DNA of 64,000 nucleotides, taken from positions 1-64,000 of IMG/VR virus record IMGVR_UViG_3300006484_000005; one strand, 5' to 3'. The stretch is from a virus. Both the position numbers and the translations under genes were made by a program. The notes beneath the pieces are model-generated. The model made no database searches, was not told the origin of the DNA, and saw only the letters and a list, made by a program, of their open reading frames with translations. Of this stretch, positions 1-64,000 are shown piece after piece (position 1 is the stretch's first letter; the number at the start of each line of letters is the position of its first letter).

Positions 1-452
1 GTTAATTCCATTCCTACGTAATCAACAACCACATTAGTCTTGTAATTCTTGGGGCGTGTAAATAAAGAACATATTTTAACGCTGTTAACTTGCTTCTCAT
101 TAATTAGATAGTCTTTTAATTCAACCATTGTTAAGCCTGTCTCAACAATGTCCTCGACTATAATTATATTACGTTTATAGAGGTCGCGAGATATTCCAAG
201 AACTTGTTTTACAGTGCCTGTAGATTCAATACCTTCATATGATGACAATCTAACGAATTCTAATTCTGGGCTTAATGGATATAATTGTTCAGCTAGATGC
301 GCTCCAAATATACCTGCTCCCTTTAATACTATAACTAATACTGGATTATAATTTTGGTCATGTATTATTTCCATTGCTAATGCCTTAATCATAGCATTTA
401 GCTTTTGTTTTGGTATTAGTGGTTCGAAATGTTTATCTTTTATCTTTAGCAT
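1..452 (-). CDS. hpt: Hypoxanthine phosphoribosyltransferase, truncated by window edge
   Basis: Purine salvage enzyme that joins hypoxanthine or guanine to PRPP. The frame reads from ATG at 452 to the left window edge without a stop, so the C-terminus is missing. The PRPP-binding signature is seen as IIIVEDIVETGLT about 100 residues in, preceded by a VLKGAGIFGAHLAEQL segment typical of the family. Its first 20 nt overlap the end of the 58-residue gene upstream. It probably supplies purine nucleotides to phage replication. Family assignment is firm; substrate preference (hypoxanthine versus guanine) is not visible. Confidence 0.85.
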   Translation of the reverse strand, partial: MLKIKDKHFEPLIPKQKLNAMIKALAMEIIHDQNYNPVLVIVLKGAGIFGAHLAEQLYPLSPELEFVRLSSYEGIESTGTVKQVLGISRDLYKRNIIIVEDIVETGLTMVELKDYLINEKQVNSVKICSLFTRPKNYKTNVVVDYVGMEL

Positions 453-609
453 GTTCTCGTTTCAAATCCTCAGCTATTTGCTTAATAATTTCGTCTGGTG
501 TCAGTACTAATAGAGTATTTAATTTGTATTGTCCTCTATATTTGTCGTATGAAGTAAGTACTTCACGAATTAGGCTCTCCGTTATCGGAGTTTGGATATC
601 GTTCTGCAT
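433..609 (-). CDS. Small hypothetical protein, 58 aa
   Basis: Starts MQNDIQTPITESL and ends KREHAKDKR. It is charged and predicted helical, with no motif I recognise. It overlaps both the HPRT gene downstream and the next small gene upstream, as is usual in this tightly packed operon. Confidence 0.55.
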   Translation of the reverse strand: MQNDIQTPITESLIREVLTSYDKYRGQYKLNTLLVLTPDEIIKQIAEDLKREHAKDKR

Positions 610-778
610 AACCTATTGTGTGATGTGTTGTTGTTATTTTATGTCCCATATTGTATGGGTTGTAGTTTATTTCTAATGTCAATGTAGATAATGTGTCGTC
701 CTCACATTGCTCATATAAATCAGCAAGTGCTTTAATTAACATTTGACGTTGGGCCGATTTTAGTTCCTGGATGTTCAT
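563..778 (-). CDS. Small hypothetical protein, 71 aa
   Basis: Starts MNIQELKSAQRQ, with an N-terminal helix followed by a polar segment. Its last 47 nt overlap the 58-aa gene. The ATG lies 3 nt before the stop of the acidic protein upstream. No family recognised. Confidence 0.5.
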   Translation of the reverse strand: MNIQELKSAQRQMLIKALADLYEQCEDDTLSTLTLEINYNPYNMGHKITTTHHTIGYAERYPNSDNGEPNS

Positions 779-780
779 AG

Positions 781-1038
781 TTAATCTATGAAATCACTGA
801 TGTTGTCATTAGCAAATAAATCTTCTGGGAATTCATCATAATCATCATCATCTAATAAATCGTCGTCAGCCCATATTATTTCCCAGTTTTCATCCTCTAA
901 ATCATTTAATGGAGTGATAATTTCTTCTAATCCAAAATATTCTAAATCTTCCTCATATGTTTCATTGTAAGCGATATTATCGATATCAACATCAAGTGGG
1001 GTTTTTGGATCGCGTGGTTTAAAGTTCTGTGATTGCAT
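781..1038 (-). CDS. Highly acidic small protein, 85 aa
   Basis: Very rich in Asp and Glu, including a DDDLLDDDDYDE stretch near the C-terminus. Such composition is seen in DNA-mimic or chaperone-like phage proteins, but nothing here proves that role. Its start overlaps the end of the 124-aa gene upstream by 20 nt. Confidence 0.6.
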   Translation of the reverse strand: MQSQNFKPRDPKTPLDVDIDNIAYNETYEEDLEYFGLEEIITPLNDLEDENWEIIWADDDLLDDDDYDEFPEDLFANDNISDFID

Positions 1039-1393
1039 CTACAATTGATTTTTTAAGTTTTTTACGAGTAAATTTAATTGTTGGTACTAATTCTTTTAAT
1101 TTAATAACCTTAGCACAATACTCATATTCTTCTGCTTCTTCTAATGTTGGTAAACAACCATCTAAATTCTCTAAATAATCAGTATCGTCCATTGCTAATG
1201 ATGTAGCCATATTCATTCCACCTACAGTAGGAGATAATATAATACATGCAATGACATATTTTACCTTGTATCTACAAGCAAATTCGACCGCTTTAACAGT
1301 TTGTTTAGCAATTTCCAACCTGTATTCAGGTGCTGGTGTGCCAAACTTACCTCCTTTAATTATAAGCGGTTCGAATTCGTCTTGTTCTTTCAT
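1019..1393 (-). CDS. Hypothetical protein with UVR-like C-terminal helix, 124 aa
   Basis: The middle is hydrophobic (YVIACIILSPTVGG). The C-terminal half contains EEYEYCAKVIKLKELV, which resembles the UVR motif of UvrB/UvrC-type helical hairpins. A similar helix closes the protein at 2693-3001. Function unknown; the motif suggests protein-protein contact. Confidence 0.6.
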   Translation of the reverse strand: MKEQDEFEPLIIKGGKFGTPAPEYRLEIAKQTVKAVEFACRYKVKYVIACIILSPTVGGMNMATSLAMDDTDYLENLDGCLPTLEEAEEYEYCAKVIKLKELVPTIKFTRKKLKKSIVDAITEL

Positions 1394-1405
1394 TACTGAT
1401 AAATA

Positions 1406-1615
1406 TTATGCTTCAATTACTGAAACAATATTTGATTTAGATGCTGATTTTACTTCAAAATCATTCTCACCACGTTCAGATAGATATTCTGTAATGCGTA
1501 CTTCAGCTTCTGTAACTGACATTGCATCAACTAAATACGTTTCTGTTTGTTTTTTAATTTTACCTTTTGCGTCTTCAACTTCGAAAACGGCTTTCACTGT
1601 GAAATATTGTGCCAT
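1406..1615 (-). CDS. DUF4494-like small protein, 69 aa
   Basis: The sequence MAQYFTVKAVFEVED followed by KQTETYLVDAMSVTEAEVRI resembles DUF4494, a family common in Bacteroidetes and their phages. No biochemical role is known. The promoter-like element at 1638-1653 lies just upstream, so this may be the first gene of a transcription unit. Confidence 0.65.
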   Translation of the reverse strand: MAQYFTVKAVFEVEDAKGKIKKQTETYLVDAMSVTEAEVRITEYLSERGENDFEVKSASKSNIVSVIEA

Positions 1616-1637
1616 ATATATTTTGTTTTATTTAATT

Positions 1638-1653
1638 AAAGATAATAAGGAAA
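1638..1653 (-). promoter_or_regulatory. Promoter-like element upstream of the 69-aa gene
   Basis: Coding strand reads TTTCCTTATTATCTTT, one copy of the recurrent motif TTTCYTNATTAYATTT. It lies 23 nt before the ATG at 1615. Confidence 0.4.
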
Positions 1654-1654
1654 A

Positions 1655-2299
1655 TTATTTATTCCTAGCAATTAAGCTATTTTCTTCGGGTTCGTCATCT
1701 TCCCACAATCCAAGTGCTTTCATATTAGCGATTTGATCCTCGTCTAATTGCCAGTCAAAATCAACTTGCTTGGTTTCCTGATTTGATTCTATAGAACGTA
1801 TTTGGTTGCCTGTAAGTACTTCACCTACATACAAGTAATAACAATTATAACATAACAATTGTAGATTTTCTAATCTATAATCTACTTTATTACCATTTCG
1901 AAAATGCATCAGTAATGGCATTTTATAATCTGTAACTCGTCGTTCTGTAAAGTCACATATATCACAGCATTCTTTTAGATATCCTTCTTCGACTGCCCTG
2001 ATTTTAATTTTCTCGGGTGTAAAGCTCTGCCAGCCGTCCTCACCTTCGAGTATAGCCTTAACATTCGGTTCTTTACGACGGTTAGGCAAGAATTTAGGAA
2101 TACCCACTCCGGTTTGGTTCTTATGTACCTCGAACAAAGTAGGAGAATTAGGATCGTTATCATCTATACGGTAGGACTTCATAAATGGCCATAAGTGCTG
2201 ATAGGAACACCCCAAATAACGAGCCGCAGCTCGAATTGATTTGGTATGTCTCATAGCCCTTAATAGGTCCTCTTTATTAAACGGTTTAGCTTTAGCCAT
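1655..2299 (-). CDS. HNH-like zinc-finger protein with N-terminal HTH, 214 aa
   Basis: Residues 10-40 look like a helix-turn-helix (SIRAAARYLGCSYQHLWPF). The second half has a CxxC pair (CCDIC) followed by MHFRNGNKVDYRLENLQLLCYNC, the layout of an HNH nuclease. The terminal catalytic or ligand His is replaced by Tyr (CYNCYYL) and the first His pair is reduced to MH, so activity is uncertain. It may be a degenerate homing endonuclease or a DNA-binding regulator. Confidence 0.7.
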   Translation of the reverse strand: MAKAKPFNKEDLLRAMRHTKSIRAAARYLGCSYQHLWPFMKSYRIDDNDPNSPTLFEVHKNQTGVGIPKFLPNRRKEPNVKAILEGEDGWQSFTPEKIKIRAVEEGYLKECCDICDFTERRVTDYKMPLLMHFRNGNKVDYRLENLQLLCYNCYYLYVGEVLTGNQIRSIESNQETKQVDFDWQLDEDQIANMKALGLWEDDEPEENSLIARNK

Positions 2300-2300
2300 T

Positions 2301-2696
2301 TTATAACAATTGTTTTACAGCTACCCACAGCTGTTCTGGGTTTGATATTTCACGTTCAACTCCCTTTACATCAGTATACGGGATAGAACCATCCATTTCT
2401 AAACGATCATAACAGTAGTGAATAATTAATTCAGCAGCTTGTGTTCCAAACGATAAATAAATCAAATTATCGATGATTTGTAAATACATCTCATCATAAT
2501 CTGATAAATCAATTTTAAAGTCTGAATGTACTAATGTAGAACGATTGATTACTAATTCAATTTGTGTAATGATATTAATGAATAATTCATGTTTGATATC
2601 TTCATTGTTCTTCTTACGACGTACTATTTTAGTGTTAGTACCAATAAGACCATTAATTTGGTTTTGAATTCCCTCAATCTCTTTATCTACGTTCAT
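2301..2696 (-). CDS. Conserved-looking hypothetical protein, 131 aa
   Basis: Starts MNVDKEIEGIQNQ. It is predicted mostly alpha-helical with a basic RRKKN patch near residue 26. No family recognised. Its start overlaps the stop of the 102-aa gene upstream by 4 nt. Confidence 0.6.
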   Translation of the reverse strand: MNVDKEIEGIQNQINGLIGTNTKIVRRKKNNEDIKHELFINIITQIELVINRSTLVHSDFKIDLSDYDEMYLQIIDNLIYLSFGTQAAELIIHYCYDRLEMDGSIPYTDVKGVEREISNPEQLWVAVKQLL

Positions 2697-3001
2697 AACT
2701 TTTCTTTTAATTTTATAATTTCAGCACACGTTTCGTAATCTTCAAACTTTTCATAGTATGAGATTGACTTATTTAATGCGGATTCAAAATCTTGTTTGTC
2801 TACTGTTAAATAATTTCCAGTTGAGTTAATTTCTATTATTTTAGCGTGTTTTAATTTACGCTTAATAGCTTCTCTAATCCCCCATACTGTTTGAGAATAA
2901 ACAATATCTTGTATTATTTCATTTTCTCCGATTACTGAGTAATCAGGTTCGCCGTCTCCGTTTATATTAAACTGTAGGTTCGGTATTACTCGTTTGCTCA
3001 T
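2693..3001 (-). CDS. Hypothetical protein with UVR-like C-terminal helix, 102 aa
   Basis: The last 25 residues, YEKFEDYETCAEIIKLKEKL, match the UVR helix pattern and the end of the protein at 1019-1393. The start overlaps the preceding gene by 35 nt. Function unknown. Confidence 0.6.
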   Translation of the reverse strand: MSKRVIPNLQFNINGDGEPDYSVIGENEIIQDIVYSQTVWGIREAIKRKLKHAKIIEINSTGNYLTVDKQDFESALNKSISYYEKFEDYETCAEIIKLKEKL

Positions 3002-3383
3002 CAGAATTAGGGTTTAAAATGTTTTTGATAAATAATTTAAAGCTCTCTAATCGGATTAAGAATCCAATTACATTCTGATATGGTACGTCTAAATCGGTAT
3101 CAACTGATAATCCAATATCGGCTAATCCTTTATTTAATTTGGTTTTTAATTTTTGGGTAATTTCTTCCTTCTTAGCCTCGTCTGTGCTTTGAGGAACGAT
3201 GAATTGAACTTTAATGCCCTTCTTAGTTGGATTCTTGTTCACATCTACTACCATCTTTAATCCACTATCTGGTGATTGAGGTGGAGTCATATCAACTGCT
3301 GGAGATGTTGGTTCAGCTGCTGTTACTTCTTCTCCTACCTCACCAATGATAGCTTTAATCTCGTCTTCTAATAAGTGATGCAT
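2967..3383 (-). CDS. Hypothetical protein, 138 aa
   Basis: Acidic N-terminus, a Pro/Ser-rich linker around residues 20-42, then a folded-looking part with VVDVNKNPTKKGIKVQFIVP. No family recognised. It is the first gene after a hairpin and promoter-like element at 3408-3445. Confidence 0.6.
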   Translation of the reverse strand: MHHLLEDEIKAIIGEVGEEVTAAEPTSPAVDMTPPQSPDSGLKMVVDVNKNPTKKGIKVQFIVPQSTDEAKKEEITQKLKTKLNKGLADIGLSVDTDLDVPYQNVIGFLIRLESFKLFIKNILNPNSDEQTSNTEPTV

Positions 3384-3407
3384 ATTTTAGTATTTATTTT
3401 CATACAT

Positions 3408-3423
3408 AAATATAATAAAGAAA
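3408..3423 (-). promoter_or_regulatory. Promoter-like element upstream of the 138-aa gene
   Basis: Coding strand reads TTTCTTTATTATATTT, a copy of the recurrent motif, ending 24 nt before the ATG at 3383. Its first bases belong to the 3' arm of the hairpin at 3421-3445. Confidence 0.45.
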
Positions 3424-3445
3424 GGCCCTAGAAACTAGGACCTTT
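3421..3445 (-). terminator. Terminator-like hairpin
   Basis: An 11-bp stem (one G-U pair) with a 3-nt loop lies just after the stop of the gene at 3464-3847. It is followed on the minus strand by CTTTATTATATTT. Confidence 0.55.
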
Positions 3446-3463
3446 AACTTTAATCGTGTGTTA

Positions 3464-3847
3464 TTACTTCTTCTTAGGATAGTAACGACGCTTCTTCTTA
3501 ACTGGTTTAGGAGCTTCAACTACTGGGGCAACTTCAACAACTGGAGCTACAGGAGCTACTTCAACTGCAGGTGTTTGTTCTTCAACAACCTCTACTTTTG
3601 GAGCCTTTACTTCGGGAGCAGGTACAGCAGCTAATGCTTCGTCAATCTTTTTAGTCATTTTGTCTAACTTTTTATCGATTTTTAAAGCAGCTTGTTGAGC
3701 TTCCTTTAACTTAGCTTCTGTTTCATCAAATGATGGATTAGAAGCGGCAACATCCTCTTGTGAAAGAGTAACGGTCTGCGTTTGCTTACTAGCAAAGTAC
3801 CAGATGGCACCAGCAAGACCTAACAACACTAAAATTGCAATTAACAT
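3464..3847 (-). CDS. Membrane-anchored Ala/Pro/Lys-rich protein, 127 aa
   Basis: Residues 1-16 form a hydrophobic membrane anchor. They are followed by a helical coiled-coil-like region (EAKLKEAQQAALKIDKKLDKM), a Pro/Val/Glu-rich linker and a very basic tail (KKKRRYYPKKK). This resembles TonB-like or spanin-like periplasm-spanning proteins in composition only. Function unknown. Confidence 0.6.
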   Translation of the reverse strand: MLIAILVLLGLAGAIWYFASKQTQTVTLSQEDVAASNPSFDETEAKLKEAQQAALKIDKKLDKMTKKIDEALAAVPAPEVKAPKVEVVEEQTPAVEVAPVAPVVEVAPVVEAPKPVKKKRRYYPKKK

Positions 3848-3872
3848 AATTGTTTGGGTTTTGGTTTAAAAT

Positions 3873-4109
3873 TTAATCTTCAAATAAACTGATAATATAA
3901 GCATATGTAACTACACCACATATCATAAGTAACAATATTGCTAATACTACTTCTGGAAGTCCAGGTATTAGTAAAAACTTTTTGTATTTTGATTTATACC
4001 ATCCATTATTATCAACTTCTTCTAATAATGAATGAGTAATGTGAGCTATAATAACGTGAACCATTAAGGCTACAAATATAAGAAAGGCAAGCATTAAGTA
4101 GTAAAACAT
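3873..4109 (-). CDS. Small membrane protein, 78 aa
   Basis: Starting at MFYYLMLAFL gives a protein with two hydrophobic segments (residues 2-22 and about 52-72). A longer frame from 4199 is open, but 4109 is preferred because it starts 1 nt after the stop of the neighbouring 58-aa gene. Holin-like topology, but no other evidence for that role. Confidence 0.6.
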   Translation of the reverse strand: MFYYLMLAFLIFVALMVHVIIAHITHSLLEEVDNNGWYKSKYKKFLLIPGLPEVVLAILLLMICGVVTYAYIISLFED

Positions 4110-4110
4110 A

Positions 4111-4287
4111 TTATTCGTCTTTATGTTGTTTGGTTGTGTTATGATAAATAAAGAATGTAAGTAATACCCATCCGAATTTAGATGAATCAGTCCAATCAAC
4201 TAGAGCAACATCATAATTAATTAATGTAAATACTCCAAATGAAAGTAACATTGCTACGACTGCGTATTGTAATAAAACTTTATTCAT
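4111..4287 (-). CDS. Small membrane protein, 58 aa
   Basis: Frame MNKVLLQYAVVAMLL ends TTKQHKDE. It has two hydrophobic stretches separated by a polar loop (VDWTDSSKF). It is tandem with the 78-aa membrane protein. Confidence 0.55.
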   Translation of the reverse strand: MNKVLLQYAVVAMLLSFGVFTLINYDVALVDWTDSSKFGWVLLTFFIYHNTTKQHKDE

Positions 4288-4314
4288 AATGTAAACTTAA
4301 TAAGGACATTTTAC

Positions 4315-5079
4315 TTAGACAAATATTCTGTTAGTTTGGGAATCTCGTTTCATATAACCACCCCATTTGTATCTAAATGCTTCATGACACATTTGTTCTT
4401 TATGTACTGCTTCTTGAATACGTTCTTCTGATTTAGTACCTACGGAAACAAAATGGTAAAACGAAATATTATGTAAACGAATACTTCCTATATTATTTAA
4501 ATTACATTTCATAAAGAATTCACAATCAACAACCCAACCACCTGGATATGATTCATCCCATCCACCTACTCTTAAATAATCTTGTTTAGACATGAATATA
4601 GGTAAGGTTGAACCACTTATGTCCTTAACCATTTTAGATGATTTAACTTCAAATACTCTAAATGCTTTTAAATCAAATGTTTTAGGATCACGTCCTAAAT
4701 CCTTAATTATAAATTGATTAAATATACTTGGAATCGGTTCAATTTGATTAGGGGCATAAACAGCACCTGGGGCATATTGTGATTCTAATCTTACATCCCA
4801 CTCAATAGGAAATACATTATCATCATTTACAATTAAAATTAAATCGTTAGACGCATTATAAACACCTAAATTAGTTGCTCGAGCTAATCCTACGTTTTGT
4901 TTTAAATCAAGTACTGAAATATCATCTTGGTATTTGTATAGTACTTCTTTATTTTCTTCGTAGAATCCATCTACAACAACAATAATTTCATTTCTATTTG
5001 TTTGACCTTCAATAGCTGATCTTAAACATAAATCAAGTACTTCTGGTTCTCTGTAAGTTGGGATTATAACTGATATCAT
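4315..5079 (-). CDS. Family 2 glycosyltransferase (GT-A fold)
   Basis: Starts MISVIIPTYREPEVLDLCLRS, the classic GT2 N-terminus. A DxD-type metal site follows (IVNDDNVF), then a GGWDESYPGGWVVDCEF acceptor region. A longer frame from 5112 is possible, but ATG at 5079 overlaps the upstream stop by 4 nt, the usual arrangement here. The donor sugar cannot be told. It is the last gene of the first glycan island, which probably builds or modifies a surface glycan of the virion or host. Confidence 0.85.
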   Translation of the reverse strand: MISVIIPTYREPEVLDLCLRSAIEGQTNRNEIIVVVDGFYEENKEVLYKYQDDISVLDLKQNVGLARATNLGVYNASNDLILIVNDDNVFPIEWDVRLESQYAPGAVYAPNQIEPIPSIFNQFIIKDLGRDPKTFDLKAFRVFEVKSSKMVKDISGSTLPIFMSKQDYLRVGGWDESYPGGWVVDCEFFMKCNLNNIGSIRLHNISFYHFVSVGTKSEERIQEAVHKEQMCHEAFRYKWGGYMKRDSQTNRIFV

Positions 5080-5759
5080 ATTTTTGACCAATCGATTAAG
5101 GGTGTTAACCAAGCTGTTTCGCCGTGAGTTGAATAGCCTGGTATTGGAGTAACTAAGTAATGAGCTGAATTGTATAATGAGACAAACATGTCGAAATCAC
5201 GGGGATAACTGCCTTGAGTATATTCACGCAATACATTTTCCGTCTTACGAAGTGTCTTCACTTTAGACGCGAATGTCATCGTTGTTGAATTAGTTACTTT
5301 CCAATGAGATGATGTAGATAACATAACACGAGTCATTTCACCCCCACCTTGTACATATGGATTAGCACCATCAATATATTTGTCTGGATGGTCATATAAT
5401 GAAACAAAATCGGCTCCAATTTCATTTAATCCTTCTTCAATTATTTTTTGTGAGCCGGGTTTGTGTAAATAATCATTTTCACAGAAGTATACTATTTCAT
5501 TATCGTCATAACCTAATGCTTCAGTTAAAGCAATATTAAATGTACCAGCACCATGACCTACTGAAGTGTAGAAGATATTATCTTTAGATACATACTCTTG
5601 AATCATGTTATCTGTTTTTTCAGATACATTATCGGCAATAATAGACCAATCAGCATCGTTAAACACATTAACTGCGTTCCATAAACAGTTTCTATTATTG
5701 ATGTATTTAGGTTTTACTTTACTATAACCTGCATCTGATATTCTATAAATAATTTTCAT
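5076..5759 (-). CDS. GT-A-like glycosyltransferase, 227 aa
   Basis: The layout is MKIIYRISD at the N-terminus, TEALGYDDNEIVYFCENDYLH with an ENDY site in place of DxD, and a C-terminal PGYSTHGETAWLTPL. This fits a nucleotide-sugar transferase fold found in phage glycan clusters. Donor and acceptor are unknown. It overlaps the GT2 gene by 4 nt. Confidence 0.6.
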   Translation of the reverse strand: MKIIYRISDAGYSKVKPKYINNRNCLWNAVNVFNDADWSIIADNVSEKTDNMIQEYVSKDNIFYTSVGHGAGTFNIALTEALGYDDNEIVYFCENDYLHKPGSQKIIEEGLNEIGADFVSLYDHPDKYIDGANPYVQGGGEMTRVMLSTSSHWKVTNSTTMTFASKVKTLRKTENVLREYTQGSYPRDFDMFVSLYNSAHYLVTPIPGYSTHGETAWLTPLIDWSKI

Positions 5760-5764
5760 ATTTT

Positions 5765-5780
5765 AAATATAATTAAGAAA
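5765..5780 (-). promoter_or_regulatory. Promoter-like element between glf and the 227-aa gene
   Basis: Coding strand reads TTTCTTAATTATATTT, the best match to the recurrent motif. It includes the TAA stop of glf and ends 5 nt before the next ATG at 5759, so any leader would be very short. Confidence 0.4.
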
Positions 5781-6846
5781 GAAGTAATTTAGATTGATGT
5801 AAAGCAGAAGCAATAACTTGATGCATATCATAATACTTGTAATCAGCTAATCGTCCTCCAAATATTATTCTTTCTTCCATGTTCATTAATTCCCTATATA
5901 GGTTATATCTATTGTTGTTTGCTTCATCATTTATTGGATAATATGGTTCACCTTCAGTAGTTGGATATTCACGAGTAATAACAGTATGTTTTTGTTTACC
6001 AAATTCAAAATGTTTATGTTCTACAATTCGAGTATATGGTACACTAGTTTCAGTATAATTTATAGCAGCGTTGCCTTGATAATCACTTATATCTAAACGT
6101 TCGCTTTCAAAACGTAATGAACGATATTCTAATTTACCAAACTCATAATCATAAAATTTATCAACAGGACCTGTATAGATTACTTTATTATGTTCTGGTA
6201 GTGTATCTTTAAAATAGTCTACATTGAGTTGAGTATCAATACCATCTAATAGTTTTTCAAATATTTGAGTATAACCACCTATTGGTATACCTTGATACTT
6301 ATCATTAAAATAATTATCATCATATGTCAATCTAATAGGTAATCGTTTAATAATTGAAGCGGGTAATTGTTTTGGATCACGTCCCCATTGTTTAGTAGTA
6401 TATCCTTTAATGAATTTTTCATACAATTTAACTCCTACCTGAGATATTATCCATTCTTCCAGATTGTTTGGTTTATTATTAGGTACTCGTTCTAATTCAA
6501 GTATTGACTCAGCTTGTTGGGGTGTTGTAACTCCATACATCTGATATAATGTCATTAAATTGATTGGGAATGAATAGATATTACTACCATATTTAACTTT
6601 AGGTCTGTAAGTAAAGTGATTAAATTCAGCATATTGGTTTACATAATCCCACACTTGTTTATTATTAGTATGAAATATATGAGGACCATAAGTATGAACA
6701 TTGATTCCATCTACATCAGTAGTATAACAATTTCCACCAATGTGGTCTCGTTTATCTATTACTAATACTTTTTTACCAGCATTAGTTAATTCACGTGCAC
6801 AAATACTTCCAAATAAACCAGCCCCTACAATTAGATAATCGTACAT
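5773..6846 (-). CDS. glf: UDP-galactopyranose mutase
   Basis: Flavoenzyme that interconverts UDP-galactopyranose and UDP-galactofuranose. The FAD Rossmann motif is at residues 7-13 (GAGLFGS), followed by IGGNCYT and GPHIFHT segments, the C-terminal RIVEHKHFE and a FGGRLADYKYYDMHQV end. Length of 357 aa fits the bacterial family. It implies that Galf donor is made for the neighbouring transferases, so the glycan may contain galactofuranose. Confidence 0.93.
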   Translation of the reverse strand: MYDYLIVGAGLFGSICARELTNAGKKVLVIDKRDHIGGNCYTTDVDGINVHTYGPHIFHTNNKQVWDYVNQYAEFNHFTYRPKVKYGSNIYSFPINLMTLYQMYGVTTPQQAESILELERVPNNKPNNLEEWIISQVGVKLYEKFIKGYTTKQWGRDPKQLPASIIKRLPIRLTYDDNYFNDKYQGIPIGGYTQIFEKLLDGIDTQLNVDYFKDTLPEHNKVIYTGPVDKFYDYEFGKLEYRSLRFESERLDISDYQGNAAINYTETSVPYTRIVEHKHFEFGKQKHTVITREYPTTEGEPYYPINDEANNNRYNLYRELMNMEERIIFGGRLADYKYYDMHQVIASALHQSKLLLS

Positions 6847-7820
6847 GAATTTTTAACTTGGTTATTAAATGTTTCGACCTCTGCTTTAATTACTTTTCTA
6901 TATAAATTAAAGTTATTGAAATGTATTTCAAAATTATCAAATATATCCTTAATTAATTCACTTACACCTTCAACTGTATCATCAAATTTATACTGTGGGT
7001 CAATCATTATATCTTGAAAAAAACGAGCACTACCATTAAATGATGTTATTAAAGCACATCCACAAGTTACTGCCTCACGTGGGAATTTATCTTTACCTGG
7101 ATGATGTCCAAAATCAATATATAATTTACTTTTAAGCATTAATTCACGTAATTGATCCCTATCCATATTAATTAACGGAATAAATTCAATATCCGGATTT
7201 TCATCCATTAATTGTTTAGTTATTTCAATACCTTTTTTAGGGTTATACAAAACAACATTATCTCTATTTTTATGAGTTATATCTGTAATGTAATCTCTGT
7301 TAATATAATCGAATAATGGATAAACATATTGAGCACCATGATTAAGTAAGAACCAATAGGCGTATTGTGATTGATAAAAGTGGTGAACTCCTAAATATTC
7401 GGGTTGAGTCAATTTTAAATGGAAATCTCGTTGGTCTGTACCTAAAGCATTAGCTACACTTAACCACCATATTGATTTTTGAACGTTTAAATAACCATCT
7501 AACACATCAGGCCATATTTCAGGAATAATGATTAAATTATCTTCATTATCGTCTACTTCACTAACTACATCGTCTTGTGAAATATATTTACTATATGCTA
7601 ATGGAACACCAATATTTATTTTATGATTTTCGGTAGAAATAATTTTCTTCCAATCACTTCTGTGTTGGGGATGAATATCTGGATGGATTAATACCATTTT
7701 AGCATTTACTCCTAATTCTTTATAGGTAGAGCATAAAGCATATAAACACTCTATACCTCCAGTTTCAATATTAGATGGAGCGAAAACATATACTGTTGAG
7801 TTTTTATTTAAATTAATCAT
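6831..7820 (-). CDS. Glycosyltransferase, GT-B-like
   Basis: Contains an N-terminal FAPSNIETGGIECLYAL donor-fold start and a C-terminal domain with DFGHHPGKDKFPREAVTCGCALI, equivalent to the GT4 EPFG-E region. ATG at 7820 is preferred over an open extension to 7844 because it overlaps the upstream stop by 8 nt. It resembles phage and bacterial capsule transferases; sugar unknown. Confidence 0.7.
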   Translation of the reverse strand: MINLNKNSTVYVFAPSNIETGGIECLYALCSTYKELGVNAKMVLIHPDIHPQHRSDWKKIISTENHKINIGVPLAYSKYISQDDVVSEVDDNEDNLIIIPEIWPDVLDGYLNVQKSIWWLSVANALGTDQRDFHLKLTQPEYLGVHHFYQSQYAYWFLLNHGAQYVYPLFDYINRDYITDITHKNRDNVVLYNPKKGIEITKQLMDENPDIEFIPLINMDRDQLRELMLKSKLYIDFGHHPGKDKFPREAVTCGCALITSFNGSARFFQDIMIDPQYKFDDTVEGVSELIKDIFDNFEIHFNNFNLYRKVIKAEVETFNNQVKNSCTII

Positions 7821-8673
7821 TCCATTCTTTAATTTTAGTTTCAATAAAATCCATCATTGCTTGGGGTTTTTCATGACCTATAAAATGAATTACTTTAGAT
7901 TTAAGTAAGTGTTCCATATCAACCCAATAAGGAAACACATAATATTCTTCTGGGTTTAATATTTGGTGATTTGGGCTTAAAGCATTCATTAATGAATGAA
8001 ATGATTGTTCCTGAGTATCTAAGATAGTTCGAGTCCATCCTGTTTTTTCGGTTCCATCTTCATTGTATATTCCTGTAAAATCAAAACATTCAATTAACAT
8101 ATTAAATGTGTTTGGATTTAAAAAATTATCAAATATACTTAAATCTAATCCTTTAAAACCAGCATTAATACCAGCGTTAGTATACTTTACTACATTTTGG
8201 CCAAATAAATTAGTTAGTGATTGAGCTAATGCTTTATCACAACCAGCGTTTGCGGGTTCAATAATACCAAATGGTGTTTTGGTTTGTAAATAATTATCTA
8301 ATTGTGTTAAATCATCATTATTAAAAATAACATCATACTCAATTAACAATGAATAATCATAGCATAACACACGTCTTAAATAATGATTGATAATAATATG
8401 ATAGAAATGAATAAAATTAGGTATTTTACTAATTAATTCATCAGACGCGTAATTATTTTGTTTCAAATAATTAGTCATATCTTCTTTTGAATACCAAATA
8501 CATTTAAATGGTAATGCATCAATTTTATCTGACCATTCATCATGAAATGTAGGTTGGTCTAAAATGATATGGAATTCAAAATTAATATTAGGAAAATACT
8601 TTTGTAATTGGAGCATTGTATAATACTCTAATTTGCCTTTTTTATGCCATAATCTCGAAACTGGTATTACCAT
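7813..8673 (-). CDS. GT8-like glycosyltransferase
   Basis: The middle shows CYDYSLLIEYDVIF, a plausible GT-A metal-site strand. The C-terminus has VIHFIGHEKPQ, close to the HFxGxxKPW signature of GT8 enzymes. Length 286 aa. Acceptor and donor unknown. Confidence 0.6.
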   Translation of the reverse strand: MVIPVSRLWHKKGKLEYYTMLQLQKYFPNINFEFHIILDQPTFHDEWSDKIDALPFKCIWYSKEDMTNYLKQNNYASDELISKIPNFIHFYHIIINHYLRRVLCYDYSLLIEYDVIFNNDDLTQLDNYLQTKTPFGIIEPANAGCDKALAQSLTNLFGQNVVKYTNAGINAGFKGLDLSIFDNFLNPNTFNMLIECFDFTGIYNEDGTEKTGWTRTILDTQEQSFHSLMNALSPNHQILNPEEYYVFPYWVDMEHLLKSKVIHFIGHEKPQAMMDFIETKIKEWND

Positions 8674-8674
8674 T

Positions 8675-9238
8675 TTATAATTTTTTATAAACGATGAATT
8701 CTCTTCTATTTTTAATAATTTCCATGTTTGGAACTATTTCATTTGATAATTGTTCTTGCCACCATGGAGCAATATCTTCAATAATATATAATCCTCCAGT
8801 TTTTAACGATTTAGAAAGTTCATGTATTGAGGTTATTTGATGAGCAACATCATGTGAACCATCATCAATAATAAAATCAAATTCTACCTTAACTTCATCA
8901 ATAAATGATTTTAAACTATCTGTTGATGATTGATCAACAACATATGTTTTAATTCTGTCGTCCTCAAACATAACATCTTCTAAAATATCAACGGCGTATA
9001 CAGTAGCATTTGGAAAAAAATCACGCCATGCTTTTATACTCGCTCCGGGGATATAATTACTAACATATGGATTCATTAATGGAGCGTTTCCAATCCCAAT
9101 TTCTAACATATTAGTAAGAGTATGTTTGATTGGATTTAATAATTCAAAGTAATCAACTGAGTAATTGTGACCAATTGCCTCGCATTTATCTGCTCTATAT
9201 TCTTCAAATAGTAAGCATAATTCGGTTTTTTCTGCCAT
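8675..9238 (-). CDS. Class I SAM-dependent methyltransferase, sugar O-methyltransferase-like
   Basis: SAM-binding LEIGIGNAPL is at about residues 45-55, followed by AWRDFFPNATVYAVDI and FDFIIDDGSHDVAHQ, then GGLYIIEDI. This arrangement matches MycE/rhamnosyl O-methyltransferases that modify sugars. In this island it probably methylates a glycan residue. Confidence 0.8.
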   Translation of the reverse strand: MAEKTELCLLFEEYRADKCEAIGHNYSVDYFELLNPIKHTLTNMLEIGIGNAPLMNPYVSNYIPGASIKAWRDFFPNATVYAVDILEDVMFEDDRIKTYVVDQSSTDSLKSFIDEVKVEFDFIIDDGSHDVAHQITSIHELSKSLKTGGLYIIEDIAPWWQEQLSNEIVPNMEIIKNRREFIVYKKL

Positions 9239-9239
9239 T

Positions 9240-10127
9240 TTATTTTAATGTATCTAAGTATTCGTGTAAGCAAACTTTCCAATTCCTCATATAATTTCTA
9301 TCTAAATCATTAAGTGATTTATTAATTAATTTTTCTGAGTATGGGCGAGGTGCAAAATAATCTACTGCAAAATGATTACTATCAACTTTATTAATAGTTA
9401 ATCCTAAATTTAAGTATTCATTAATAGCTACTGCTGTATCATATCTACTAGCTTCACCCTGACTTACCATATTATATAAACCATAAGGTAAATCTTCATT
9501 AATATGATTTAAAATTGATTGAGCAAAGTCTTTAGTGTATGTTGGTACTCCTAATTTATCATCTACTACAAATAATTCTTTAGCTCCTGATTCAATTTGT
9601 TTTAAAATCTTATTAACAAATTTTTTATCTTTAGCTCTACCACCTCCCATCATCCAACCAGCTCTAAAAATCCAATACTTTTCATATTGTTGATTTTGTA
9701 ATAGTTGTTCTGTGTAGTATTTACTTTTACCATAAGCACTTAATGGGTATGGGGTATCTTGTTCTGTATAAAATTCTTTATCATTACCAAAAATACCTGC
9801 TGTACTAATAAAAACGTATGGAATGTTTCTATCTTTAGCTAAATTAAATAAATGGATAGCAGCGATTGTATTAGTTAAATAACAATCATCTTTTTCGATT
9901 TCACAATATTCTAAATCAACTAAAGCAGCAAAATTTAAAATAATATCAGGATTGAATTCATTAATTACTTGTGATGTATGAGCTAAATCTCTTATGTCAC
10001 AAAAAGTAATATTATCTTCAATTTCTTTATCAGTTAATAAATAATCGGAAGTATCTGTAATATTTTGTAGTGTAGTACCTAACATACCATTAGCACCAGC
10101 TATGAATATTTTTTTAAAGTGTGTCAT
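9240..10127 (-). CDS. RmlD-like NAD(P)-dependent sugar reductase
   Basis: Extended short-chain dehydrogenase. It shows FIAGANGMLG at the N-terminus, ALVDLEYCE, the catalytic YGKSKYYTE (YxxxK) and VPTYTKDFA. This matches the dTDP-4-dehydrorhamnose reductase family, which makes dTDP-rhamnose or related 6-deoxysugars. RmlA, B and C are not in the window, so it may act on host precursors. Start at MTHFKKIF (10127) chosen; a longer frame to 10229 mostly overlaps the upstream gene. Confidence 0.85.
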   Translation of the reverse strand: MTHFKKIFIAGANGMLGTTLQNITDTSDYLLTDKEIEDNITFCDIRDLAHTSQVINEFNPDIILNFAALVDLEYCEIEKDDCYLTNTIAAIHLFNLAKDRNIPYVFISTAGIFGNDKEFYTEQDTPYPLSAYGKSKYYTEQLLQNQQYEKYWIFRAGWMMGGGRAKDKKFVNKILKQIESGAKELFVVDDKLGVPTYTKDFAQSILNHINEDLPYGLYNMVSQGEASRYDTAVAINEYLNLGLTINKVDSNHFAVDYFAPRPYSEKLINKSLNDLDRNYMRNWKVCLHEYLDTLK

Positions 10128-10752
10128 AATATGCGTTTTGTTTTTCCTGACGTTTAATATCTTTATGATGCCATAAAAATAATTCAGCTGGAATATATGA
10201 AAGAGATCCATATCCTTCAAGTACTTCATGTACTTTATTCTTCCATCTTATAACACCATTATTTTTAAATATACGGTGCTGCCAATCTGGAAAGTTGATT
10301 AGATCTTTATTATCAATTTTTTGTACATTCCATCCCCATTTATCGATATGTTCTTGAGTTAACCCATCTACTGTATTACGTCGGGCAATATAAAATGATT
10401 CTGCTAGTCCTCGATTCGATTCAAATATAGCTGGTAAATATGCCCAAAATTCTTTAGATGGTAATTCATCAGCATCAATTTGAACAATATAATCACCTGT
10501 ACAATATTCTAGGAATTGGTTCTTCCAATCTGCAAAATGACCATTAAAATCTAATTTACGCCACGTTTGCACATTTGGTAATTTATTGAATGAAAGTAGG
10601 TACTCTAATACTTCCGGAGTACCATTTTTTTCATCATACAAGATAACGATTTCATCTTGTACTTGTTTATTTTCTAGTAAGCTAGGAAGGAGTTGTTTTA
10701 TCTCCTCTAATTCATTACATACTGTTACAGCAAAACTAAACTTCATCGTCAT
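10114..10752 (-). CDS. Family 2 glycosyltransferase
   Basis: GT2 start FSFAVTVCNELEEIKQLLPSL, donor site IVQIDADELP (DAD) and a later WQHRIFKNNGVIRWKNKVHE segment typical of heptosyl- or glucosyltransferases of the WaaE/SunS type. The start may be 10752 or 10746 (MTMKF). Confidence 0.82.
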   Translation of the reverse strand: MTMKFSFAVTVCNELEEIKQLLPSLLENKQVQDEIVILYDEKNGTPEVLEYLLSFNKLPNVQTWRKLDFNGHFADWKNQFLEYCTGDYIVQIDADELPSKEFWAYLPAIFESNRGLAESFYIARRNTVDGLTQEHIDKWGWNVQKIDNKDLINFPDWQHRIFKNNGVIRWKNKVHEVLEGYGSLSYIPAELFLWHHKDIKRQEKQNAYYDTL

Positions 10753-11182
10753 TTTTAATTAAAATTGAATAAGCATACAAAGCAGCTGGAAACATCATAT
10801 TAGGATATACAACTGAGTTGGTCATATCTAATTTGTGGGTTTGACCAACTAATGCTTTATCATTCTCTCCAATTAGAATATATTTAGCAACCCTCCATCC
10901 CCAATTATCTGCGTTTTTGCCATCTGGAAATAACATAGCTTGATTTTGTTCATTTAGTACTGTTGGGTACCAAACAAATCCACTATCATCAATTAGTTTT
11001 AAATCTTTAAATAATTCTGGTTGTGATTCAAATATTGATTTTTCTACATCAGAACCATCTACCATACCTTCATTAGTTTGGTATCCACAATTTTGACAAA
11101 TACGAGTATCAACCCCTTTCATTTTAAGTGCTACTACTGATTTATCAGTTCCACAAATAGGGCAATCAAACATTTCTTCCAT
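10736..11182 (-). CDS. Zinc-ribbon protein, 148 aa
   Basis: The N-terminus carries CPICGTDK and CQNCGYQ, a four-Cys zinc ribbon in the first 40 residues. The rest, with WYPTVLNEQNQAMLFP and a hydrophobic C-terminus, is not recognised. It sits inside the glycan operon and overlaps both neighbours. Confidence 0.6.
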   Translation of the reverse strand: MEEMFDCPICGTDKSVVALKMKGVDTRICQNCGYQTNEGMVDGSDVEKSIFESQPELFKDLKLIDDSGFVWYPTVLNEQNQAMLFPDGKNADNWGWRVAKYILIGENDKALVGQTHKLDMTNSVVYPNMMFPAALYAYSILIKNDDEV

Positions 11183-12495
11183 TATTTATTTAGTTTAGGT
11201 AATTCTAATTGATTTAATTTAGGTAAAGATAAAGGGATAAATTTCGGGATAGGTTGTGTTTTTTCATTTAAAATCTGACTTAATCTTTCAGTCATTTTAT
11301 CTAATGAAAATTTATTTTTAGATATATTTGCTTGTTTTTTAGCTAACGGGATAAATTTTTTATAATTTTCAAATACTTCTTTTAAAGCGTACCCTGCTTG
11401 TCCATCATTTGGAGCAAACCATTGAGAATCAGCAATTAACATATTAGGTACTACTGCGGATGCGTGTATTTGTTTTAACTCACCACCTACTAAAACAGCA
11501 GCATCTTTATTTAAGAAATCAATATGACCTGACCATCCTGAAGCAATTACTGGCTTTTCTGTAACTGTAAATTCTAATAATGGACGACCAAATCCTTCAC
11601 CTTTAGTAAATGATACCATTGCTTTTACTTTAGAGTGATTATATAAATCATTTATATCTTCATCTTCTAAATCACCATGTAACAAATAAATGTTAGGTAA
11701 ACGACCACTTACAGTTTTACGAATAGATTCAATTTTTTCAAACATTGAATTACGATCCATAATTGAAGTTGTAGCTGAATTAGTTTTCATAATCAATGCT
11801 GGTGGGTTTGTTTTGCCTTTAAATACTTCTAAAAACGCTTTAACCATATAACCAACATTCTTTCTATCTTCACCAAAATCACCTTGTAACCAATGTCCTA
11901 CAAATAAAAATGCAAAATCTTCTTTAATTTTAGATATTTGTTGTACTAAATCAGTTTGTGATGGAGTCGTTTTAAAGTATTTATTTAAATCTACACCTTC
12001 AAATAACGTTTCAACAGGTGATGTTAATTTAATAATAGCTGTTGTTTTATTTGAATTTTTATCTTTTTGTTCAAATTGACTATTTTCAAATACTGTTTTT
12101 GAATGTTCTGATGATGCTAATATTAAATCCATACGATTACAACCTTCAATCCAAGATGGATCACAAATTGTTGTTTCAATACCTGCTGTTACTCCAATAC
12201 TTAAATGTTTCCCCATTTTCTGGAATTCATTAGGAACTGTAATTTGGAACCATACATCAGGTTGAATTGGGAGTTGATTACCAGTACCAATAATACGGGA
12301 TTTTAAATCCGCTTCCTCTTCAATTTCATCATCTAAGAACCCAAATGGAGTAGATCCCCAACGCTGAGATAATAATTTAATATCCCATTCATCACCTTTG
12401 GCTTTAATTAATGATTTGATAAAATCTCTTGAGCGTGCACCGTATCCACTAAATGTGTCTACGGGTGAGCTTACTATACATAACGGCTTATTCAT
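11182..12495 (-). CDS. GT4-like glycosyltransferase, 437 aa
   Basis: GT-B fold. N-terminal IVSSPVDTFSGYGARSRDF, then FLFVGHWLQGDFGEDRKN at the start of the second domain, and AMVSFTKGEGFGRPLLEFTVTEKPVIAS, the GT4 donor-binding EGFGxPxxE region. It is paired with the related gene upstream. Confidence 0.85.
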   Translation of the reverse strand: MNKPLCIVSSPVDTFSGYGARSRDFIKSLIKAKGDEWDIKLLSQRWGSTPFGFLDDEIEEEADLKSRIIGTGNQLPIQPDVWFQITVPNEFQKMGKHLSIGVTAGIETTICDPSWIEGCNRMDLILASSEHSKTVFENSQFEQKDKNSNKTTAIIKLTSPVETLFEGVDLNKYFKTTPSQTDLVQQISKIKEDFAFLFVGHWLQGDFGEDRKNVGYMVKAFLEVFKGKTNPPALIMKTNSATTSIMDRNSMFEKIESIRKTVSGRLPNIYLLHGDLEDEDINDLYNHSKVKAMVSFTKGEGFGRPLLEFTVTEKPVIASGWSGHIDFLNKDAAVLVGGELKQIHASAVVPNMLIADSQWFAPNDGQAGYALKEVFENYKKFIPLAKKQANISKNKFSLDKMTERLSQILNEKTQPIPKFIPLSLPKLNQLELPKLNK

Positions 12496-13930
12496 GTTCT
12501 GCTACTGGGTATTTTAAGTAATTTGGTTTATAATCTTCAATTTTAATTAGGTCAAATAATGATCGCGGTGTCCATTTTTCGAATGTTTCATCAATACCAT
12601 CAACAACATTAATACACATATTTTTAGCAGTCATCATTGCTTCGTTTGATGTTACCCACTCACATGCTGCTTTTCCTAATTTAGCATATTCGTTTGAATC
12701 TTCCATTTTTAAAGCATATGCTGATGCTAATTGATTAGCTACATCTCTAAAATCACATCTATCATCAAAGATATATGGTGTTGGAGGAGATCCGATTAAT
12801 GAAATATTACTTGGGAATACTGGAAATGCCCATTTACCATGTTTTTTATATTTACCTAAATGGTTTGATCCGAATTGTTCTGTAAATTTAATCCAATTAC
12901 CATCTTCATCTTCAAAACGCATTTGATCTTGCATACCTCCAGTTACATTTGCTAAAATCGGAGTACCCGCCATCATTGATTCGGTAAGCGATAATCCCCA
13001 ACCTTCATTCGAGGATATCAACGCAGTAATATCGGCTAAATTATAGTAATAATTTAATTGAGATTGTGTGATCTTTTGATTTGAAATGTAAATGTTCTTT
13101 TGTTTATCACCCATTAACATTTCAATTACCTTAGGTAAATCGGTACCATTATCATCAATAGCATCTGTATGTAAAATTAAAGCACATTTATCTGCTTGTT
13201 GTTTTGGTAATTTATCAATAAATGTTTTAAATGCTAAAATCAAATCAGAAGTTGATTTACGTCTTAAATTACGAGCATTATGGAATGTTATAAAATCAAA
13301 TTTATTATTACCCAATACTTGCTTTTCAAATTCTTTAAAATCATTTGATGTTTTATCTACTGGGTGGAAATATTTTTCATTAATCCCATGAGGAACATAT
13401 TTGATTAATCTATTTTTAGCTACATCTCCTAATACTACATGATTAATATTTTCAGTTTGTTTTGAAATAGCAAATAATGTATCGCATGACTCGTAGTATG
13501 GCTTATTATACAATGGATAAGGTAAATCATCCCAAATATTTAAGTAAATAATAGGCATTTTTGAACGAATTTCACGCTCATGTTGAAATAACCAAATCCA
13601 ATAGCGTGGATCTGTAAACAACATAATTGCGTCTGGTTTTTCAATTTCCATAATTTGACGCACAAATTCAATCGTACCATATCCATCAGTAGGATAAATC
13701 ATCACCGATGCATCTTCTATTTCAGCGCTTTTATTAGTGTCTGAAGATAAATCTAATCTTTGGCCTTTTTCTGGGTGATTAATAGCTCCACCAATATTTA
13801 CCCAATTGTAATGATTTGCGGTACCAACAACGATTTCTCTAGCCATAGTTGCTATACCAGAGGTAAATCTAATGTCGTCGCACATTAATAGAATCTTTTT
13901 CCTTTGATCTTTAGGAATGTAATTTTGCAT
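12488..13930 (-). CDS. GT4-like glycosyltransferase, 480 aa
   Basis: GT-B fold. N-terminal ILLMCDDIRFTSGIATMAREI and a C-terminal ALISSNEGWGLSLTESMMAGTPILA, the GT4 signature with its conserved Glu. The 8-nt overlap with the next GT4 gene suggests coupled translation. Confidence 0.87.
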   Translation of the reverse strand: MQNYIPKDQRKKILLMCDDIRFTSGIATMAREIVVGTANHYNWVNIGGAINHPEKGQRLDLSSDTNKSAEIEDASVMIYPTDGYGTIEFVRQIMEIEKPDAIMLFTDPRYWIWLFQHEREIRSKMPIIYLNIWDDLPYPLYNKPYYESCDTLFAISKQTENINHVVLGDVAKNRLIKYVPHGINEKYFHPVDKTSNDFKEFEKQVLGNNKFDFITFHNARNLRRKSTSDLILAFKTFIDKLPKQQADKCALILHTDAIDDNGTDLPKVIEMLMGDKQKNIYISNQKITQSQLNYYYNLADITALISSNEGWGLSLTESMMAGTPILANVTGGMQDQMRFEDEDGNWIKFTEQFGSNHLGKYKKHGKWAFPVFPSNISLIGSPPTPYIFDDRCDFRDVANQLASAYALKMEDSNEYAKLGKAACEWVTSNEAMMTAKNMCINVVDGIDETFEKWTPRSLFDLIKIEDYKPNYLKYPVAEHE

Positions 13931-13947
13931 AACTGATTATTTTGTGT

Positions 13948-14148
13948 TTATAGACTTCCGGACATTACTAATGCATTATAACTATGAATTTGTTTTTTAA
14001 ACTCATCATTAGTTAAATATAAATGCATTGCTCTGTTCATTAATTTTTGTAAGTTGAATTTATCTTTTATAGAGGCCATTTTAAATTCCTCAAATATGTC
14101 TCCGTGCACCTTTACACTTGTCAAGACTAATTGTTCATTCTTTCCCAT
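13948..14148 (-). CDS. Small ribbon-helix-helix-like protein, 66 aa
   Basis: The pattern LTSVKVHGDIFEEFKMASIKD followed by LQKLMNRAMHLYL fits one beta strand and two helices of an Arc/MetJ-type DNA-binding dimer. It may act as a phage transcription regulator. A TATATTTATA element lies just upstream. Confidence 0.6.
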   Translation of the reverse strand: MGKNEQLVLTSVKVHGDIFEEFKMASIKDKFNLQKLMNRAMHLYLTNDEFKKQIHSYNALVMSGSL

Positions 14149-14164
14149 TTTTGTATATTATTAT

Positions 14165-14182
14165 ATTTGTATATAAATATAT
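14165..14182 (-). promoter_or_regulatory. TATATTTATA-type promoter-like element
   Basis: Coding strand contains TATATATTTATATAC between the nuclease gene and the RHH-like gene. The same core occurs near 20360, 21752, 32826, 44008, 46220 and 51172. It resembles a Bacteroidetes -7 box (TAnnTTTG) or a reversed T4-type late box. Confidence 0.35.
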
Positions 14183-14189
14183 AACAGAA

Positions 14190-15143
14190 TTAGAAAGATG
14201 AATCTTTATTGCATAGTTCTTTATTGTCTTTAAACGGACACCACTGACATGATTCCTTAGACACGTTTTTGATTAACTCTGTTGACTTATAAGTGCCATC
14301 AGGGTTGAATACTGTATTGATAAATTCTGTAATGTGTGATACTGCTTTAGTACGTTTGCCTTTACCTGAAGCGGGTTCAACGATTTGAATGCGTTTTTGA
14401 GGAAAATCAAGATTTTCATATAGTTTACGTTTAACGATGAAGAATTCCACATCGATTTGTTCTGGGTCGATATTATACTGTTTAGCAAAGTATTCCTTAT
14501 ATAGGATAATCTGCTGCATTTTTAGTTCGTCTTTCTTTTCCTTATCTTTCCACCCCATTTTAGATGTTTTGATATCGAATATTTTAATTTTATTAGTATT
14601 TTCGTTGTATAGAACGAAATCAATATATCCTTTTAAATAAACATTAGGATGATTATCATCAATCGGCTGCACTAGAGGCATTTCGATTCCAACTAAATCC
14701 CATTTTCTAGTACTAAAGTATTCACCTTTATTCTTTTTAAAGTAATCGATAATTGCTAATCCATCTTCATAATAATCACGCATTTCAGTTGCTGATGAGA
14801 AATGAATACCTTTATTATCGTTTAGTGTTTTCTTGTATTCGTCTGAGAATGTCTGTTGGAAGAATGATTCTATATCAATTCGATCGGCTTCGGCTCCACT
14901 TGTATCGAACATAACTTGAATGTAGTGTTGCATCGCAACGTGAACTGATGTTCCGAACACTGCAGCCATTGATGGCTGAAAATTACGATACCCTTCTCTA
15001 TATTCTAGACCCCAACGAAATGGACATTTAGCATAAATAGAGAACTGAGAATATGATATTGTTTTATCATTTTGATAATTTATTTCTCTTACCGCTTTGT
15101 TTTTTATTTCCTTTAGAAGGGCGGGTATCGGTGTTTTGGCCAT
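14190..15143 (-). CDS. Cas4/RecB-like PD-(D/E)XK exonuclease with Fe-S cysteines
   Basis: Nuclease of the RecB/Cas4 superfamily. YSQFSIYAKCPFRWGLEY holds the first Cys, FGTSVHVAMQHYI the conserved His, KGYIDFVLYNENTNKIKIFDIKTSK the D...DxK active site. A C-terminal CQWCPFKDNKELC completes a four-Cys iron-sulfur cluster. It probably takes part in DNA end processing or recombination. The start overlaps the clamp-loader gene by 77 nt. Confidence 0.88.
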   Translation of the reverse strand: MAKTPIPALLKEIKNKAVREINYQNDKTISYSQFSIYAKCPFRWGLEYREGYRNFQPSMAAVFGTSVHVAMQHYIQVMFDTSGAEADRIDIESFFQQTFSDEYKKTLNDNKGIHFSSATEMRDYYEDGLAIIDYFKKNKGEYFSTRKWDLVGIEMPLVQPIDDNHPNVYLKGYIDFVLYNENTNKIKIFDIKTSKMGWKDKEKKDELKMQQIILYKEYFAKQYNIDPEQIDVEFFIVKRKLYENLDFPQKRIQIVEPASGKGKRTKAVSHITEFINTVFNPDGTYKSTELIKNVSKESCQWCPFKDNKELCNKDSSF

Positions 15144-15516
15144 AACTGTTTAATATGTCTTGAAATTGATCGTTGCTTAATAAAGCAAGATAATCGTTTG
15201 CTTCTCTTTGAGATACTTGTAATAATGAAGATAATTTAGAAACTTTATCCTTATCTATCTTTTCGGAAGCGGCTTTAGTGTATTTAAAATACTTTTTAGC
15301 TTTAGGTAATAATGATAAGTAAATATTATATACTTGTTCTGGTGTTAAATTAGGTATAGCTTGTACTTCATTAGCAAATACACAGTATTCAGAACTCATA
15401 GATAGGTACCTATGTAGCATATATGGATTAATACTTTTAATTTCAGTATCACTCAGTTTGCTATAAGGTACCTTATCATATGATAAGTAAGATAATATCT
15501 TAAAGAATTCGTTCAT
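15067..15516 (-). CDS. Clamp loader small subunit (T4 gp62-like)
   Basis: The region INPYMLHRYLSMSSEYCVFANEVQ matches the conserved N-terminal block of T4-type gp62 (NPYxxNRxLS...FANEM), followed by a helical KAKKYFKYTKA. At 149 aa it is shorter than T4 gp62 (187 aa), and the C-terminus is Lys/Gly-rich. It works with gp44 (15800-16687) to load the sliding clamp. Confidence 0.8.
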   Translation of the reverse strand: MNEFFKILSYLSYDKVPYSKLSDTEIKSINPYMLHRYLSMSSEYCVFANEVQAIPNLTPEQVYNIYLSLLPKAKKYFKYTKAASEKIDKDKVSKLSSLLQVSQREANDYLALLSNDQFQDILNSYGQNTDTRPSKGNKKQSGKRNKLSK

Positions 15517-15800
15517 TATTCAGGACGTGGAAAACGTGAACGTTTTGGAGCATCGCTTACATCTTCAACTGATGGAGCACCTGCTGTAGGTTGTGTTTTA
15601 GGCATGAATTGTACGTTTACATGTCCACACTTATCACAAGCAAACACGGGGATTGGCATCATACCATCTTGGGCAGTTCCGGTAATAAAGCGGGAAATAC
15701 TGCGTAATACTACTGCTTCATGGAATGTAGCGTTACCACACTCATCGCATGTTATCTCGGTAGTATCTTCGAGATTAATGTTCATTTTTACTGGATCCAT
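15516..15800 (-). CDS. Zinc-ribbon protein, 94 aa
   Basis: Two CxxC pairs (CDECGN and CDKCGH) about 35 residues apart make a zinc ribbon, followed by a disordered Pro-rich tail (PKRSRFPRPE). It sits between the two clamp-loader genes with 1-nt overlaps. This suggests a replication or transcription role, but no family is recognised. Confidence 0.65.
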   Translation of the reverse strand: MDPVKMNINLEDTTEITCDECGNATFHEAVVLRSISRFITGTAQDGMMPIPVFACDKCGHVNVQFMPKTQPTAGAPSVEDVSDAPKRSRFPRPE

Positions 15801-16687
15801 TATTTAATTATGTTTATAATTGAGGCGATACACGCCATAAAGTTGATTTCTTTATCTACTACTGTTGCATGTTTGAATTGATAATCAGCTAATGTCATTG
15901 TGATCATTCCATTATCTTTACCTAATTCATCATATAACGCTCTATACATTGGTTCAAAGTCAGATATATTATTGTCTACTAAGTATTGTCTGACTGATTT
16001 AAATGCGTCTTTACCTTGAATTAATTTAATTACATCTTGTATATCAAATCTAGTACCAGCTTTAACAAGAGTTAACTTACCATCAATACTATTCTGTTGA
16101 GTTACATTGATGATTTTACGAATATCTGGATAGAAATTAGTAACGATAGCAGATATGTCTGGTAGGTTATATGTAGTATTTTCTGCTTCTAATATAGAAA
16201 CTAAATGGCGAGCAATATCTGGTTTAGATAATGTTTCAATTTTAAATGCTTGGCATCTAGATTGTAATGGCTCAATAATACGCTCAACGTAATTACACGT
16301 TAGAATAAAACGTGTTTTAGCCGAGAATGTTTCAATTATATTACGTAACGATGCTTGTGCATTAATAGTTAAATAATCGGACTCATCTAGTATTACTACC
16401 TTTAATGGTTGGAATGTAGATGTAGAAGCGAATGATTTTACTTTATCACGAATCGTATCAATACCGTTTTCATCTGATGCATTAATGTACATCATATCGC
16501 AATTGATATTTTTAGTGATTAATTTGGCTAATGTAGTTTTGCCTGTACCTGCTTTACCATATAATAATAAATGTGGTATGTCGTTTTTAATGATCCAACT
16601 CTGAATTGTGTTTTTTAATTCATCATTGCCTATATATTGATCTAATGTTTGTGAGCGGTACTTTTCAGTCCAAAGAGTGTGTTGCAT
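15800..16687 (-). CDS. Clamp loader large subunit, AAA+ ATPase (T4 gp44-like)
   Basis: RFC-type AAA+ ATPase that opens the sliding clamp. Walker A GKAGTGKT is at residues 44-51, Walker B VVILDESDYLT near 98, sensor 1 FILTCNYVERI, and the SRC motif LQSRCQAFKI. Length of 295 aa is close to T4 gp44 (319 aa). The neighbours gp62, clamp and polymerase support the assignment. Confidence 0.93.
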   Translation of the reverse strand: MQHTLWTEKYRSQTLDQYIGNDELKNTIQSWIIKNDIPHLLLYGKAGTGKTTLAKLITKNINCDMMYINASDENGIDTIRDKVKSFASTSTFQPLKVVILDESDYLTINAQASLRNIIETFSAKTRFILTCNYVERIIEPLQSRCQAFKIETLSKPDIARHLVSILEAENTTYNLPDISAIVTNFYPDIRKIINVTQQNSIDGKLTLVKAGTRFDIQDVIKLIQGKDAFKSVRQYLVDNNISDFEPMYRALYDELGKDNGMITMTLADYQFKHATVVDKEINFMACIASIINIIK

Positions 16688-16689
16688 AA

Positions 16690-16839
16690 TTAATTACCTG
16701 GAATATTATATTTTTCTTGAATGTAATTAAGAGCTTTTAATTTATCAATCGTATCTTCGAGTATAGCGATTTTTTCATTTAGTAAAGCGATTTCCTCTTG
16801 GGCGCGTTCTAATTGTAGTTTTACTGATTTTACTGTCAT
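16690..16839 (-). CDS. Small coiled-coil protein, 49 aa
   Basis: Starts MTVKSVKLQLERAQEEIALL and forms a single amphipathic helix with leucine-type heptads, ending QEKYNIPGN. The stop lies 2 nt before the gp44 start, so it is probably co-translated. Confidence 0.55.
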   Translation of the reverse strand: MTVKSVKLQLERAQEEIALLNEKIAILEDTIDKLKALNYIQEKYNIPGN

Positions 16840-16844
16840 AACAT

Positions 16845-17093
16845 TTATTTTAATTTAACTATTGTTACTACCTCACCTGACTTTAAAGGACATTTATCAG
16901 GAATGCCATTTACATTACCACTATTTATAATCATATTTTCATATGGGTCCCATCCATCATCTTCCGTTATATAAATAAATCTTCTTTCTTCCGCTCTTTT
17001 CTTAAAATATGGGTGTCTACATTCCATACCATCCATGCTGTTTCCCCAAAATGGACAATCGTTACACTTTGTTACTTCTTCTACTATTGTCAT
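16845..17093 (-). CDS. Small Cys-rich protein, 82 aa
   Basis: Four spaced cysteines (CNDCPFWG, CRHPYF and CPLKSG) could bind a metal. No family recognised. Confidence 0.55.
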   Translation of the reverse strand: MTIVEEVTKCNDCPFWGNSMDGMECRHPYFKKRAEERRFIYITEDDGWDPYENMIINSGNVNGIPDKCPLKSGEVVTIVKLK

Positions 17094-17326
17094 AGCTTTT
17101 CTATTTCTTGTTTAACTTCTTGCCAATATCCCATAGTTGAATATTCAACATTTGTAAATGTATTAGAATGTGGATTAGCTAATATTATCTCATCTACTGC
17201 AATTAATGCACATTGTTTAGTATTATATTTATGTAAATCTTCATCATATAATCCTATCTTATTTCTTGATTCGGCATTATTAAAGAATTTATCATATAGT
17301 TCTAATGCTTGTTCTTTTGGTGTCAT
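17090..17326 (-). CDS. Small hypothetical protein, 78 aa
   Basis: Starts MTPKEQALELYDKFFNNAES and contains QCALIAVDEIILANP. It resembles helical phage proteins of unknown function. Overlaps the Cys-rich gene by 4 nt and lies directly downstream of the tRNA cluster. Confidence 0.6.
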   Translation of the reverse strand: MTPKEQALELYDKFFNNAESRNKIGLYDEDLHKYNTKQCALIAVDEIILANPHSNTFTNVEYSTMGYWQEVKQEIEKL

Positions 17327-17341
17327 AACATTTATTTTGAG

Positions 17342-17413
17342 TGGGCCCGGAGGATTACGATACCCCGGCCTAATGATTATGAGTCATTTGCTCTACCTCT
17401 GAGCTACGAGCCC
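17342..17413 (-). tRNA. tRNA-Met (CAT)
   Basis: Full cloverleaf: acceptor GGGCTCG pairs with CGGGCCC, and the anticodon loop CTCATAA on a 4-bp stem gives CAT. CCA is not encoded. The 1-72 pair is G-C, so it is not an initiator. It could also read AUA if lysidine-modified. Confidence 0.85.
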
Positions 17414-17557
17414 TAAATTGAAGAACTTACACGGGACCAACCGCAAGGTATTCTTCATGAAGGAGTGTCTATCTGTATTCTCCTAACCCTGGTTCAGGAC
17501 GTTTGTGTCGTCTAACCAGTCTCATCAGTTCTCGGCACAACCCTAGATGAGAGTCTG
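17414..17557 (-). ncRNA. Structured RNA of four consecutive hairpins
   Basis: This stretch has no gene. It holds four stems in a row: 7 bp (17419-17425 with 17451-17457), 5 bp (17461-17465 with 17480-17484), a 6-bp plus 4-bp compound stem (17489-17519) and 7 bp (17520-17526 with 17546-17552). It lies between two tRNA-like genes. I recognise no RNA family. Confidence 0.4.
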
Positions 17558-17704
17558 CTGTAGTGGATGGATTCGAACCATCAAGTGGAGATTCAATTGA
17601 TGACAAACGCTTGCAAGCTGGTGGTCTACCCCATATCATCAATCTATTTCTTTATCCACGTCCTCGGGACAGGAGGATACGTGTGCCAGTTCCGCCACAC
17701 TACA
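17558..17704 (-). tRNA. tRNA-like gene with about 70 nt of extra sequence
   Basis: The ends form a perfect 7-bp acceptor stem (TGTAGTG with CACTACA). The D-arm start GGCGGAACTGGCA is of class II type and the T-arm is canonical (GATGG, TTCGAAT, CCATC). At about 146 nt it is far longer than a class II tRNA. An internal 7-bp stem (TTGATGA with TCATCAA) encloses CTTGCAAG. The anticodon is ambiguous. It may contain an insertion or be a fusion of two tRNA remnants. Confidence 0.45.
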
Positions 17705-17710
17705 GTTTAT

Positions 17711-18082
17711 TTACTCTAAATCTAATTCTAATTGGTTACTAGTGTAACTTACATTAGCACCTTTTGGTAAATTAGTCCAAGTTGTATTTCCATTTGTTAT
17801 AATACTAGAAGCATTATAACTAGTACCACTTCCTGATGTTGTTGTTAAGTTTGTATCACCAGGTTGGCAAGTTATCTTATACTTATCCCATGGATTTACA
17901 TAATGTGGTTCTTGCCACATCGGGCTTGGTTTGAATTCTTCAATAGGTGATCCATAATCAGGACAATCTTTAATCTGATCCAATTCCGAAACAATGGTTT
18001 CCCATTGCTTCGGTGTTGGTCCTTCTTCATTTACTGCTCTAGCAAATCCTTTAAGCCAAAATATAAATTGATCTTTATTCAT
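17711..18082 (-). CDS. Hypothetical protein, 123 aa
   Basis: Starts MNKDQFIFWLKGFARAV, an N-terminal helix seen in small phage proteins, followed by a Ser/Thr/Asn-rich C-terminal half ending LELDLE. Overlaps the end of groEL by 8 nt. Function unknown. Confidence 0.6.
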   Translation of the reverse strand: MNKDQFIFWLKGFARAVNEEGPTPKQWETIVSELDQIKDCPDYGSPIEEFKPSPMWQEPHYVNPWDKYKITCQPGDTNLTTTSGSGTSYNASSIITNGNTTWTNLPKGANVSYTSNQLELDLE

Positions 18083-19712
18083 ACATTCCCATATTTCCCA
18101 TGTCTGGTTGTTGTTGGTCTTTCTTCTCTTCAGGTTTGTTATATATAATTGATTCTGTAATCAAAATTGTACCTGCAACTGATACCGCGTTTTCTAATGC
18201 TAAACGAGTAACTTTAGTTGGATCGATAATACCTTCTTCAACTAAGTCTGTGATGATTTTAGTTTTTAAATTATAACCATAATCGGATTCAACATTAGCT
18301 AATCGGTTTACAATACTAAATGATTCTAAATTTTCGTATCCGGCATTAGATAATATTTTTAGGAATGGGGCTGTACAAGCACGATAAACAATATCACGTC
18401 CTAAATCCAAATCTACATTATCGTATTTTTTATTAGCTAATACCTCACGAGCATGTATTAAAGCTACTCCACCACCAGGTAATATACCTTCTTGTAATGC
18501 TGCTTTGGTTGCGTGTAGTGCATCATCAACACGGTCCTTTTTCTCTCTCATTTCTACTTCCGTAGGAGCGCCGATATTAATTACTGCTACACCACCTGAT
18601 AATTTACCTAAACGTTCTTGTAGTTTTTCACGTTCAAACATTGACTTAGCATTGTCGATTTGTTGTTTTAAATCATCAATACGTTGCTCAATTTCCTCAA
18701 CATTACCTTTACCATCAACAATTGTTGTTGTTTCTTTAGCCACTGTAACTAAGCGAGCCGAACCTAGCCAATCGGAATTGAATTTCTCCAACTTCATTCC
18801 CTTTTCTGGTGAGATAACTTGCCCGCCTGTTACTGTAGCAATGTCTTCTAAGATATGCAAACGGCGATCTCCGAAATCAGGTGCTTTAACTACTGCTGCT
18901 TTTAGAATACCACGCATCTTATTTACTAATAATGTTGATAGCGCTTCACCATCAATATCTTCAGCAATAACTAACAATTCATCATTTGATTGTGATAATG
19001 AATTTAATAGCGGTAGTAATTCCTTAACTTGAGTTAAACGGCCATTATACAATAGAATCTTCGGATTGTTTAATGTAGCTGTCATTGTATCGTTATTAGT
19101 AACGAAGTATAATGATTTATATCCTTTATCGATTTGAATACCTTCTACAATCTCTAATGACGTTTCACCAATACGAGATTCCTCTACTGTAACTACACCA
19201 TCTACACCTACTGCTTGCATTGCCTCAGAAATCAATGCACCGATTTCCTCATCACCATTAGCTGAAATAACTGCTACTTGCTTGATTTGCTCGTCTGAAG
19301 TAATATCTTTAGATATTTCTTTAATTTTAGCAATAACTTCCTTAGTTGCTTGCTCAATACCGCGTTTAACTTCTACTGCATTCGATCCAGCTTTAATAGC
19401 ATTGAATCCATCTGCAATCATAGTAGCAGCAAGTAATGTAGTTGTAGTAGTGCCATCACCAGCTAAATCAGCTGTTTTAATTGCTGCTTGTTTTAATAAT
19501 TGTGCACCAATGTTTTCGATTGGGTTTTCCAATTCAATTGAACGAGCAACTGTAACACCGTCTTTAGTTGATACTGGGTTCTCACCTGCATTATCGATGA
19601 TTACGTTACGACCGTTTGGTCCTAATGTGCACGTAACTGCATCTGATAATTTGATGACGCCTTTTAATAATTTGGTTTTTGCGTCTTGATTAAATACTAT
19701 TTGCTTACTCAT
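18075..19712 (-). CDS. groEL: Chaperonin GroEL (phage-encoded 60 kDa)
   Basis: Complete 545-residue chaperonin. TLGPNGRNVIID and DGVTVA lie near residues 30-55, the ATP-binding GDGTTT at 85-90, and later EGILPGGGVALI. The C-terminal tail is short (MGNMGMYE) rather than a long GGM repeat. It should fold phage proteins, such as capsid proteins, in a double ring with GroES. It overlaps groES by 8 nt, so the two are co-expressed. Phages with a full groEL are uncommon; T4 encodes only the co-chaperonin gp31. Confidence 0.96.
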   Translation of the reverse strand: MSKQIVFNQDAKTKLLKGVIKLSDAVTCTLGPNGRNVIIDNAGENPVSTKDGVTVARSIELENPIENIGAQLLKQAAIKTADLAGDGTTTTTLLAATMIADGFNAIKAGSNAVEVKRGIEQATKEVIAKIKEISKDITSDEQIKQVAVISANGDEEIGALISEAMQAVGVDGVVTVEESRIGETSLEIVEGIQIDKGYKSLYFVTNNDTMTATLNNPKILLYNGRLTQVKELLPLLNSLSQSNDELLVIAEDIDGEALSTLLVNKMRGILKAAVVKAPDFGDRRLHILEDIATVTGGQVISPEKGMKLEKFNSDWLGSARLVTVAKETTTIVDGKGNVEEIEQRIDDLKQQIDNAKSMFEREKLQERLGKLSGGVAVINIGAPTEVEMREKKDRVDDALHATKAALQEGILPGGGVALIHAREVLANKKYDNVDLDLGRDIVYRACTAPFLKILSNAGYENLESFSIVNRLANVESDYGYNLKTKIITDLVEEGIIDPTKVTRLALENAVSVAGTILITESIIYNKPEEKKDQQQPDMGNMGMYE

Positions 19713-20004
19713 TGTCTTCTGTTTCGATTAATGCTAAAACGTTATTTTCTCCTGTAACGAGGTATTCTACCCCATCATATTCTACTCTTACTGGTCCGAT
19801 TTTAGGTAGGATAACTTTATCACCTACTTTAAATGTAGATGGAATTAATTTACCTTCTCCATTTCGGCGTCCAGGTCCTACTCCGATAATAGTTCCAACG
19901 TGGGGCATTTCCTTGCCCATATCTGGTACTACAATTGAACCGTAGAATTTCTCTCCGGATTCTTCATTTTTAACGACGATATTGTCGAATACTGCTTTTA
20001 TCAT
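19705..20004 (-). CDS. groES: Co-chaperonin GroES
   Basis: Ten-kDa lid of the chaperonin. The N-terminus MIKAVFDNIVVKNEE, the mobile-loop region around GEKFYGSIVVPD, and GDKVILPKIGPVRVEYDGVEYLV fit the GroES fold at 99 aa. It is encoded directly before groEL with an 8-nt overlap. Confidence 0.92.
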   Translation of the reverse strand: MIKAVFDNIVVKNEESGEKFYGSIVVPDMGKEMPHVGTIIGVGPGRRNGEGKLIPSTFKVGDKVILPKIGPVRVEYDGVEYLVTGENNVLALIETEDNE

Positions 20005-20297
20005 GCTGTTACTAAGTTTTTAATTTCTTCTTTTACTGATGTATAATTACTTAAAAATTCTCGGAGTGAATAAGTCTCGCGCTTATTTGCTACTTGGTAA
20101 CGAATAATTTTATCCATTGCATTTGACAATGAAGTAAAACTACCACAGAAATTGTTTCCAGTTTTTGTTGAATCGATTACAGTGTAGCTGTACTCATCTA
20201 CTTGGATTTCGTAAGGCGCTAATAATGCGTCAGAAATAATGGATTGTGATTTGGTTTGGCCTTTCACACGGCCAAATGCTTTTTTCTCTTCGCTCAT
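20001..20297 (-). CDS. Hypothetical protein, 98 aa
   Basis: Starts MSEEKKAFGRVKGQTKSQ and contains NNFCGSFTSLSNAMDKIIRYQVAN. No family recognised. It overlaps groES by 4 nt and is the first gene after a promoter-like element, so it may be co-transcribed with groES-groEL. Confidence 0.6.
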   Translation of the reverse strand: MSEEKKAFGRVKGQTKSQSIISDALLAPYEIQVDEYSYTVIDSTKTGNNFCGSFTSLSNAMDKIIRYQVANKRETYSLREFLSNYTSVKEEIKNLVTA

Positions 20298-20322
20298 ATA
20301 ACTTTTATTTTTAGTACAGTGT

Positions 20323-20338
20323 AAATATAATTAAGAAA
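20323..20338 (-). promoter_or_regulatory. Promoter-like element upstream of the groES-groEL unit
   Basis: Coding strand reads TTTCTTAATTATATTT, matching the recurrent motif, 25 nt before the ATG at 20297. A TATATTTATA core lies a further 20 nt upstream. The motif can also fold as a small TATAATT/AATTATA hairpin. Confidence 0.45.
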
Positions 20339-20370
20339 ATTATACTTCCCTATTTCGTATATAAATATAT

Positions 20371-21087
20371 CTAATTTAAAGAAGCCATAATAAAGTACTG
20401 AGAGATGGCATCTCCTTCAATAAACATTAGATGCATTAATCCATCTTCGTTTACTTTCATTTCAGCTTTATCGAAGTTTTTATTTGCTGTTAATATTTCA
20501 CGTAACACATCTGATGGAAATAATAATGGAGCAAACGGCATTCCTTCGGTTTTGGATGGAATATTGAATTCCAATTTATTAGCATATCCTGATGGATCAC
20601 CTAATATGATACGTGCTGTATCGTTATGTGGTTCTAATGTAAATGTTTTAATATCTGGTCCTAATGCTTTCTTACAATCAATAAATCGAGTAACGAAATC
20701 GGGCTCCATATCGTAATGCAACTGATAAGTTACATCAATTGCATTTGGTGTTTTAGGGATTAATGATATATCTGATGCTGAAAACATCATTTTGTATTGG
20801 TTATCTTCAATTAGTAGTTTTTCTACAATACCGAATTTCTCCTGGTACTGAATATCTACATTCGTATCTAGGATATGTAGTAATTTTAATAATGGGGATG
20901 TTTCGAATATACCGAATTCAGCATTTGGTAATTCAATTGGTAATACAACTTCACCTACTACATCACGATTAGTAGTAGAGAATGGAATTGTTAACACATT
21001 ATTTTTAATGTTGAACTTAACTGCTTCAGTCAGTCCATTCAGATAATATTTTTCAATACTATCTACTAATTTACGTTTATCGATCAT
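20371..21087 (-). CDS. DNA polymerase sliding clamp (T4 gp45-like)
   Basis: At 238 aa, the length and fold pattern suit the trimeric PCNA-like gp45. It starts MIDKRKLVDSIEKYYLNGLTE. Its hydrophobic beta strands include NNVLTIPFSTTNRDVVGEVVLP and the C-terminal KAEMKVNEDGLMHLMFIEGDAISQYFIM. Its place beside PolB and near the clamp loader supports the call. It tethers polymerase to DNA and in T4 also activates late transcription. Confidence 0.85.
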   Translation of the reverse strand: MIDKRKLVDSIEKYYLNGLTEAVKFNIKNNVLTIPFSTTNRDVVGEVVLPIELPNAEFGIFETSPLLKLLHILDTNVDIQYQEKFGIVEKLLIEDNQYKMMFSASDISLIPKTPNAIDVTYQLHYDMEPDFVTRFIDCKKALGPDIKTFTLEPHNDTARIILGDPSGYANKLEFNIPSKTEGMPFAPLLFPSDVLREILTANKNFDKAEMKVNEDGLMHLMFIEGDAISQYFIMASLN

Positions 21088-21109
21088 AACCTTAATTTAA
21101 TGAAGAAAT

Positions 21110-21748
21110 CTAGTTTAGCTTTAAAAGCATACCAATTCCCATATAAGCATTTGGACGCATAGAACCTTCATGTACGTTACCACCAACTTGTAATTGAAGT
21201 AAATTGTCATTTAATGATTTACGAACAATTGATAATCCAAATGATTGGAATGGTTGTGTAAAGTTTGTAGTCATATGTGGGCCCATATACCACTGTACTA
21301 TCTTTGGACGGTATACTTCTACAATTCGTTCCTTAACTTTTGGTTTTACATCAGCAATCCATCTTCTACTTACTAAGCGATTATGTGAGATTGTATCTGT
21401 AATTATAACATTACCAATTCCATCTTCTAATGTAAGTGTTTCTTTATGTACATTTTTTGGATAGTATTGTTGTAGGATAGCAACAGTATCTAATGCTGTA
21501 GGAGCAGTTGGTACTGGTACCATTGTGTATTTTAATACTTCAACTGTTTTAGTAACTGTTCTAACTCGTGGTTTTGGTGCCTTAGCAACAGGTACAATTA
21601 TTGGTTTTGGTGCTGGAACAGGAATTGGTATTACTTTAGATACGGTAGCAATTCCGTTCTTATATGTTTTAACAATAATAAATTTTTGTTTTTGGCCAAA
21701 CGCTGACACTCCCATCAGCATTAGTAGTAGTATGTATAACTTTTTCAT
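21110..21748 (-). CDS. Exported hypothetical protein, 212 aa
   Basis: Signal peptide MKKLYILLLMLMGVSAFGQ, of Bacteroidetes style with Q at +1. A Pro/Val/Lys-rich stretch follows (residues 40-65), then a C-terminal region with alternating polar and hydrophobic residues (LLQLQVGGNVHEGSMRPNAYMGIGMLLKLN), suggestive of an outer-membrane strand set. No family recognised. Confidence 0.65.
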   Translation of the reverse strand: MKKLYILLLMLMGVSAFGQKQKFIIVKTYKNGIATVSKVIPIPVPAPKPIIVPVAKAPKPRVRTVTKTVEVLKYTMVPVPTAPTALDTVAILQQYYPKNVHKETLTLEDGIGNVIITDTISHNRLVSRRWIADVKPKVKERIVEVYRPKIVQWYMGPHMTTNFTQPFQSFGLSIVRKSLNDNLLQLQVGGNVHEGSMRPNAYMGIGMLLKLN

Positions 21749-21749
21749 C

Positions 21750-21764
21750 GTATATAAATATATA
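21750..21764 (-). promoter_or_regulatory. TATATTTATA-type promoter-like element
   Basis: Coding strand has ATATATATTTATATACG immediately before the ATG at 21748, leaving almost no leader. It shares its core with the element at 14165. Confidence 0.35.
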
Positions 21765-21768
21765 TTTT

Positions 21769-24408
21769 TTAATCAAAAGTGAAGAACTTGTTAAAATTAG
21801 CATTAAATATAGGCATTCCCCATCCAATATCGGAATATAGGCCTTCAATTTTGTTTTTCATTACTGAATCAAATAATAGTCCTCTATTAATGTATTTTTC
21901 AATAAATTCAATAATTTGTGGAGGATCATTATAGCCGTTAAATCCGATACAATCAATCTTAAATGGATTATCTTTTAAATAAGCAATTAGCATTTTATCG
22001 CCAATCTGGAATTTAGAGTATTGTTTATCTAATCCTTTAAATTGTAGTAAGTCATTATAGCGAATAGCAGCTTTAGTATTGATTGGACATTTTAATCGTA
22101 ATTTACTAAATATCTCACCATTTCTAGGACGTGAATCAATATATGATCCTAATTGTTTTAGGCCAGTCGGTTTCAATAGCTGACGCCAATCAATTGTGTT
22201 TACCTTAGTTTTAAAATCAAGTATTTGCTTATCGATGTCTTGTTTTTGTTTACCGAACATGATTTGATTTAGAATCGACTCACCAAATTCACGGAATAAT
22301 GGTGGAAAATTCGATTTCATCAGATCTAATCCCTTCATGTCTAGCTCTTCAACTGTAACACCTTCCTTATTTACAATATACATTGCGTAACGACGTTTAC
22401 CTGAGAAGTAGCCCCGTTCGATTACTACTTCTTGTTTTAATTCAAAGTAGTGAGGTCGATCATGTAAATTAAATAAGTCAACTACTAGTGTATCTAAATG
22501 TTTATTTGCTAATAATTGAATCTCGGTAGCAATCTCTAATGTAGCTGCAATACAAGCCGCTTTATCAGTTAAATCAACACCTTCAGCTCGTAGTAAATCC
22601 TTAACATGAATGAATAATGAGTCGGTATCTGAAGTAATAATATAATCTTTATTATTTGTACCTAATCGCTCATTCATTATTTTATTACAGAATATAATCG
22701 ATTCTTGAGTTAATCGTTGTCCTGTTAATGTAATAGCTTTAGATATCATTTTATGACCATCAGTGTAGCGCCATGAGTTTAAAGCAAATACACCATACAC
22801 GTCATTTAATTTAATTTTATATGCATGTTGGCGTCGGTTATAAAACTCACCCATAACAGTATCACCTGCTTTATATGCTTTTTTCATTAAATTCTTATAC
22901 TCGACACGTTTATTAAACCAGTCAGTTAGAATTTCACATACAACTGATTGTTTATTTTTATCGAATATAACACCAGCAGCTGATATAATTAGGTTATTAT
23001 TTTTAACGAAATTATACATTATACCTGCTGTGGTATCTGTTAGCTTTAATGTTTTATCTGGTAGTAGTTTTTCGACTGTAATCTTAGTGTTTGGGTCCAT
23101 GTGCTTCAGCTCATCTAAGGACCACTGACTATCAGTTTTATGTTTGTTTACAATTCTACCTACTAGCGTTTCAATACCAATATTTAAAGAACGAATAATA
23201 GATGGGTATAGCGATGTAAAGTCTAAGTCAATTACCCACTCGTATAGGCCCGGTTCTGGATCCTTTAAATATCCACCGGCATATTCAGATAATTCAATAA
23301 TTTCATCTAATTGTTCTTTAGTGATTTTACCTGTTTTGTAATCAAATTCAGCTTTCTTACGTGATAATCCACCTAATTTAGGATTTGATGTAGTCGGTTT
23401 ATTAGGCGATACAATATTCTTACGTTTTAGGTAAGTTAAAATAGCACCATCATTTAGAGCCGTTGAATAATAGATGTTATCGTAGGTAGTATGACATAGG
23501 TGACCAACAGTAACTGTTAGATCGATAAATTTCATTTTTTCCTCTAACTTAACTAGAATCTCAACGTCGCGAATGTTATATTCGATAAATTTCTGTACGT
23601 CTTCCTTAAATAATTTATCTAATGAACCATAATACTCAATTTTACCTAACTTAACGTATTTAGTTCCAATATTACCTAATGCGTATGATGGTTCTTGTTT
23701 AGTTACATATTTTTTAAATAGTAACATATAATCTAGGTGATTTAAACCACCAATTTTAACTACTTGCTCGCCATCATTTTCACCTACAGCTACTTTTCTA
23801 ATCGGAGATAAGCGGTCAGCTTGCGTTTTACCTAATACTTTGGCAATTCTGTTGTATGTGTAAGGCACATCGAAGAATTCACTATTCCACCCCGAGATTA
23901 TCGTAGGATCTAATTCATTCCATTTATCTAGGAACGTTTGCAGCAGGATTTTTTCCGAAATACAAGAGATAACAAATGTATTATCTTTTTCAGAATTTGT
24001 AAGTAATTGATCTTCATCTAGAATATAGCAATAATATTGCTTTAACGAATTATCATATAAAGCAATTGATGTAATTTTAGTTGGAGCATTAGCTACTGTT
24101 TGTGGTGTTAATGCACCTGCAATTTCGCACTCAATATCAAAGAATACCGTATTGTGAAATTCTGGTGTATCATCTGATTCTGAGTATAAATCAACTAGTA
24201 CTCGAGTGTGTTTATCAACGTCTGTTTCGTAGCAATCACCTGAGTATGTTTTAGTAGGTGATACTTTATCCCCAAACAATGTTAAATAATGTCCTTTGGT
24301 ATCTGGTTTGAAAAATGTGGGTTGGTACTCGAATGAGTTCCAACCCAATTTATCATCACGTAAGTGATATTTCTTTTCTCTAGAATCGTAATAGATTGAT
24401 TGATACAT
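21769..24408 (-). CDS. Replicative DNA polymerase, family B (T4 gp43-like)
   Basis: An 879-residue polymerase with 3'-5' exonuclease. Exo I is VFFDIECEI (Asp 91, Glu 93), Exo II ISGWNSEFFDVPY, Exo III YNIRDVEILVKL. Polymerase motif A is DLDFTSLYPSIIRSL near residue 390, motif B KIKLNDVYGVFALNSW, and motif C IITSDTDSLFI near 590. Length is close to T4 gp43 (898 aa). It is the main genome replicase, working with the clamp at 20371-21087. Confidence 0.96.
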   Translation of the reverse strand: MYQSIYYDSREKKYHLRDDKLGWNSFEYQPTFFKPDTKGHYLTLFGDKVSPTKTYSGDCYETDVDKHTRVLVDLYSESDDTPEFHNTVFFDIECEIAGALTPQTVANAPTKITSIALYDNSLKQYYCYILDEDQLLTNSEKDNTFVISCISEKILLQTFLDKWNELDPTIISGWNSEFFDVPYTYNRIAKVLGKTQADRLSPIRKVAVGENDGEQVVKIGGLNHLDYMLLFKKYVTKQEPSYALGNIGTKYVKLGKIEYYGSLDKLFKEDVQKFIEYNIRDVEILVKLEEKMKFIDLTVTVGHLCHTTYDNIYYSTALNDGAILTYLKRKNIVSPNKPTTSNPKLGGLSRKKAEFDYKTGKITKEQLDEIIELSEYAGGYLKDPEPGLYEWVIDLDFTSLYPSIIRSLNIGIETLVGRIVNKHKTDSQWSLDELKHMDPNTKITVEKLLPDKTLKLTDTTAGIMYNFVKNNNLIISAAGVIFDKNKQSVVCEILTDWFNKRVEYKNLMKKAYKAGDTVMGEFYNRRQHAYKIKLNDVYGVFALNSWRYTDGHKMISKAITLTGQRLTQESIIFCNKIMNERLGTNNKDYIITSDTDSLFIHVKDLLRAEGVDLTDKAACIAATLEIATEIQLLANKHLDTLVVDLFNLHDRPHYFELKQEVVIERGYFSGKRRYAMYIVNKEGVTVEELDMKGLDLMKSNFPPLFREFGESILNQIMFGKQKQDIDKQILDFKTKVNTIDWRQLLKPTGLKQLGSYIDSRPRNGEIFSKLRLKCPINTKAAIRYNDLLQFKGLDKQYSKFQIGDKMLIAYLKDNPFKIDCIGFNGYNDPPQIIEFIEKYINRGLLFDSVMKNKIEGLYSDIGWGMPIFNANFNKFFTFD

Positions 24409-24424
24409 ATAACCTTTTTGTTAT

Positions 24425-24440
24425 AAACATAATTAAGAAA
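24425..24440 (-). promoter_or_regulatory. Promoter-like element upstream of DNA polymerase
   Basis: Coding strand reads TTTCTTAATTATGTTT, a copy of the recurrent motif, directly after the stop of the upstream gene and 17 nt before the polymerase ATG. Confidence 0.45.
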
Positions 24441-26111
24441 TTAATTTTCTCTACGGTCTTCTCTAGGATAAAATTCAAATCTATCATGTTCAGTTGGTGT
24501 TGCTAATAATATTCCTGGATTGAGTATTTTATCAAGTGTTTGTTGATACATAAATGACATCCAAGTTTGTTCATATGGATAACCCCATTTAGTATCTAAG
24601 AACATTTTTTTATTACCTTCACGGGATACTACTTGAGGCCAGTTACAATAATATACTTCACCAGTTGCATAAGGTAACCCATTTAATGATTTTATATTTT
24701 TAAAATTCATATTAGGGGCAGCATTCACATCACTAGTTATTTTAACTGGTCTTTCAGGAAATAATTTAGCTCTAACATCAGCAGGAACATTATGCCAAGC
24801 CCATTGTTTAGAATTATCACCATAAAACTCACTAAAATTCCATTTTAAGAAATCAAAATTTTCAGTCCAAGCAATACGCATCATTGTATTATAGAAGTCA
24901 TTAATTTTTCTCCTAAATCCGTTTCTGCAGAATTCATCATTACCTAAATAAAAGAACATATCATCTTCAAAGAAAAAATGATAATCGAATCCATTTTCAT
25001 CAGCGTGTTCAGCTATGAATTGACGTCCACCACATATTCCAATATTATCTTTTTTAATTGCTTCAAATCCATACTTTTTACATAACTTATTATATTGTTT
25101 TGTAGTTGTTAGATCTGTAGAATTATTTAATAGGTATTTTTTAGGTTTATCTAAGAAGTTCTTATCATATAATTCAAACGACATACATAATTTTTCAAAT
25201 TGAGATGGGGAATTATAAGTTAAAACATATAATGCGGTATTATTTACATCATGGTCATTTTGTAATATTTCATTATTACTTTGATTTAAATTTTTTAATG
25301 TATCATTCTTTAAATTTTCAAAAAATGTACTTAATAAACCATTTCCTTCAATTTCAAAATATTGGAATAATTCTGGATGTTTATAAAGTAAAATAGTAAA
25401 TAATGATTCTTCTGTACCCATATACCCACTAGATAGGGAATCTATCAATAATGAATAGTACATGTTATTTACTTCGGCAATTAAATCTTTAGGTCCTCCA
25501 AAAATACCTCCACGACACACTTTATCTACTTCTCCTTGAGCATATTCACACATTGGTTCGTAGGTAAAACCATGTATTTCAACTTTACCATCATATGGGA
25601 AAGCAACAAATGAAAATTTATTAAAATATTTATCTAATTTAGATAGAACTTTATCATGCCAGAAATAACCTTCATGTACTGTATTTGTTAAACCACCATC
25701 AACCCACACTAAATGTGTTGAATTAAATTTATCAAATATTCTAGCATCATTCATTAGAAACATCTTAGACATTACTAATGGATTGTATAAATCTAATTTA
25801 GCTTGTGTACTTTCTGGTAGCCATCCTGATTGGTTATACCAATTTTCATTGGTTCTAATTTTTTGTATTAAATCATAATATTCATTATTTTTAAACCAAT
25901 CTAACTCACGAATAATCACTTGAGTATTTTCAGATGAACGTCGTTCCCATACCCATTGTTCATATTCTGGTTCTATAAATACAATAAAATTGTCTGGTGA
26001 TTTTAGTAATTTGTCTAAATTATTTAAATAATGATCAAATGAACGAGACCATCCCTCAGATAATTGATCTCTTTTAATATCCCAAATTCCCGTAACTATA
26101 GTTGTACTCAT
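24441..26111 (-). CDS. Two-domain glycosyltransferase: HtrL/YibB-like plus GT-A
   Basis: The N-terminal half (1-290) reads TTIVTGIWDIKRDQLSEGWSRSF, then LVWVDGGL, a pattern of the WlaTC/HtrL family. The C-terminal half starts ALYVLTYNSPSQFEKL and holds FFFEDDMFFYL, a GT2-like metal site. The N-terminal half is related to the following gene, which suggests duplication followed by fusion. It opens the second glycan island's downstream end. Confidence 0.72.
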   Translation of the reverse strand: MSTTIVTGIWDIKRDQLSEGWSRSFDHYLNNLDKLLKSPDNFIVFIEPEYEQWVWERRSSENTQVIIRELDWFKNNEYYDLIQKIRTNENWYNQSGWLPESTQAKLDLYNPLVMSKMFLMNDARIFDKFNSTHLVWVDGGLTNTVHEGYFWHDKVLSKLDKYFNKFSFVAFPYDGKVEIHGFTYEPMCEYAQGEVDKVCRGGIFGGPKDLIAEVNNMYYSLLIDSLSSGYMGTEESLFTILLYKHPELFQYFEIEGNGLLSTFFENLKNDTLKNLNQSNNEILQNDHDVNNTALYVLTYNSPSQFEKLCMSFELYDKNFLDKPKKYLLNNSTDLTTTKQYNKLCKKYGFEAIKKDNIGICGGRQFIAEHADENGFDYHFFFEDDMFFYLGNDEFCRNGFRRKINDFYNTMMRIAWTENFDFLKWNFSEFYGDNSKQWAWHNVPADVRAKLFPERPVKITSDVNAAPNMNFKNIKSLNGLPYATGEVYYCNWPQVVSREGNKKMFLDTKWGYPYEQTWMSFMYQQTLDKILNPGILLATPTEHDRFEFYPREDRREN

Positions 26112-26983
26112 TGTAGTTGTTCTAAAACTTTATAAAATGACCGATTTCTAATAAAATATAAATTATCTTCATTTAAGTAAGCCTGAATGTTATTTTCATG
26201 CCACCATGTATCAAAATAATCAGTAGTAAATAATTCAGGGTAATTATAATAAAGAACTGTTAAGATATTCTCTTCATGCCATTGAATTTTATTATATTCT
26301 TCTATAATACTATTAACCCCATTATCAAATTTAATAAATAAATCATTAATTAACTTACTATCACCTCCGATAACACCTCCAATAACATGCCACTTTCCAT
26401 CATATTCATTAATAAAACATTCTTTAGGTTCATGAGCCCAAAAATTCAAATGATTTTCTTTTAATATCAAAAAGCATTTATTTTCGGTTTGATTATTTAA
26501 ATTAGATAAGAATGTATTATTAAATAATGGAGATGAATAATAACTTTCACCTGAAAAATAATCACCTTTACACTCCATGTATTTGTCGGGGATTAAACCA
26601 GTATATGATAAACCCGCGTCAAACCAATAAACTCTATCATAATCTGATGTAGTTTCTTCTTTCATCCAATATAATTTCATATATTGGACTTCTAAACATC
26701 TATCTGATGTTTTAGCGTCTTCAAAATTTTTATACTGTTCAAATTTATCTTTCCAATAATGATTATCTAAATCATAAGTTTTAATAGTAAGATTTTCATA
26801 CTCACCTAAATAGTTAGTTAAATTCTCTACTTCTTCTTCAGCTGTATATAATACAAAATCAGCATTTGTCATTTTTAACATTGACTTTACTGAGTTTATG
26901 TAATGATATCCTCTATTTATTCGTCCACCGAATTTAGTACCGTAAAGGTTACTATATATGCATGTTACTATCTTTGTTTTCAT
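26108..26983 (-). CDS. HtrL/YibB-like glycosyltransferase
   Basis: Starts MKTKIVTCIYSNLYGTKFGGR and contains YDRVYWFDAGLS and HVIGGVIGGDS, matching the arrangement in the N-terminal half of the neighbouring 556-aa protein. The family is associated with lipooligosaccharide or surface-glycan synthesis. Overlaps the next gene by 4 nt. Confidence 0.68.
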   Translation of the reverse strand: MKTKIVTCIYSNLYGTKFGGRINRGYHYINSVKSMLKMTNADFVLYTAEEEVENLTNYLGEYENLTIKTYDLDNHYWKDKFEQYKNFEDAKTSDRCLEVQYMKLYWMKEETTSDYDRVYWFDAGLSYTGLIPDKYMECKGDYFSGESYYSSPLFNNTFLSNLNNQTENKCFLILKENHLNFWAHEPKECFINEYDGKWHVIGGVIGGDSKLINDLFIKFDNGVNSIIEEYNKIQWHEENILTVLYYNYPELFTTDYFDTWWHENNIQAYLNEDNLYFIRNRSFYKVLEQLQ

Positions 26984-27924
26984 TAAGATATTAAGTCTTT
27001 AATTTTTAAAAATAAATTATACTCTTTAGAATTAAAATATTCATTTTTAATTTGATGAATTATTGGAAGATATTTATTATATAATTCAGTTTCATTTGAA
27101 ATAATATGTTTTAGTCTATACTCAATTTCATTTTTATCTTTTACTATATCAGTAAAATTAAATTCATCTAATTCACTTAAATATTCATTAAAATTTGAAC
27201 ACCCAAAATAAATAGGTATGGTATCGGTTAAAATACAATCCCAGAATTTTTCACTAATGTAGTTTTTTTGTATTGTATTCTCTCCTGAAATTGAAAATTT
27301 GTAATTATTAAGTCCTAACATTTTATTCCATATAGCACCTTTTACTTGTTTTCCGTTTTCTTCCCAATATTGACCATAAACATCAATATTAAAATTATTC
27401 TGAATTAAATATTCTACTATTTTAACTCGATCCTCATATATAGTTTGATATAAATCTGTATTGAAATTATAATGAGTTTCGTATGAGTTTCTAACTATGG
27501 TACTAATAGATTTATTCTTATTAAATTTTTTATTAATTAAATTACTATAAGTCCAATCATATTCAGATTCAGCAAAATTAATCTCTCCATGTCCCCCATA
27601 TAACATATAAACTAAATGTTCTTTATATGCTGGGGTATCTTCATATCCTTTTTTATCATGAACTATAATATGATTACTTATTTCATGTAAATGAGTTGAA
27701 TTATTACCTGACCATAATGGCTCCATTGTAAAGCAAAATGTAGTATCTTTACTTTTTACAATAGTATCATGACTGGGTCTCCCAAATATAAATAAAGCTT
27801 CATACGAATTATCATGAACAAATTTAATCCCATCTAATTGATTTGGATCTGTAACAAATTGTTTAATTACCCTATCAGTAATATTGTGAGAATTAGTCCA
27901 CCAACAATCTATTTTTACTTTCAT
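26983..27924 (-). CDS. GT10-like (fucosyltransferase family) glycosyltransferase
   Basis: The C-terminal half has SISGENTIQKNYISEKFWDCILTDTIPIYFGCSN, the diagnostic GT10 donor-binding motif of alpha-1,3-fucosyltransferases. Length 313 aa. It would transfer fucose or a similar sugar from a GDP-sugar. No GDP-fucose synthesis genes were seen, so donor supply would come from the host. Confidence 0.78.
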   Translation of the reverse strand: MKVKIDCWWTNSHNITDRVIKQFVTDPNQLDGIKFVHDNSYEALFIFGRPSHDTIVKSKDTTFCFTMEPLWSGNNSTHLHEISNHIIVHDKKGYEDTPAYKEHLVYMLYGGHGEINFAESEYDWTYSNLINKKFNKNKSISTIVRNSYETHYNFNTDLYQTIYEDRVKIVEYLIQNNFNIDVYGQYWEENGKQVKGAIWNKMLGLNNYKFSISGENTIQKNYISEKFWDCILTDTIPIYFGCSNFNEYLSELDEFNFTDIVKDKNEIEYRLKHIISNETELYNKYLPIIHQIKNEYFNSKEYNLFLKIKDLIS

Positions 27925-28685
27925 AGTTTGTTTTTATTATTTCTAAAAAATGACTCATATGGATATTGAGTAGCATCTGATTGTACTTTAATATATTTTG
28001 CCCCAAACATTCCTTCAATCCCTGTATCATCTCCCGATAGAATATATTTTGGATTATTATCTAAACTAAACATAAATTCTCGATTAAATGCTGAATATTT
28101 AGAAACACCTGGGCGGATGTTTTCATCTCTAATCCAATTTCCAGATGGTTGAATACCACCAATACTCCATTCAGTAACATTTCTATTATATTTACTTACA
28201 TATCTCCAAATAATGTCACCATCTTCCTCTCCAAATCCTAATAATCGCTCATCAAAATAACCTAATTCATCTAATATGTCTTTATGAACGGCATAATATT
28301 GGAATGAACTGTTAATTCTACAAATATCTGGGTGTTGATGAGTTAAATTTTGTTCTATCGTTGAAAAGAAATCATCAGATGTTAATTCTAAATCATCTTG
28401 GAGGATTACAGTCCAATCAGTAGTTGAGTGAATACATAATGTATTTACTAGTTTAGCTAATCCTCTTTGTTCTGGAAAAAATATTGGGTAAACGTTTTGA
28501 TATTCTAAACATAATTTTAAAATAGATTTCCTGTATTCGTCATCAAATAATTGTTGATAATTTCCATTTATAGCAACTATAATATCAGCGTCTGTTTGAC
28601 TTCTAATTTGGGATAAAAACTTAGTAAAGTAATCTAAACGATTAATAAAAGTAGTAATTCCTATGGTGTATTTTTTATCTGTCAT
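27921..28685 (-). CDS. Family 2 glycosyltransferase
   Basis: Starts KKYTIGITTFINRLDYFTKFLSQI. Metal site VILQDDLELTSDDFF, and a C-terminal YFDERLLGFGEEDGDIIWRY matching the (G/E)ED acceptor loop of the family. Overlaps both neighbours. Confidence 0.82.
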   Translation of the reverse strand: MTDKKYTIGITTFINRLDYFTKFLSQIRSQTDADIIVAINGNYQQLFDDEYRKSILKLCLEYQNVYPIFFPEQRGLAKLVNTLCIHSTTDWTVILQDDLELTSDDFFSTIEQNLTHQHPDICRINSSFQYYAVHKDILDELGYFDERLLGFGEEDGDIIWRYVSKYNRNVTEWSIGGIQPSGNWIRDENIRPGVSKYSAFNREFMFSLDNNPKYILSGDDTGIEGMFGAKYIKVQSDATQYPYESFFRNNKNKL

Positions 28686-29358
28686 AATATAATTTATTAC
28701 CCCAATCAGTAAAATGAGGCAAATGATAAGGTGAAATATTTGTTATTGGTTGACGATTTATTTTTCGTAGTAATTTATCTAAAGCATCTCCATCTTCTCC
28801 TCCCCACGTAGTAAATACAGGATCAAACCCTCCAATTTCTTTTAATGGTTTTGTGGGTGTAATAAAGAAGGCTCCTAATCCTCCAACACAACCATTTCCA
28901 ATAGCATAATTAAAATTGGTTTTTGATTTTAATGTTTTATTTTCATAATCAACAAACTCATCCCCACTAATTTTTTTCCAATCAAAATTATAAACAAAAT
29001 CGGAATCTAAATTGTTGTATAAATCTAAAATTAATGGATATTCTTCTTCATCAAAGAAACAGTCTGAATCTATAATTGATATAAAATCACTTTTTGAACG
29101 ATCTAATGCTATGTTTATTTTTTCTGAGCGTTTATATACTGATAATGGGTAAGGAATATGAATTGAATTTTCAATTATTTTATTAGGAGAGAAATCATAC
29201 ACTATATAATTAACATTACCTCCATTTTGGTTAATAAAATTAACTAATTCGGTATTTTTCTCAATAGTGAACAAAACATTACGTTCTCTATCACTATCTT
29301 CCCTACCATCGGTCCAAAATAAAGTAATTAAATCCCAAATTTTATTTTGATTTGTCAT
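28675..29358 (-). CDS. GT2-like glycosyltransferase with galactosyltransferase C-terminal motif
   Basis: ISIIDSDCFFDEEEYPLIL contains the DSD metal site. GGFDPVFTTWGGEDGDALDKLL is the galactosyltransferase-type WGxED loop. The start at 29358 (MTNQNKIWDL) is chosen over 29373 because it keeps a 17-nt overlap with the upstream methyltransferase. Confidence 0.78.
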   Translation of the reverse strand: MTNQNKIWDLITLFWTDGREDSDRERNVLFTIEKNTELVNFINQNGGNVNYIVYDFSPNKIIENSIHIPYPLSVYKRSEKINIALDRSKSDFISIIDSDCFFDEEEYPLILDLYNNLDSDFVYNFDWKKISGDEFVDYENKTLKSKTNFNYAIGNGCVGGLGAFFITPTKPLKEIGGFDPVFTTWGGEDGDALDKLLRKINRQPITNISPYHLPHFTDWGNKLYYDR

Positions 29359-29899
29359 ATATCCAACAAGCACCTATTACAGATATTTTTTCTTGCCCAA
29401 AGAATTCGTTAACAGCAGGATAAACACCACAATCATAATGATAATCATGACCCGATATAATCCCGGTTGATTTTACTTTTGGAGCCCACGCTATTAAGTC
29501 TTTTTTTACGCTTTCATAATCATGTCCTGCATCAATGAATACAAAATCTAAGCTATCATCTGCGTAATTAGAAGCTGCGTCCCATGATACATCTTTGATA
29601 ATATTAATTTTATCCTTTACAGGTTCTATATTATTTAAAAATATATCATATAAATTTTCAAATTGATCTTCTTCTAATTCTTTAGATGTTGGAACATATT
29701 CCCAAGTATCAACACAATCAAATTTTATGTCTTTGTTTGAGTTTATAATCTCAACAGCCATAAAGCAAGCACTCATTCCCTTCCAAACCCCCACTTCAAC
29801 GAAGTGAGAGTTTGTTGGAAATTTAGATACTATTGAAGAGTATAAATCTTCATAATTAAACCAGTTTTCACTGTTTACATTTTTATAAAAATGCTCCAT
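29342..29899 (-). CDS. Class I SAM-dependent methyltransferase (Methyltransf_24-like)
   Basis: SAM motif I FVEVGVWKGMSACFMA, then FDCVDTWE, LDFVFIDAGHDYESVKKDL and ISGHDYHYDCGVYPAV. This fits small-molecule or sugar methyltransferases of the type-24 family. Probably methylates a glycan in this cluster. Confidence 0.82.
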   Translation of the reverse strand: MEHFYKNVNSENWFNYEDLYSSIVSKFPTNSHFVEVGVWKGMSACFMAVEIINSNKDIKFDCVDTWEYVPTSKELEEDQFENLYDIFLNNIEPVKDKINIIKDVSWDAASNYADDSLDFVFIDAGHDYESVKKDLIAWAPKVKSTGIISGHDYHYDCGVYPAVNEFFGQEKISVIGACWIYDKSK

Positions 29900-31164
29900 T
29901 ATAAATTACCTTCTATTTTATCACACCATCCTTTTGATATTGAATGTGGCCAAACAATCCATTTAGTTGGTTTACCACCATAATTAAATTCCCTCCAAAC
30001 TTTACAATAACCATCTGGATCGTTTTTCATGCGTTTGATTTCATCGCTATCAGCATCCTTTCTAAATATAGTTTCTCCAGTTTCATTTTCAAATGCTACA
30101 CACCAGAAATCATAATCATCTTCAGGAACGCGATCATACCCAACATCAATACAATGTTTAAATATTGTTAAAAATGCGTTTTCGTATTCAGTTTCATCTT
30201 CAATTACTGGATTAGGAGCAAATTTATTATCTAAAGTATACTGCTGCACACCTCTAGTTTTAAATTTTAATCCAGCATAACGCTCATAATCTTGTAATGT
30301 GCGTTCTTCACCAAACCAATACTGTCCAATATTACTACGCATACAAGGTGAACATTCTCCATCCATCCCAAATAATGAACGGTTTCTGAAGTGAGATGCA
30401 TTATTTTTAGCTACCCATTCTGGATCATCATCCCAATGTTTTGTTCTACCTTTACGAGTATATTCATGCCAAGCTACTACTTTATGAGGGTGAAATAAAT
30501 CATATCCATGAGTATAAGCTCTAACAGCAATCGAAATTTCTTCACCATGGAAGTAATAATTTGGATCATGAGGTACTTCTAAAGCAAACTGACCTAAAGT
30601 AAAACAGAAGTGAGCTGAATAGAATCTTGCAGGAACTGGTTCAGTCATATCTTCCCATCCTGGAATGGTTGCTGGTAGGAAAAATACAGCACCTTCAGGG
30701 ATAAATCTGTCAAACGTCATCCACCAAGGTTCTTTAACTCGTTCATCTGGATCGTTTTCAGGGTTAAAACTAGAAATATATGCTGTTAATAATGGTTTTT
30801 TATGGCCTTTTTCTTGGAGTTGTTTAATCATTCCAATTAAGGTTTCATCCCAATTTTCAGCAAATCTATGATGTGAATCAATTTGTAATGTATAATCTTC
30901 TCCACCATAATGTTGTTGGATTAAATTACGTGCCCAACAAGCCCCTAAAGATGATTTATATTCTACATCTACTATTTTAAATCGAGAATCGTCCCGGTAT
31001 TTATCTATATCTTTAGAAAATGTATCATCATCACTAAACTGATGAGCAATACAAAATACTAAATTTTCTGGATGTTTAGCATTAGAGATACAATCTTCAA
31101 CTGTAGGCAACAATTGGGGATCACGGTATGAAGCAATTTGAATAAATATTTTATCGTTTTGCAT
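29899..31164 (-). CDS. GlcNAc-transferase family protein (PF11397-like)
   Basis: IFIQIASYRDPQLLPTVEDCI at the N-terminus, then GACWARNLIQQHY and YTLQIDSHHRFAENWD (DSH metal site), FHGEEISIAVRAYTHGYDLFHP. This is the pattern of the Skp1-type polypeptide GlcNAc-transferases also found in bacteria and phages. Acceptor unknown. Length 421 aa. Confidence 0.83.
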   Translation of the reverse strand: MQNDKIFIQIASYRDPQLLPTVEDCISNAKHPENLVFCIAHQFSDDDTFSKDIDKYRDDSRFKIVDVEYKSSLGACWARNLIQQHYGGEDYTLQIDSHHRFAENWDETLIGMIKQLQEKGHKKPLLTAYISSFNPENDPDERVKEPWWMTFDRFIPEGAVFFLPATIPGWEDMTEPVPARFYSAHFCFTLGQFALEVPHDPNYYFHGEEISIAVRAYTHGYDLFHPHKVVAWHEYTRKGRTKHWDDDPEWVAKNNASHFRNRSLFGMDGECSPCMRSNIGQYWFGEERTLQDYERYAGLKFKTRGVQQYTLDNKFAPNPVIEDETEYENAFLTIFKHCIDVGYDRVPEDDYDFWCVAFENETGETIFRKDADSDEIKRMKNDPDGYCKVWREFNYGGKPTKWIVWPHSISKGWCDKIEGNL

Positions 31165-31699
31165 TTTTTAATTCGTCTTCTGTAAAGAATTGTTTTAAAT
31201 TTGGGGCGAAATATGATAATGATTTTTGTACTTTACGATCTTCTGAACGATATACAACGTATTTATCACCACGTTTTTCAAAATGGCATGGACGTTGTGA
31301 AGCAGCAGCTCTATATTTAGCAGTTGCATCAGCTTCTTCCTCTGTAGCACATGATTTAGATAAATTAGATGCTTGTACTTCACCATATGCAGATAAGAAT
31401 TTATCTTTTAATCCATAGGCCATAATGCCTGCTGATAGCACGTACATAATATCACAAAAGGCATCCATTACTCCGATAATATCACCATCATCAGCTGCTA
31501 CTTTATATTCATCTAATTCTTCTTGGATGAAGTTATAGATAAAATCACGTTCCATTTTTTCTGGAATCGTAGGAATGTAATTGTTTAGTTTACCGAATAA
31601 TCTGTTGAATGTTTCTACTTCAGTAATAAAGTGTAAACGATCAGCATCAATTTCTTTTTTGATAATTTGGTCTTGCCAAGTTTGTTCTGTGTTTTCCAT
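31151..31699 (-). CDS. MazG-like nucleoside triphosphate pyrophosphohydrolase
   Basis: The core FIQEELDEYKVAADDGDIIGVMDAFCDIMYVL shows the ExxE...D...D metal-binding pattern of all-alpha NTP pyrophosphatases (PRA-PH/MazG superfamily). Such phage enzymes trim nucleotide pools or lower (p)ppGpp-type signals. The C-terminal 60 residues are extra. Starts 7 nt after folE. Confidence 0.72.
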   Translation of the reverse strand: MENTEQTWQDQIIKKEIDADRLHFITEVETFNRLFGKLNNYIPTIPEKMERDFIYNFIQEELDEYKVAADDGDIIGVMDAFCDIMYVLSAGIMAYGLKDKFLSAYGEVQASNLSKSCATEEEADATAKYRAAASQRPCHFEKRGDKYVVYRSEDRKVQKSLSYFAPNLKQFFTEDELKNAKR

Positions 31700-31705
31700 A
31701 ACTGA

Positions 31706-32416
31706 TTAAATATATGCTTGTAGGTTAAATTTTAACATTTCTAATACTTCTTGTTTAGCTGTTTTAGCGTGGTCAGCAAATACACCTGATACTTCAGACG
31801 TCATCATACTAGCACCCATATGTTTAACTCCACGACATGATACACAATTGTGTGTTGCATGCATCATTACCATAATACCTTCGTTACCTACAATTAATTT
31901 ATCCATAGCATTATGAATAGCCATAGTTAATTGTTCTTGAATAGCGCCTCTACGTGAGAAATGTTCAACTACACGATTTAATTTTGATAATCCGATTACC
32001 TTTGATTCAGGACCTGGCACATATGCAATATGACATTTACCTAAAATTGCTTGGTGGTGATGAGAACACATTGATATTACTGGAATATCGCGCTCTAATA
32101 CAATACCATTATAACCATCTGATGGGAATGCTGTAACATCGCCTAATACTTCGTAACGACCTCTCCATAAATCATTAACGTATGCTTTGGCTACACGTTT
32201 TGGTGTGTTAGATGAATTTGGATCGTTTTTCCAATCAACACCTAATGCGTCTAAGAAATTACCATATGCAATAGTTGCATTATCGATAATGGTTTGTTTT
32301 TCTTCTACGGTTAGAGATCGCTCTTTACCTTCGGTTTTAATGATTTGTTGTAAATGGAGTGAGATACCATTTGCATTACCTGAATTGGTAATTTCTAAAT
32401 TGCTAATTTCGCACAT
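31706..32416 (-). CDS. folE: GTP cyclohydrolase I
   Basis: Converts GTP to 7,8-dihydroneopterin triphosphate, the first step to both folate and 7-deazaguanines. Zinc ligands are visible: Cys 117 and the HHH run at 119-121 (SMCSHHHQA), and Cys 191 (THNCVSCRGVKH). The GLSKLNRVVEHFSRR block is also conserved. The other preQ0 genes lie about 20 kb away at 51.2-54.8 kb. A promoter-like motif lies just upstream. Confidence 0.93.
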   Translation of the reverse strand: MCEISNLEITNSGNANGISLHLQQIIKTEGKERSLTVEEKQTIIDNATIAYGNFLDALGVDWKNDPNSSNTPKRVAKAYVNDLWRGRYEVLGDVTAFPSDGYNGIVLERDIPVISMCSHHHQAILGKCHIAYVPGPESKVIGLSKLNRVVEHFSRRGAIQEQLTMAIHNAMDKLIVGNEGIMVMMHATHNCVSCRGVKHMGASMMTSEVSGVFADHAKTAKQEVLEMLKFNLQAYI

Positions 32417-32440
32417 AACTTATTGTTTAAATTTATAACT

Positions 32441-32456
32441 GAATTTAATTAGGAAA
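32441..32456 (-). promoter_or_regulatory. Promoter-like element upstream of folE
   Basis: Coding strand reads TTTCCTAATTAAATTC, a near copy of the recurrent motif, 24 nt before the folE ATG. It begins inside the 3' arm of the hairpin at 32452-32478. Confidence 0.45.
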
Positions 32457-32478
32457 GACTTGATTGACAAGTCCTTCC
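32452..32478 (-). terminator. Terminator-like hairpin
   Basis: An 11-bp stem with one wobble (GGAAGGACTTG and CAAGTCTTTCC) and a 5-nt loop, located after the stop of the gene at 32502-32813. The T-tract is weak (CTAATTAAATT). Confidence 0.55.
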
Positions 32479-32501
32479 ATTATTTAATATTTTAATTGGT
32501 A

Positions 32502-32813
32502 TTATTTAATACCTGCAATTTTATACCAGCGATATGAGATTTCGTCTAGTTCTTCTGGTTTTTCATGCATGTTATCTTCAACTGCATTCATTCCTGAAGT
32601 ATCAGCTCCGTCTACTTTAGTACCAACAATTTCATCGTATTGTTCCATCTGCATTATATCACCATCAGCACACATTTCGATTAATTTTTCAGCTACATCA
32701 TGTAACATCATATCATCAGTTGCATCTTCGCGAGCAAATTCTAGTAAACGTATAAATAATGGAACATCAACTGTGATGACGTCCATTTTATTTTCTTGTT
32801 CTTGGTCTTCCAT
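32502..32813 (-). CDS. Acidic hypothetical protein, 103 aa
   Basis: Contains DVPLFIRLLEFAREDATDDMMLHDVAEKLIEM, a helical core, and an acidic C-terminal half. No enzyme motif. The pattern is seen in small phage proteins of unknown role. A TATATTTATA-type element lies at 32825-32834. Confidence 0.6.
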   Translation of the reverse strand: MEDQEQENKMDVITVDVPLFIRLLEFAREDATDDMMLHDVAEKLIEMCADGDIMQMEQYDEIVGTKVDGADTSGMNAVEDNMHEKPEELDEISYRWYKIAGIK

Positions 32814-32852
32814 ATTATTATTTGATATAAATATAGTAGAGAAATAAATTAA

Positions 32853-34382
32853 TTACAAATTCAACTTAGAGCCTATAGTAAAGAAGAATGTTGGTTTATC
32901 AAATGTAGATGGTATGTTTGATTTGATATTAAAGTTAATTCGGAAACGTTTAGATAACGGAATATCGAATGAATTTCCTAACATAACATTAAAATCTTTA
33001 TTTACTTTCATTATTGGATCACTTGTAATATAAGATGTCGGAGAATAAAGTAAAAACACCTCAGGTGTGAATTTAATTTTAGTTTTTGTTTCTAATGGTC
33101 TCATATAGAATCCAGTTAATGACGGACCATACATTTGATCTCCTGATCCTAAGAATCCAGCAATTAATGATACGTTATAGCCTGCAACACCTTTTTTACC
33201 TAATAATTTAATGTAAGTATATCCAGCAAATGTTAAATGGTCTGTAAATGTAGTTGCGTATGTTAATGAATAATTTCGAACGTGACTAATAGCACCGTTT
33301 GTAGTATACATTTTAGTATACTTACCTGTTAATGCTAATTGTTTAAAATTCAAATGGATCATTGAAGTAGCACCCCACGATTCATTTCCCATTAACGATG
33401 CTTTAGATGCTGATACACCCAGTACTGGAGTAAATGTATTGTCTGCATTTTGCATCAATGCAAAGTCACCTTGTACTACTAATGGATTAGTTGTATTTAC
33501 TGTTTTAGCTTTCTTTTCGTCTTTTTTACTATCTGATTTCTTTTCGTCTTTTTTGCTTTCACTTTTAGCATCGTCTTTCTTTTCTTCCTTACTTTCAGAT
33601 TTTGATTCTGATTTGCTTTCTTCTTTAGATTCCGACTTTGATTCGCTTTTAGATTCAGACTTGGCTTCAGCTTTAGCCTCTGCTTTAGCTTCGGCCTTTG
33701 CTTCGGCTTTAGCCCCTCCCGGAGATCCACCGCCTCCTCCACCACCACCTCCACCTCCACCACCTGTAGCGCCTCCACCACTTGGAGCGGAACTACCCGC
33801 TGATGATGCGCTTGAACTCGCTGTAGATGATGCACTTGATGATGCACTAGATGATGCTGTACTTGATGCTGTGTTAGCGGCAGCACCTGCGGCTGTATTG
33901 GCTGCTGTACCTGAAGCTGTGTTTGCTGCTGTAGATGCTGCTGTATTGGCAGCTGTTGAAGCTGCTGTAGAGGCAGCAGTACTTGCTGCTGTTGACGCAG
34001 CAGTAGCAGCAGCTGTTTGGGCTGCTGTTTGGGCCGCAGTTTGGGCAGCTGTCTGTGCTGCAACTTGAGCTGCTGCTTGAGCTACTACTGCGGAAATTGT
34101 ATTTGATATTGTTTGAGTTTGGGTTTGAGCAACTACTTCTTGTGCTTTACACACATATGCTTTCATTTGCTCATTTACCCATAATTGTACCTCACCTTTA
34201 GCTGCTTCTTCATATGAAAATGAACGAGCAGAACTACGATATACAATCAATACAGAACCCCCGATCGGAACAGTATATAATACCATCTGTTTCGAACAGG
34301 GGTCAAAGTATGCGTTGGTAAGTACTTGTGCCTTACTTAAAAATGAAACGATTAAAAGTAAGAATACAAGTACATACTTCAC
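32853..34382 (-). CDS. Exported low-complexity protein with C-terminal barrel-like domain, 509 aa
   Basis: Signal peptide MKYVLVFLLLIVSFLSKAQ. Residues 102-195 are runs of TAAQ/TAAS/TAAN four-residue repeats. Residues 202-218 are almost all Gly. Residues 223-292 are KAEA/KSES/KKDEK repeats. Residues 297-509 resemble outer-membrane beta-barrel strands (TGKYTKMYTTNG, FTFFFTIGSKLNL). A signal peptide, repeat stalk and membrane domain suggest a host-surface protein rather than a virion part. Function unknown. Confidence 0.7.
   Translation of the reverse strand: MKYVLVFLLLIVSFLSKAQVLTNAYFDPCSKQMVLYTVPIGGSVLIVYRSSARSFSYEEAAKGEVQLWVNEQMKAYVCKAQEVVAQTQTQTISNTISAVVAQAAAQVAAQTAAQTAAQTAAQTAAATAASTAASTAASTAASTAANTAASTAANTASGTAANTAAGAAANTASSTASSSASSSASSTASSSASSAGSSAPSGGGATGGGGGGGGGGGGGSPGGAKAEAKAEAKAEAKAEAKSESKSESKSESKEESKSESKSESKEEKKDDAKSESKKDEKKSDSKKDEKKAKTVNTTNPLVVQGDFALMQNADNTFTPVLGVSASKASLMGNESWGATSMIHLNFKQLALTGKYTKMYTTNGAISHVRNYSLTYATTFTDHLTFAGYTYIKLLGKKGVAGYNVSLIAGFLGSGDQMYGPSLTGFYMRPLETKTKIKFTPEVFLLYSPTSYITSDPIMKVNKDFNVMLGNSFDIPLSKRFRINFNIKSNIPSTFDKPTFFFTIGSKLNL
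33507..34079 (-). repeat. Low-complexity coding repeats (TAAx, poly-Gly, KAEA/KSES)
   Basis: In-frame short-period repeats within the 509-aa exported protein: Ala-Thr-rich units from 34079 to about 33800, a Gly run near 33730-33780, and alternating Lys with Glu, Ala or Ser from 33716 to 33507. Confidence 0.85.
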
Positions 34383-34385
34383 TTA

Positions 34386-35186
34386 TTACGCTCCTATTGC
34401 TTTACTAAATCCATTAGGACAAGTTCTAGTACATACTAAAGATGCAACAACTGGTGCTACTGCAGCTCCGATTGCAATACCAACTCCTGCTGGAGTAGCC
34501 CACAATGCAGCCGAATCTAAACTATAGTAAATACAATTTGAACATACATTTTTCAATAATTGTGGATCAACACTTCCACCAACACCAGGTATTGATAAAA
34601 ACCCATCTGCCACTATTGAACCCATTGCTGTTGCTACTACTGATTTAGCTGCCATATCTGCCGTATAAAGAACCGGTGTAGCCATCAAAGATAATGTAGT
34701 TGAAGTTGCTGCTCCAGCTGGTTGTGCTGGTGTAAATGCTGCAACACAACCCATAGAGATTGCCGCAGTTATTCCAATTGTACAAGCATTTGCATCAGCC
34801 CAATTATATGCAGCTACTGCACCTGCTGCTACTATTTCAACACCCGCAACAATTTGTTGTTCAGCTTGTTTAGATAATTGAACAAATTCGTTTTGAGTTA
34901 CATCAAATCCTACCTTTGCAAATTCTTCGGTAGTACTTGCAATAGTACAAGCTGCACTTTCTACTCTGTGTGCACTATCGGTAGCAAATGCTACTGAATA
35001 GTTGTATGCATCTTCTACACTACCTATTGCAGTGTTTATACCACTTCCAATTGGTTGAATTACGTTATCATTAATTGCATTTCCTGCATCTACAAATGCA
35101 TTACCAATTGGCTGAATAACATTATCATTAATTGCATTTCCCGCATCTACGAATGCGTTTTCAATTGCTTTTCCGGCTCCGCCCAT
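34386..35186 (-). CDS. Hydrophobic Ala/Gly-rich protein with 19-residue tandem repeat, 266 aa
   Basis: The N-terminus carries two copies of NAFVDAGNAINDNVIQPIG. The rest is rich in Ala and hydrophobic residues (GITAAISMGCVAAFTP, VGIAIGAAVAPVVASLVC) with several Cys (NVCSNC, CTRTC). Possibly membrane-active. It sits between the exported repeat protein and the lysis genes. No family recognised. Confidence 0.6.
   Translation of the reverse strand: MGGAGKAIENAFVDAGNAINDNVIQPIGNAFVDAGNAINDNVIQPIGSGINTAIGSVEDAYNYSVAFATDSAHRVESAACTIASTTEEFAKVGFDVTQNEFVQLSKQAEQQIVAGVEIVAAGAVAAYNWADANACTIGITAAISMGCVAAFTPAQPAGAATSTTLSLMATPVLYTADMAAKSVVATAMGSIVADGFLSIPGVGGSVDPQLLKNVCSNCIYYSLDSAALWATPAGVGIAIGAAVAPVVASLVCTRTCPNGFSKAIGA
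35047..35160 (-). repeat. Two 57-bp direct tandem repeats
   Basis: Units 35047-35103 and 35104-35160 differ at a few positions and encode two copies of a 19-residue segment. Confidence 0.85.
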
Positions 35187-35199
35187 ATTTTTTTTTAGT

Positions 35200-35508
35200 T
35201 TAGTTTATTTCCATTCTCATTAAATATAACTCGTTGTTTTCAAACCAATCTTTGAATCCAAACATTTTTGCTAATTTCTTTGCTTTTAGGTTACCTTTTA
35301 CAGGTGCTCCATATATTTCATTATATCCTTCTTTTTTAAAATTATTAAGAATACCATCATAGATATACATCATTCTTTTAAAAAAGGAATGTGACCAAAT
35401 ATTCTCATCAAAAGTTATATGCATTGCAATCTTACTTTTATTGAATAGATAATCACATTCTACTAATACATCTTTATCTTCATATAACGTTACTCTTACT
35501 GATGACAT
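35200..35508 (-). CDS. GNAT-like small protein, 102 aa
   Basis: The C-terminal part (GYNEIYGAPVKGNLKAKKLAKMFGFKDW then LYLMRMEI) looks like the last third of a GNAT acetyltransferase, where a side chain replaces the AcCoA loop. At 102 aa it is short for a full GNAT domain. Often found near phage structural or lysis genes. Function unproven. Confidence 0.5.
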   Translation of the reverse strand: MSSVRVTLYEDKDVLVECDYLFNKSKIAMHITFDENIWSHSFFKRMMYIYDGILNNFKKEGYNEIYGAPVKGNLKAKKLAKMFGFKDWFENNELYLMRMEIN

Positions 35509-35520
35509 AATTACTTTCTA

Positions 35521-36363
35521 TTAAACAAGCAATTTGTAATACTCTTTAAAATGTTTGATGCGATCTGGTAGACCAATTGTACCACCATTAACGCGTTTTG
35601 TGATTTGAGTAACTACAGCATCGGAAGCTCCACTATCAGCCATCTTGTGTAATCCGTTTTTAGAGAAAAACCAAGCAGCTGAGAGCAAGGCATATTTCGA
35701 TGAAACCACATCTGGGTTAGACAAAATGTCTTCTCCAATGGACTTACCGAATGCTGTATAGTTCTCTTTTCCAGTTAGTTGTATATAACCTCTTCCACGA
35801 AACTTATATCCTTCACCTGATGCTTCATTGCCATTACCCATTCTACCTCCGTATACTTTGGCAGCAATTTTAGCAGGTTTACGTTCGTATTGAGCAGCTA
35901 ATGATGCGTTTGGAAAATATTTTTTAAATATTCCCATTAGACCTTTAGCTGAATAATTTAAATTTTCTTGAGTTGCACGGAACCCACCTGATTCGTGTCC
36001 GCACTGTGCTAAAAAGTGAGCTAAACGTAATGGTGTATTAATACCAAATTTAGCTGCTGTATCAGGAATCATTGCGATTACTGCATCTGGAATGTGTCCT
36101 TTTAATTTAGATAATTTTAAATTACCTGAATTAGCAATTGGAGCAGAAGGTGCAGCAGGTGCAGCAGCTACTGGAGCAGCACCTCCAAACATTTTTGCCC
36201 AAGTACCAGCACCCACAATACCATCAGCTGTTAATCCATTAGCTGATTGCCATGCTTTAACAGCGGCGTCTGTTTTAGGTCCAAATTTACCAATGGCTTC
36301 TATACCTAATTTTGCTTGAAGCTTTTTTACATCTTCACCCTCGGATCCTAGCTTTAATAGCAT
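35521..36363 (-). CDS. Endolysin: peptidoglycan-binding domain plus GH19 chitinase-like lysozyme
   Basis: Residues 1-60 are a PG_binding_1 domain (LGSEGEDVKKLQAKLG ... ADGIVGAGTWAKMFG). An Ala/Pro linker (61-80) follows. Residues 85-280 are GH19-like with catalytic Glu 124 (CGHESGG) and FRGRGYIQLTGKENY. It degrades host peptidoglycan at lysis. There is no signal peptide, so it needs a holin. Confidence 0.9.
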   Translation of the reverse strand: MLLKLGSEGEDVKKLQAKLGIEAIGKFGPKTDAAVKAWQSANGLTADGIVGAGTWAKMFGGAAPVAAAPAAPSAPIANSGNLKLSKLKGHIPDAVIAMIPDTAAKFGINTPLRLAHFLAQCGHESGGFRATQENLNYSAKGLMGIFKKYFPNASLAAQYERKPAKIAAKVYGGRMGNGNEASGEGYKFRGRGYIQLTGKENYTAFGKSIGEDILSNPDVVSSKYALLSAAWFFSKNGLHKMADSGASDAVVTQITKRVNGGTIGLPDRIKHFKEYYKLLV

Positions 36364-36409
36364 CGTTTATTGTTTTTATAGTTAATTATTACAGTTGTAC
36401 TCTTTGTTC

Positions 36410-36829
36410 TTAGAATTGGATTTTATCCAATTTGTAAGTTAAACCTAAACCTGGTGTGAAATTAGATCCTACTAAGTTTCCAATAACCCAAATTTTAAGC
36501 CCTTCAGATTTTAACGGAGCATATCCTATCCACACGTTAGGCTTATTAACATTGTCTACAGGTTGGATACCCATACCTAACATTAAACGCTCGCTAGCAA
36601 ACATACGGATAACACCAAATTTCATAGTTTTATCAAAACTACCTGTTTTAGTAGATACCATTGGATCAGCATCATACTTGAAACCAGCATAAATACCCCA
36701 TCCTTTTTTGATATAACCACCTGTTAAGTATCCGTCCATACCTTTATTAGTAGCGGAACCGAAAAATTCTTGTGCATTAGCAGCTACTGCAGACAAACAC
36801 AAAATTGCAATCAATAATAACTTTTTCAT
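36410..36829 (-). CDS. Exported small beta-barrel-like protein, 139 aa
   Basis: Signal peptide MKKLLLIAILCLSAVAANAQ. The mature part alternates hydrophobic strands (GGYIKKGWGIYAGFKYD, RLMLGMGIQP, FTPGLGLTYKLDKIQF), like a small outer-membrane or periplasmic beta protein. Function unknown. Confidence 0.62.
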   Translation of the reverse strand: MKKLLLIAILCLSAVAANAQEFFGSATNKGMDGYLTGGYIKKGWGIYAGFKYDADPMVSTKTGSFDKTMKFGVIRMFASERLMLGMGIQPVDNVNKPNVWIGYAPLKSEGLKIWVIGNLVGSNFTPGLGLTYKLDKIQF

Positions 36830-36832
36830 AGT

Positions 36833-37546
36833 TTAATTTTTAAATATATTCTTTTTTATCATACGTGATACTATCCTAGAAGCTGCTGTTTCCAACGCTT
36901 TTTTGGTGGTAATTCCGATTGTTGATTGATTAAATTTAATTTCATCAAACGAATCAGATAACGCACCTTGTTTTACTGTACTTGCTTCGCCTAAGCCTGA
37001 ACCAGTGATGTACTCAGCAGTCTCAGCGTTAACGAACTTAACTTGTAGACCCAACCGGGTAGTTTGAGTTTGCTTAACACCATCTTTTAATTTTAATTGC
37101 TCGTCTTCAGAAACAGAGAAGTCGTATACCTCTACATATACAAAATATTGTGCAAGCTTAATTTTTCCTCTACCATCTAATTTATTTTCTGTAAAACCCG
37201 ATTGAGACGCCTGGAATTGTTTTACCATTCTGTTCTTAATCTCGGCTTTATCTTCAGTAAATGTAAATCGATTAGTTTCTTCTAAAAATTCAACTACAAT
37301 ATTTGTTAATCCTAAACCAACACGTTTGTCTTTAAGTTCTGGATACATTGCAAATATCTCATCTGTAATTCCAATACTCAATAATTGAATTGGGATTTTA
37401 GGTCCTTCATAATCCGATACAACATCAATTGATTGTTTCTTTTCAAAATCAGCTTGGTATGTTTCTGTCTTTACAGAACCAATAGTTTGTCCAAGCATTG
37501 GTAAACATAATAAAGACAGGAATAATACCAATAAATTAGCCTTCAT
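36833..37546 (-). CDS. Exported CsgG-like protein, 237 aa
   Basis: Signal peptide ending MLGQ. RVGLGLTNIVVEFLEETNRFTFTE resembles the CsgG/FlgO-type fold in which a short helix precedes an NRF strand. FVNAETAEYITGSGLGEAS matches the CsgG strand after the crown domain. CsgG forms the curli export pore. Here a lipobox Cys is not evident, so pore formation is unproven. A smaller related protein is at 41056-41547. Confidence 0.55.
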   Translation of the reverse strand: MKANLLVLFLSLLCLPMLGQTIGSVKTETYQADFEKKQSIDVVSDYEGPKIPIQLLSIGITDEIFAMYPELKDKRVGLGLTNIVVEFLEETNRFTFTEDKAEIKNRMVKQFQASQSGFTENKLDGRGKIKLAQYFVYVEVYDFSVSEDEQLKLKDGVKQTQTTRLGLQVKFVNAETAEYITGSGLGEASTVKQGALSDSFDEIKFNQSTIGITTKKALETAASRIVSRMIKKNIFKN

Positions 37547-37832
37547 ATTCTTCTTCTTTTTTTTCTGCTTTAGTAGCTTCTGATATTTGTTTTTTCATTC
37601 CTGTAAATTTATCTACTGAAGATAAACCTAATGAACCGAATGCAAGTAATGCTACTGCATTTACTAATGATTCTGCTGGGGCTATATGTGCTTCAGAGAA
37701 TGAATTTTGATACATTGTAATACACAATGTTAATGCAGCTAATAAACCAACAAATCGTTTTGATGATACAGCACCTTTTTCATCAGCTAGTAATGAATTA
37801 GCACCTGCCATAAATTTTTTTAATATTTCCAT
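37536..37832 (-). CDS. Holin candidate, 98 aa
   Basis: Two hydrophobic segments (FVGLLAALTLCITMY and LVNAVALLAFGSLGL) with a basic/acidic C-terminal tail (KAEKKEEEYEG). The gene lies close to the endolysin. Topology fits a class II holin, but no sequence signature proves it. Confidence 0.55.
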   Translation of the reverse strand: MEILKKFMAGANSLLADEKGAVSSKRFVGLLAALTLCITMYQNSFSEAHIAPAESLVNAVALLAFGSLGLSSVDKFTGMKKQISEATKAEKKEEEYEG

Positions 37833-37833
37833 T

Positions 37834-37986
37834 TTACCAAGGTTGTTTTGAGATTTTAGCCGCTATTTGGTTTGCTTTCTCATTCTGATTAGTAAAATGT
37901 AGGTATACAAAATACATCTGAGTGCTAAAGCCAACTATAATTCCAGCTAAAACTAATTTTGAATAAATTTTATATACCTTTTCCAT
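37834..37986 (-). CDS. Small membrane protein, 50 aa
   Basis: Frame MEKVYKIYSKLVLAGIIVGF has a single membrane segment and a polar tail ending AKISKQPW. It could be a spanin-like or holin-accessory protein. Confidence 0.5.
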   Translation of the reverse strand: MEKVYKIYSKLVLAGIIVGFSTQMYFVYLHFTNQNEKANQIAAKISKQPW

Positions 37987-37990
37987 TTTA

Positions 37991-38563
37991 TTATTCTTCT
38001 ATAGATTCTTCTATATCCTTTATTTTACCACACTTTAAACATTCTTCATCCCCATCACCGTCTGAGTCACCCCATACGTGTTCGCATTGTCTATGTTCAA
38101 AGTACATGTCAATAACACCATCACCATCAAAATCAATACCATCAAATTCCCCATCCCCATCTTCATCAACTTCGATACCGGTTCTAGGTTCTGGTTTAGG
38201 TTCTGGAGACGGTGTAGGAGTTGGTGCATCACCTCCTTTAGTATCGGATAATGACACACCATCTTCCTCGTCCATTTTCTGAACCAACATTTTATCTTTG
38301 TCTGTATCAGAGAACCAGTAATCAATTATTTTACCATATGAACCAATAAAGGCTCCAAGTAATAGTAATAATAATTCTTTCCATTCACCTTCTACATTAG
38401 TTCCTCTAACTATAGCAACGAATATACCACCAATTATTAACATAAACCCACCTAAAACCATAGCGGTAATATACCATCTACGTTTCATCATTTGGTTTAA
38501 TAGTTCCTTAAATCCCGTAGGAGTAGGTTGTGCCATAGGTTGTTCTTCTTTAAATAACTTCAT
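37991..38563 (-). CDS. Membrane protein with calcium-binding-like repeats and Cys pair, 190 aa
   Basis: Two transmembrane segments (about 33-52 and 62-78). A Pro-rich linker (PTPTPSPEPKPEP) follows, then DxDxDG-type loops (EDGDGEFDG, DFDGDGVIDM), which resemble dockerin/EF-hand calcium sites. A CEHVW ... CLKCGK cluster could bind zinc. A cohesin-like protein is encoded at 39251-41059, so a cohesin-dockerin-like pairing is conceivable but unproven. Confidence 0.6.
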   Translation of the reverse strand: MKLFKEEQPMAQPTPTGFKELLNQMMKRRWYITAMVLGGFMLIIGGIFVAIVRGTNVEGEWKELLLLLLGAFIGSYGKIIDYWFSDTDKDKMLVQKMDEEDGVSLSDTKGGDAPTPTPSPEPKPEPRTGIEVDEDGDGEFDGIDFDGDGVIDMYFEHRQCEHVWGDSDGDGDEECLKCGKIKDIEESIEE

Positions 38564-38569
38564 TTTTAA

Positions 38570-38872
38570 TTACCATTTAGGAGCTTCTTCTAGCTCTTCT
38601 TTAGCTGTTTTAGGTTTTGGTTTAGCTGGAGCAGCAGCTGGTTTTACACCACCACCTCCACCACCTACAACATTCTTTTGTTGTTGTGTGTTGTTAGTAG
38701 TAATATTGATTACTGGAGCTGGTGCTGTTACTGCTTGAGGAGCTGGTTCATCACCTTCACCTGTAAGAGTTTTTGTGACATACCCACCAACACCTAGTGC
38801 TACTGTGCTTGCTAGACCAATAATGATGCTTTTAAATGATCCTCCTCCTGAGTTTTCTGATTCTTCTGCCAT
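38570..38872 (-). CDS. Membrane protein with Gly-rich tail, 100 aa
   Basis: One transmembrane segment (FKSIIIGLASTVALGVGGYV), then a Pro/Ala/Asn-rich region with a six-Gly run and a Lys/Pro tail. No family recognised. Confidence 0.55.
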   Translation of the reverse strand: MAEESENSGGGSFKSIIIGLASTVALGVGGYVTKTLTGEGDEPAPQAVTAPAPVINITTNNTQQQKNVVGGGGGGVKPAAAPAKPKPKTAKEELEEAPKW

Positions 38873-38879
38873 GTTATTT

Positions 38880-39248
38880 TTAACGTTTAATTACTAATGG
38901 TTTTTTAACTGATACACCATTGATATCAGTTAATGTTATATCGTATATTCCATCTTCTAAATCTTTGAAATCATATATTTTAGTTACAATTTCTGATTCA
39001 GCAGTTAATGGTAATGTTTTTACAGGTTCAGTAGCAGCAAATTTGTATACTTGTACAGAGTACTTAGCTCCAGTCGTAACCGCGTATTGTACTGTAACTT
39101 GACCACCTGTTGATACTACACTGAGTATGTCGGTAGATTTTGCTGTAACTCCTAATTTAATGTCAGGTGTTGATAATACTTCCATATCACTGCATCCTGC
39201 GGTAATAAATATAAGGCCGATTAAAACAATTGATAATATATTTTTCAT
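38880..39248 (-). CDS. Lipoprotein with Ig-like fold, 122 aa
   Basis: Lipoprotein signal MKNILSIVLIGLIFITAGC with a clear lipobox Cys at 19. The mature part (TGGQVTVQYAVTTGAKYSVQVYKF ... DGIYDITLTD) looks like one beta-sandwich domain. It would be anchored in the host membrane. Confidence 0.65.
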   Translation of the reverse strand: MKNILSIVLIGLIFITAGCSDMEVLSTPDIKLGVTAKSTDILSVVSTGGQVTVQYAVTTGAKYSVQVYKFAATEPVKTLPLTAESEIVTKIYDFKDLEDGIYDITLTDINGVSVKKPLVIKR

Positions 39249-39250
39249 AT

Positions 39251-41059
39251 TTAAAAGTTATTATATCCTGTTAATTTTATTGTTTCTGTATTTAAGTTAA
39301 TTCCTAGCTGAGATCCGTTAGTAGATGCGGCATCTGTTGCAGTAGTTATTTTAATAAATGAATTAATATCTAATCCGTTTTGTAGAGCTGTAAATTTCAG
39401 TTTGAATGGAACTGTATTACCTGATAATGGAGTTTTTAATTTCTGATCAATTGCTCCAAATTTTACCTTGCCTGATGCTGAATTAGCAAATACATACCAA
39501 TCAGCTGGTACTTCTGAACTCATTGAATCAAATTTAACTTTATTTGGATCGTATGCAAATTCAAATTGCAATGCAGCTACATCTTTTCCATTTGTATTAA
39601 CTGCAACTGGTATTTCAATTGTATTTGAAGTTACTGTTACGTTTTTAATATTAACATCAATAGCAGGAACAGATTGAGGAGTATTAATAAATGATTCAGT
39701 ACGGTTCATAATTGGACCAGCAGCATATCTTTTATTTGCAATACTTTTATTTAATGAAACTACAGCGTTTGTAGCTACAGCTCCATTTATTACTACTTGA
39801 GATGAATGAGAACGATTTATATCACCAGGAAGTACATATTTTACATTAATTGTTAATGGTGTTCCTGGGGTAGCTGGAGTAGTGTATTCATAAGTACGCT
39901 GTGCATTAGTAGGTAATGTAGTAAATACGTTAGATGGGGTAGCAGCATTGAATTCAGCAGCTTTAAACGTAGGTAAACTCATCCACCCATTAGACCCAAC
40001 TGTATATCCTTCTGGTAATACGATTAATTGATTAACACCAACTGCTTGTGCATATAATTTAGTTAAATCACCACCATCGAATCCGTTTGATCTGTTAACA
40101 TCTACCGCCCAATATCCCATACCAGTTATAATACTAGTATTTTTATATGTTCTATCTAGATTTTGAGATACAAATTCTGCTTGTGCTGTTGTATAATCCG
40201 ATACTGATACTGCTGAGTTCATTATAGCTGGTAATTGATCCATATTGGCCATTACCATAATTTGATAAGCTGTATTTGCAGTTAATAATGAATCTACAAT
40301 ATTTACTGTACCATTTGCGGTTACATTAAACATTGGTCCTGTATTATCAGCTTTTTTAAATAATACTTTAACGTGAGTTGGATTAATATTTCCATTCAAA
40401 TCCAATACCGCTTTAACAAATTTCTTAGCGTCTGGATTTTGGGTGATTACTGTAGTTAATGGTATTTCATTTAAACAAGCACCTGATGAACCATTTTGAT
40501 TAAATGATGCAGCAAAGTTCATTTTAATTGGATCCCAGGCATCACCTACTGCTGTTGTTTTTAATCTAAAGCGAAGTCTTAATAAATCACCATATCCATT
40601 ATAAGGTAGTGGTGAATTAGTAGCCCAGTTTAAATAAACACGAATAATTGTTTTAGGACCACCTTGAGTAAAACTGTATCCCGCATTGTTGTAATTTTGA
40701 TTACCATTAGGGGATGTGTTATTACCATTTCCAGCAAATGAATAACCTGGATATGTGTAATTATCCATTGTAATAGAAGCACCTGCAGGAAGTACACCAC
40801 CATTACCACCTGTTCCAGTATTAATTACATTAATAAAATCAAATGCAGCATTATTAAATTCAAAATCAAAATACAATGAACGAGCAGTTGTATTTCCATT
40901 ACCATTTAATTGAACATTAACGATGAATTCATCACCTTTATCAATTACTCCACCAGCAATATCTACCTTAGTAGAGTCATCAGCTAACCTAATTTTAGGT
41001 TCTTGCGCAAACGCGGTTAAACTTACTAATGATAATAGTAAGAATAATAATTTTTTCAT
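39251..41059 (-). CDS. Exported cohesin-like adhesin candidate, 602 aa
   Basis: Signal peptide MKKLLFLLLSLVSLTAFAQ. The first 200 residues (DEFIVNVQLNGNGN ... LYFDFEFNNAAF) and a C-terminal domain (NTIEIPVAVNTNGKDVAALQFEFAYDPNKVKF) both look like cohesin-type beta sandwiches. Between them is a DINRS-type loop (VDVNRSNGFDG, PGDINRSHSSQ) resembling dockerin calcium sites. Probably displayed at the host surface or part of a fibre. Role unproven. Confidence 0.65.
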   Translation of the reverse strand: MKKLLFLLLSLVSLTAFAQEPKIRLADDSTKVDIAGGVIDKGDEFIVNVQLNGNGNTTARSLYFDFEFNNAAFDFINVINTGTGGNGGVLPAGASITMDNYTYPGYSFAGNGNNTSPNGNQNYNNAGYSFTQGGPKTIIRVYLNWATNSPLPYNGYGDLLRLRFRLKTTAVGDAWDPIKMNFAASFNQNGSSGACLNEIPLTTVITQNPDAKKFVKAVLDLNGNINPTHVKVLFKKADNTGPMFNVTANGTVNIVDSLLTANTAYQIMVMANMDQLPAIMNSAVSVSDYTTAQAEFVSQNLDRTYKNTSIITGMGYWAVDVNRSNGFDGGDLTKLYAQAVGVNQLIVLPEGYTVGSNGWMSLPTFKAAEFNAATPSNVFTTLPTNAQRTYEYTTPATPGTPLTINVKYVLPGDINRSHSSQVVINGAVATNAVVSLNKSIANKRYAAGPIMNRTESFINTPQSVPAIDVNIKNVTVTSNTIEIPVAVNTNGKDVAALQFEFAYDPNKVKFDSMSSEVPADWYVFANSASGKVKFGAIDQKLKTPLSGNTVPFKLKFTALQNGLDINSFIKITTATDAASTNGSQLGINLNTETIKLTGYNNF

Positions 41060-41547
41060 ATTTTGTCTAATAATTTAGTTGTTAATGAAACCGATGCTTT
41101 CTTCAACGCATTTGATAATGATGTTTGATTAAAACCACCTGCTTCAGAAATAACTAAAGTAGACATTGATACTTCGCTTGATTTTTCTGTTGCTGTTTTT
41201 GTTTTGACGACTTTATCGCCCTTTAATAATTTACCCACCATACTAATAACGACGGATTGTTTATCTTGGTGCATTATACCTATGCTTACATTTGATGATT
41301 CAACATCTAAGAATACGATGTCGACTTGTACTGAATAATCAGCAGCGTCTTTAGTAGGTACTAATGAATAATTTTCGGATAATAGTTCTTCAACTATATT
41401 TTTAACACCAAATGCTAAATTGCGGTTTCCTGCTAATTTACCAATTTGGATTTTGTTTTCTACATTATGTAAAAACAATTTAGGAGTTTGCGCTTGGCTA
41501 ATGAATGATGCCAAAACTAATATTAATATAGATATAATTTTTTTCAT
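41056..41547 (-). CDS. Exported CsgG-family-like small protein, about 163 aa
   Basis: The preferred start at 41547 gives signal peptide MKKIISILILVLASFISQAQ. GVKNIVEELLSENYSLVP and YSVQVDIVFLDVESSN resemble the shared pattern in the protein at 36833-37546. No curlin-like substrate was seen. An open extension to 41568 is possible. Confidence 0.5.
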   Translation of the reverse strand: MKKIISILILVLASFISQAQTPKLFLHNVENKIQIGKLAGNRNLAFGVKNIVEELLSENYSLVPTKDAADYSVQVDIVFLDVESSNVSIGIMHQDKQSVVISMVGKLLKGDKVVKTKTATEKSSEVSMSTLVISEAGGFNQTSLSNALKKASVSLTTKLLDKI

Positions 41548-41700
41548 GATGAGAACTAGGTCTATCATAAATATAGTATATACTACAAAATCAAATTTGA
41601 ATATTATAGGCGTAGTGTGGATTTTTCAACGAACATTATGGCAATTTGTCGTTTTCGTGGAAGTGTTATATACGTATTGTCGAACAAAATATAAAATAAA

Positions 41701-41862
41701 ATGCCATTATTAGCAATTTCATTATTAATTAGTACATTATTTAGCGCGGTTTTAGTCAAATTTGACAATGCTGAGCGGAAATCAAAACAACCCATCTCTA
41801 ACCGCAGACATGCTGGTGGAAGAAACGGGTTGTTAAATATTGATAAAGACTTATCTGTTTAG
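41701..41862 (+). CDS. Orphan plus-strand small membrane protein, 53 aa
   Basis: ATG follows an AAAATATAAAATAAA leader. The frame starts MPLLAISLLISTLFSAVLVKF (one hydrophobic helix) and ends basic and polar (RRHAGGRNG). It lies in a 330-nt gap between minus-strand genes and would be divergent to 41547. A minus-strand frame at 41604-41795 competes; I prefer the plus one because of its leader and topology. Confidence 0.4.
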   Translation: MPLLAISLLISTLFSAVLVKFDNAERKSKQPISNRRHAGGRNGLLNIDKDLSV

Positions 41863-41876
41863 TAAAATAGTTATAC

Positions 41877-42224
41877 CTATAATGTCATAGGTTCTATTTT
41901 AACGTGCTCTAACGAATCTTTTTCAATGATTTGTTTGAGCACTTTGATTTTTTTCTTAGTTTGAGTAAGATCCTTTTTATGTTGGGTTAATTTATCATCG
42001 GTTTTTTTCTCTTTTAACCAACTAGATGCAAAATCAGTTTTTTCTGTTTTGTTTACATCATCCCACATTTTACGATATTCAAGCGCTTTAATTTCTGATT
42101 GAAGCTTTTGCTCCATTATCATCTCATTGCTTAATTTTTGTCTGTAAAATGTCATGTCTTGATTAGGCATCGGACCACCTACGGCCAAACCAAGCATTAT
42201 AAGTAACTCTTTTAAGTCTAACAT
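41877..42224 (-). CDS. Coiled-coil protein, 115 aa
   Basis: A hydrophobic start (MLDLKELLIMLGLAVGG) and then a long charged helix, with KIKVLKQIIEKDSLEHVKI at the end. Likely membrane-associated coiled coil. No family. Confidence 0.6.
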   Translation of the reverse strand: MLDLKELLIMLGLAVGGPMPNQDMTFYRQKLSNEMIMEQKLQSEIKALEYRKMWDDVNKTEKTDFASSWLKEKKTDDKLTQHKKDLTQTKKKIKVLKQIIEKDSLEHVKIEPMTL

Positions 42225-42226
42225 AA

Positions 42227-42358
42227 CTATCCTTTTAGTAATTGTTTTTTATTATCATTGCACTCACATTTACATTTAGGGCAATCAAATGCTAATAGAG
42301 TACAAATACATCCTAAACCAAATCCAGCCAATGAGGCAATTGCAATTGTTGTTATCAT
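42227..42358 (-). CDS. Small membrane protein with Cys cluster, 43 aa
   Basis: Frame MITTIAIASLAGFGLGCICT is one transmembrane helix, followed by CPKCKCEC, which could bind a metal, and a basic tail. Starts 11 nt after the stop of the oxygenase gene. Confidence 0.5.
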   Translation of the reverse strand: MITTIAIASLAGFGLGCICTLLAFDCPKCKCECNDNKKQLLKG

Positions 42359-42369
42359 AATAATAAATA

Positions 42370-42948
42370 TTAAATTTCAAATAGGAAATTTATTACCATT
42401 CTTCTATCCGTTTCTCGTGGGGAAGAAGATGTGTGTATGGTAGTAGAATCAAATACTACTGCTGTATTTGCTTTTGGTGTTATTCGTTTGGTTATAACCA
42501 ACTCATCCGTTCTATCCTTAAAATCTGGCATATTATTATACGTTTGGTTAAACATGTAGGTATCTCCATCAGAATCGTTTAGATAATACAATAAAGTACA
42601 AAACTTACCTTTATCGTTTATATCCGAATGTGGTGGATGAAAATGATTTATTGGATATAATGGATCCTTCATCAACATATTTGCCTTTATACGTAATAAA
42701 TTGGTTGGTATAATTCCATGATGAATTAGTTTATCCTTAAATGGGTTCATTGATTCAATAAATTTAAAAGCTTGCTTGTGGGAAAAAAACGTATGTATAA
42801 ATTGGTTACTTTCAGTTACATTACTGCCACCATGTAATTCACTATAACTAGTATATGGTATGTAATACCAATCGAATACATTACTTGTAACCAATTCAGT
42901 TAAGTCTTGGTATTCTTTATCCGATAAGAAGTTTTCAATAATTCTCAT
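42370..42948 (-). CDS. 2-oxoglutarate/Fe(II)-dependent dioxygenase
   Basis: The Fe ligands are visible as H107-S-D109 (HPPHSD) and a distal His in TTIHTSSSPRETDRR, which also supplies the 2-oxoglutarate Arg. Jelly-roll strands KFCTLLYYLNDSDGDTYMF and NTAVVFDSTT fit the prolyl-4-hydroxylase-like fold. Substrate unknown; phage homologues are thought to modify proteins or nucleic acids. A glycan role cannot be excluded. Confidence 0.82.
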   Translation of the reverse strand: MRIIENFLSDKEYQDLTELVTSNVFDWYYIPYTSYSELHGGSNVTESNQFIHTFFSHKQAFKFIESMNPFKDKLIHHGIIPTNLLRIKANMLMKDPLYPINHFHPPHSDINDKGKFCTLLYYLNDSDGDTYMFNQTYNNMPDFKDRTDELVITKRITPKANTAVVFDSTTIHTSSSPRETDRRMVINFLFEI

Positions 42949-42992
42949 ATGTTTTTTAGAGGTATGCTTACTACAACCTCATTTGTTTATTT

Positions 42993-43065
42993 GTTACCCG
43001 AGCAGGATTCGAACCTACCATAAGCGCACCAAAAACGCTTGTGTTACCGCTACACCATCGAGCAA
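42993..43065 (-). tRNA. tRNA-Gln (TTG)
   Basis: Acceptor TTGCTCG with CGGGTAA, T-loop TTCGAAT, anticodon loop TTTTGGT on an AGCGT/GCGCT stem. No encoded CCA. Confidence 0.82.
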
Positions 43066-43072
43066 TTTACTG

Positions 43073-43144
43073 TAGCCCCAACGGGAATCGAACCCGTGAC
43101 TCATCCGTGAAAGGGACGTGACTTAACCGCTTGTCGATAGGGCC
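43073..43144 (-). tRNA. tRNA-Glu (TTC)
   Basis: Anticodon loop CTTTCAC on a CGTCC/GGATG stem, T-arm CGGG TTCGATT CCCG, acceptor GGCCCTA with TGGGGCT. Confidence 0.87.
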
Positions 43145-43151
43145 ATTACTG

Positions 43152-43224
43152 AGCTTCCGGTCGGGGTCGAACCAACGGCCTGCTGATTACAAGTCAGCTG
43201 CTCTACCATCTGAGCTACGGAAGC
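43152..43224 (-). tRNA. tRNA-Thr (TGT)
   Basis: Acceptor GCTTCCG with CGGAAGC, D-arm TAGCTCAGATGGTAGAGC, anticodon loop CTTGTAA on a GCTGA/TCAGC stem. Confidence 0.9.
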
Positions 43225-43225
43225 A

Positions 43226-43329
43226 ATTTAGGAAAGTGGAAGATGGGTGCGTGGACATCTACTTTTATGATTGGCATTTCTAACCGATCGTACCCGCCCT
43301 TCCTACAGTTAAAGGATACATCCCAATCA
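43226..43329 (-). ncRNA. Structured RNA candidate between tRNA genes
   Basis: Two elements: a bulged hairpin at about 43234-43266 (AGATG with CATCT plus AAGT with ACTT) and a 7-bp closed structure at 43268-43329 (TGATTGG with CCAATCA) holding an internal TCCT/AGGA hairpin. It has no T-loop signature, so it is not an ordinary tRNA. Confidence 0.4.
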
Positions 43330-43340
43330 ACCTATTAAAT

Positions 43341-43414
43341 AAAACACAATCACTTCACATCTGCAAGTGCAAAAGATTGTCGAGCTAATTGCATATACAA
43401 TCTAATTGTGTTTT
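43341..43414 (-). ncRNA. Compact 74-nt three-way-junction RNA candidate
   Basis: Closed by a perfect 10-bp stem (43341-43350 with 43405-43414). Inside are a 5-bp hairpin (43351-43355 with 43365-43369) and a 7-bp hairpin (43374-43380 with 43397-43403). It is the size of a tRNA but lacks a T-loop, and it ends next to tRNA-Ser. No known class recognised. Confidence 0.45.
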
Positions 43415-43415
43415 G

Positions 43416-43500
43416 AGGAGAGTGAGGGATTCGAACCCCCGGTCCTATTACAGACAATAGTTTTCAAGACTACCTCGTTCGACCGCTCTGACAACTCTCC
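43416..43500 (-). tRNA. tRNA-Ser (TGA)
   Basis: Class II tRNA with a long variable arm. Acceptor GGAGAGT with ACTCTCC, anticodon loop CTTGAAA on a GTAGT/ACTAT stem, T-loop TTCGAAT. Confidence 0.9.
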
Positions 43501-43509
43501 TTACATAAT

Positions 43510-43525
43510 AAACATAATCAGGAAA
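43510..43525 (-). promoter_or_regulatory. Promoter-like element inside the tRNA cluster
   Basis: Coding strand reads TTTCCTGATTATGTTT, ten bases before tRNA-Ser. A 7-bp hairpin (43520-43538) overlaps it, so it may combine termination and re-initiation. Confidence 0.4.
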
Positions 43526-43540
43526 TCTTATATTTCCTAG

Positions 43541-43615
43541 AGTTGAGTGCTGGATTCGAACCAGCGATTTTATCGTTTTGCAAACGAGTGCGTTTGGCCA
43601 CTCCGCCAACTCAAC
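43541..43615 (-). tRNA. tRNA-Cys (GCA)
   Basis: Acceptor GTTGAGT with ACTCAAC, T-arm GCTGG TTCGAAT CCAGC, anticodon loop TTGCAAA. Confidence 0.85.
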
Positions 43616-43620
43616 TTATG

Positions 43621-43691
43621 CACACCCTCTAGGACTCGAACCTAGAACAACGGTTTTGGAGACCGTGATGATACCATTTCACCAAAGATGC
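43621..43691 (-). tRNA. tRNA-Trp (CCA)
   Basis: Anticodon loop CTCCAAA on an ACGGT/ACCGT stem, T-arm CTAGG TTCGAGT CCTAG, acceptor with several G-U pairs. Confidence 0.85.
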
Positions 43692-43696
43692 ATATT

Positions 43697-43797
43697 AACT
43701 TATCAGATGAATATTTTATCCCCATATGGGCCACAGCCATTAAGTGTATTACTTTCATTCATCGGCTATCACACGGTTTCACCGCATATGATAAGTT
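43697..43797 (-). ncRNA. 101-nt three-way-junction RNA candidate
   Basis: Closed by a perfect 9-bp stem (43697-43705 with 43789-43797). A 7-bp stem (43706-43712 with 43757-43763) and a 4-bp hairpin (43774-43777 with 43781-43784, loop GAA on the RNA strand) lie inside. It fits exactly between tRNA-Trp and tRNA-Tyr. No family recognised. Confidence 0.45.
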
Positions 43798-43799
43798 TG

Positions 43800-43879
43800 T
43801 GGGAGTGGAGGGATTCGAACCCCCAATGTCGTAGACCACAGATTTACAGTCTGCTAAGCAACCGTTGCTCAACACTCCC
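43800..43879 (-). tRNA. tRNA-Tyr (GTA)
   Basis: Class II length. Acceptor GGGAGTG with CACTCCC, anticodon loop CTGTAAA on a CAGA/TCTG stem, T-loop TTCGAAT. Confidence 0.88.
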
Positions 43880-43883
43880 AAAT

Positions 43884-43912
43884 AAAAAGCCCCTAACTTG
43901 TGATTAGGGGCC
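43884..43912 (-). terminator. Rho-independent terminator
   Basis: 8-bp GC-rich stem (GCCCCTAA with TTAGGGGC) with a 7-nt loop, followed on the minus strand by TTTTTAT. It separates the structured RNA at 43921 from tRNA-Tyr, and could also end plus-strand transcripts. Confidence 0.75.
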
Positions 43913-43920
43913 ATTTTAAT

Positions 43921-43985
43921 ATATTGTACGTTATCTATATTATTCCCCTATCCTAGCCGTTTCCTGCCAAGTCGAAGTACAATAT
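43921..43985 (-). ncRNA. 65-nt RNA candidate closed by a 9-bp stem, followed by a terminator
   Basis: Perfect 9-bp closing stem (43921-43929 with 43977-43985) around a G/A-rich interior that includes GGCAGGAAACGGC. A TATATTTATA-type element lies upstream at 44007-44016 and a strong terminator directly downstream, so it could be an independent small RNA transcript. Confidence 0.5.
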
Positions 43986-44006
43986 GTAGATGTGTTTTTC
44001 ATTTCG

Positions 44007-44016
44007 TATAAATATA
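44007..44016 (-). promoter_or_regulatory. TATATTTATA-type promoter-like element
   Basis: Coding strand reads ATATATTTATACG, about 20 nt before the small RNA candidate and the tRNA array. Shares its core with elements at 14165 and 21750. Confidence 0.35.
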
Positions 44017-44022
44017 TGTAAC

Positions 44023-44226
44023 CTAATCTTTTTGCAATTCTTGTTTTAATTTTTCAAGATATAAAATTCCATCCATTAACTCATCCTGAGCGTGATTAAT
44101 CCAATCGATTTTCTCTAAATCAGTACGATCTAAATCAGTACCATATTTTTGGTTTCCCATACGAGCTCTACGCTCAAATTTAGCAATCACGCTTGCTACC
44201 ACTGTGTCTACTTTAAATTGATCCAT
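44023..44226 (-). CDS. Small helical protein, possibly MazG-like, 67 aa
   Basis: The segment RRARMGNQKYGTDLDRTDL then WINHAQDELMDGILYLEKL is a conserved phage helical motif with an acidic ExxD pair. It may be related to nucleotide pyrophosphohydrolases, but it is too short to be sure. Confidence 0.55.
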   Translation of the reverse strand: MDQFKVDTVVASVIAKFERRARMGNQKYGTDLDRTDLEKIDWINHAQDELMDGILYLEKLKQELQKD

Positions 44227-44455
44227 TGTGTCCTATAACTTGTTCTAATGATTTATAATTCATTTCTTCACCATGATAAAATCCTAATTTGATATTATTA
44301 TTATTGTCTTTAATAATTTCACTAAAACCATATCCTTCACATATAATTCTAATACCATAATTTGGTTTTAATTTATTTGCCTCTTCAATAATATCAAAAT
44401 CCCACGGCATTTCGGGATCATAACTTTCACACCATTGTTTTGAAAAATCAGCCAT
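44213..44455 (-). CDS. Hypothetical protein, 80 aa
   Basis: Starts MADFSKQWCESYDPEMPWDFD. No family recognised. A promoter-like element at 44470-44485 lies directly upstream; the gene overlaps the next by 14 nt. Confidence 0.55.
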   Translation of the reverse strand: MADFSKQWCESYDPEMPWDFDIIEEANKLKPNYGIRIICEGYGFSEIIKDNNNNIKLGFYHGEEMNYKSLEQVIGHNGSI

Positions 44456-44469
44456 AACTTTTTTTATTT

Positions 44470-44485
44470 AAATGTAACGAGGAAA
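44470..44485 (-). promoter_or_regulatory. Promoter-like element
   Basis: Coding strand reads TTTCCTCGTTACATTT, a variant of the recurrent motif, 14 nt before the ATG at 44455. Confidence 0.4.
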
Positions 44486-44503
44486 TATTTAAGGAACAAA
44501 TTA

Positions 44504-45127
44504 TTATTTGAATGTAAATCCAGTTAATTTTTCAATTTGTGCTAATGGTACTTCGTTGTTTTGGAATCCATCAGGATTAGATAAATCATTGTTAAATAGA
44601 TAAGCATGCCATTTACCTGCTACCTGAACTACTTTCCAACATTGAGTAGGAACTGATACTAAACCAATCTTTTTTGCCTCACCAACTGAGCCACTCCATA
44701 CTCTTACTTTTGAACTAATTAATGCCCAATTTCGGGTTGCGGTTTCTAATGATTTCCAATCTCCAGCATTTAATCTATGTGTTTGAGCAACCATATTTGA
44801 AAAGTAGAAACACTCATCTTGTACTGCTTGTGTTTGACAAAGATTGTCTGCTGCCGGCATTACATGTCCTCTATCGTATCCGCTCTTTACATAGTAAAAT
44901 GCGATATTAGTTTCATCTACCAATTGTGGGTCTGGTTTGAAATTGTCTTTACGTTTTAAAGGTGTAGGGCAGCCTACCATTGCTTTTGTAGTTTCCCATT
45001 GAACCATTACTGGATACCTTTTTGATTTGCTAAAATGTGTTGTGTAATTTGTGTGTTTGATTACCACAATATCTTGTGCTGTTAAACCAAACGATACGAG
45101 TAATAATAGTAATAATAATTTTTTCAT
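44504..45127 (-). CDS. Secreted DNA/RNA non-specific endonuclease (NUC1 family)
   Basis: Signal peptide MKKLLLLLLLVSFGLTAQ. The beta-beta-alpha-metal active site is visible as YDRGHVMPAAD (His 88 in DRGH), followed by FYFSNMVAQTHRLNAGDWKSLE, with the Asn metal ligand. It cuts single- and double-stranded nucleic acid. Because it carries a signal peptide, it would act in the periplasm or outside the cell, perhaps against competing DNA or host debris. Confidence 0.88.
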   Translation of the reverse strand: MKKLLLLLLLVSFGLTAQDIVVIKHTNYTTHFSKSKRYPVMVQWETTKAMVGCPTPLKRKDNFKPDPQLVDETNIAFYYVKSGYDRGHVMPAADNLCQTQAVQDECFYFSNMVAQTHRLNAGDWKSLETATRNWALISSKVRVWSGSVGEAKKIGLVSVPTQCWKVVQVAGKWHAYLFNNDLSNPDGFQNNEVPLAQIEKLTGFTFK

Positions 45128-45131
45128 AGTT

Positions 45132-46190
45132 TTATTTAAAGTAATTTACCCAGATTTTACGTGTTTTATCTGTATACGATTTCAATAAACATTTATTCAT
45201 ATAAACATTCACACGTGGATAATTATACGTATCACATAAAGTACTAAAGATGTCATTTGTATTAGTTTGACGCGTTGTAAACCAATGACTAGCCCAAGGT
45301 ATTTCAGGTGATGCTACTAATGGTACACCTTGTGAAATAATGTCAGCTGCTACAATATTAAATGTTTCGTTGAACGATACTTGCATTCCAATATCCATTT
45401 TAGAGCATAATTCTAAAAATTCTTCACGTGACGCCCATTTATGGATTACTAACTTATGTCCCTTATTTTCTAATTGTTCAAATAAAGCAACTAAATTGTT
45501 AAATATAGGTTCGCCTTTTTGCTCTAATCTAAAGTTAATATGGAAATTAAGTTTTTTACCTATCTTATCAGCTAATCCAATAGCAGCTATTGCCTGTATT
45601 AAATGGTTTTTTAATGGACGAACAGCACCAAAACATGCTATATCGATAGTATCTTTTGATTTATCTAATTTTTTAGATTTATAGTCTTGAGGATAATAAT
45701 TAGGTAAAAATATTACTCGTTGTTTTTGTAATTTTTTATCCCAATTGTTTTTATATCCTAAATAAAATTGGATGTCTTTAGTTGTTTGGGGAGAATTACA
45801 AGCTACAACTACATTATCGTACTTGCTATAATTACCTAACCAATTCATTGCTATTCCTTCATTTGCTAAAAATGGTACTTCACTATGTAAACGAATTACC
45901 CATTTAACGTTTGGATGTAATTTAACTAATACATCAAATTTGGATGGAACTACCCATAGCGCTTCGATAATAACGTGTGTTGGTTTGAATTCTGTTACTT
46001 CACGATCAATGTCGTTATTATCAGTTACCACCACCATTTTAGATTCAATGTGATCTTTCTTTAGCATCTCATCCATAAAGAGAGCTGAATTGTACAGGCC
46101 AGTGCTTAATCCTACGTGAGAATATTGTTCAGCACCATAATTTTCGTTGCGTTTTAAAATAAAGAGTACTTTATTTTTGTTGGGTTTCAT
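45132..46190 (-). CDS. GT-B-like glycosyltransferase, 352 aa
   Basis: N-terminal VLFILKRNENYGAEQYSHVGL, then DIACFGAVRPLKNHLIQAIAA at the second-domain start, and IGMQVSFNETFNIVAADIISQGVPLVAS, the GT4 EtFN-xxA donor motif. It is an isolated transferase away from the two islands. Confidence 0.8.
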   Translation of the reverse strand: MKPNKNKVLFILKRNENYGAEQYSHVGLSTGLYNSALFMDEMLKKDHIESKMVVVTDNNDIDREVTEFKPTHVIIEALWVVPSKFDVLVKLHPNVKWVIRLHSEVPFLANEGIAMNWLGNYSKYDNVVVACNSPQTTKDIQFYLGYKNNWDKKLQKQRVIFLPNYYPQDYKSKKLDKSKDTIDIACFGAVRPLKNHLIQAIAAIGLADKIGKKLNFHINFRLEQKGEPIFNNLVALFEQLENKGHKLVIHKWASREEFLELCSKMDIGMQVSFNETFNIVAADIISQGVPLVASPEIPWASHWFTTRQTNTNDIFSTLCDTYNYPRVNVYMNKCLLKSYTDKTRKIWVNYFK

Positions 46191-46218
46191 AAAAGTTTTA
46201 GATAGACATTATTGTATA

Positions 46219-46230
46219 TATATAAATATC
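46219..46230 (-). promoter_or_regulatory. TATATTTATA-type promoter-like element
   Basis: Coding strand reads GATATTTATATATATAC in the 75-nt gap before the glycosyltransferase ATG at 46190. Confidence 0.35.
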
Positions 46231-46265
46231 AATTTTATCTTTTATGTAAATTAACTTAATTATTA

Positions 46266-46856
46266 CTACTTTGAATAATGTATATTAGCTAATACAAATT
46301 TAGCAAATTTACGATGTCCTGATGCTTTCAAATGTATCCCATCACCAGAATCTGAACGATCTATAGTAGTATCTACTGGAATAATATCACATCTCATTAA
46401 TTGATTGTTTAATCTTGCTTGTAAATTAGCATATCTTGTTCTAGCACGGAACATTGTTACTTCTGGATAAGGTCCATCTTTAAGTATTTTATGAGGTGAA
46501 TATCCCAACACAACTACAACTGGAATATCATAATAGATACACTCATCTATCATATTTTGAACATTATTTACTACTTTAGATAATGGTACACTTGAAAAAG
46601 CATCATTTACTCCACCATAAATTACTACCATTTCATAATCTGAATAAGTTGAAAGTTGATTATGTAGTGTTTTATACATCCAATCTGTACGTTTTCCTAC
46701 AGATGATAAATTTACATACTCGCGTCCTAATCCTTTAGCAAATTGATGTTGCCACCCACCTGAATAACATGTTAATGAGTCTCCTATAAACAATATTCGT
46801 TTTGGCTTAGTAAACGAAGGAAACAATAAAGCCAATAATAAAACTAAGTACTTCAT
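46266..46856 (-). CDS. Exported SGNH/GDSL hydrolase
   Basis: Hydrophobic start (MKYLVLLLALLFPSFT). Block I FIGDSLT has the Ser nucleophile near 27. Block III GGVNDAF holds Gly and Asn, and block V DGIHLKASGH the Asp/His pair. Such enzymes remove acyl or acetyl groups from glycans or lipids. It may deacetylate a surface polysaccharide. Confidence 0.87.
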   Translation of the reverse strand: MKYLVLLLALLFPSFTKPKRILFIGDSLTCYSGGWQHQFAKGLGREYVNLSSVGKRTDWMYKTLHNQLSTYSDYEMVVIYGGVNDAFSSVPLSKVVNNVQNMIDECIYYDIPVVVVLGYSPHKILKDGPYPEVTMFRARTRYANLQARLNNQLMRCDIIPVDTTIDRSDSGDGIHLKASGHRKFAKFVLANIHYSK

Positions 46857-46858
46857 AA

Positions 46859-46936
46859 CTAATATATTTTTGATAATTTATACAATGCGTAAACAAACAT
46901 GAATATCCCAACAACTACTCCTATTTTATATATCAT
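46859..46936 (-). CDS. Mini membrane protein, 25 aa
   Basis: Frame MIYKIGVVVGIFMFVYALYK is one transmembrane helix. It is very short and may be spurious, but it fits between two genes without a gap. Confidence 0.35.
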   Translation of the reverse strand: MIYKIGVVVGIFMFVYALYKLSKIY

Positions 46937-46940
46937 AGTT

Positions 46941-47117
46941 TTACTTTTTATAAACATCCATGTGTTTAATTACAAATCCTAATCCAAGTACTACTTTATT
47001 AGTTCCAACAAATACATCCCAATCTTCATCGTACGTATAAATGATAGGATCGCTACTTCTTGTTTTCCACTGTTTAGGCATTAATGATGGAAATATAGTA
47101 TATAATATTTTTTTCAT
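46941..47117 (-). CDS. Small hypothetical protein, 58 aa
   Basis: Starts MKKILYTIFPSLMPKQWKTRS just after the thyA stop. A longer frame from 47159 would overlap thyA. No family recognised. Confidence 0.5.
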   Translation of the reverse strand: MKKILYTIFPSLMPKQWKTRSSDPIIYTYDEDWDVFVGTNKVVLGLGFVIKHMDVYKK

Positions 47118-47118
47118 A

Positions 47119-48264
47119 TTAATTTGATAATGGTGCTTTAATTCCTGAATGTGATTCATATCCGATTAGCTCAAAGCAATCTGGACGATATGATAATATT
47201 TTTTCACTAAATGTTTTTGGTCCTAATCGTTCTTTAACTAACTCGTGTTGGTACCAATTACGTTCAGTAATGTTTACTTTTGGTAATGAAAATGGCTTAC
47301 GTAATATTTGCATTTTAGCTTGTTCAATATGATTTTTATATAAATGAACATCACCTAAATTACCAATCAATTCATCAGGTATCATATTAACTTCTTTTGC
47401 TATGATTTCTAATAATAAAGCATATGAAGCAATGTTAAATGGTAATCCTAAAAATGTATCTACTGAACGTTGATTCCACATTAAAGAGATTGCTTTAGTT
47501 GGAATATTAACATCATCACAAGTTTTTTTAATTATTTCAAGTATTTTTTTACCAGATTTATAATTTTTTGCATTACTATTCAATAAACCACTATAACCTT
47601 TTTTTCCCAAAATAGATTGTCTTTCTCCTAAACTAAGCTCTCTTGTATACATTTGAAATCCATAATGACAAGGTGGTAAAACCATTTGGTCTAACTCTGC
47701 TACATTCCAAGCTGATACCATCAATCTTCTACTATCTGGATTAGTTCTAAGTGAATGAATTAATTGTAAGATTTGGTCATACCACAATGAACCTTTCTCA
47801 TTACCATTCATATCCATCCAACCTTGCCACTGTCTCCATTGCTTACCATAGATTGGTCCTAAATCACCTAATTTATAACCTGTTAAATCAGGAATAAAAT
47901 GTGATTGTTTGTTATTACTAAGTTTGATAGCTGAAATGAATTGTTCTTTTGACATTGGGTCTACACTATGTGTAACACATTGTGCTTCGTATCCTTTATA
48001 AGCATCACCATCCCAAATGTGGCAATTGTAATCCAATAGGAATTTGATATTGGTATCACCACGTAAAAACCATAATAATTCAGTTACGATTGATTTCCAC
48101 GCCATCTTCTTTGTGGTTAGCAATGGAAATCCATCAGACATTTTATGACGAATCTGACGTCCAAATACGGATATAGTACCAGTACCTGTTCTATCAGATT
48201 TTTCTACTCCGTTGTCTAAAATGTCTTGTAATAATGCTTGATAATGTTTGTCTATATTATTCAT
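47119..48264 (-). CDS. thyA: Thymidylate synthase with large insertion
   Basis: Converts dUMP to dTMP with methylenetetrahydrofolate. RTGTGTISVFGRQIRHKMSDGFPLLTTKK is the N-terminal phosphate loop. The catalytic Cys is in VLPPCHYGFQMY near residue 193. The C-terminal LGDVHLYKNHIEQA is conserved. Length of 381 aa exceeds the usual 264-286. An insertion follows the catalytic Cys (from ELSLGERQ to about IPTKAISLMWNQRSVD). Start overlaps the bilin reductase stop by 1 nt. Confidence 0.93.
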   Translation of the reverse strand: MNNIDKHYQALLQDILDNGVEKSDRTGTGTISVFGRQIRHKMSDGFPLLTTKKMAWKSIVTELLWFLRGDTNIKFLLDYNCHIWDGDAYKGYEAQCVTHSVDPMSKEQFISAIKLSNNKQSHFIPDLTGYKLGDLGPIYGKQWRQWQGWMDMNGNEKGSLWYDQILQLIHSLRTNPDSRRLMVSAWNVAELDQMVLPPCHYGFQMYTRELSLGERQSILGKKGYSGLLNSNAKNYKSGKKILEIIKKTCDDVNIPTKAISLMWNQRSVDTFLGLPFNIASYALLLEIIAKEVNMIPDELIGNLGDVHLYKNHIEQAKMQILRKPFSLPKVNITERNWYQHELVKERLGPKTFSEKILSYRPDCFELIGYESHSGIKAPLSN

Positions 48265-48881
48265 TATTGAATTTTTGGAAATAAAACTGTGTCCATAAAA
48301 TATTTAGCGCGTTCTTCACCTAATTTAGCTTTCAATACATTATATGTACGTTCATTTTTAGATTGTTGTTCGCAATAATAATTTTGTGCTTCAACTACTA
48401 ATTTAGGGTCAGCAAATAGACCTACTGTTTCAGTATACGATTCAAATAAATCGGTTGCTTCACTACATAATCGAACCATTTCTTCAGTACCTGGTCTAAT
48501 TGCTACTGCGTGTTCTGAAAATATATTATTAGCCCATTCAGGTAGTGGGTATGGTTTTTTAAATTCGTAATCAATAAATTTATCAGGTGAATACGTAACT
48601 GGGGATAAATCAATGAATGCAGCTAATGGTTTTTCATTGGTACATATAATATCAAATCCAAATATTGGATCCGCAAAATTCAATTGGGGGAATGCTGTAA
48701 AGTGTAGTACTTCTAATGCTCTATCACTATAGCGTTCAATATGAGCTATACGAAACGAATCAGAAACATATCGGGTGTTTTCCCACCCGAAGTCTTCTGT
48801 TTCAATTTCAAATCCATTATTTTCAATCAGAATACTTTTTAAAATATTAGCTGTTTGATCCAGTAGCGTTTTGTAACTCAT
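48264..48881 (-). CDS. Ferredoxin-dependent bilin reductase
   Basis: Family of PcyA, PebS and PcyX, which reduce biliverdin to phycobilins using ferredoxin. LEVLHFTAFPQLNFADPIFGFDII (His 60) and LAAFIDLSPV (Asp 91, equivalent to the catalytic proton-donor Asp) form the core fold. At 205 aa it is short for the family. It overlaps heme oxygenase by 35 nt, so substrate supply is coupled. Whether the product is a PEB- or PCB-type bilin cannot be read from sequence alone. No ferredoxin gene is in the window. Confidence 0.87.
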   Translation of the reverse strand: MSYKTLLDQTANILKSILIENNGFEIETEDFGWENTRYVSDSFRIAHIERYSDRALEVLHFTAFPQLNFADPIFGFDIICTNEKPLAAFIDLSPVTYSPDKFIDYEFKKPYPLPEWANNIFSEHAVAIRPGTEEMVRLCSEATDLFESYTETVGLFADPKLVVEAQNYYCEQQSKNERTYNVLKAKLGEERAKYFMDTVLFPKIQ

Positions 48882-49362
48882 CTGCTATATTAATGATAAA
48901 TTGAAATCCTTTATTTACTTCGTCTGCCCACTCGTCTTTTTGAGTTGCTCTAATAGATCCTACAGATACATGCATGTTTTCAAAATCATACATTTTACCT
49001 GAACCTGGTACTTTGGTTTTCATCATTTGACCACCATAAGCTAATGCTAAATAATTTAAATAAACGTGTGGTAAAAGTTCTTCTTGAGTAAGTGATGATA
49101 AATATTCAGAATATTCAAATGCGGTTGGGAGATATTCTATTTCATCTGATTTTAATTCAAGTAAATCTTCTTTAACTTTATCAACACGAGCTAATGATGG
49201 GTGTGGAAGTTGTTTTGCTTCAATTGCTTCAAATATTATTAATTGTTGGTACAAATATTTTGCATATTCTTCTGTTGATAATTCACCACGAAACATTCGT
49301 TGGTTAAATTCCATTTTTTCTGCTTTACTGTGTAGTTCAGCTGTTGCTTCTCTTAATCCCAT
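48847..49362 (-). CDS. Heme oxygenase (biliverdin-producing)
   Basis: Opens heme to biliverdin, CO and iron. REATAELHSKAE carries the proximal heme ligand His 11. YAKYLYQQLIIFEAIE and the distal-helix YLNYLALAYGGQ (Gly 110-Gly 111-Gln 112) are family hallmarks. Length of 171 aa is a little short of the 200-240 aa of bacterial enzymes. It feeds the bilin reductase that overlaps its 3' end. Confidence 0.9.
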   Translation of the reverse strand: MGLREATAELHSKAEKMEFNQRMFRGELSTEEYAKYLYQQLIIFEAIEAKQLPHPSLARVDKVKEDLLELKSDEIEYLPTAFEYSEYLSSLTQEELLPHVYLNYLALAYGGQMMKTKVPGSGKMYDFENMHVSVGSIRATQKDEWADEVNKGFQFIINIADELQNATGSNS

Positions 49363-49364
49363 TT

Positions 49365-49742
49365 TTATAATTTTAAATTTTTAATATTTTCTTTTTCAAG
49401 TTCATGTGTGTATCTTTCTCTCATTCCAACTATTCTATGAAAATCTTTATATGCTGTTGGATGATAATCTTTTAAATAAGATAATCCAATTTCATAGTCT
49501 AGCAGTACATCTTCATATCTATGTTCTCTAGAATCGAATCCATCTTCTAATATTTTAATATCGGATTGTAAATTACTAATTACATTTTGTAATGAATCAG
49601 CTTTACATTCTGTAATTGTTGGTTTTGAGGGTGTATCATCGGGTTTAATTACAGTCCAAAAAATTAATTGAAATAATGCAGCCCCTAAAATAAATGTTAT
49701 TATTGCTATTGTTTTACCTCCAAACTTGTGCGTATCTGCCAT
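49365..49742 (-). CDS. Membrane-anchored coiled-coil protein, 125 aa
   Basis: One transmembrane segment (TIAIITFILGAALFQLIFWTV), then a helical region with NVISNLQSDIKILEDG. Could be a spanin-type or holin-accessory protein. It stops 3 nt before heme oxygenase. Confidence 0.55.
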   Translation of the reverse strand: MADTHKFGGKTIAIITFILGAALFQLIFWTVIKPDDTPSKPTITECKADSLQNVISNLQSDIKILEDGFDSREHRYEDVLLDYEIGLSYLKDYHPTAYKDFHRIVGMRERYTHELEKENIKNLKL

Positions 49743-50001
49743 GTCTATATACTGTTTTTTGTTTTTTTACTCGTTGTGGTTTTAATGATCGGGTTATTCT
49801 ATTATCATCTTCAGGCGGCATCCGCCTATAATCTTCTTTAGTATCGAATGAATAACGGATATCACTGTCAGTAAGCCAAGTTTCATATGAGTGTGTATTA
49901 TCAACAGGAAAATCGATTATAACGTAGTATCTCTCGTTTTCTACACGTAATACACTACCAATACCTAAATCCGTAACTATGCGTTGTCCTACTTGATACA
50001 T
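49714..50001 (-). CDS. Hypothetical protein, 95 aa
   Basis: The N-terminal half (VGQRIVTDLGIGSVLRVENERYYVIIDFP) looks like a small beta-barrel (SH3/CarD-like). The rest is basic (RSLKPQRVKKQKTVYRHGR). Function unknown. Confidence 0.55.
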   Translation of the reverse strand: MYQVGQRIVTDLGIGSVLRVENERYYVIIDFPVDNTHSYETWLTDSDIRYSFDTKEDYRRMPPEDDNRITRSLKPQRVKKQKTVYRHGRYAQVWR

Positions 50002-50156
50002 TGCTTATTATGTTTTCCTTCTATTAATTCTTTTAACAATACAGCAAGTACCTTATCATCATTTGTATCTATAATATTCTTAATTAGAATACTTCCTTCA
50101 TTCCACTCGTCGTTAGTCATAGTATACTTGAATATTTTTTCTTTCTTCTTAGCCAT
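49989..50156 (-). CDS. Small hypothetical protein, 55 aa
   Basis: Frame MAKKKEKIFKYTMTNDEWNE is basic at the start and helical after. It overlaps the 95-aa gene by 13 nt. Confidence 0.5.
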   Translation of the reverse strand: MAKKKEKIFKYTMTNDEWNEGSILIKNIIDTNDDKVLAVLLKELIEGKHNKQCIK

Positions 50157-50159
50157 AAC

Positions 50160-50738
50160 TTAGTATAATATATTTCGTATTTTACTTTCTAATTGTCTTT
50201 GTTCAGCAAATGCTTCTATTTCCCAAGGTCTATCATTATATTTTGATTCAGACACCTCATACCCGGAAATAACCTTACCATCCCAAATAACTTCATTTTT
50301 ATGTAATATTAGTTTTTGAGTAACATATTGTCGTAGATGTATTAATTCATGTGATAATACCTTAATAGATTCATCTCTGCCCATATCATCTAAGAATATA
50401 ATATATTGTCTGCCTCTGCCAAGTATATGTGCTTTTAAAGTACCTTCAGAATCGAACTGTTGTTTTACTTCATCGGTTATAGGTCGTATAGTAACTGCTA
50501 TACTATCCATACCCAACTCATCTAATCCAACATAAACAACTGAATCCAAGTAATTATCTTCAGTTCTATTCGCTACCATATTAGTGGTTTCTATATCGAA
50601 CTGTTTAAATGTTTGTTCCTGATATATTCCAATATTCATTTTGAATTTTAATCCATCTAAGAATGACTTCCTAAATAGGATAAATCCGATAATGATTAAT
50701 AGTATAATTCCTATAATCCATTTTACTTTTGTTGTCAT
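50160..50738 (-). CDS. Membrane-anchored HExxH metallopeptidase candidate, 192 aa
   Basis: Transmembrane anchor at residues 7-22, then a soluble domain with H130-ELIH (VLSHELIHLRQY) and a downstream acidic RPWEIEAFAEQ, the layout of a zincin. The product may be a protease or a phage-encoded membrane protein that only resembles one. No substrate information. Confidence 0.6.
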   Translation of the reverse strand: MTTKVKWIIGIILLIIIGFILFRKSFLDGLKFKMNIGIYQEQTFKQFDIETTNMVANRTEDNYLDSVVYVGLDELGMDSIAVTIRPITDEVKQQFDSEGTLKAHILGRGRQYIIFLDDMGRDESIKVLSHELIHLRQYVTQKLILHKNEVIWDGKVISGYEVSESKYNDRPWEIEAFAEQRQLESKIRNILY

Positions 50739-50741
50739 AAC

Positions 50742-50966
50742 TTATGATAGTAATTGGTCTAAATCGATATTATATTCATTCATCATTTGAATGAATTTCT
50801 CTCTATATTCATATGCTCCTTCATTACCACCATGTTTGTATTCTGATCGTAAATGCTGGTCATATTTCCACATCATCAATACTAAATCCAATGACATTAC
50901 AGCTCTTAAATGTGCTTGTTTATCTTCTGGATCGTTTAAATCGTATGTTAGTGTTGCTGTTGCCAT
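50742..50966 (-). CDS. Small helical protein, 74 aa
   Basis: Starts MATATLTYDLNDPEDKQAHLRAVMSLDL, similar to small conserved phage proteins. No known function. A promoter-like motif lies upstream. Confidence 0.6.
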   Translation of the reverse strand: MATATLTYDLNDPEDKQAHLRAVMSLDLVLMMWKYDQHLRSEYKHGGNEGAYEYREKFIQMMNEYNIDLDQLLS

Positions 50967-50984
50967 AACTTTTATTTTATACTT

Positions 50985-51000
50985 AAATGTAATCAGGAAA
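50985..51000 (-). promoter_or_regulatory. Promoter-like element
   Basis: Coding strand reads TTTCCTGATTACATTT, 18 nt before the ATG at 50966. It directly follows the terminator-like hairpin at 51000-51019. Confidence 0.45.
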
Positions 51001-51019
51001 AGGTCGAATTAACGACCTT
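51000..51019 (-). terminator. Terminator-like hairpin overlapping a stop codon
   Basis: 7-bp stem (AAGGTCG with CGACCTT) and 6-nt loop containing the TAA of the 45-aa basic gene, followed by TTTTCC on the minus strand. Confidence 0.6.
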
Positions 51020-51146
51020 GTCCACGATATCTTTTAACGTAATTTTTAGATTGCTTAGCAAATGATTGTTTTGTTTTTGAATGACGAAACAATGTTTTCT
51101 TTTTGATTTCAATCTTGCGAGATTCCGCTGCTTTAGCTTTTGCCAT
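51009..51146 (-). CDS. Very basic small protein, 45 aa
   Basis: Frame MAKAKAAESRKIEIKKKTLF ends NYVKRYRGQGR. Composition is like a ribosomal or nucleic-acid-binding protein. It lies directly downstream of queE. A TATATTTATA-type element sits at 51170-51180. Confidence 0.55.
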   Translation of the reverse strand: MAKAKAAESRKIEIKKKTLFRHSKTKQSFAKQSKNYVKRYRGQGR

Positions 51147-51179
51147 GTTATAACAAGTTAAGGGTTTAGTATAAATATA

Positions 51180-51953
51180 CTAAACTTCCCTCTTGTCACC
51201 GTATGCAATGATGTGATCTCGTCCTGAAAAATTATATGAATGTGCTGTACAGTAATCTAATACTATTGGGTACATTTTAATTAATTCTTCACGAGTATCG
51301 CCAGCAGGCATAATCCATGTTTTGTGTTTTGGTATATTAAAGCGTTTTCTGAATGCCTCAATCTCATACATTAATTCAGATGTACCATCCCATACTGGTT
51401 TAAAATGGTAGTTCTTATGGTATGCTAATAATTGACGAATTGCATCATATTTTTCTCTATACTTATTATGTTGATCAATCATTTTCTGATCTACAATTTT
51501 ACCTTGTGGTGTTTCAACACCAATTACTGGGATTGAATTAGAGAATTTTGGTGATAATGAAATAACATCAATACGATGATCTGTAATTAATGGATGTGAT
51601 CCTTCGGTTTCAATAGTTACAATACCTTTCTTATCATGTAGTGCTTTAAATAAATTAATGATTTCATTACACATTTCAGGATGCATTGTAGGCGAACCAC
51701 CAGTCAGCATCAAATGATTAATATCCCAATTGTCAGAAAAGAACTGCTTAATATCAGTTAATGTATATTTACCTTTTTCTGGATGGATTGATGTATACCA
51801 TGAATCACACCATCCACCTTCACCAAAGTAACACCTATGAGTACATCCTGTAGTACGTACAATGATATGTGGTTTACCAGCTAATGATCCTTCGGTTTGA
51901 ACGCAACGATATACTTCTAATATAGGTTGTGTTTTAGTATAATCTAGTGCCAT
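51180..51953 (-). CDS. queE: 7-carboxy-7-deazaguanine synthase (radical SAM)
   Basis: Third step of preQ0 synthesis: 6-carboxytetrahydropterin to CDG. YRCVQTEGSLAGKPHIIVRTTGC is the family N-terminus. The radical-SAM iron-sulfur Cys set is C37, C41 and C49 (C-x3-C-x7-C), unlike the usual C-x3-C-x2-C. MLTGGSPTMHPE and IETEGS match the SAM-binding strands. Length 257 aa. Confidence 0.88.
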   Translation of the reverse strand: MALDYTKTQPILEVYRCVQTEGSLAGKPHIIVRTTGCTHRCYFGEGGWCDSWYTSIHPEKGKYTLTDIKQFFSDNWDINHLMLTGGSPTMHPEMCNEIINLFKALHDKKGIVTIETEGSHPLITDHRIDVISLSPKFSNSIPVIGVETPQGKIVDQKMIDQHNKYREKYDAIRQLLAYHKNYHFKPVWDGTSELMYEIEAFRKRFNIPKHKTWIMPAGDTREELIKMYPIVLDYCTAHSYNFSGRDHIIAYGDKREV

Positions 51954-52167
51954 CTTGTTTTTCTTTTAATTTTAAACGTTTAGCTAATTTTTTATCTACA
52001 ACTACTTCTGCATTAACATCTACCTCAACGGTTTTCTTATTTGCATCGCGTACTTTAATTTTCCATTCGGCTTTAGGAGCAAATGTCCATCCATGTACTT
52101 TTACTTTGTTATCAGCATCTACATCTGATACTCTACGGATTTCACCGTCTTTTTTAATACATTTCAT
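51934..52167 (-). CDS. Small hypothetical protein, 77 aa
   Basis: Basic and beta-rich, starting MKCIKKDGEIRRVSDVDAD. Overlaps queE by 20 nt. Function unknown. Confidence 0.55.
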   Translation of the reverse strand: MKCIKKDGEIRRVSDVDADNKVKVHGWTFAPKAEWKIKVRDANKKTVEVDVNAEVVVDKKLAKRLKLKEKQDGTRLY

Positions 52168-52304
52168 ATTTTGAATTTTAATTTAATTAATTGTTGAATG
52201 TAAGTAAGAAAATTCACATCACCAGCGAGTACAGATAAAATGTTAGGGTGTGCATCGCCGCACACTCCTAACAAATGACTAATAACATGTCTAATTTCCT
52301 CCAT
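52164..52304 (-). CDS. Small hypothetical protein, 46 aa
   Basis: ATG at 52304 overlaps the queC stop region; the protein starts MEEIRHVISHLLGVCGDAHP. A longer frame from 52358 lies inside queC. No family. Confidence 0.45.
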   Translation of the reverse strand: MEEIRHVISHLLGVCGDAHPNILSVLAGDVNFLTYIQQLIKLKFKI

Positions 52305-53224
52305 TATTTGGCGTATTCTGCTAATACTTGTTCTACTGCTGCTTTGGCAACTTCCCAACTAACTGGACCATTCTCATCGGCATAATTTACTGGATCAGGA
52401 CGTCCTAATCGAATAAATGCTTCGATACGTTCAACTGATGCTGCTGATTTATAATCTGAATACCATGTTCCAACTTCGGTTAATGCTGTAACTTTACCTG
52501 TTATTTGATCTGTATGAGACATTGCAGCAATGAATATTGGCTTGTATGATGTATTAGTACGTTTGTATACTTGATTAAAATCTAAACCTAATTTTTCACA
52601 ACATGCTAATCCGTCTTCCAAAATAGTAAATTTATTACCTTCCAAATATGGAGTATAATGGTATACTAATTCAGAATCCCAATTACCAATTTTAAATGCT
52701 TCCATATCGGCATCACGGAATTCTTGACGGCAATCAGGATAAATAGCATGATCACCAGCGTGAATACCCATCGCAATCGCTACTTCTTGCTTATCTCCTT
52801 TAGTTGCAATCGATAATGCCGCTGCTTGAATTAATGAAGCGAATATTTTATTACGATTTGGTACAACAGTTTCTTTCATGTTGTCTTGCTCGTAATGTCC
52901 TTCAGGTACATCATCTCCTCCTGTAACTAATGCTGAATGTAGTAGATTCTGTAATCCATCTAATTTAATAATTTGATGTTTTATTAATGGAAAATTTTCA
53001 CCAGTTACTGTAATTGTTCCTAATTGATCTTGTTCTGTTTTTTGAGAGCATCCATTTAGATATTCAACTAATGATTTAGCACGATCTAATTCAACGTGGT
53101 GTTTTTGACCATAATCAAATCCTAATGCTGTAACTTCATAGCCGTTAGCAAGTAGATGAAGTAATAATGTGGAGGAATCCATTCCTCCGGATAATGATAA
53201 AACTGCTTTTTTTGTACTAGACAT
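52304..53224 (-). CDS. queC: 7-cyano-7-deazaguanine (preQ0) synthase
   Basis: ATP-dependent step from CDG to preQ0. PP-loop SGGMDS at residues 12-17 and GFDYGQKHHVELDRA follow the family. GIHAGDHAIYPDCRQEF is also conserved. The usual C-terminal zinc Cys cluster (CGxCxxC before RxxAF) is missing: the region reads YKSAASVERIEAFIRLGRPDPVNYAD. Length 306 aa is longer than the 220-240 aa of bacterial QueC. It may still work, as the PP-loop is intact. Confidence 0.88.
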   Translation of the reverse strand: MSSTKKAVLSLSGGMDSSTLLLHLLANGYEVTALGFDYGQKHHVELDRAKSLVEYLNGCSQKTEQDQLGTITVTGENFPLIKHQIIKLDGLQNLLHSALVTGGDDVPEGHYEQDNMKETVVPNRNKIFASLIQAAALSIATKGDKQEVAIAMGIHAGDHAIYPDCRQEFRDADMEAFKIGNWDSELVYHYTPYLEGNKFTILEDGLACCEKLGLDFNQVYKRTNTSYKPIFIAAMSHTDQITGKVTALTEVGTWYSDYKSAASVERIEAFIRLGRPDPVNYADENGPVSWEVAKAAVEQVLAEYAK

Positions 53225-53261
53225 AAAATTATAAAATATAAGATTGGAACGTATTGTTTTA

Positions 53262-53465
53262 TTAATCGATTAGTCCCGATAACCGACGTACTGTAAAAAA
53301 TTCATCTAATAATGTTTGCTCATATAATAATACTTTTCCAGTATACCGTGGATTAGCTACTTCACGAGTTTCAATTTTAGCTTTTTTAGATGTAGCATAT
53401 GCTGCTACTTCAGCTCCTAATTCTTTACCAGCTGCGTGACCTAAATAATCAAATAATGATACCAT
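53262..53465 (-). CDS. Small hypothetical protein, 67 aa
   Basis: Starts MVSLFDYLGHAAGKELGAEV. Helical at first, basic in the middle. It lies between queD and queC. Function unknown. Confidence 0.55.
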   Translation of the reverse strand: MVSLFDYLGHAAGKELGAEVAAYATSKKAKIETREVANPRYTGKVLLYEQTLLDEFFTVRRLSGLID

Positions 53466-53488
53466 AACTTTTATTTTGTTTATACTAT

Positions 53489-53504
53489 AAATTTAATTAA
53501 GAAA
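53489..53504 (-). promoter_or_regulatory. Promoter-like element between queD and the 67-aa gene
   Basis: Coding strand reads TTTCTTAATTAAATTT, starting right after the queD stop and ending 23 nt before the ATG at 53465. It may drive the queC/queE part. Confidence 0.45.
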
Positions 53505-53984
53505 TTAAATAGGCATGTATTCCTCTTCGTATGAAGCTGAATTACGGCCATTTTCGAATACTTCTACTTTAGCTACTCTAACTCTGTAATGTGTTTCGTC
53601 TTGAACGAATTCATTAATCTTTTGAAATAGATATTCAGCAAAACGTTCAGCGCCAACGTAAGGTAAAATACGTAACTGGATAATTCCATCATCAGCCATT
53701 TGTTTGAATTGCTCTAAATATGGATCGTCTTCAGCAATGATTGTAGTGTGATCTAATAAATAATCGAACCATTGTTTTGGATTCATACCATCAATATTTC
53801 CATTAGCGCGTTTCATACCACCAAAATCCCATACCCAATTTTTCTCATCTAAATCTCCTTCAAAATCTACTTTAAAGGATATAGCGTACCCATGTAAGAA
53901 CCTACAGTGGGTTCCTTCTGCTCTCCATTGACGAAATACGGTGGAGAATCCATCAAATAATTTTGATGATTTGAATGTAATCAT
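53505..53984 (-). CDS. queD: 6-carboxytetrahydropterin synthase-like protein
   Basis: Second step of preQ0 synthesis. C27 (THCRFLHGY) is the catalytic Cys, D53 is in VWDFGGMK and H79 in LLDHTT. The usual zinc triad is altered: HGH is HGY (Tyr 33), and the first ligand His is replaced in FRQWRAEG. H26 might compensate. Length of 159 aa is near the family. It overlaps the DpdA-like gene by 4 nt. Confidence 0.83.
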   Translation of the reverse strand: MITFKSSKLFDGFSTVFRQWRAEGTHCRFLHGYAISFKVDFEGDLDEKNWVWDFGGMKRANGNIDGMNPKQWFDYLLDHTTIIAEDDPYLEQFKQMADDGIIQLRILPYVGAERFAEYLFQKINEFVQDETHYRVRVAKVEVFENGRNSASYEEEYMPI

Positions 53985-54775
53985 GATAATAGTGTTCTAA
54001 AATGTTTAACGTTATATAATACATCAGAAATTTGTTGATCCGATAATCTCTGATCAAAGTATGTTTCTAATTTTTCTTTTGGTTTATCTAACAATACTTC
54101 ATCTGGGTATTTACCGTGTTTTAAACCATAAATAACTGGGTTAGATGTATCGATTGTTTTGATGAATGAATATTCTTTACCTTTATAATTAGAGAATTCA
54201 TTAGGTAATGTAGCACCTAATAAGTGATGATGAATTGTTTTATTAAATCCATTTAATGATGGAAGCATATTAACGAATTTAATACGTCCCGTCATTAAAC
54301 TTAATAACTCGTTTTGATGCTTATATAATTCCTTAAAATAAACCCCAGCATGATTTAATGCAATGTGGGTGTAACCTAACTCAACGAATTTACTATATGT
54401 AAGCATCGCATCAGATACAGTTTTTGCTTGTACTACTGCCATTAGATTAGTTGTAGATGGGATTTTATCTACATAATAATCAATCCATTTTTTAGCGTTT
54501 TTAACTGTTGTTTGGGGGTCATTCCATGCATCAGGAACAATGAATATACTTGGCTTAATATCATTGATTTTCTCGAGTAAATCTTCGATTGTATGCGATA
54601 CTCCTTCAAATAAACCATTGTCCATGATGATTAAATCTCCACGTTCAGATGCGCTTTTAAAGAATTGATAGTACTGTTTATTTTCTAATAAGTGAGGTAA
54701 ACAATAATGATAGTCATTAAATTTTAATGACTCATCTAATAGATCTAACGGTACTTCGTGGGAAACCAATGCCAT
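53981..54775 (-). CDS. DpdA-like DNA 7-deazaguanine transglycosylase
   Basis: TIM-barrel protein of the tRNA-guanine transglycosylase superfamily, 264 aa and without the C-terminal zinc Cys of Tgt. The pattern DLIIMDNGLFEG (D52-N-G) and IFIVPDAW (D82) supplies candidate catalytic acids. It is encoded next to queD, close to queC and queE, which points to DpdA rather than tRNA Tgt. It would swap guanine in DNA for preQ0 or a derivative, protecting phage DNA from restriction. Confidence 0.72.
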   Translation of the reverse strand: MALVSHEVPLDLLDESLKFNDYHYCLPHLLENKQYYQFFKSASERGDLIIMDNGLFEGVSHTIEDLLEKINDIKPSIFIVPDAWNDPQTTVKNAKKWIDYYVDKIPSTTNLMAVVQAKTVSDAMLTYSKFVELGYTHIALNHAGVYFKELYKHQNELLSLMTGRIKFVNMLPSLNGFNKTIHHHLLGATLPNEFSNYKGKEYSFIKTIDTSNPVIYGLKHGKYPDEVLLDKPKEKLETYFDQRLSDQQISDVLYNVKHFRTLLS

Positions 54776-54777
54776 AA

Positions 54778-55272
54778 CTATTTATTATAATTTTTTAAGT
54801 ATTCATAGAATTCTGAAGTAGTGCCATCGAATTCTTCTGCTAATTCATTAATTAAATCTATACGAGACAATTTGTCAGGCCCCAAATGTCTGAAATCTCC
54901 AGCTAATTCGCCTACCAATTCTGACCATATTTTTGGTTCTTCCTTATCGAACGCATTCATTAATTTATGGTAACGATCGTATTGTTGTTTTTCAATTACT
55001 TCTCTACGATTCATCCAAGCTTCGTGAGATGGATATTTCTTACGTTCGGTTTTTAATCGATCGTCTAATAACCATAACTCATAAAACGCTTGTTGCCTAT
55101 AATCAGATATTTCAAAATCCCCATTTTTAATGCGGGTATCTAATGGAGTGTACTTGTGCATTGGTTGACGTGATTTAAAACGCCTCCAATAATAAAATAC
55201 ATTAAAGTTCGCTGGTTGGAACTTCTGTTCCACTATCGTTTGAATGTTGTTTGGGTATTTCCTTATTTGCAT
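54778..55272 (-). CDS. Hypothetical protein, up to 164 aa
   Basis: Helical and charged. A start at 55161 (MHKYTPLDTR) would avoid the 71-nt overlap with the 68-aa gene, so the N-terminus is uncertain. No family recognised. Confidence 0.55.
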   Translation of the reverse strand: MQIRKYPNNIQTIVEQKFQPANFNVFYYWRRFKSRQPMHKYTPLDTRIKNGDFEISDYRQQAFYELWLLDDRLKTERKKYPSHEAWMNRREVIEKQQYDRYHKLMNAFDKEEPKIWSELVGELAGDFRHLGPDKLSRIDLINELAEEFDGTTSEFYEYLKNYNK

Positions 55273-55408
55273 GTTCTAATGTTTTTAAAACCCTAGCAGC
55301 AAGATCATGTAATAATGCTGCTTTTTCTTCTATTGGAAGTTGATCCATATATTCTTGGCTAACTTCATTTTCGATTTTTTTTAAATCGTTTAATAAATTA
55401 TCTAACAT
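55202..55408 (-). CDS. Small helical protein, 68 aa
   Basis: Starts MLDNLLNDLKKIENEVSQEY. Predicted all-helical with a polar tail. Promoter-like element directly upstream. Confidence 0.5.
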   Translation of the reverse strand: MLDNLLNDLKKIENEVSQEYMDQLPIEEKAALLHDLAARVLKTLEHANKEIPKQHSNDSGTEVPTSEL

Positions 55409-55411
55409 AGT

Positions 55412-55427
55412 AAATTTAATTAAGAAA
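55412..55427 (-). promoter_or_regulatory. Promoter-like element after nrdA
   Basis: Coding strand reads TTTCTTAATTAAATTT in the 20-nt gap after the nrdA stop, 3 nt before the ATG at 55408. Confidence 0.4.
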
Positions 55428-55428
55428 A

Positions 55429-57153
55429 TTATCCTTCACAAGCTACACAAGCAGCCGTTCTATCTAAATTATCACCTCGTAATACAGATTCTGTACGTAA
55501 GTAATATAATGTTTTAATACCAGCTTTATGTGCTTCTTTATGTACTTCTGACATCCAACGAGGTGTATCGTTTGGATCAAAACATAAATTTAATGATACG
55601 GTTTGATCAACATATTGTTGACGAATACCAGCTTGACGTACAATTTCTAATTGATTAATTTCTTTAAATGTACGGAATACTTCTTTTTCTTCATCTGATA
55701 GAATGTGTTCTTGTATTCCATAAACTGAACCTTGATCTTTAGCGATTTGATCCCATACTGAAGTAATATTAAATCCTTTAGATTCAAGTAATGCTTCTAA
55801 TACCGGATTCTTTTTAATGAATACGCCTTTAGCTGTCTTTAAATTATAGATATTAGCGGGTAATGGCTCAATTGATGGAGAAACACCACCTGAAATGTGT
55901 GCATTCGATACTGTAGGAGCAATTGCCATTCTATGTGAATGTCTTACGCCTGTACCTTTACACCATTCTGGCTCGCCATATTCTACAGCCATATCTTTAG
56001 ATGCTTTTAATGATTCGGCATCAATAAATGAGAATATTTCACGTGTATAAGCATTTGCTTGGATTCCAACAAATGGAACACCTTTTGCTTGTAGGAATGT
56101 GTGCCATCCTAAAGCACCAATACCAATTGCTCTACCTTTTTGTGCTGAACGTACTGTGTTTTCCATAAAGCGGATATTTTTAGCACGATCAATAAATTCT
56201 TGTAGTACACCTTCTAAGAACCAAGTCATTAATTCAGGAACTGACATGCCGTTCTCAAAACGATAATCTTTCCACTCATCATAACGAGCTAAATTCAATG
56301 ATGATAAACAACAGATGAATGAATGTAATGGATCTGTATATAATACGATTTCAGAACAGATATTAGTCATTGTAACTTCTAAGTTCAATTTCTTATATCC
56401 TTCAGGATTGGCCTTATTTACATTATCTTTAAACATAATATATGGCTCGCCTGTCTCTAAACGTGTACGTAAAATTTCACCCCAAATCTTTAATGAATGG
56501 GGATCGCGATCTTCTACCTTTTGCATAAATACATCATCAACAACTACGCAGTGATGGGTATTTAAACACTGACGATTAACATCACCTTTTGGACGTCTCA
56601 TCATTAAAAATTCTTCAATGTCTGGATGATTAATATCCAAATTAAATGAAGCGGCCCCACGACGAACTGATCCTTGATTTGTAGCAAGTATCGTTGAATC
56701 ATAAATTTTAGCCCAAGGAATAATACCTTCACTTACACCATTACCTGTAATTCTAGCACCACGTCCACGAATACGAGATAGCGACATACCAACACCACCA
56801 CCTTGAGATGACAATCTCATTAGTTCGGAATTGGCTGATGCAATTCCTTCTACAGAATCATCAACATCAATTCCATAACATGAGATAGGCAATCCACGTT
56901 CAGTACCCATATTTGAAAGTACTGGTGATGCTAAACATAACCAATTCTTCACCATTGCTTCATAGAAGAATGGTTGAAGATCTTTACGACGTAACCTACG
57001 AGCAGCAGATTTAGACACACGTTTAAAACCATCGAATACGCTTTCATCTGATAGTAAGTATCCCTTAGAGATCATACTTAATGCAATATCATCCATCCAT
57101 TCGGGATAATCCTTTCCTACAACCCATTTGCGGGTATCTACTGTTATGCTCAT
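55429..57153 (-). CDS. nrdA: Ribonucleoside-diphosphate reductase large subunit
   Basis: Class Ia/b R1. Redox Cys in LPISCYGID, the substrate-site loop SSQGGGVGMSLS, ICSEIVLYTDP with the catalytic Cys, CLSSLNLARYDEW, and a C-terminal CVACEG redox tail. At 574 aa it lacks the roughly 100-residue N-terminal ATP-cone, so dATP inhibition is probably lost. It makes dNTPs together with NrdB and the adjacent thioredoxin. Confidence 0.94.
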   Translation of the reverse strand: MSITVDTRKWVVGKDYPEWMDDIALSMISKGYLLSDESVFDGFKRVSKSAARRLRRKDLQPFFYEAMVKNWLCLASPVLSNMGTERGLPISCYGIDVDDSVEGIASANSELMRLSSQGGGVGMSLSRIRGRGARITGNGVSEGIIPWAKIYDSTILATNQGSVRRGAASFNLDINHPDIEEFLMMRRPKGDVNRQCLNTHHCVVVDDVFMQKVEDRDPHSLKIWGEILRTRLETGEPYIMFKDNVNKANPEGYKKLNLEVTMTNICSEIVLYTDPLHSFICCLSSLNLARYDEWKDYRFENGMSVPELMTWFLEGVLQEFIDRAKNIRFMENTVRSAQKGRAIGIGALGWHTFLQAKGVPFVGIQANAYTREIFSFIDAESLKASKDMAVEYGEPEWCKGTGVRHSHRMAIAPTVSNAHISGGVSPSIEPLPANIYNLKTAKGVFIKKNPVLEALLESKGFNITSVWDQIAKDQGSVYGIQEHILSDEEKEVFRTFKEINQLEIVRQAGIRQQYVDQTVSLNLCFDPNDTPRWMSEVHKEAHKAGIKTLYYLRTESVLRGDNLDRTAACVACEG

Positions 57154-57169
57154 TTTTTATTATTTTATA

Positions 57170-58117
57170 TTATAAATCTGACCAATCCGCTACCGACTTC
57201 GAATAAGACGAAGGTCGTTGCGCAAAGAAATCTTGTTGTTCTACTCCTGATGTGATTTGACCAAACCAAGCGATCTCGTCTAATAGTCGTTCATTCACAT
57301 CATATAATGGTTTATAACCTAATTCAATCATTTTTTCATTGGCTCTAGCGCGAATGAAATTCTTTAATTGCTCCTTAGTTAAATTTTCTAAGTCGCCCAT
57401 TTCAAATACTTTATTAATAAATGCAAATTCTAATTCTACTGAAATAGCACATGCTGTTTTGATACGTTCCTGTAAATCGATTGTATTTAATTCAGGACGT
57501 TCTTTTAACAATTGAGTAAATAACCAACATCCAGCTTTTGAATGCAATGATTCATCTCTAACACTCCATGCAACGATTTGTCCCATACCTTTCATTAGAT
57601 TTCTCATTTGAAATGACATTAGGATAGCAAACGATGAAAATAAATTAACACCTTCGGTAAATGCTGAGAATATAGCTAATGATTGTGCTATTTCATCCAT
57701 TGTACCTGATTTTACTTGTTGTAGTCGCTCAATTTTATTACGAGCTTCTTCATCATCCATAAATGCAGCAAAATCATCTAAACCTAATGATTCATTTAAT
57801 AATGAATATGCTTCAGCATGAATTGATTCAAATGAACCAAACGTAACAGCCATTGATTGTATTTCTGGTTTTGGAAACCAATGCGAAACATTAGATGACC
57901 AATAATCCTCAACGTGTGTTTCAGTCTGAGCGAATGATTTTAATATTTGTCCGATTAGATTTTTTTCTGATTCGGTTAATTTTAATTTAAAGTCATTAAC
58001 GTCAGCCGCTAATGTAACTTCTTCGGGTAACCAATGCACACGTTGCTGTTGTTTTAAAAATTCATGTGCTTGGTCGTATTCAAACGGCTTGTAAAATAAG
58101 CGCTTATCTGTGATCAT
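57170..58117 (-). CDS. nrdB: Ribonucleoside-diphosphate reductase small subunit
   Basis: Di-iron R2 protein. FAQTETHVEDYW, SFESIHAEAYSLL (Glu, His, Tyr radical site) and VRDESLHSKAGCW (Glu, His) hold the iron ligands. C-terminal tail for R1 binding ends KSVADWSDL. Length of 315 aa fits. Adjacent to nrdA (16 nt apart). Confidence 0.94.
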   Translation of the reverse strand: MITDKRLFYKPFEYDQAHEFLKQQQRVHWLPEEVTLAADVNDFKLKLTESEKNLIGQILKSFAQTETHVEDYWSSNVSHWFPKPEIQSMAVTFGSFESIHAEAYSLLNESLGLDDFAAFMDDEEARNKIERLQQVKSGTMDEIAQSLAIFSAFTEGVNLFSSFAILMSFQMRNLMKGMGQIVAWSVRDESLHSKAGCWLFTQLLKERPELNTIDLQERIKTACAISVELEFAFINKVFEMGDLENLTKEQLKNFIRARANEKMIELGYKPLYDVNERLLDEIAWFGQITSGVEQQDFFAQRPSSYSKSVADWSDL

Positions 58118-58118
58118 A

Positions 58119-58379
58119 TTATTTAAACGAGTTAATAGTTGAGGTTAATGCTGCTTGTGTAGTTCCGCCTACAATACGTTTTACTTCCTGTCCATTTTTT
58201 TCAATAACGATAGTAGGAACACCTCGTACTTTGTATTGTATAGCTAATGCAGAATCTGCGTCAACATCAACATCTTGGAATGAAACTCCATCGACTGTTG
58301 ATTTAACTTGTTCAAATATTGGTGCCAGCACTTTACATGGTCCACACCATGATGCTGAAAATTTGGTAACTTTTATCAT
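58119..58379 (-). CDS. Thioredoxin-like protein
   Basis: Active site WCGPC at residues 11-15, cis-Pro in VRGVPTIVIEKNG, 86 aa, one short of a typical thioredoxin N-terminal strand. It is encoded directly before nrdB, so it probably reduces the ribonucleotide reductase. Confidence 0.92.
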   Translation of the reverse strand: MIKVTKFSASWCGPCKVLAPIFEQVKSTVDGVSFQDVDVDADSALAIQYKVRGVPTIVIEKNGQEVKRIVGGTTQAALTSTINSFK

Positions 58380-58427
58380 AAATTTTATTTTAATTTTTTA
58401 AGGTGCAGATATAAATACAATATATAC

Positions 58428-58443
58428 TAACGATAATTAAGAA
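58428..58443 (-). promoter_or_regulatory. Promoter-like element upstream of thioredoxin-nrdBA
   Basis: Coding strand reads TTCTTAATTATCGTTA, a diverged copy of the recurrent motif overlapping the helicase stop. A TATATTTATA-type core lies at 58408-58416. Confidence 0.35.
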
Positions 58444-59825
58444 GGAGTCGCAAGTTCAAAAAACTTCTTTCGTAGATAATCTTTATCATCGTGGTCGAAG
58501 TCTTGTTTAGTTCTTTGTGGAGATTGTTGTGGAGAATCCGACTCTTCATCTTCAACATATTCTCCAGTAATACGAGTTATACCTGTAGATCCTTCAAAAT
58601 CACAATTAAAAGTAATACCATCTGTACCATAACGATTTTTAATAATATGCCAACGAGAAGTATTATCTACTTTATCTTTTCGTAAACGTGATGTTGAAAT
58701 AATAATATCACCAATCATGATTTTGTCATACGATCCAGCAGCTTTGTCACCTTCTACTACTTTATCAGCAGCACCTGAGCGATTTACTTGTGATGGTGAT
58801 ACAATTGGTATACCTAATTCCTTAGCTAATCCTTTAGCATCTGTATAGATATCATCTAAATCATCTTTACGTTCATTTCTGGCGCGTTGACGATTCTTTA
58901 ATAAATCTAAATAATCAATAAAGATAACATCTGGTTTGAAATTATGTTGGTTCCATAATTGATCTAAATGTCGTTCAATATCATCTAATGATGCACGTTT
59001 TGGTGGGTATTCTTTAATAATTAATTTACCTGCTAATCCTTTAGTAGCATCTTCAATTTTAACTCGATGTAATGGTAATTGATCAACTGGAATTCCTAAT
59101 AGATTAGCATCAAAACGTTGTCCGACATATCCTTCACCTAATTCTAATGTGTAGTATACTACTTTACCACCTAATTTAGCAGCTTCTAATGCCATCGAAA
59201 TGGCAGCCCATGATTTACCAGAACCGGGCCCACCAAAGAATATAATTAAATCGCCTTTACCATATCCACCTTGCGTAATTGAATTAATCTGCGGCCAAGG
59301 AGTAGGAATAACACGTCTATCGTCTGGTCTATAACGTGCTTCAACATCTAATTCATAATCGTGTCCTGTATTTTTTTCTTGTGATGTAACGATTGCTTTA
59401 GAAATTAATGAGCGTATCGATTCATAATCACCATCATTTAGTAAATCAACAGATGTCATAATTGCTTTCTTCATCTGTTGGTTTTGGCAGAATTTTAGGA
59501 ATTCCTGCTCGATATATTCTTTATCATGTGATTGATCCGCCATTTTATAGGCTTCCTTTAATTCCTCAATAACAGCAATCTTTAATACATCATTATCTTC
59601 TTTTTTTACTTCAATCTGAAGTGCCTCCATCGTAGGAGTAGTATGGAATTCGTCGAAGTATTTATTTAATTTAGTTACAATCCACTTTCTGGCTGTATTT
59701 TCAAAATACTCATCTGTAACTGAATCTGATACATCTACTAGAAATTTTCTATCCGTTAGAAGCAAACCTAATACTTTGGTTTGAAACGAATTCCCGTACT
59801 TATCTAAACTATCTAGTGCTGTCAT
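58437..59825 (-). CDS. Replicative DNA helicase (T4 gp41/DnaB-like)
   Basis: RecA-fold helicase. Walker A GGPGSGKS at 198-205, FIDYLDLL Walker B, SQVNRSG loop and GDIIISTSRLRKDK. The N-terminal 160 residues are helical, like the gp41/DnaB collar domain. Length of 462 aa is close to T4 gp41 (475 aa). It unwinds the fork ahead of the family B polymerase. Confidence 0.92.
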   Translation of the reverse strand: MTALDSLDKYGNSFQTKVLGLLLTDRKFLVDVSDSVTDEYFENTARKWIVTKLNKYFDEFHTTPTMEALQIEVKKEDNDVLKIAVIEELKEAYKMADQSHDKEYIEQEFLKFCQNQQMKKAIMTSVDLLNDGDYESIRSLISKAIVTSQEKNTGHDYELDVEARYRPDDRRVIPTPWPQINSITQGGYGKGDLIIFFGGPGSGKSWAAISMALEAAKLGGKVVYYTLELGEGYVGQRFDANLLGIPVDQLPLHRVKIEDATKGLAGKLIIKEYPPKRASLDDIERHLDQLWNQHNFKPDVIFIDYLDLLKNRQRARNERKDDLDDIYTDAKGLAKELGIPIVSPSQVNRSGAADKVVEGDKAAGSYDKIMIGDIIISTSRLRKDKVDNTSRWHIIKNRYGTDGITFNCDFEGSTGITRITGEYVEDEESDSPQQSPQRTKQDFDHDDKDYLRKKFFELATPS

Positions 59826-59847
59826 TTATAACCTTTATTTATAACTT

Positions 59848-60879
59848 TTATTGCTTCCAATCTAACGAAGAAAAATTCTCTATCAACCATCCTTGCCAAT
59901 TTACACGCTCATTTAATTGGTCATCCTCCGTCATTTCAACGAAATTACCTATGTTTAGTGATGGTGGTGCATTTTCAACTGCATCATCAACGATGCGCTT
60001 ATCCTCGTCATCTATATTCGGATCTTTTAATGACATTAATTGATAATTAATACCTAATTGGCGTTCAAATTGAATGATTTTAGTATATAATTGATTTTTA
60101 TCTTCATTTTCTTTTGCTTTATGTAACATGTATTCTAAATCAATAGGAATAGAATCCATCAATTCAGGATATAACTTAAATACTTTTTTAGGACCTAATC
60201 CTTGTATTCCAGGAACGTTATCGCCAGAATCCCCTAATAACATTTTGTAATTAATAAAGTTATTTGGATGTACAAAATATTCTTCTAACACATCATCAGC
60301 TCGGTATGTTTTTTTCTTAGTAGGTGAATATATTTCTGTTTTATCTGATACTAATTGTAGGAAATCCTTATCAGCAGACATAATCGTTACTTTATCTGTT
60401 TCTGGATCTGCTTCAAATTTTTTAACTAAATAACCCATCACATCATCGGCTTCGATTTTTGGGATGCAAATCATCGATACTGGTAATTGAGTACAGTATT
60501 CAATTAATCGCCCCATTTGATTAGCCATTGATTCGCTTTCTTCCTTTTTATCGCCAAATACTTTCCAATTAGTTACTTTAATATTAGTACGATTAGCTTT
60601 ATAATCAGAATATAGATACTTTTTATTAGTAGAATTACCTTGTCCATCAAATACTAAAATAACCCTAGTCGGTTGGTATAGCTTAATAGCATAACCAACC
60701 GATTTAAGGAAGCCAACAAGACCACCTACATGGTGGCCGTTGGGGTTTAAGTGCTGAATAATAGCAAATGAGCGGAGAAATGTATTCATTGAATCTACAA
60801 CAAGTACTCTAGCATTCTTTGAATTATTTTTATCTGCGCTTAATTCAGAAAATAATTTATTTAGGAATTCTTTATCCAT
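59848..60879 (-). CDS. FEN-family 5'-3' exonuclease / RNase H (T4 Rnh-like)
   Basis: Two-metal nuclease. RVLVVDSMNTFLRSF (first Asp), VILVFDGQGN, ADDVMGYL, SADKDFLQLV and GDSGDNVPGIQGLGPKK (H3TH) match the family. Length 343 aa. It removes RNA primers and 5' flaps in lagging-strand repair. Confidence 0.9.
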   Translation of the reverse strand: MDKEFLNKLFSELSADKNNSKNARVLVVDSMNTFLRSFAIIQHLNPNGHHVGGLVGFLKSVGYAIKLYQPTRVILVFDGQGNSTNKKYLYSDYKANRTNIKVTNWKVFGDKKEESESMANQMGRLIEYCTQLPVSMICIPKIEADDVMGYLVKKFEADPETDKVTIMSADKDFLQLVSDKTEIYSPTKKKTYRADDVLEEYFVHPNNFINYKMLLGDSGDNVPGIQGLGPKKVFKLYPELMDSIPIDLEYMLHKAKENEDKNQLYTKIIQFERQLGINYQLMSLKDPNIDDEDKRIVDDAVENAPPSLNIGNFVEMTEDDQLNERVNWQGWLIENFSSLDWKQ

Positions 60880-61000
60880 TGTCTTGTTGTTCTATTATTG
60901 ACATAATTTCTCTAGTTAAAGAACCTGCGGTTTTAGTGCCATCAAGACTCCAACGTATAATAGCAGCTTCTATAACACTATATAATTCATCTTTATTCAT
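60872..61000 (-). CDS. Small hypothetical protein, 42 aa
   Basis: Frame MNKDELYSVIEAAIIRWSLD overlaps both the RecA and FEN genes by 8 nt, a pattern of real genes here. Function unknown. Confidence 0.5.
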   Translation of the reverse strand: MNKDELYSVIEAAIIRWSLDGTKTAGSLTREIMSIIEQQDNG

Positions 61001-62099
61001 TATCTAGTTCATCATCAATAGCAATTGTTGGGGCAATATTTTTACCTTCGTCCCACTCACTACTATCTTCAGTAATTTGTAGATCATCTACATCTGTTAG
61101 TCCATTAAACCACTCACGTGCGTGTTCTTTCTTATATTTAGCAATTGCATTTGGTGTATCGCTAATAAAACCATGCGGAGTAACAATAATAGTAGATGCA
61201 GTTGCTACACCACAATCAGCGTGGATCTTATCAATCGCTATTTTAGTACGTTTAGCAAATTCTACTGATTTACCATCTTTAACTGCTTTGATCTTAGACG
61301 TACCTGAATTAGTTACATTTCCATAAGTAATAACAACTGCCGCATCCCAATACATTGTATCTCCACCTTTATTAGTACGTTTAGGTTGTGCCATTGGCAT
61401 CATAGCCGGCTGAACACCCGTTTTATTAATAACGAAGAATGTATTCGTGTATGGATATTTTTCCTTACGTGATAATGGAAATTGCTGATTGATAAAGTTA
61501 CCAAATTGAGTAGCCATCGCACCTGCATTCCACATTGGATTGTTTTTGCCTTGATCTACACTCATTTGACATGGCAGTGACCCAACTGAATCCCATAGAA
61601 ATAATAAATCATATGGTAAACGTCCTTTGGCTTGCTCATTCATGATATCTGAAATGAATGCTGCTACATCTTCAATATGATCAATTGATGATCTATCAAT
61701 GTAAAGGAAAAATCCATCATAATTAATTATTTCACCTGTTTCTTCGTCTGGAATTGCGGTTAATTCCAATCCCATTTTCTGAGCATGAGCAAAATCCCAC
61801 TTCATTTCCGAAATAATGAATACAGGTAATATACCCATTTTCTGAGCTGTAACAGCAGTTTCAATAAGTAATGTTGTTTTACCTGTATCAGAACCTCCAC
61901 GCGCAATCGTAATTTGTCCCATTGGTACACCAGGAATGGAAAGTGCTTCCTTAACTGCTGGAGTGAATGGGATCCATTTTTGTTCTTTAAATTTAGTAGT
62001 CTGATCTAAGTATTTAGATTTCTTAAATGCAGATAAATTAAATTTAGACTTGTCACCCAAAATATGGGTGACAGTCTCTGATGGTGATTTTTTAGCCAT
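60993..62099 (-). CDS. Recombinase UvsX/RecA-like
   Basis: RecA-fold ATPase for strand exchange and recombination-dependent replication. Walker A GGSDTGKT at 68-75, DLLFLWDSVGSLPC Walker B, and NTFFVINKTGVQPAM. Length of 368 aa resembles T4 UvsX (391 aa) and RecA. It overlaps the SSB gene by 1 nt. Confidence 0.92.
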   Translation of the reverse strand: MAKKSPSETVTHILGDKSKFNLSAFKKSKYLDQTTKFKEQKWIPFTPAVKEALSIPGVPMGQITIARGGSDTGKTTLLIETAVTAQKMGILPVFIISEMKWDFAHAQKMGLELTAIPDEETGEIINYDGFFLYIDRSSIDHIEDVAAFISDIMNEQAKGRLPYDLLFLWDSVGSLPCQMSVDQGKNNPMWNAGAMATQFGNFINQQFPLSRKEKYPYTNTFFVINKTGVQPAMMPMAQPKRTNKGGDTMYWDAAVVITYGNVTNSGTSKIKAVKDGKSVEFAKRTKIAIDKIHADCGVATASTIIVTPHGFISDTPNAIAKYKKEHAREWFNGLTDVDDLQITEDSSEWDEGKNIAPTIAIDDELDNE

Positions 62100-62944
62100 T
62101 ATTGAAATAATTCGTCGAATTTATCTGATGAGCTTGTGTTTAAAGAGAACGCTGCTTTTTCTTGCTCTGTTACTTGATTATCATTTACCCAATCTGACTG
62201 AACAGCTGATGGAGTTGTAGGGATTGCTGTTGGAGCAGGAGTAGCTACTGATTGTTCTTCTTCAGCTTCTGGATTTAGCCACTTAGCTAATAATTCCTTA
62301 ATATCATTGTATTCGCGTTTGCGATTAATCGTCATAATATCAGGTTGCTCTTCTAGCCACTTATTAATCTGATTAATATCTTCAGAAATTGGTGACGCTT
62401 TTGGACGAGGGCGTAATGTACAGCTAACTACTTTACGACCAGCAACTTCTGCGGCCACTGCATCGATTTTAAAATCAAATCCTTCTTGGATATCAGTAAA
62501 ATCACCGTAATCTTCATCCGCAGCAAATCCTAGTAATGATTTGTATACTTCCTTACCGAATTCCCATAAACGAACTCCTAAATGCTCTTCGCCACGAACA
62601 ACAACAGGAACAAATACACGCATTTTTGGATCTAACTTCTTAGCTAATGCCCAGTTATCGCGATCTTTTGATTGACGTAATTTTGCTGCAAATTCCATGA
62701 TTGGATCTGCTTCTCCAAAGTTGTTTAGAGCTAATACCGGACCTTTAGCGAACCCATAGTGGAAATATACTTCCTTAAATGGATTTTGCTTATTTGATTT
62801 TGCGGGTACGATGCGAATCGTATAATTGCCTACCTGAGGCTTCCAGAACACTTTCGTGTAGTCGATTTTTTCGTAAGTCTTACCACCACTGTTTTTGGGT
62901 GCGTTAAGATTACCTAATTTTTGCTTTAACAAAGCTAAATCCAT
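62099..62944 (-). CDS. Single-stranded DNA-binding protein (T4 gp32-like)
   Basis: Core VFWKPQVGNYTIRIVPAKSNKQNPFKEVYFHYG is the OB-fold start of gp32-type proteins. Acidic C-terminal tail (SSDKFDELFQ) recruits partners. T4 gp32's zinc module is not evident, since only one Cys is visible. Adjacent to UvsX as in many T4-like phages. Confidence 0.88.
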   Translation of the reverse strand: MDLALLKQKLGNLNAPKNSGGKTYEKIDYTKVFWKPQVGNYTIRIVPAKSNKQNPFKEVYFHYGFAKGPVLALNNFGEADPIMEFAAKLRQSKDRDNWALAKKLDPKMRVFVPVVVRGEEHLGVRLWEFGKEVYKSLLGFAADEDYGDFTDIQEGFDFKIDAVAAEVAGRKVVSCTLRPRPKASPISEDINQINKWLEEQPDIMTINRKREYNDIKELLAKWLNPEAEEEQSVATPAPTAIPTTPSAVQSDWVNDNQVTEQEKAAFSLNTSSSDKFDELFQ

Positions 62945-62980
62945 AATATAACTATTTAAGTTTTAAAAATTGTACTCAGT

Positions 62981-62996
62981 AAATGTAATTGAGAAA
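62981..62996 (-). promoter_or_regulatory. Promoter-like element upstream of SSB
   Basis: Coding strand reads TTTCTCAATTACATTT, a copy of the recurrent motif, 36 nt before the ATG at 62944. Confidence 0.45.
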
Positions 62997-62998
62997 TC

Positions 62999-63433
62999 CT
63001 ACAGATTAATTATTCTGTGGATTTTTGTTTGAATGATATTTAAATCATTACTTTGAATTAATAAGATTGAATTTTTATAATCCAACCAGGTAATACGGAA
63101 ATTAGTATCTAATATACCGTTGTTTAAAGACTTTATTAATGCATTCAATGCATTTATTGTATATAACGTATTTGACTCTTTTTTACGATGTAGCAATATT
63201 GTGTTAGGTAACACTGATTGTTGCTCCATATTAAATGTATCTATATTATAAGTACAGACATATTCTTCAGTCGACAGCGATTCTAATACAAATATTTTAG
63301 AATATAAAATAGTATATTTAGTCGTTAAAGTATTTAGAGTATTGTCTAATTCTTCAGGAGCCGTGAATGTGCAGAATAGCTTATTAGCCATTAAAAATGT
63401 ATTATTAAATAAATCGTAACTTAAGTCCAACAT
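62999..63433 (-). CDS. Hypothetical protein, 144 aa
   Basis: Mixed alpha/beta, starting MLDLSYDLFNNTFLMANKL. Leu- and Ile-rich, with no motif recognised. It lies between a polymerase-like gene and SSB, so a replication role is possible. Confidence 0.55.
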   Translation of the reverse strand: MLDLSYDLFNNTFLMANKLFCTFTAPEELDNTLNTLTTKYTILYSKIFVLESLSTEEYVCTYNIDTFNMEQQSVLPNTILLHRKKESNTLYTINALNALIKSLNNGILDTNFRITWLDYKNSILLIQSNDLNIIQTKIHRIINL

Positions 63434-63444
63434 AAATATACGGT

Positions 63445-64000
63445 TTATTTTATTTCTGCGTAATTGTGTCCAGTTTTCGTGGAGTAATTAAATTTTAGTA
63501 GCGAAGTTATGCTATCTAATAAATTTTCCGACGAGTCGTAATCAAGTAATATAGAATCGTATGTGTATAATATAATTTTAGTTTTCTTATCTTTGAGTAA
63601 ATTTACTATTGCGGAAAATTGCACTACATTAAATACGGTTTCTGTATTTTGCACAATATAATTAAGTAACTTTTGTGGTGTTGGGTTTTCAATCATTTCT
63701 TTAGTGAAACGTTTACCGAATTGTGTACCAATCACACCATTATCACTCCACAATCGATTTGTATAATCATTTACTTGTTTAAAGAATGGCTTATCTTGGA
63801 AGTCCTTTCTAACACCACCATATAATTGCTGAAATACTAATTCCTTAATTGTTTCGGGTGTTGATCCAGGAAATTGGAGCGATAATTGTTCGTATATATT
63901 TCCTGTAAATTCATACCCAGCTAATTTAGCTATAATAGTTGGGTGATATGCTTTAAAATCAATTTCAACTAATGTATCGTTTTCAGGAATAAAGGCAGCA
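63445..64000 (-). CDS. Family A DNA polymerase-like palm fragment, N-terminally truncated by window
   Basis: The frame is open from the right edge to the stop at 63445. Near the edge it reads TLVEIDFKAYHPTIIAKLAGY, like polymerase motif A (DxSxIELR). Further on, KIILYTYDSILLDYD resembles motif C (VHDE), here YD-S. A family A-type palm is likely, but the catalytic acids are not fully canonical. It may be a primase-polymerase, repair enzyme or divergent polymerase. Confidence 0.5.
   Translation of the reverse strand, partial: AAFIPENDTLVEIDFKAYHPTIIAKLAGYEFTGNIYEQLSLQFPGSTPETIKELVFQQLYGGVRKDFQDKPFFKQVNDYTNRLWSDNGVIGTQFGKRFTKEMIENPTPQKLLNYIVQNTETVFNVVQFSAIVNLLKDKKTKIILYTYDSILLDYDSSENLLDSITSLLKFNYSTKTGHNYAEIK

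Follow-up and report, generated by a model that had tools for sequence, protein, structure and literature searches.

Campylobacter phages of the CP220 group carry dADG in their DNA (PMC6884629), and for Firehammervirus the passages of PMC10273834 considered here, citing Crippen 2019, describe a complete replacement of dG. In the CAjan/Rosebush system, dPreQ0 was measured at ~30% of G, and the same work gives the rule that a minimal gene set yields dPreQ0 (PMC6884629). Here, we analyse a window of 64,000 nucleotides, bases 1-64000 of a 118,326-base IMG/VR virus record from an uncultured phage, in which a first-pass annotation had recognized a phage preQ0 DNA-modification system. Structure, catalytic residues and synteny support a 7-deazaguanine system with a Tgt/DpdA-fold enzyme. 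The further proposal that unmodified preQ0 is the most likely base is not established by them: it becomes one candidate beside dADG, because the DNA of the CP220 group is reported with all dG replaced by dADG.

According to the ORF calls, a dpdA-like gene, queD, queC and queE form one run on the minus strand, which also carries folE and the other ORFs described in this paragraph; queE, queC, queD, the 264-aa Tgt-superfamily gene and folE are exactly where the first-pass annotation had placed them. The dpdA-like gene (53981..54775, 264 aa), assigned by fold, active-site Asp and homology to a guanine/7-deazaguanine transglycosylase of the CP220/immuto type, shares a 4-base overlap with queD (53505..53984, 159 aa; 6-carboxytetrahydropterin synthase-like, PF01242 8.8e-15). 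The run continues with a queC variant (52304..53224, 306 aa; PF06508 3.6e-36) and with queE (51180..51953, 257 aa), encoding a 7-carboxy-7-deazaguanine synthase of the radical SAM type (Radical_SAM PF04055 6e-8; PHROG QueE-like 3.5e-47) whose cysteine spacing, read from the sequence and also counted in relatives, is CX3CX7C. The GTP cyclohydrolase I gene, folE (31706..32416; PF01227 2.5e-44), encodes the expected zinc-site residues and adjoins a gene for a MazG-like nucleotide pyrophosphohydrolase (31151..31699; PF01503 2.2e-8, phrog_671 1.4e-22), possibly a dGTP hydrolase; folE and mazG are also neighbours in several further related loci. This MazG-type gene had been left out of the first-pass annotation, as had three conserved ORFs with no known function: a 67-aa protein (53262..53465), found in 43 of 81 DpdA clusters and in Flavobacterium phage vB_FspM_immuto_2-6A (immuto), a 77-aa protein between queC and queE (51934..52167; 30/81) and a 164-aa protein directly upstream of dpdA (54778..55272; also 30/81). 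The 67-aa and 164-aa proteins have no family match in Pfam, PHROG or NCBIfam, and the usual place of the 67-aa protein gene in related loci is just upstream of queC.

Since Pfam, NCBIfam and PADLOC gave no significant match for the 264-aa protein, and hhalign against Tgt or DpdA returned a probability of 1-4%, its identity was sought in structure. The AlphaFold (AF2) model (pLDDT 93.7) has the Tgt-type (beta/alpha)8 fold, and the Foldseek comparison with Tgt and DpdA, suggested in the first-pass annotation, matched both with a probability of 1.00: a TGT is the top match (E 7e-9), and the DpdA crystal structure 7ui4 scores E 4e-8. Apart from DpdA 7ui4, all of the 50 best PDB matches in the list are TGT entries, and phage queuine tRNA-ribosyltransferases are among the viral structure matches. 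D52 and D209 are invariant in 34 relatives, and both active-site Asp align with the 'DSGAF' and 'DSS' motifs of DpdA. Judged by its modelled structure, the protein is a member of the Tgt/DpdA superfamily; a response-regulator identity was discarded, the PDB phmmer matches being chance only. Within the superfamily, sequence comparison groups it with CP220 gp056 (35% identity, 98% coverage, E 2e-28) and with the immuto 'DpdA' (gp65), apart from the CAjan or Rosebush-type DpdA group, and it probably belongs to the subfamily called DpdA3, presumably in the sense of Cui et al. 2023. The minimal-set rule is based on the CAjan/Rosebush-type DpdA; the enzyme here is of the CP220/immuto type.

Two of the biosynthetic enzymes have lost their usual zinc sites, a feature that was not visible to the earlier reader and that is new here in its extent across related viral clusters. 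The window QueC keeps SGGMDS, YGQKHxxE, VPNRN, YPDC and the Tyr189-equivalent, as do nearly all 72 aligned relatives, and the best match of its AF2 model is B. subtilis QueC 3bl5. Its zinc cysteines are replaced (C188S, C197S, C200K, C203A); the C(x)8CxxCxxC motif has disappeared from the window protein and from 73 of the 74 related viral clusters left after dereplication, and a conserved TSYKP...SDYKSA motif stands in its place. In QueD, the zinc-binding histidines are H16, H31 and H33. The window protein keeps C27, H31, D70-H71 and E110 (E. coli numbering), and H16 and H33 are gone; a sole H31 out of the three is likewise what 121 of 130 QueD sequences retain (~93%), the catalytic C27, D70, H71 and E110 are kept in 67/67, and 8 loci have a canonical QueD. 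The loss of zinc ligands in both enzymes could mean altered chemistry. The passages of the QueC survey considered here (PMC13329287) report that Tyr189 is essential and that the zinc-site region adjoins it, and they contain no zinc-less QueC clade.

The gene arrangement recurs across 81 DpdA clusters dereplicated at 90% identity, with queC in 76, queD in 70 and queE in 64, and is therefore not due to chance. The clade comprises >500 IMG/VR stretches. In a species genome collection, DpdA-like matches were confined to five MAG contigs, four of them with the same Que genes, which we take as phage contigs inside bins. A guanine-salvage function, suggested by a Gpt-like phosphoribosyltransferase gene beside folE in ~20 clusters, was set aside, no homolog of it having been found in the record.

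In agreement with the first-pass annotation, which had seen no QueF, none was found above cut-off in the 118,326-base record, where the sole weak match is folE itself, nor in 18 related contigs. Pfam alone would make this a weak negative, because its QueF profile stays below cut-off on a divergent QueF (G017); an immuto-seeded QueF profile likewise gave no match in the record. For the bacterial Dpd island (DpdA-K), with DpdB, DpdC and further proteins, a PADLOC search of 125 record proteins gave QueC but no Dpd-named model in the 25 families listed out of 37. The record is linear, lacks repeats at its ends and is possibly incomplete; a tailoring gene may therefore be missing from view.

We propose that the locus is a DNA-modification operon of a T4-like phage, probably with a Bacteroidota host, that puts a 7-deazaguanine in place of guanine in the phage DNA, a reading to which we give a probability of about 0.8. 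From GTP, FolE, QueD, QueE and the QueC without a zinc site would make a base of the 7-deazaguanine type, preQ0 (or else ADG, its amide precursor) being the most likely product. The 264-aa enzyme with the Tgt fold would then swap guanine for this base through an Asp nucleophile, turning much or all of the dG of the phage DNA into dPreQ0 or dADG; by analogy with the CP220 group, the replacement may be complete rather than partial. DNA modified in this manner would resist host restriction, a probable protection.

The alternative that survives best concerns the base itself: QueC might stop at the amide ADG, or the transglycosylase might prefer it, so that the DNA would carry dADG and not dPreQ0, as in CP220. 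It is a possibility of some weight, although we consider it the less probable outcome. Of the phages that have such a transglycosylase and for which functional information exists, CP220 is the closest; it has a comparable gene set, and the region remodelled in this QueC lies, according to the survey passages cited above, beside the essential tyrosine. However, the zinc cysteines are present in CP220 QueC, which uncouples zinc loss from dADG, and the zinc-less QueC adjoins QueF, an enzyme needing preQ0, in 10 of the 81 DpdA clusters. Cysteine loss was therefore rejected as a mark of ADG production, and the sister loci with QueF beside the same QueC/dpdA imply that this QueC type still makes preQ0.

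A second alternative, which we regard as unlikely, keeps the 7-deazaguanine and moves the exchange to free nucleotides: MazG would take dGTP to dGMP, the transglycosylase would swap the base, a dedicated kinase would rebuild the triphosphate and the phage polymerase would incorporate it. A P-loop kinase adjoins dpdA in CP220 and lies two genes away in immuto, and 8 clusters have it inside a queC-dpdA-queF-fmt-kin-folE block; in phiST and BSP7, the adjacent ORFs include small P-loop ones. This record encodes a kinase homologous to that of CP220 and immuto (116805-117329), as do 16 of the 18 larger contigs, which makes exchange on DNA or on nucleotides both possible. Among 50,697 phage records, the record kinase matches only Campylobacter, immuto and Streptomyces phages, and NadR, thymidylate kinases and deoxyguanosine kinases are among its closest relatives in the PDB. 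Yet in this genome and in the group nearest to it, dpdA and the kinase gene lie apart; with 62 kb between them here, a role of the kinase as operon partner of dpdA is not supported, and we keep it only as part of a rival explanation for that reason. Moreover, the two architectures have kinases with only ~25% identity to each other, MazG of this type occurs in 4 of 18 contigs, and DpdA as known acts on DNA. Infected cells reportedly lack dADG phosphates (Crippen 2019), and insertion is said to have been concluded to be post-replicative (Cui 2023); both count against exchange at the nucleotide level. More doubtful still is the combined proposal that QueD and QueC stay active although their usual zinc sites are lost, that the transglycosylase acts on deoxynucleotides with a dedicated kinase and MazG, and that a dG-free genome is polymerized directly. 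Lastly, a supply of queuosine for host tRNA as auxiliary metabolism, a role suggested for phages with preQ0 genes and no recognized DpdA (PMC6884629), is very improbable, since the operon holds a transglycosylase with a relative in a Campylobacter phage whose DNA is fully modified, and general family searches of the record found no QueA/QueG/QueH-type genes.

The preferred reading, DNA modification with a 7-deazaguanine, places a large uncultured viral clade with the transglycosylase type tied to complete guanine replacement. Its QueC and QueD have lost conserved metal sites and kept the rest of their active sites, which raises the questions of whether zinc is required by QueC for amide or for nitrile formation, how QueD functions when a single one of its three zinc ligands is left, and whether the transglycosylase acts on DNA or on nucleotides. 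In a sister architecture, QueF, a formyltransferase and a kinase stand beside the same QueC/dpdA type; from these clusters, one would expect related phages to have a second base, derived from preQ1.

Compared with canonical QueC (PF06508 cluster 1), as described in the survey passages (PMC13329287), the window QueC has the catalytic motifs and essential tyrosine in common and differs in having no C(x)8CxxCxxC zinc motif. Escherichia phage CAjan and Mycobacterium phage Rosebush have the same minimal set of DpdA, FolE, QueC, QueD and QueE as the window, but, outside the active-site motifs, little sequence similarity can be detected between their DpdA type and the window enzyme, and the QueC zinc cysteines are retained in CAjan and in Godines, a phage of the Rosebush group. 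The dPreQ1-type phage pathway differs in having QueF, for which the window record has no match above cut-off. Immuto has a zinc-less QueC 64% identical to that of the window and shares an HGY-type QueD, QueE, FolE, MazG, the 67-aa protein and a homologous DpdA; unlike the window, it carries QueF and a formyltransferase beside dpdA, predicting a preQ1-derived base, and neither was found here. CP220 (Firehammervirus; gp056 with FolE, QueD, QueE and QueC) differs in its scattered genes, in a kinase directly after gp056, in its QueC cysteines and in a QueD that keeps the GH and HSH motifs, but resembles the window in having no annotated QueF, a compact transglycosylase and a homologous kinase.

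The phage preQ0 DNA-modification system proposed in the first-pass annotation comprised queE (51180-51953), queC (52304-53224), queD (53505-53984), folE (31706-32416) and a gene for a 264-aa protein (53981-54775), and all five are present at those positions on the minus strand. QueE and QueD match PHROG families (3.5e-47 and 1.6e-39), and QueC and FolE match Pfam families (3.6e-36 and 2.5e-44). Transcription runs nrdB, nrdA, a 164-aa gene, the dpdA-like gene, queD, a 67-aa gene, queC, a 77-aa gene and queE, with folE 19 kb further along and adjoined by a MazG-type gene (31151-31699, −). The conserved 67-aa (53262-53465, −), 77-aa (51934-52167, −) and 164-aa (54778-55272, −) proteins have no family match and are linked to dpdA/queC in 43, 30 and 30, respectively, of 81 clusters of related viral DpdA proteins. 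The window covers bases 1-64000 of an IMG/VR record of 118,326 bases. The record's genes include a T4-group family-B-type DNA polymerase, DnaB helicase, UvsX, a gp32-like protein and a tail sheath, and the phage is therefore of myovirus type. It also encodes a GroEL chaperonin (18075-19712, −; phrog_5725, 9e-156) and a cluster of seven tRNAs (Gln, Glu, Thr, Ser, Cys, Trp, Tyr; 42993-43879, −).

The 264-aa protein has no significant match to Pfam, NCBIfam or PADLOC models. By tblastn against 50,697 phage records, it resembles proteins of Campylobacter CP220-group phages (35%, E 2e-28), gp65 of Flavobacterium phage immuto, annotated as DpdA (34%, 3e-32), the Cellulophaga phiST group (25%) and, weakly, the Bacillus BSP7 group (25%). 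Its AlphaFold2 model, built from 34 relatives (mean pLDDT 93.7, pTM 0.91), has as its best 50 listed PDB matches tRNA-guanine transglycosylases and the DNA preQ0 insertase DpdA (7ui4; rank 21, E 4e-8, probability 1.00); viral-model matches include phiST, nt-1 and several "queuine tRNA-ribosyltransferases". Asp52 (MDNG) and Asp209 (DTSNP) are invariant in the 34 relatives; at the corresponding alignment positions, known DpdA has its DSG and DSS motifs. Grouping with a different TIM-barrel family, which the first-pass annotation had named as a refuting outcome, is therefore not what is seen. The transglycosylase family looks viral, because only five MAG contigs of the species genome collection encode relatives, and the four bearing the same Que genes look like phage contigs in bins.

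PMC13329287 describes canonical QueC by SGGxDS, YxQxHxxE, VPxRN and YPDC, an essential Tyr189 and the zinc motif C(x)8CxxCxxC. The window QueC and nearly all of 72 aligned relatives keep the first four motifs and Tyr189, whereas all four zinc cysteines have given way to a constant set of residues (C188S, C197S, C200K, C203A/S) within TSYKP...SDYKSA[AS]S[VI]ER. This replacement occurs in 73 of the 74 clusters (DpdA, 90% identity) with a full QueC. A second scan, seeded with the window QueC and hence biased towards its type, returned zinc-less forms only, with dpdA on the same piece at 74 of 82 loci, a count that includes the five MAG contigs, which were identified through DpdA. B. subtilis QueC is still the best match of the window QueC model (pLDDT 84.5). 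QueD keeps C27, H31, D70-H71 and E110, lacks H16 and has Tyr at H33, as at 121 of 130 loci; eight loci have a canonical QueD within the same system, which suggests that both forms fulfil one function. QueE has CX3CX7C spacing instead of the usual CX3CX2C, displacing the third cluster cysteine; 28 loci have this spacing and the others inspected have a longer insertion.

Related loci adopt at least three layouts: the immuto-like queC-dpdA-queF-formyltransferase-kinase-folE; queD/dpdA-67aa-queC-77aa-queE-folE-phosphoribosyltransferase, in the group nearest the window; and dpdA-queC-queD-queE-folE-mazG. QueF is found in 10 of the 81 clusters, accompanied by both formyltransferase and kinase in eight. 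Because QueF consumes preQ0, the first layout implies that zinc-less QueC would make preQ0. Loci of its queC-dpdA-queF-formyltransferase-kinase type (related stretches L113, L121, L126, L128, L138 and L147) predict that some uncultured phages carry a preQ1-type base bearing a formyl group. In about 20 clusters, folE adjoins a Gpt-like phosphoribosyltransferase resembling guanine/xanthine enzymes (for example L066:14187-14597 and L069:13857-14270), which could salvage guanine freed by base exchange; a search of the whole record found no homolog.

The reading as a deazaguanine system holds for the enzymes, a Tgt/DpdA-fold protein with Que genes, while preQ0 as the exact base is unproven. The 118,326-base record contains no QueF above cut-off, nor did a profile seeded on immuto QueF find one there. 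The name DpdA3 was reportedly given by Cui et al. in 2023 to full-replacement transglycosylases. The minimal set FolE, QueD, QueE, QueC and DpdA yields dPreQ0 at ~30% of G in CAjan and Rosebush (Hutinet et al. 2019, PMC6884629). Campylobacter phages carry dADG according to work cited in that paper, and in Firehammervirus, the genus of CP220, dG is completely replaced by deazaguanine derivatives according to a review (PMC10273834). We consider dPreQ0 somewhat more likely than dADG, and a further-modified base is possible.

Between folE-mazG and the DNA polymerase gene, a cassette (24441-31164, −) encodes a GlcNAc transferase (PF11397), a methyltransferase, GT7/GT2, a GT10 fucosyltransferase, an unknown protein and an HtrL_YibB fusion whose other part shows weak similarity to TET-associated/HMC glucosyltransferase. 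The cassette could serve to decorate DNA, the capsid or the surface of the host; at 11 related loci, folE is again followed by the GlcNAc transferase, which in some of them is near-identical. Elsewhere, a ferredoxin-dependent bilin reductase gene (PF05996, 2e-24) overlaps one for heme oxygenase (PF01126, 1.6e-15; 48264-49362, −), a pair probably carried here by a non-cyanobacterial phage.

The base might instead be replaced at the nucleotide level, not on DNA, which a P-loop kinase (AAA_28) together with MazG would suit. In CP220 such a kinase gene is the one immediately after dpdA, and in immuto it is separated from dpdA by only a few genes; it is also part of the first layout and has homologs on 16 of 18 larger dpdA contigs. 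The homolog of this phage, outside the window (record 116805-117329, −; L017:12805-13329 in a piece of the same record), has matches in the 50,697 records that are confined to immuto and to phages of Campylobacter and Streptomyces, and it counts NadR, thymidylate kinase and deoxyguanosine kinase among its PDB relatives. However, it is far from dpdA, the two kinase groups are only ~25% identical, MazG occurs on only 4 of the 18 contigs and CP220-type infections are said to show no dADG phosphates, and we regard such a route as unlikely.

The system is a CP220/immuto-type (DpdA3-like) deazaguanine modification with a zinc-site-less QueC and a reduced-site QueD, and this zinc-less variant is widespread in uncultured phages. 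Unlike the window QueC, those of CP220, CAjan, Godines, KVP40, BSP7 and E. coli keep their zinc cysteines.
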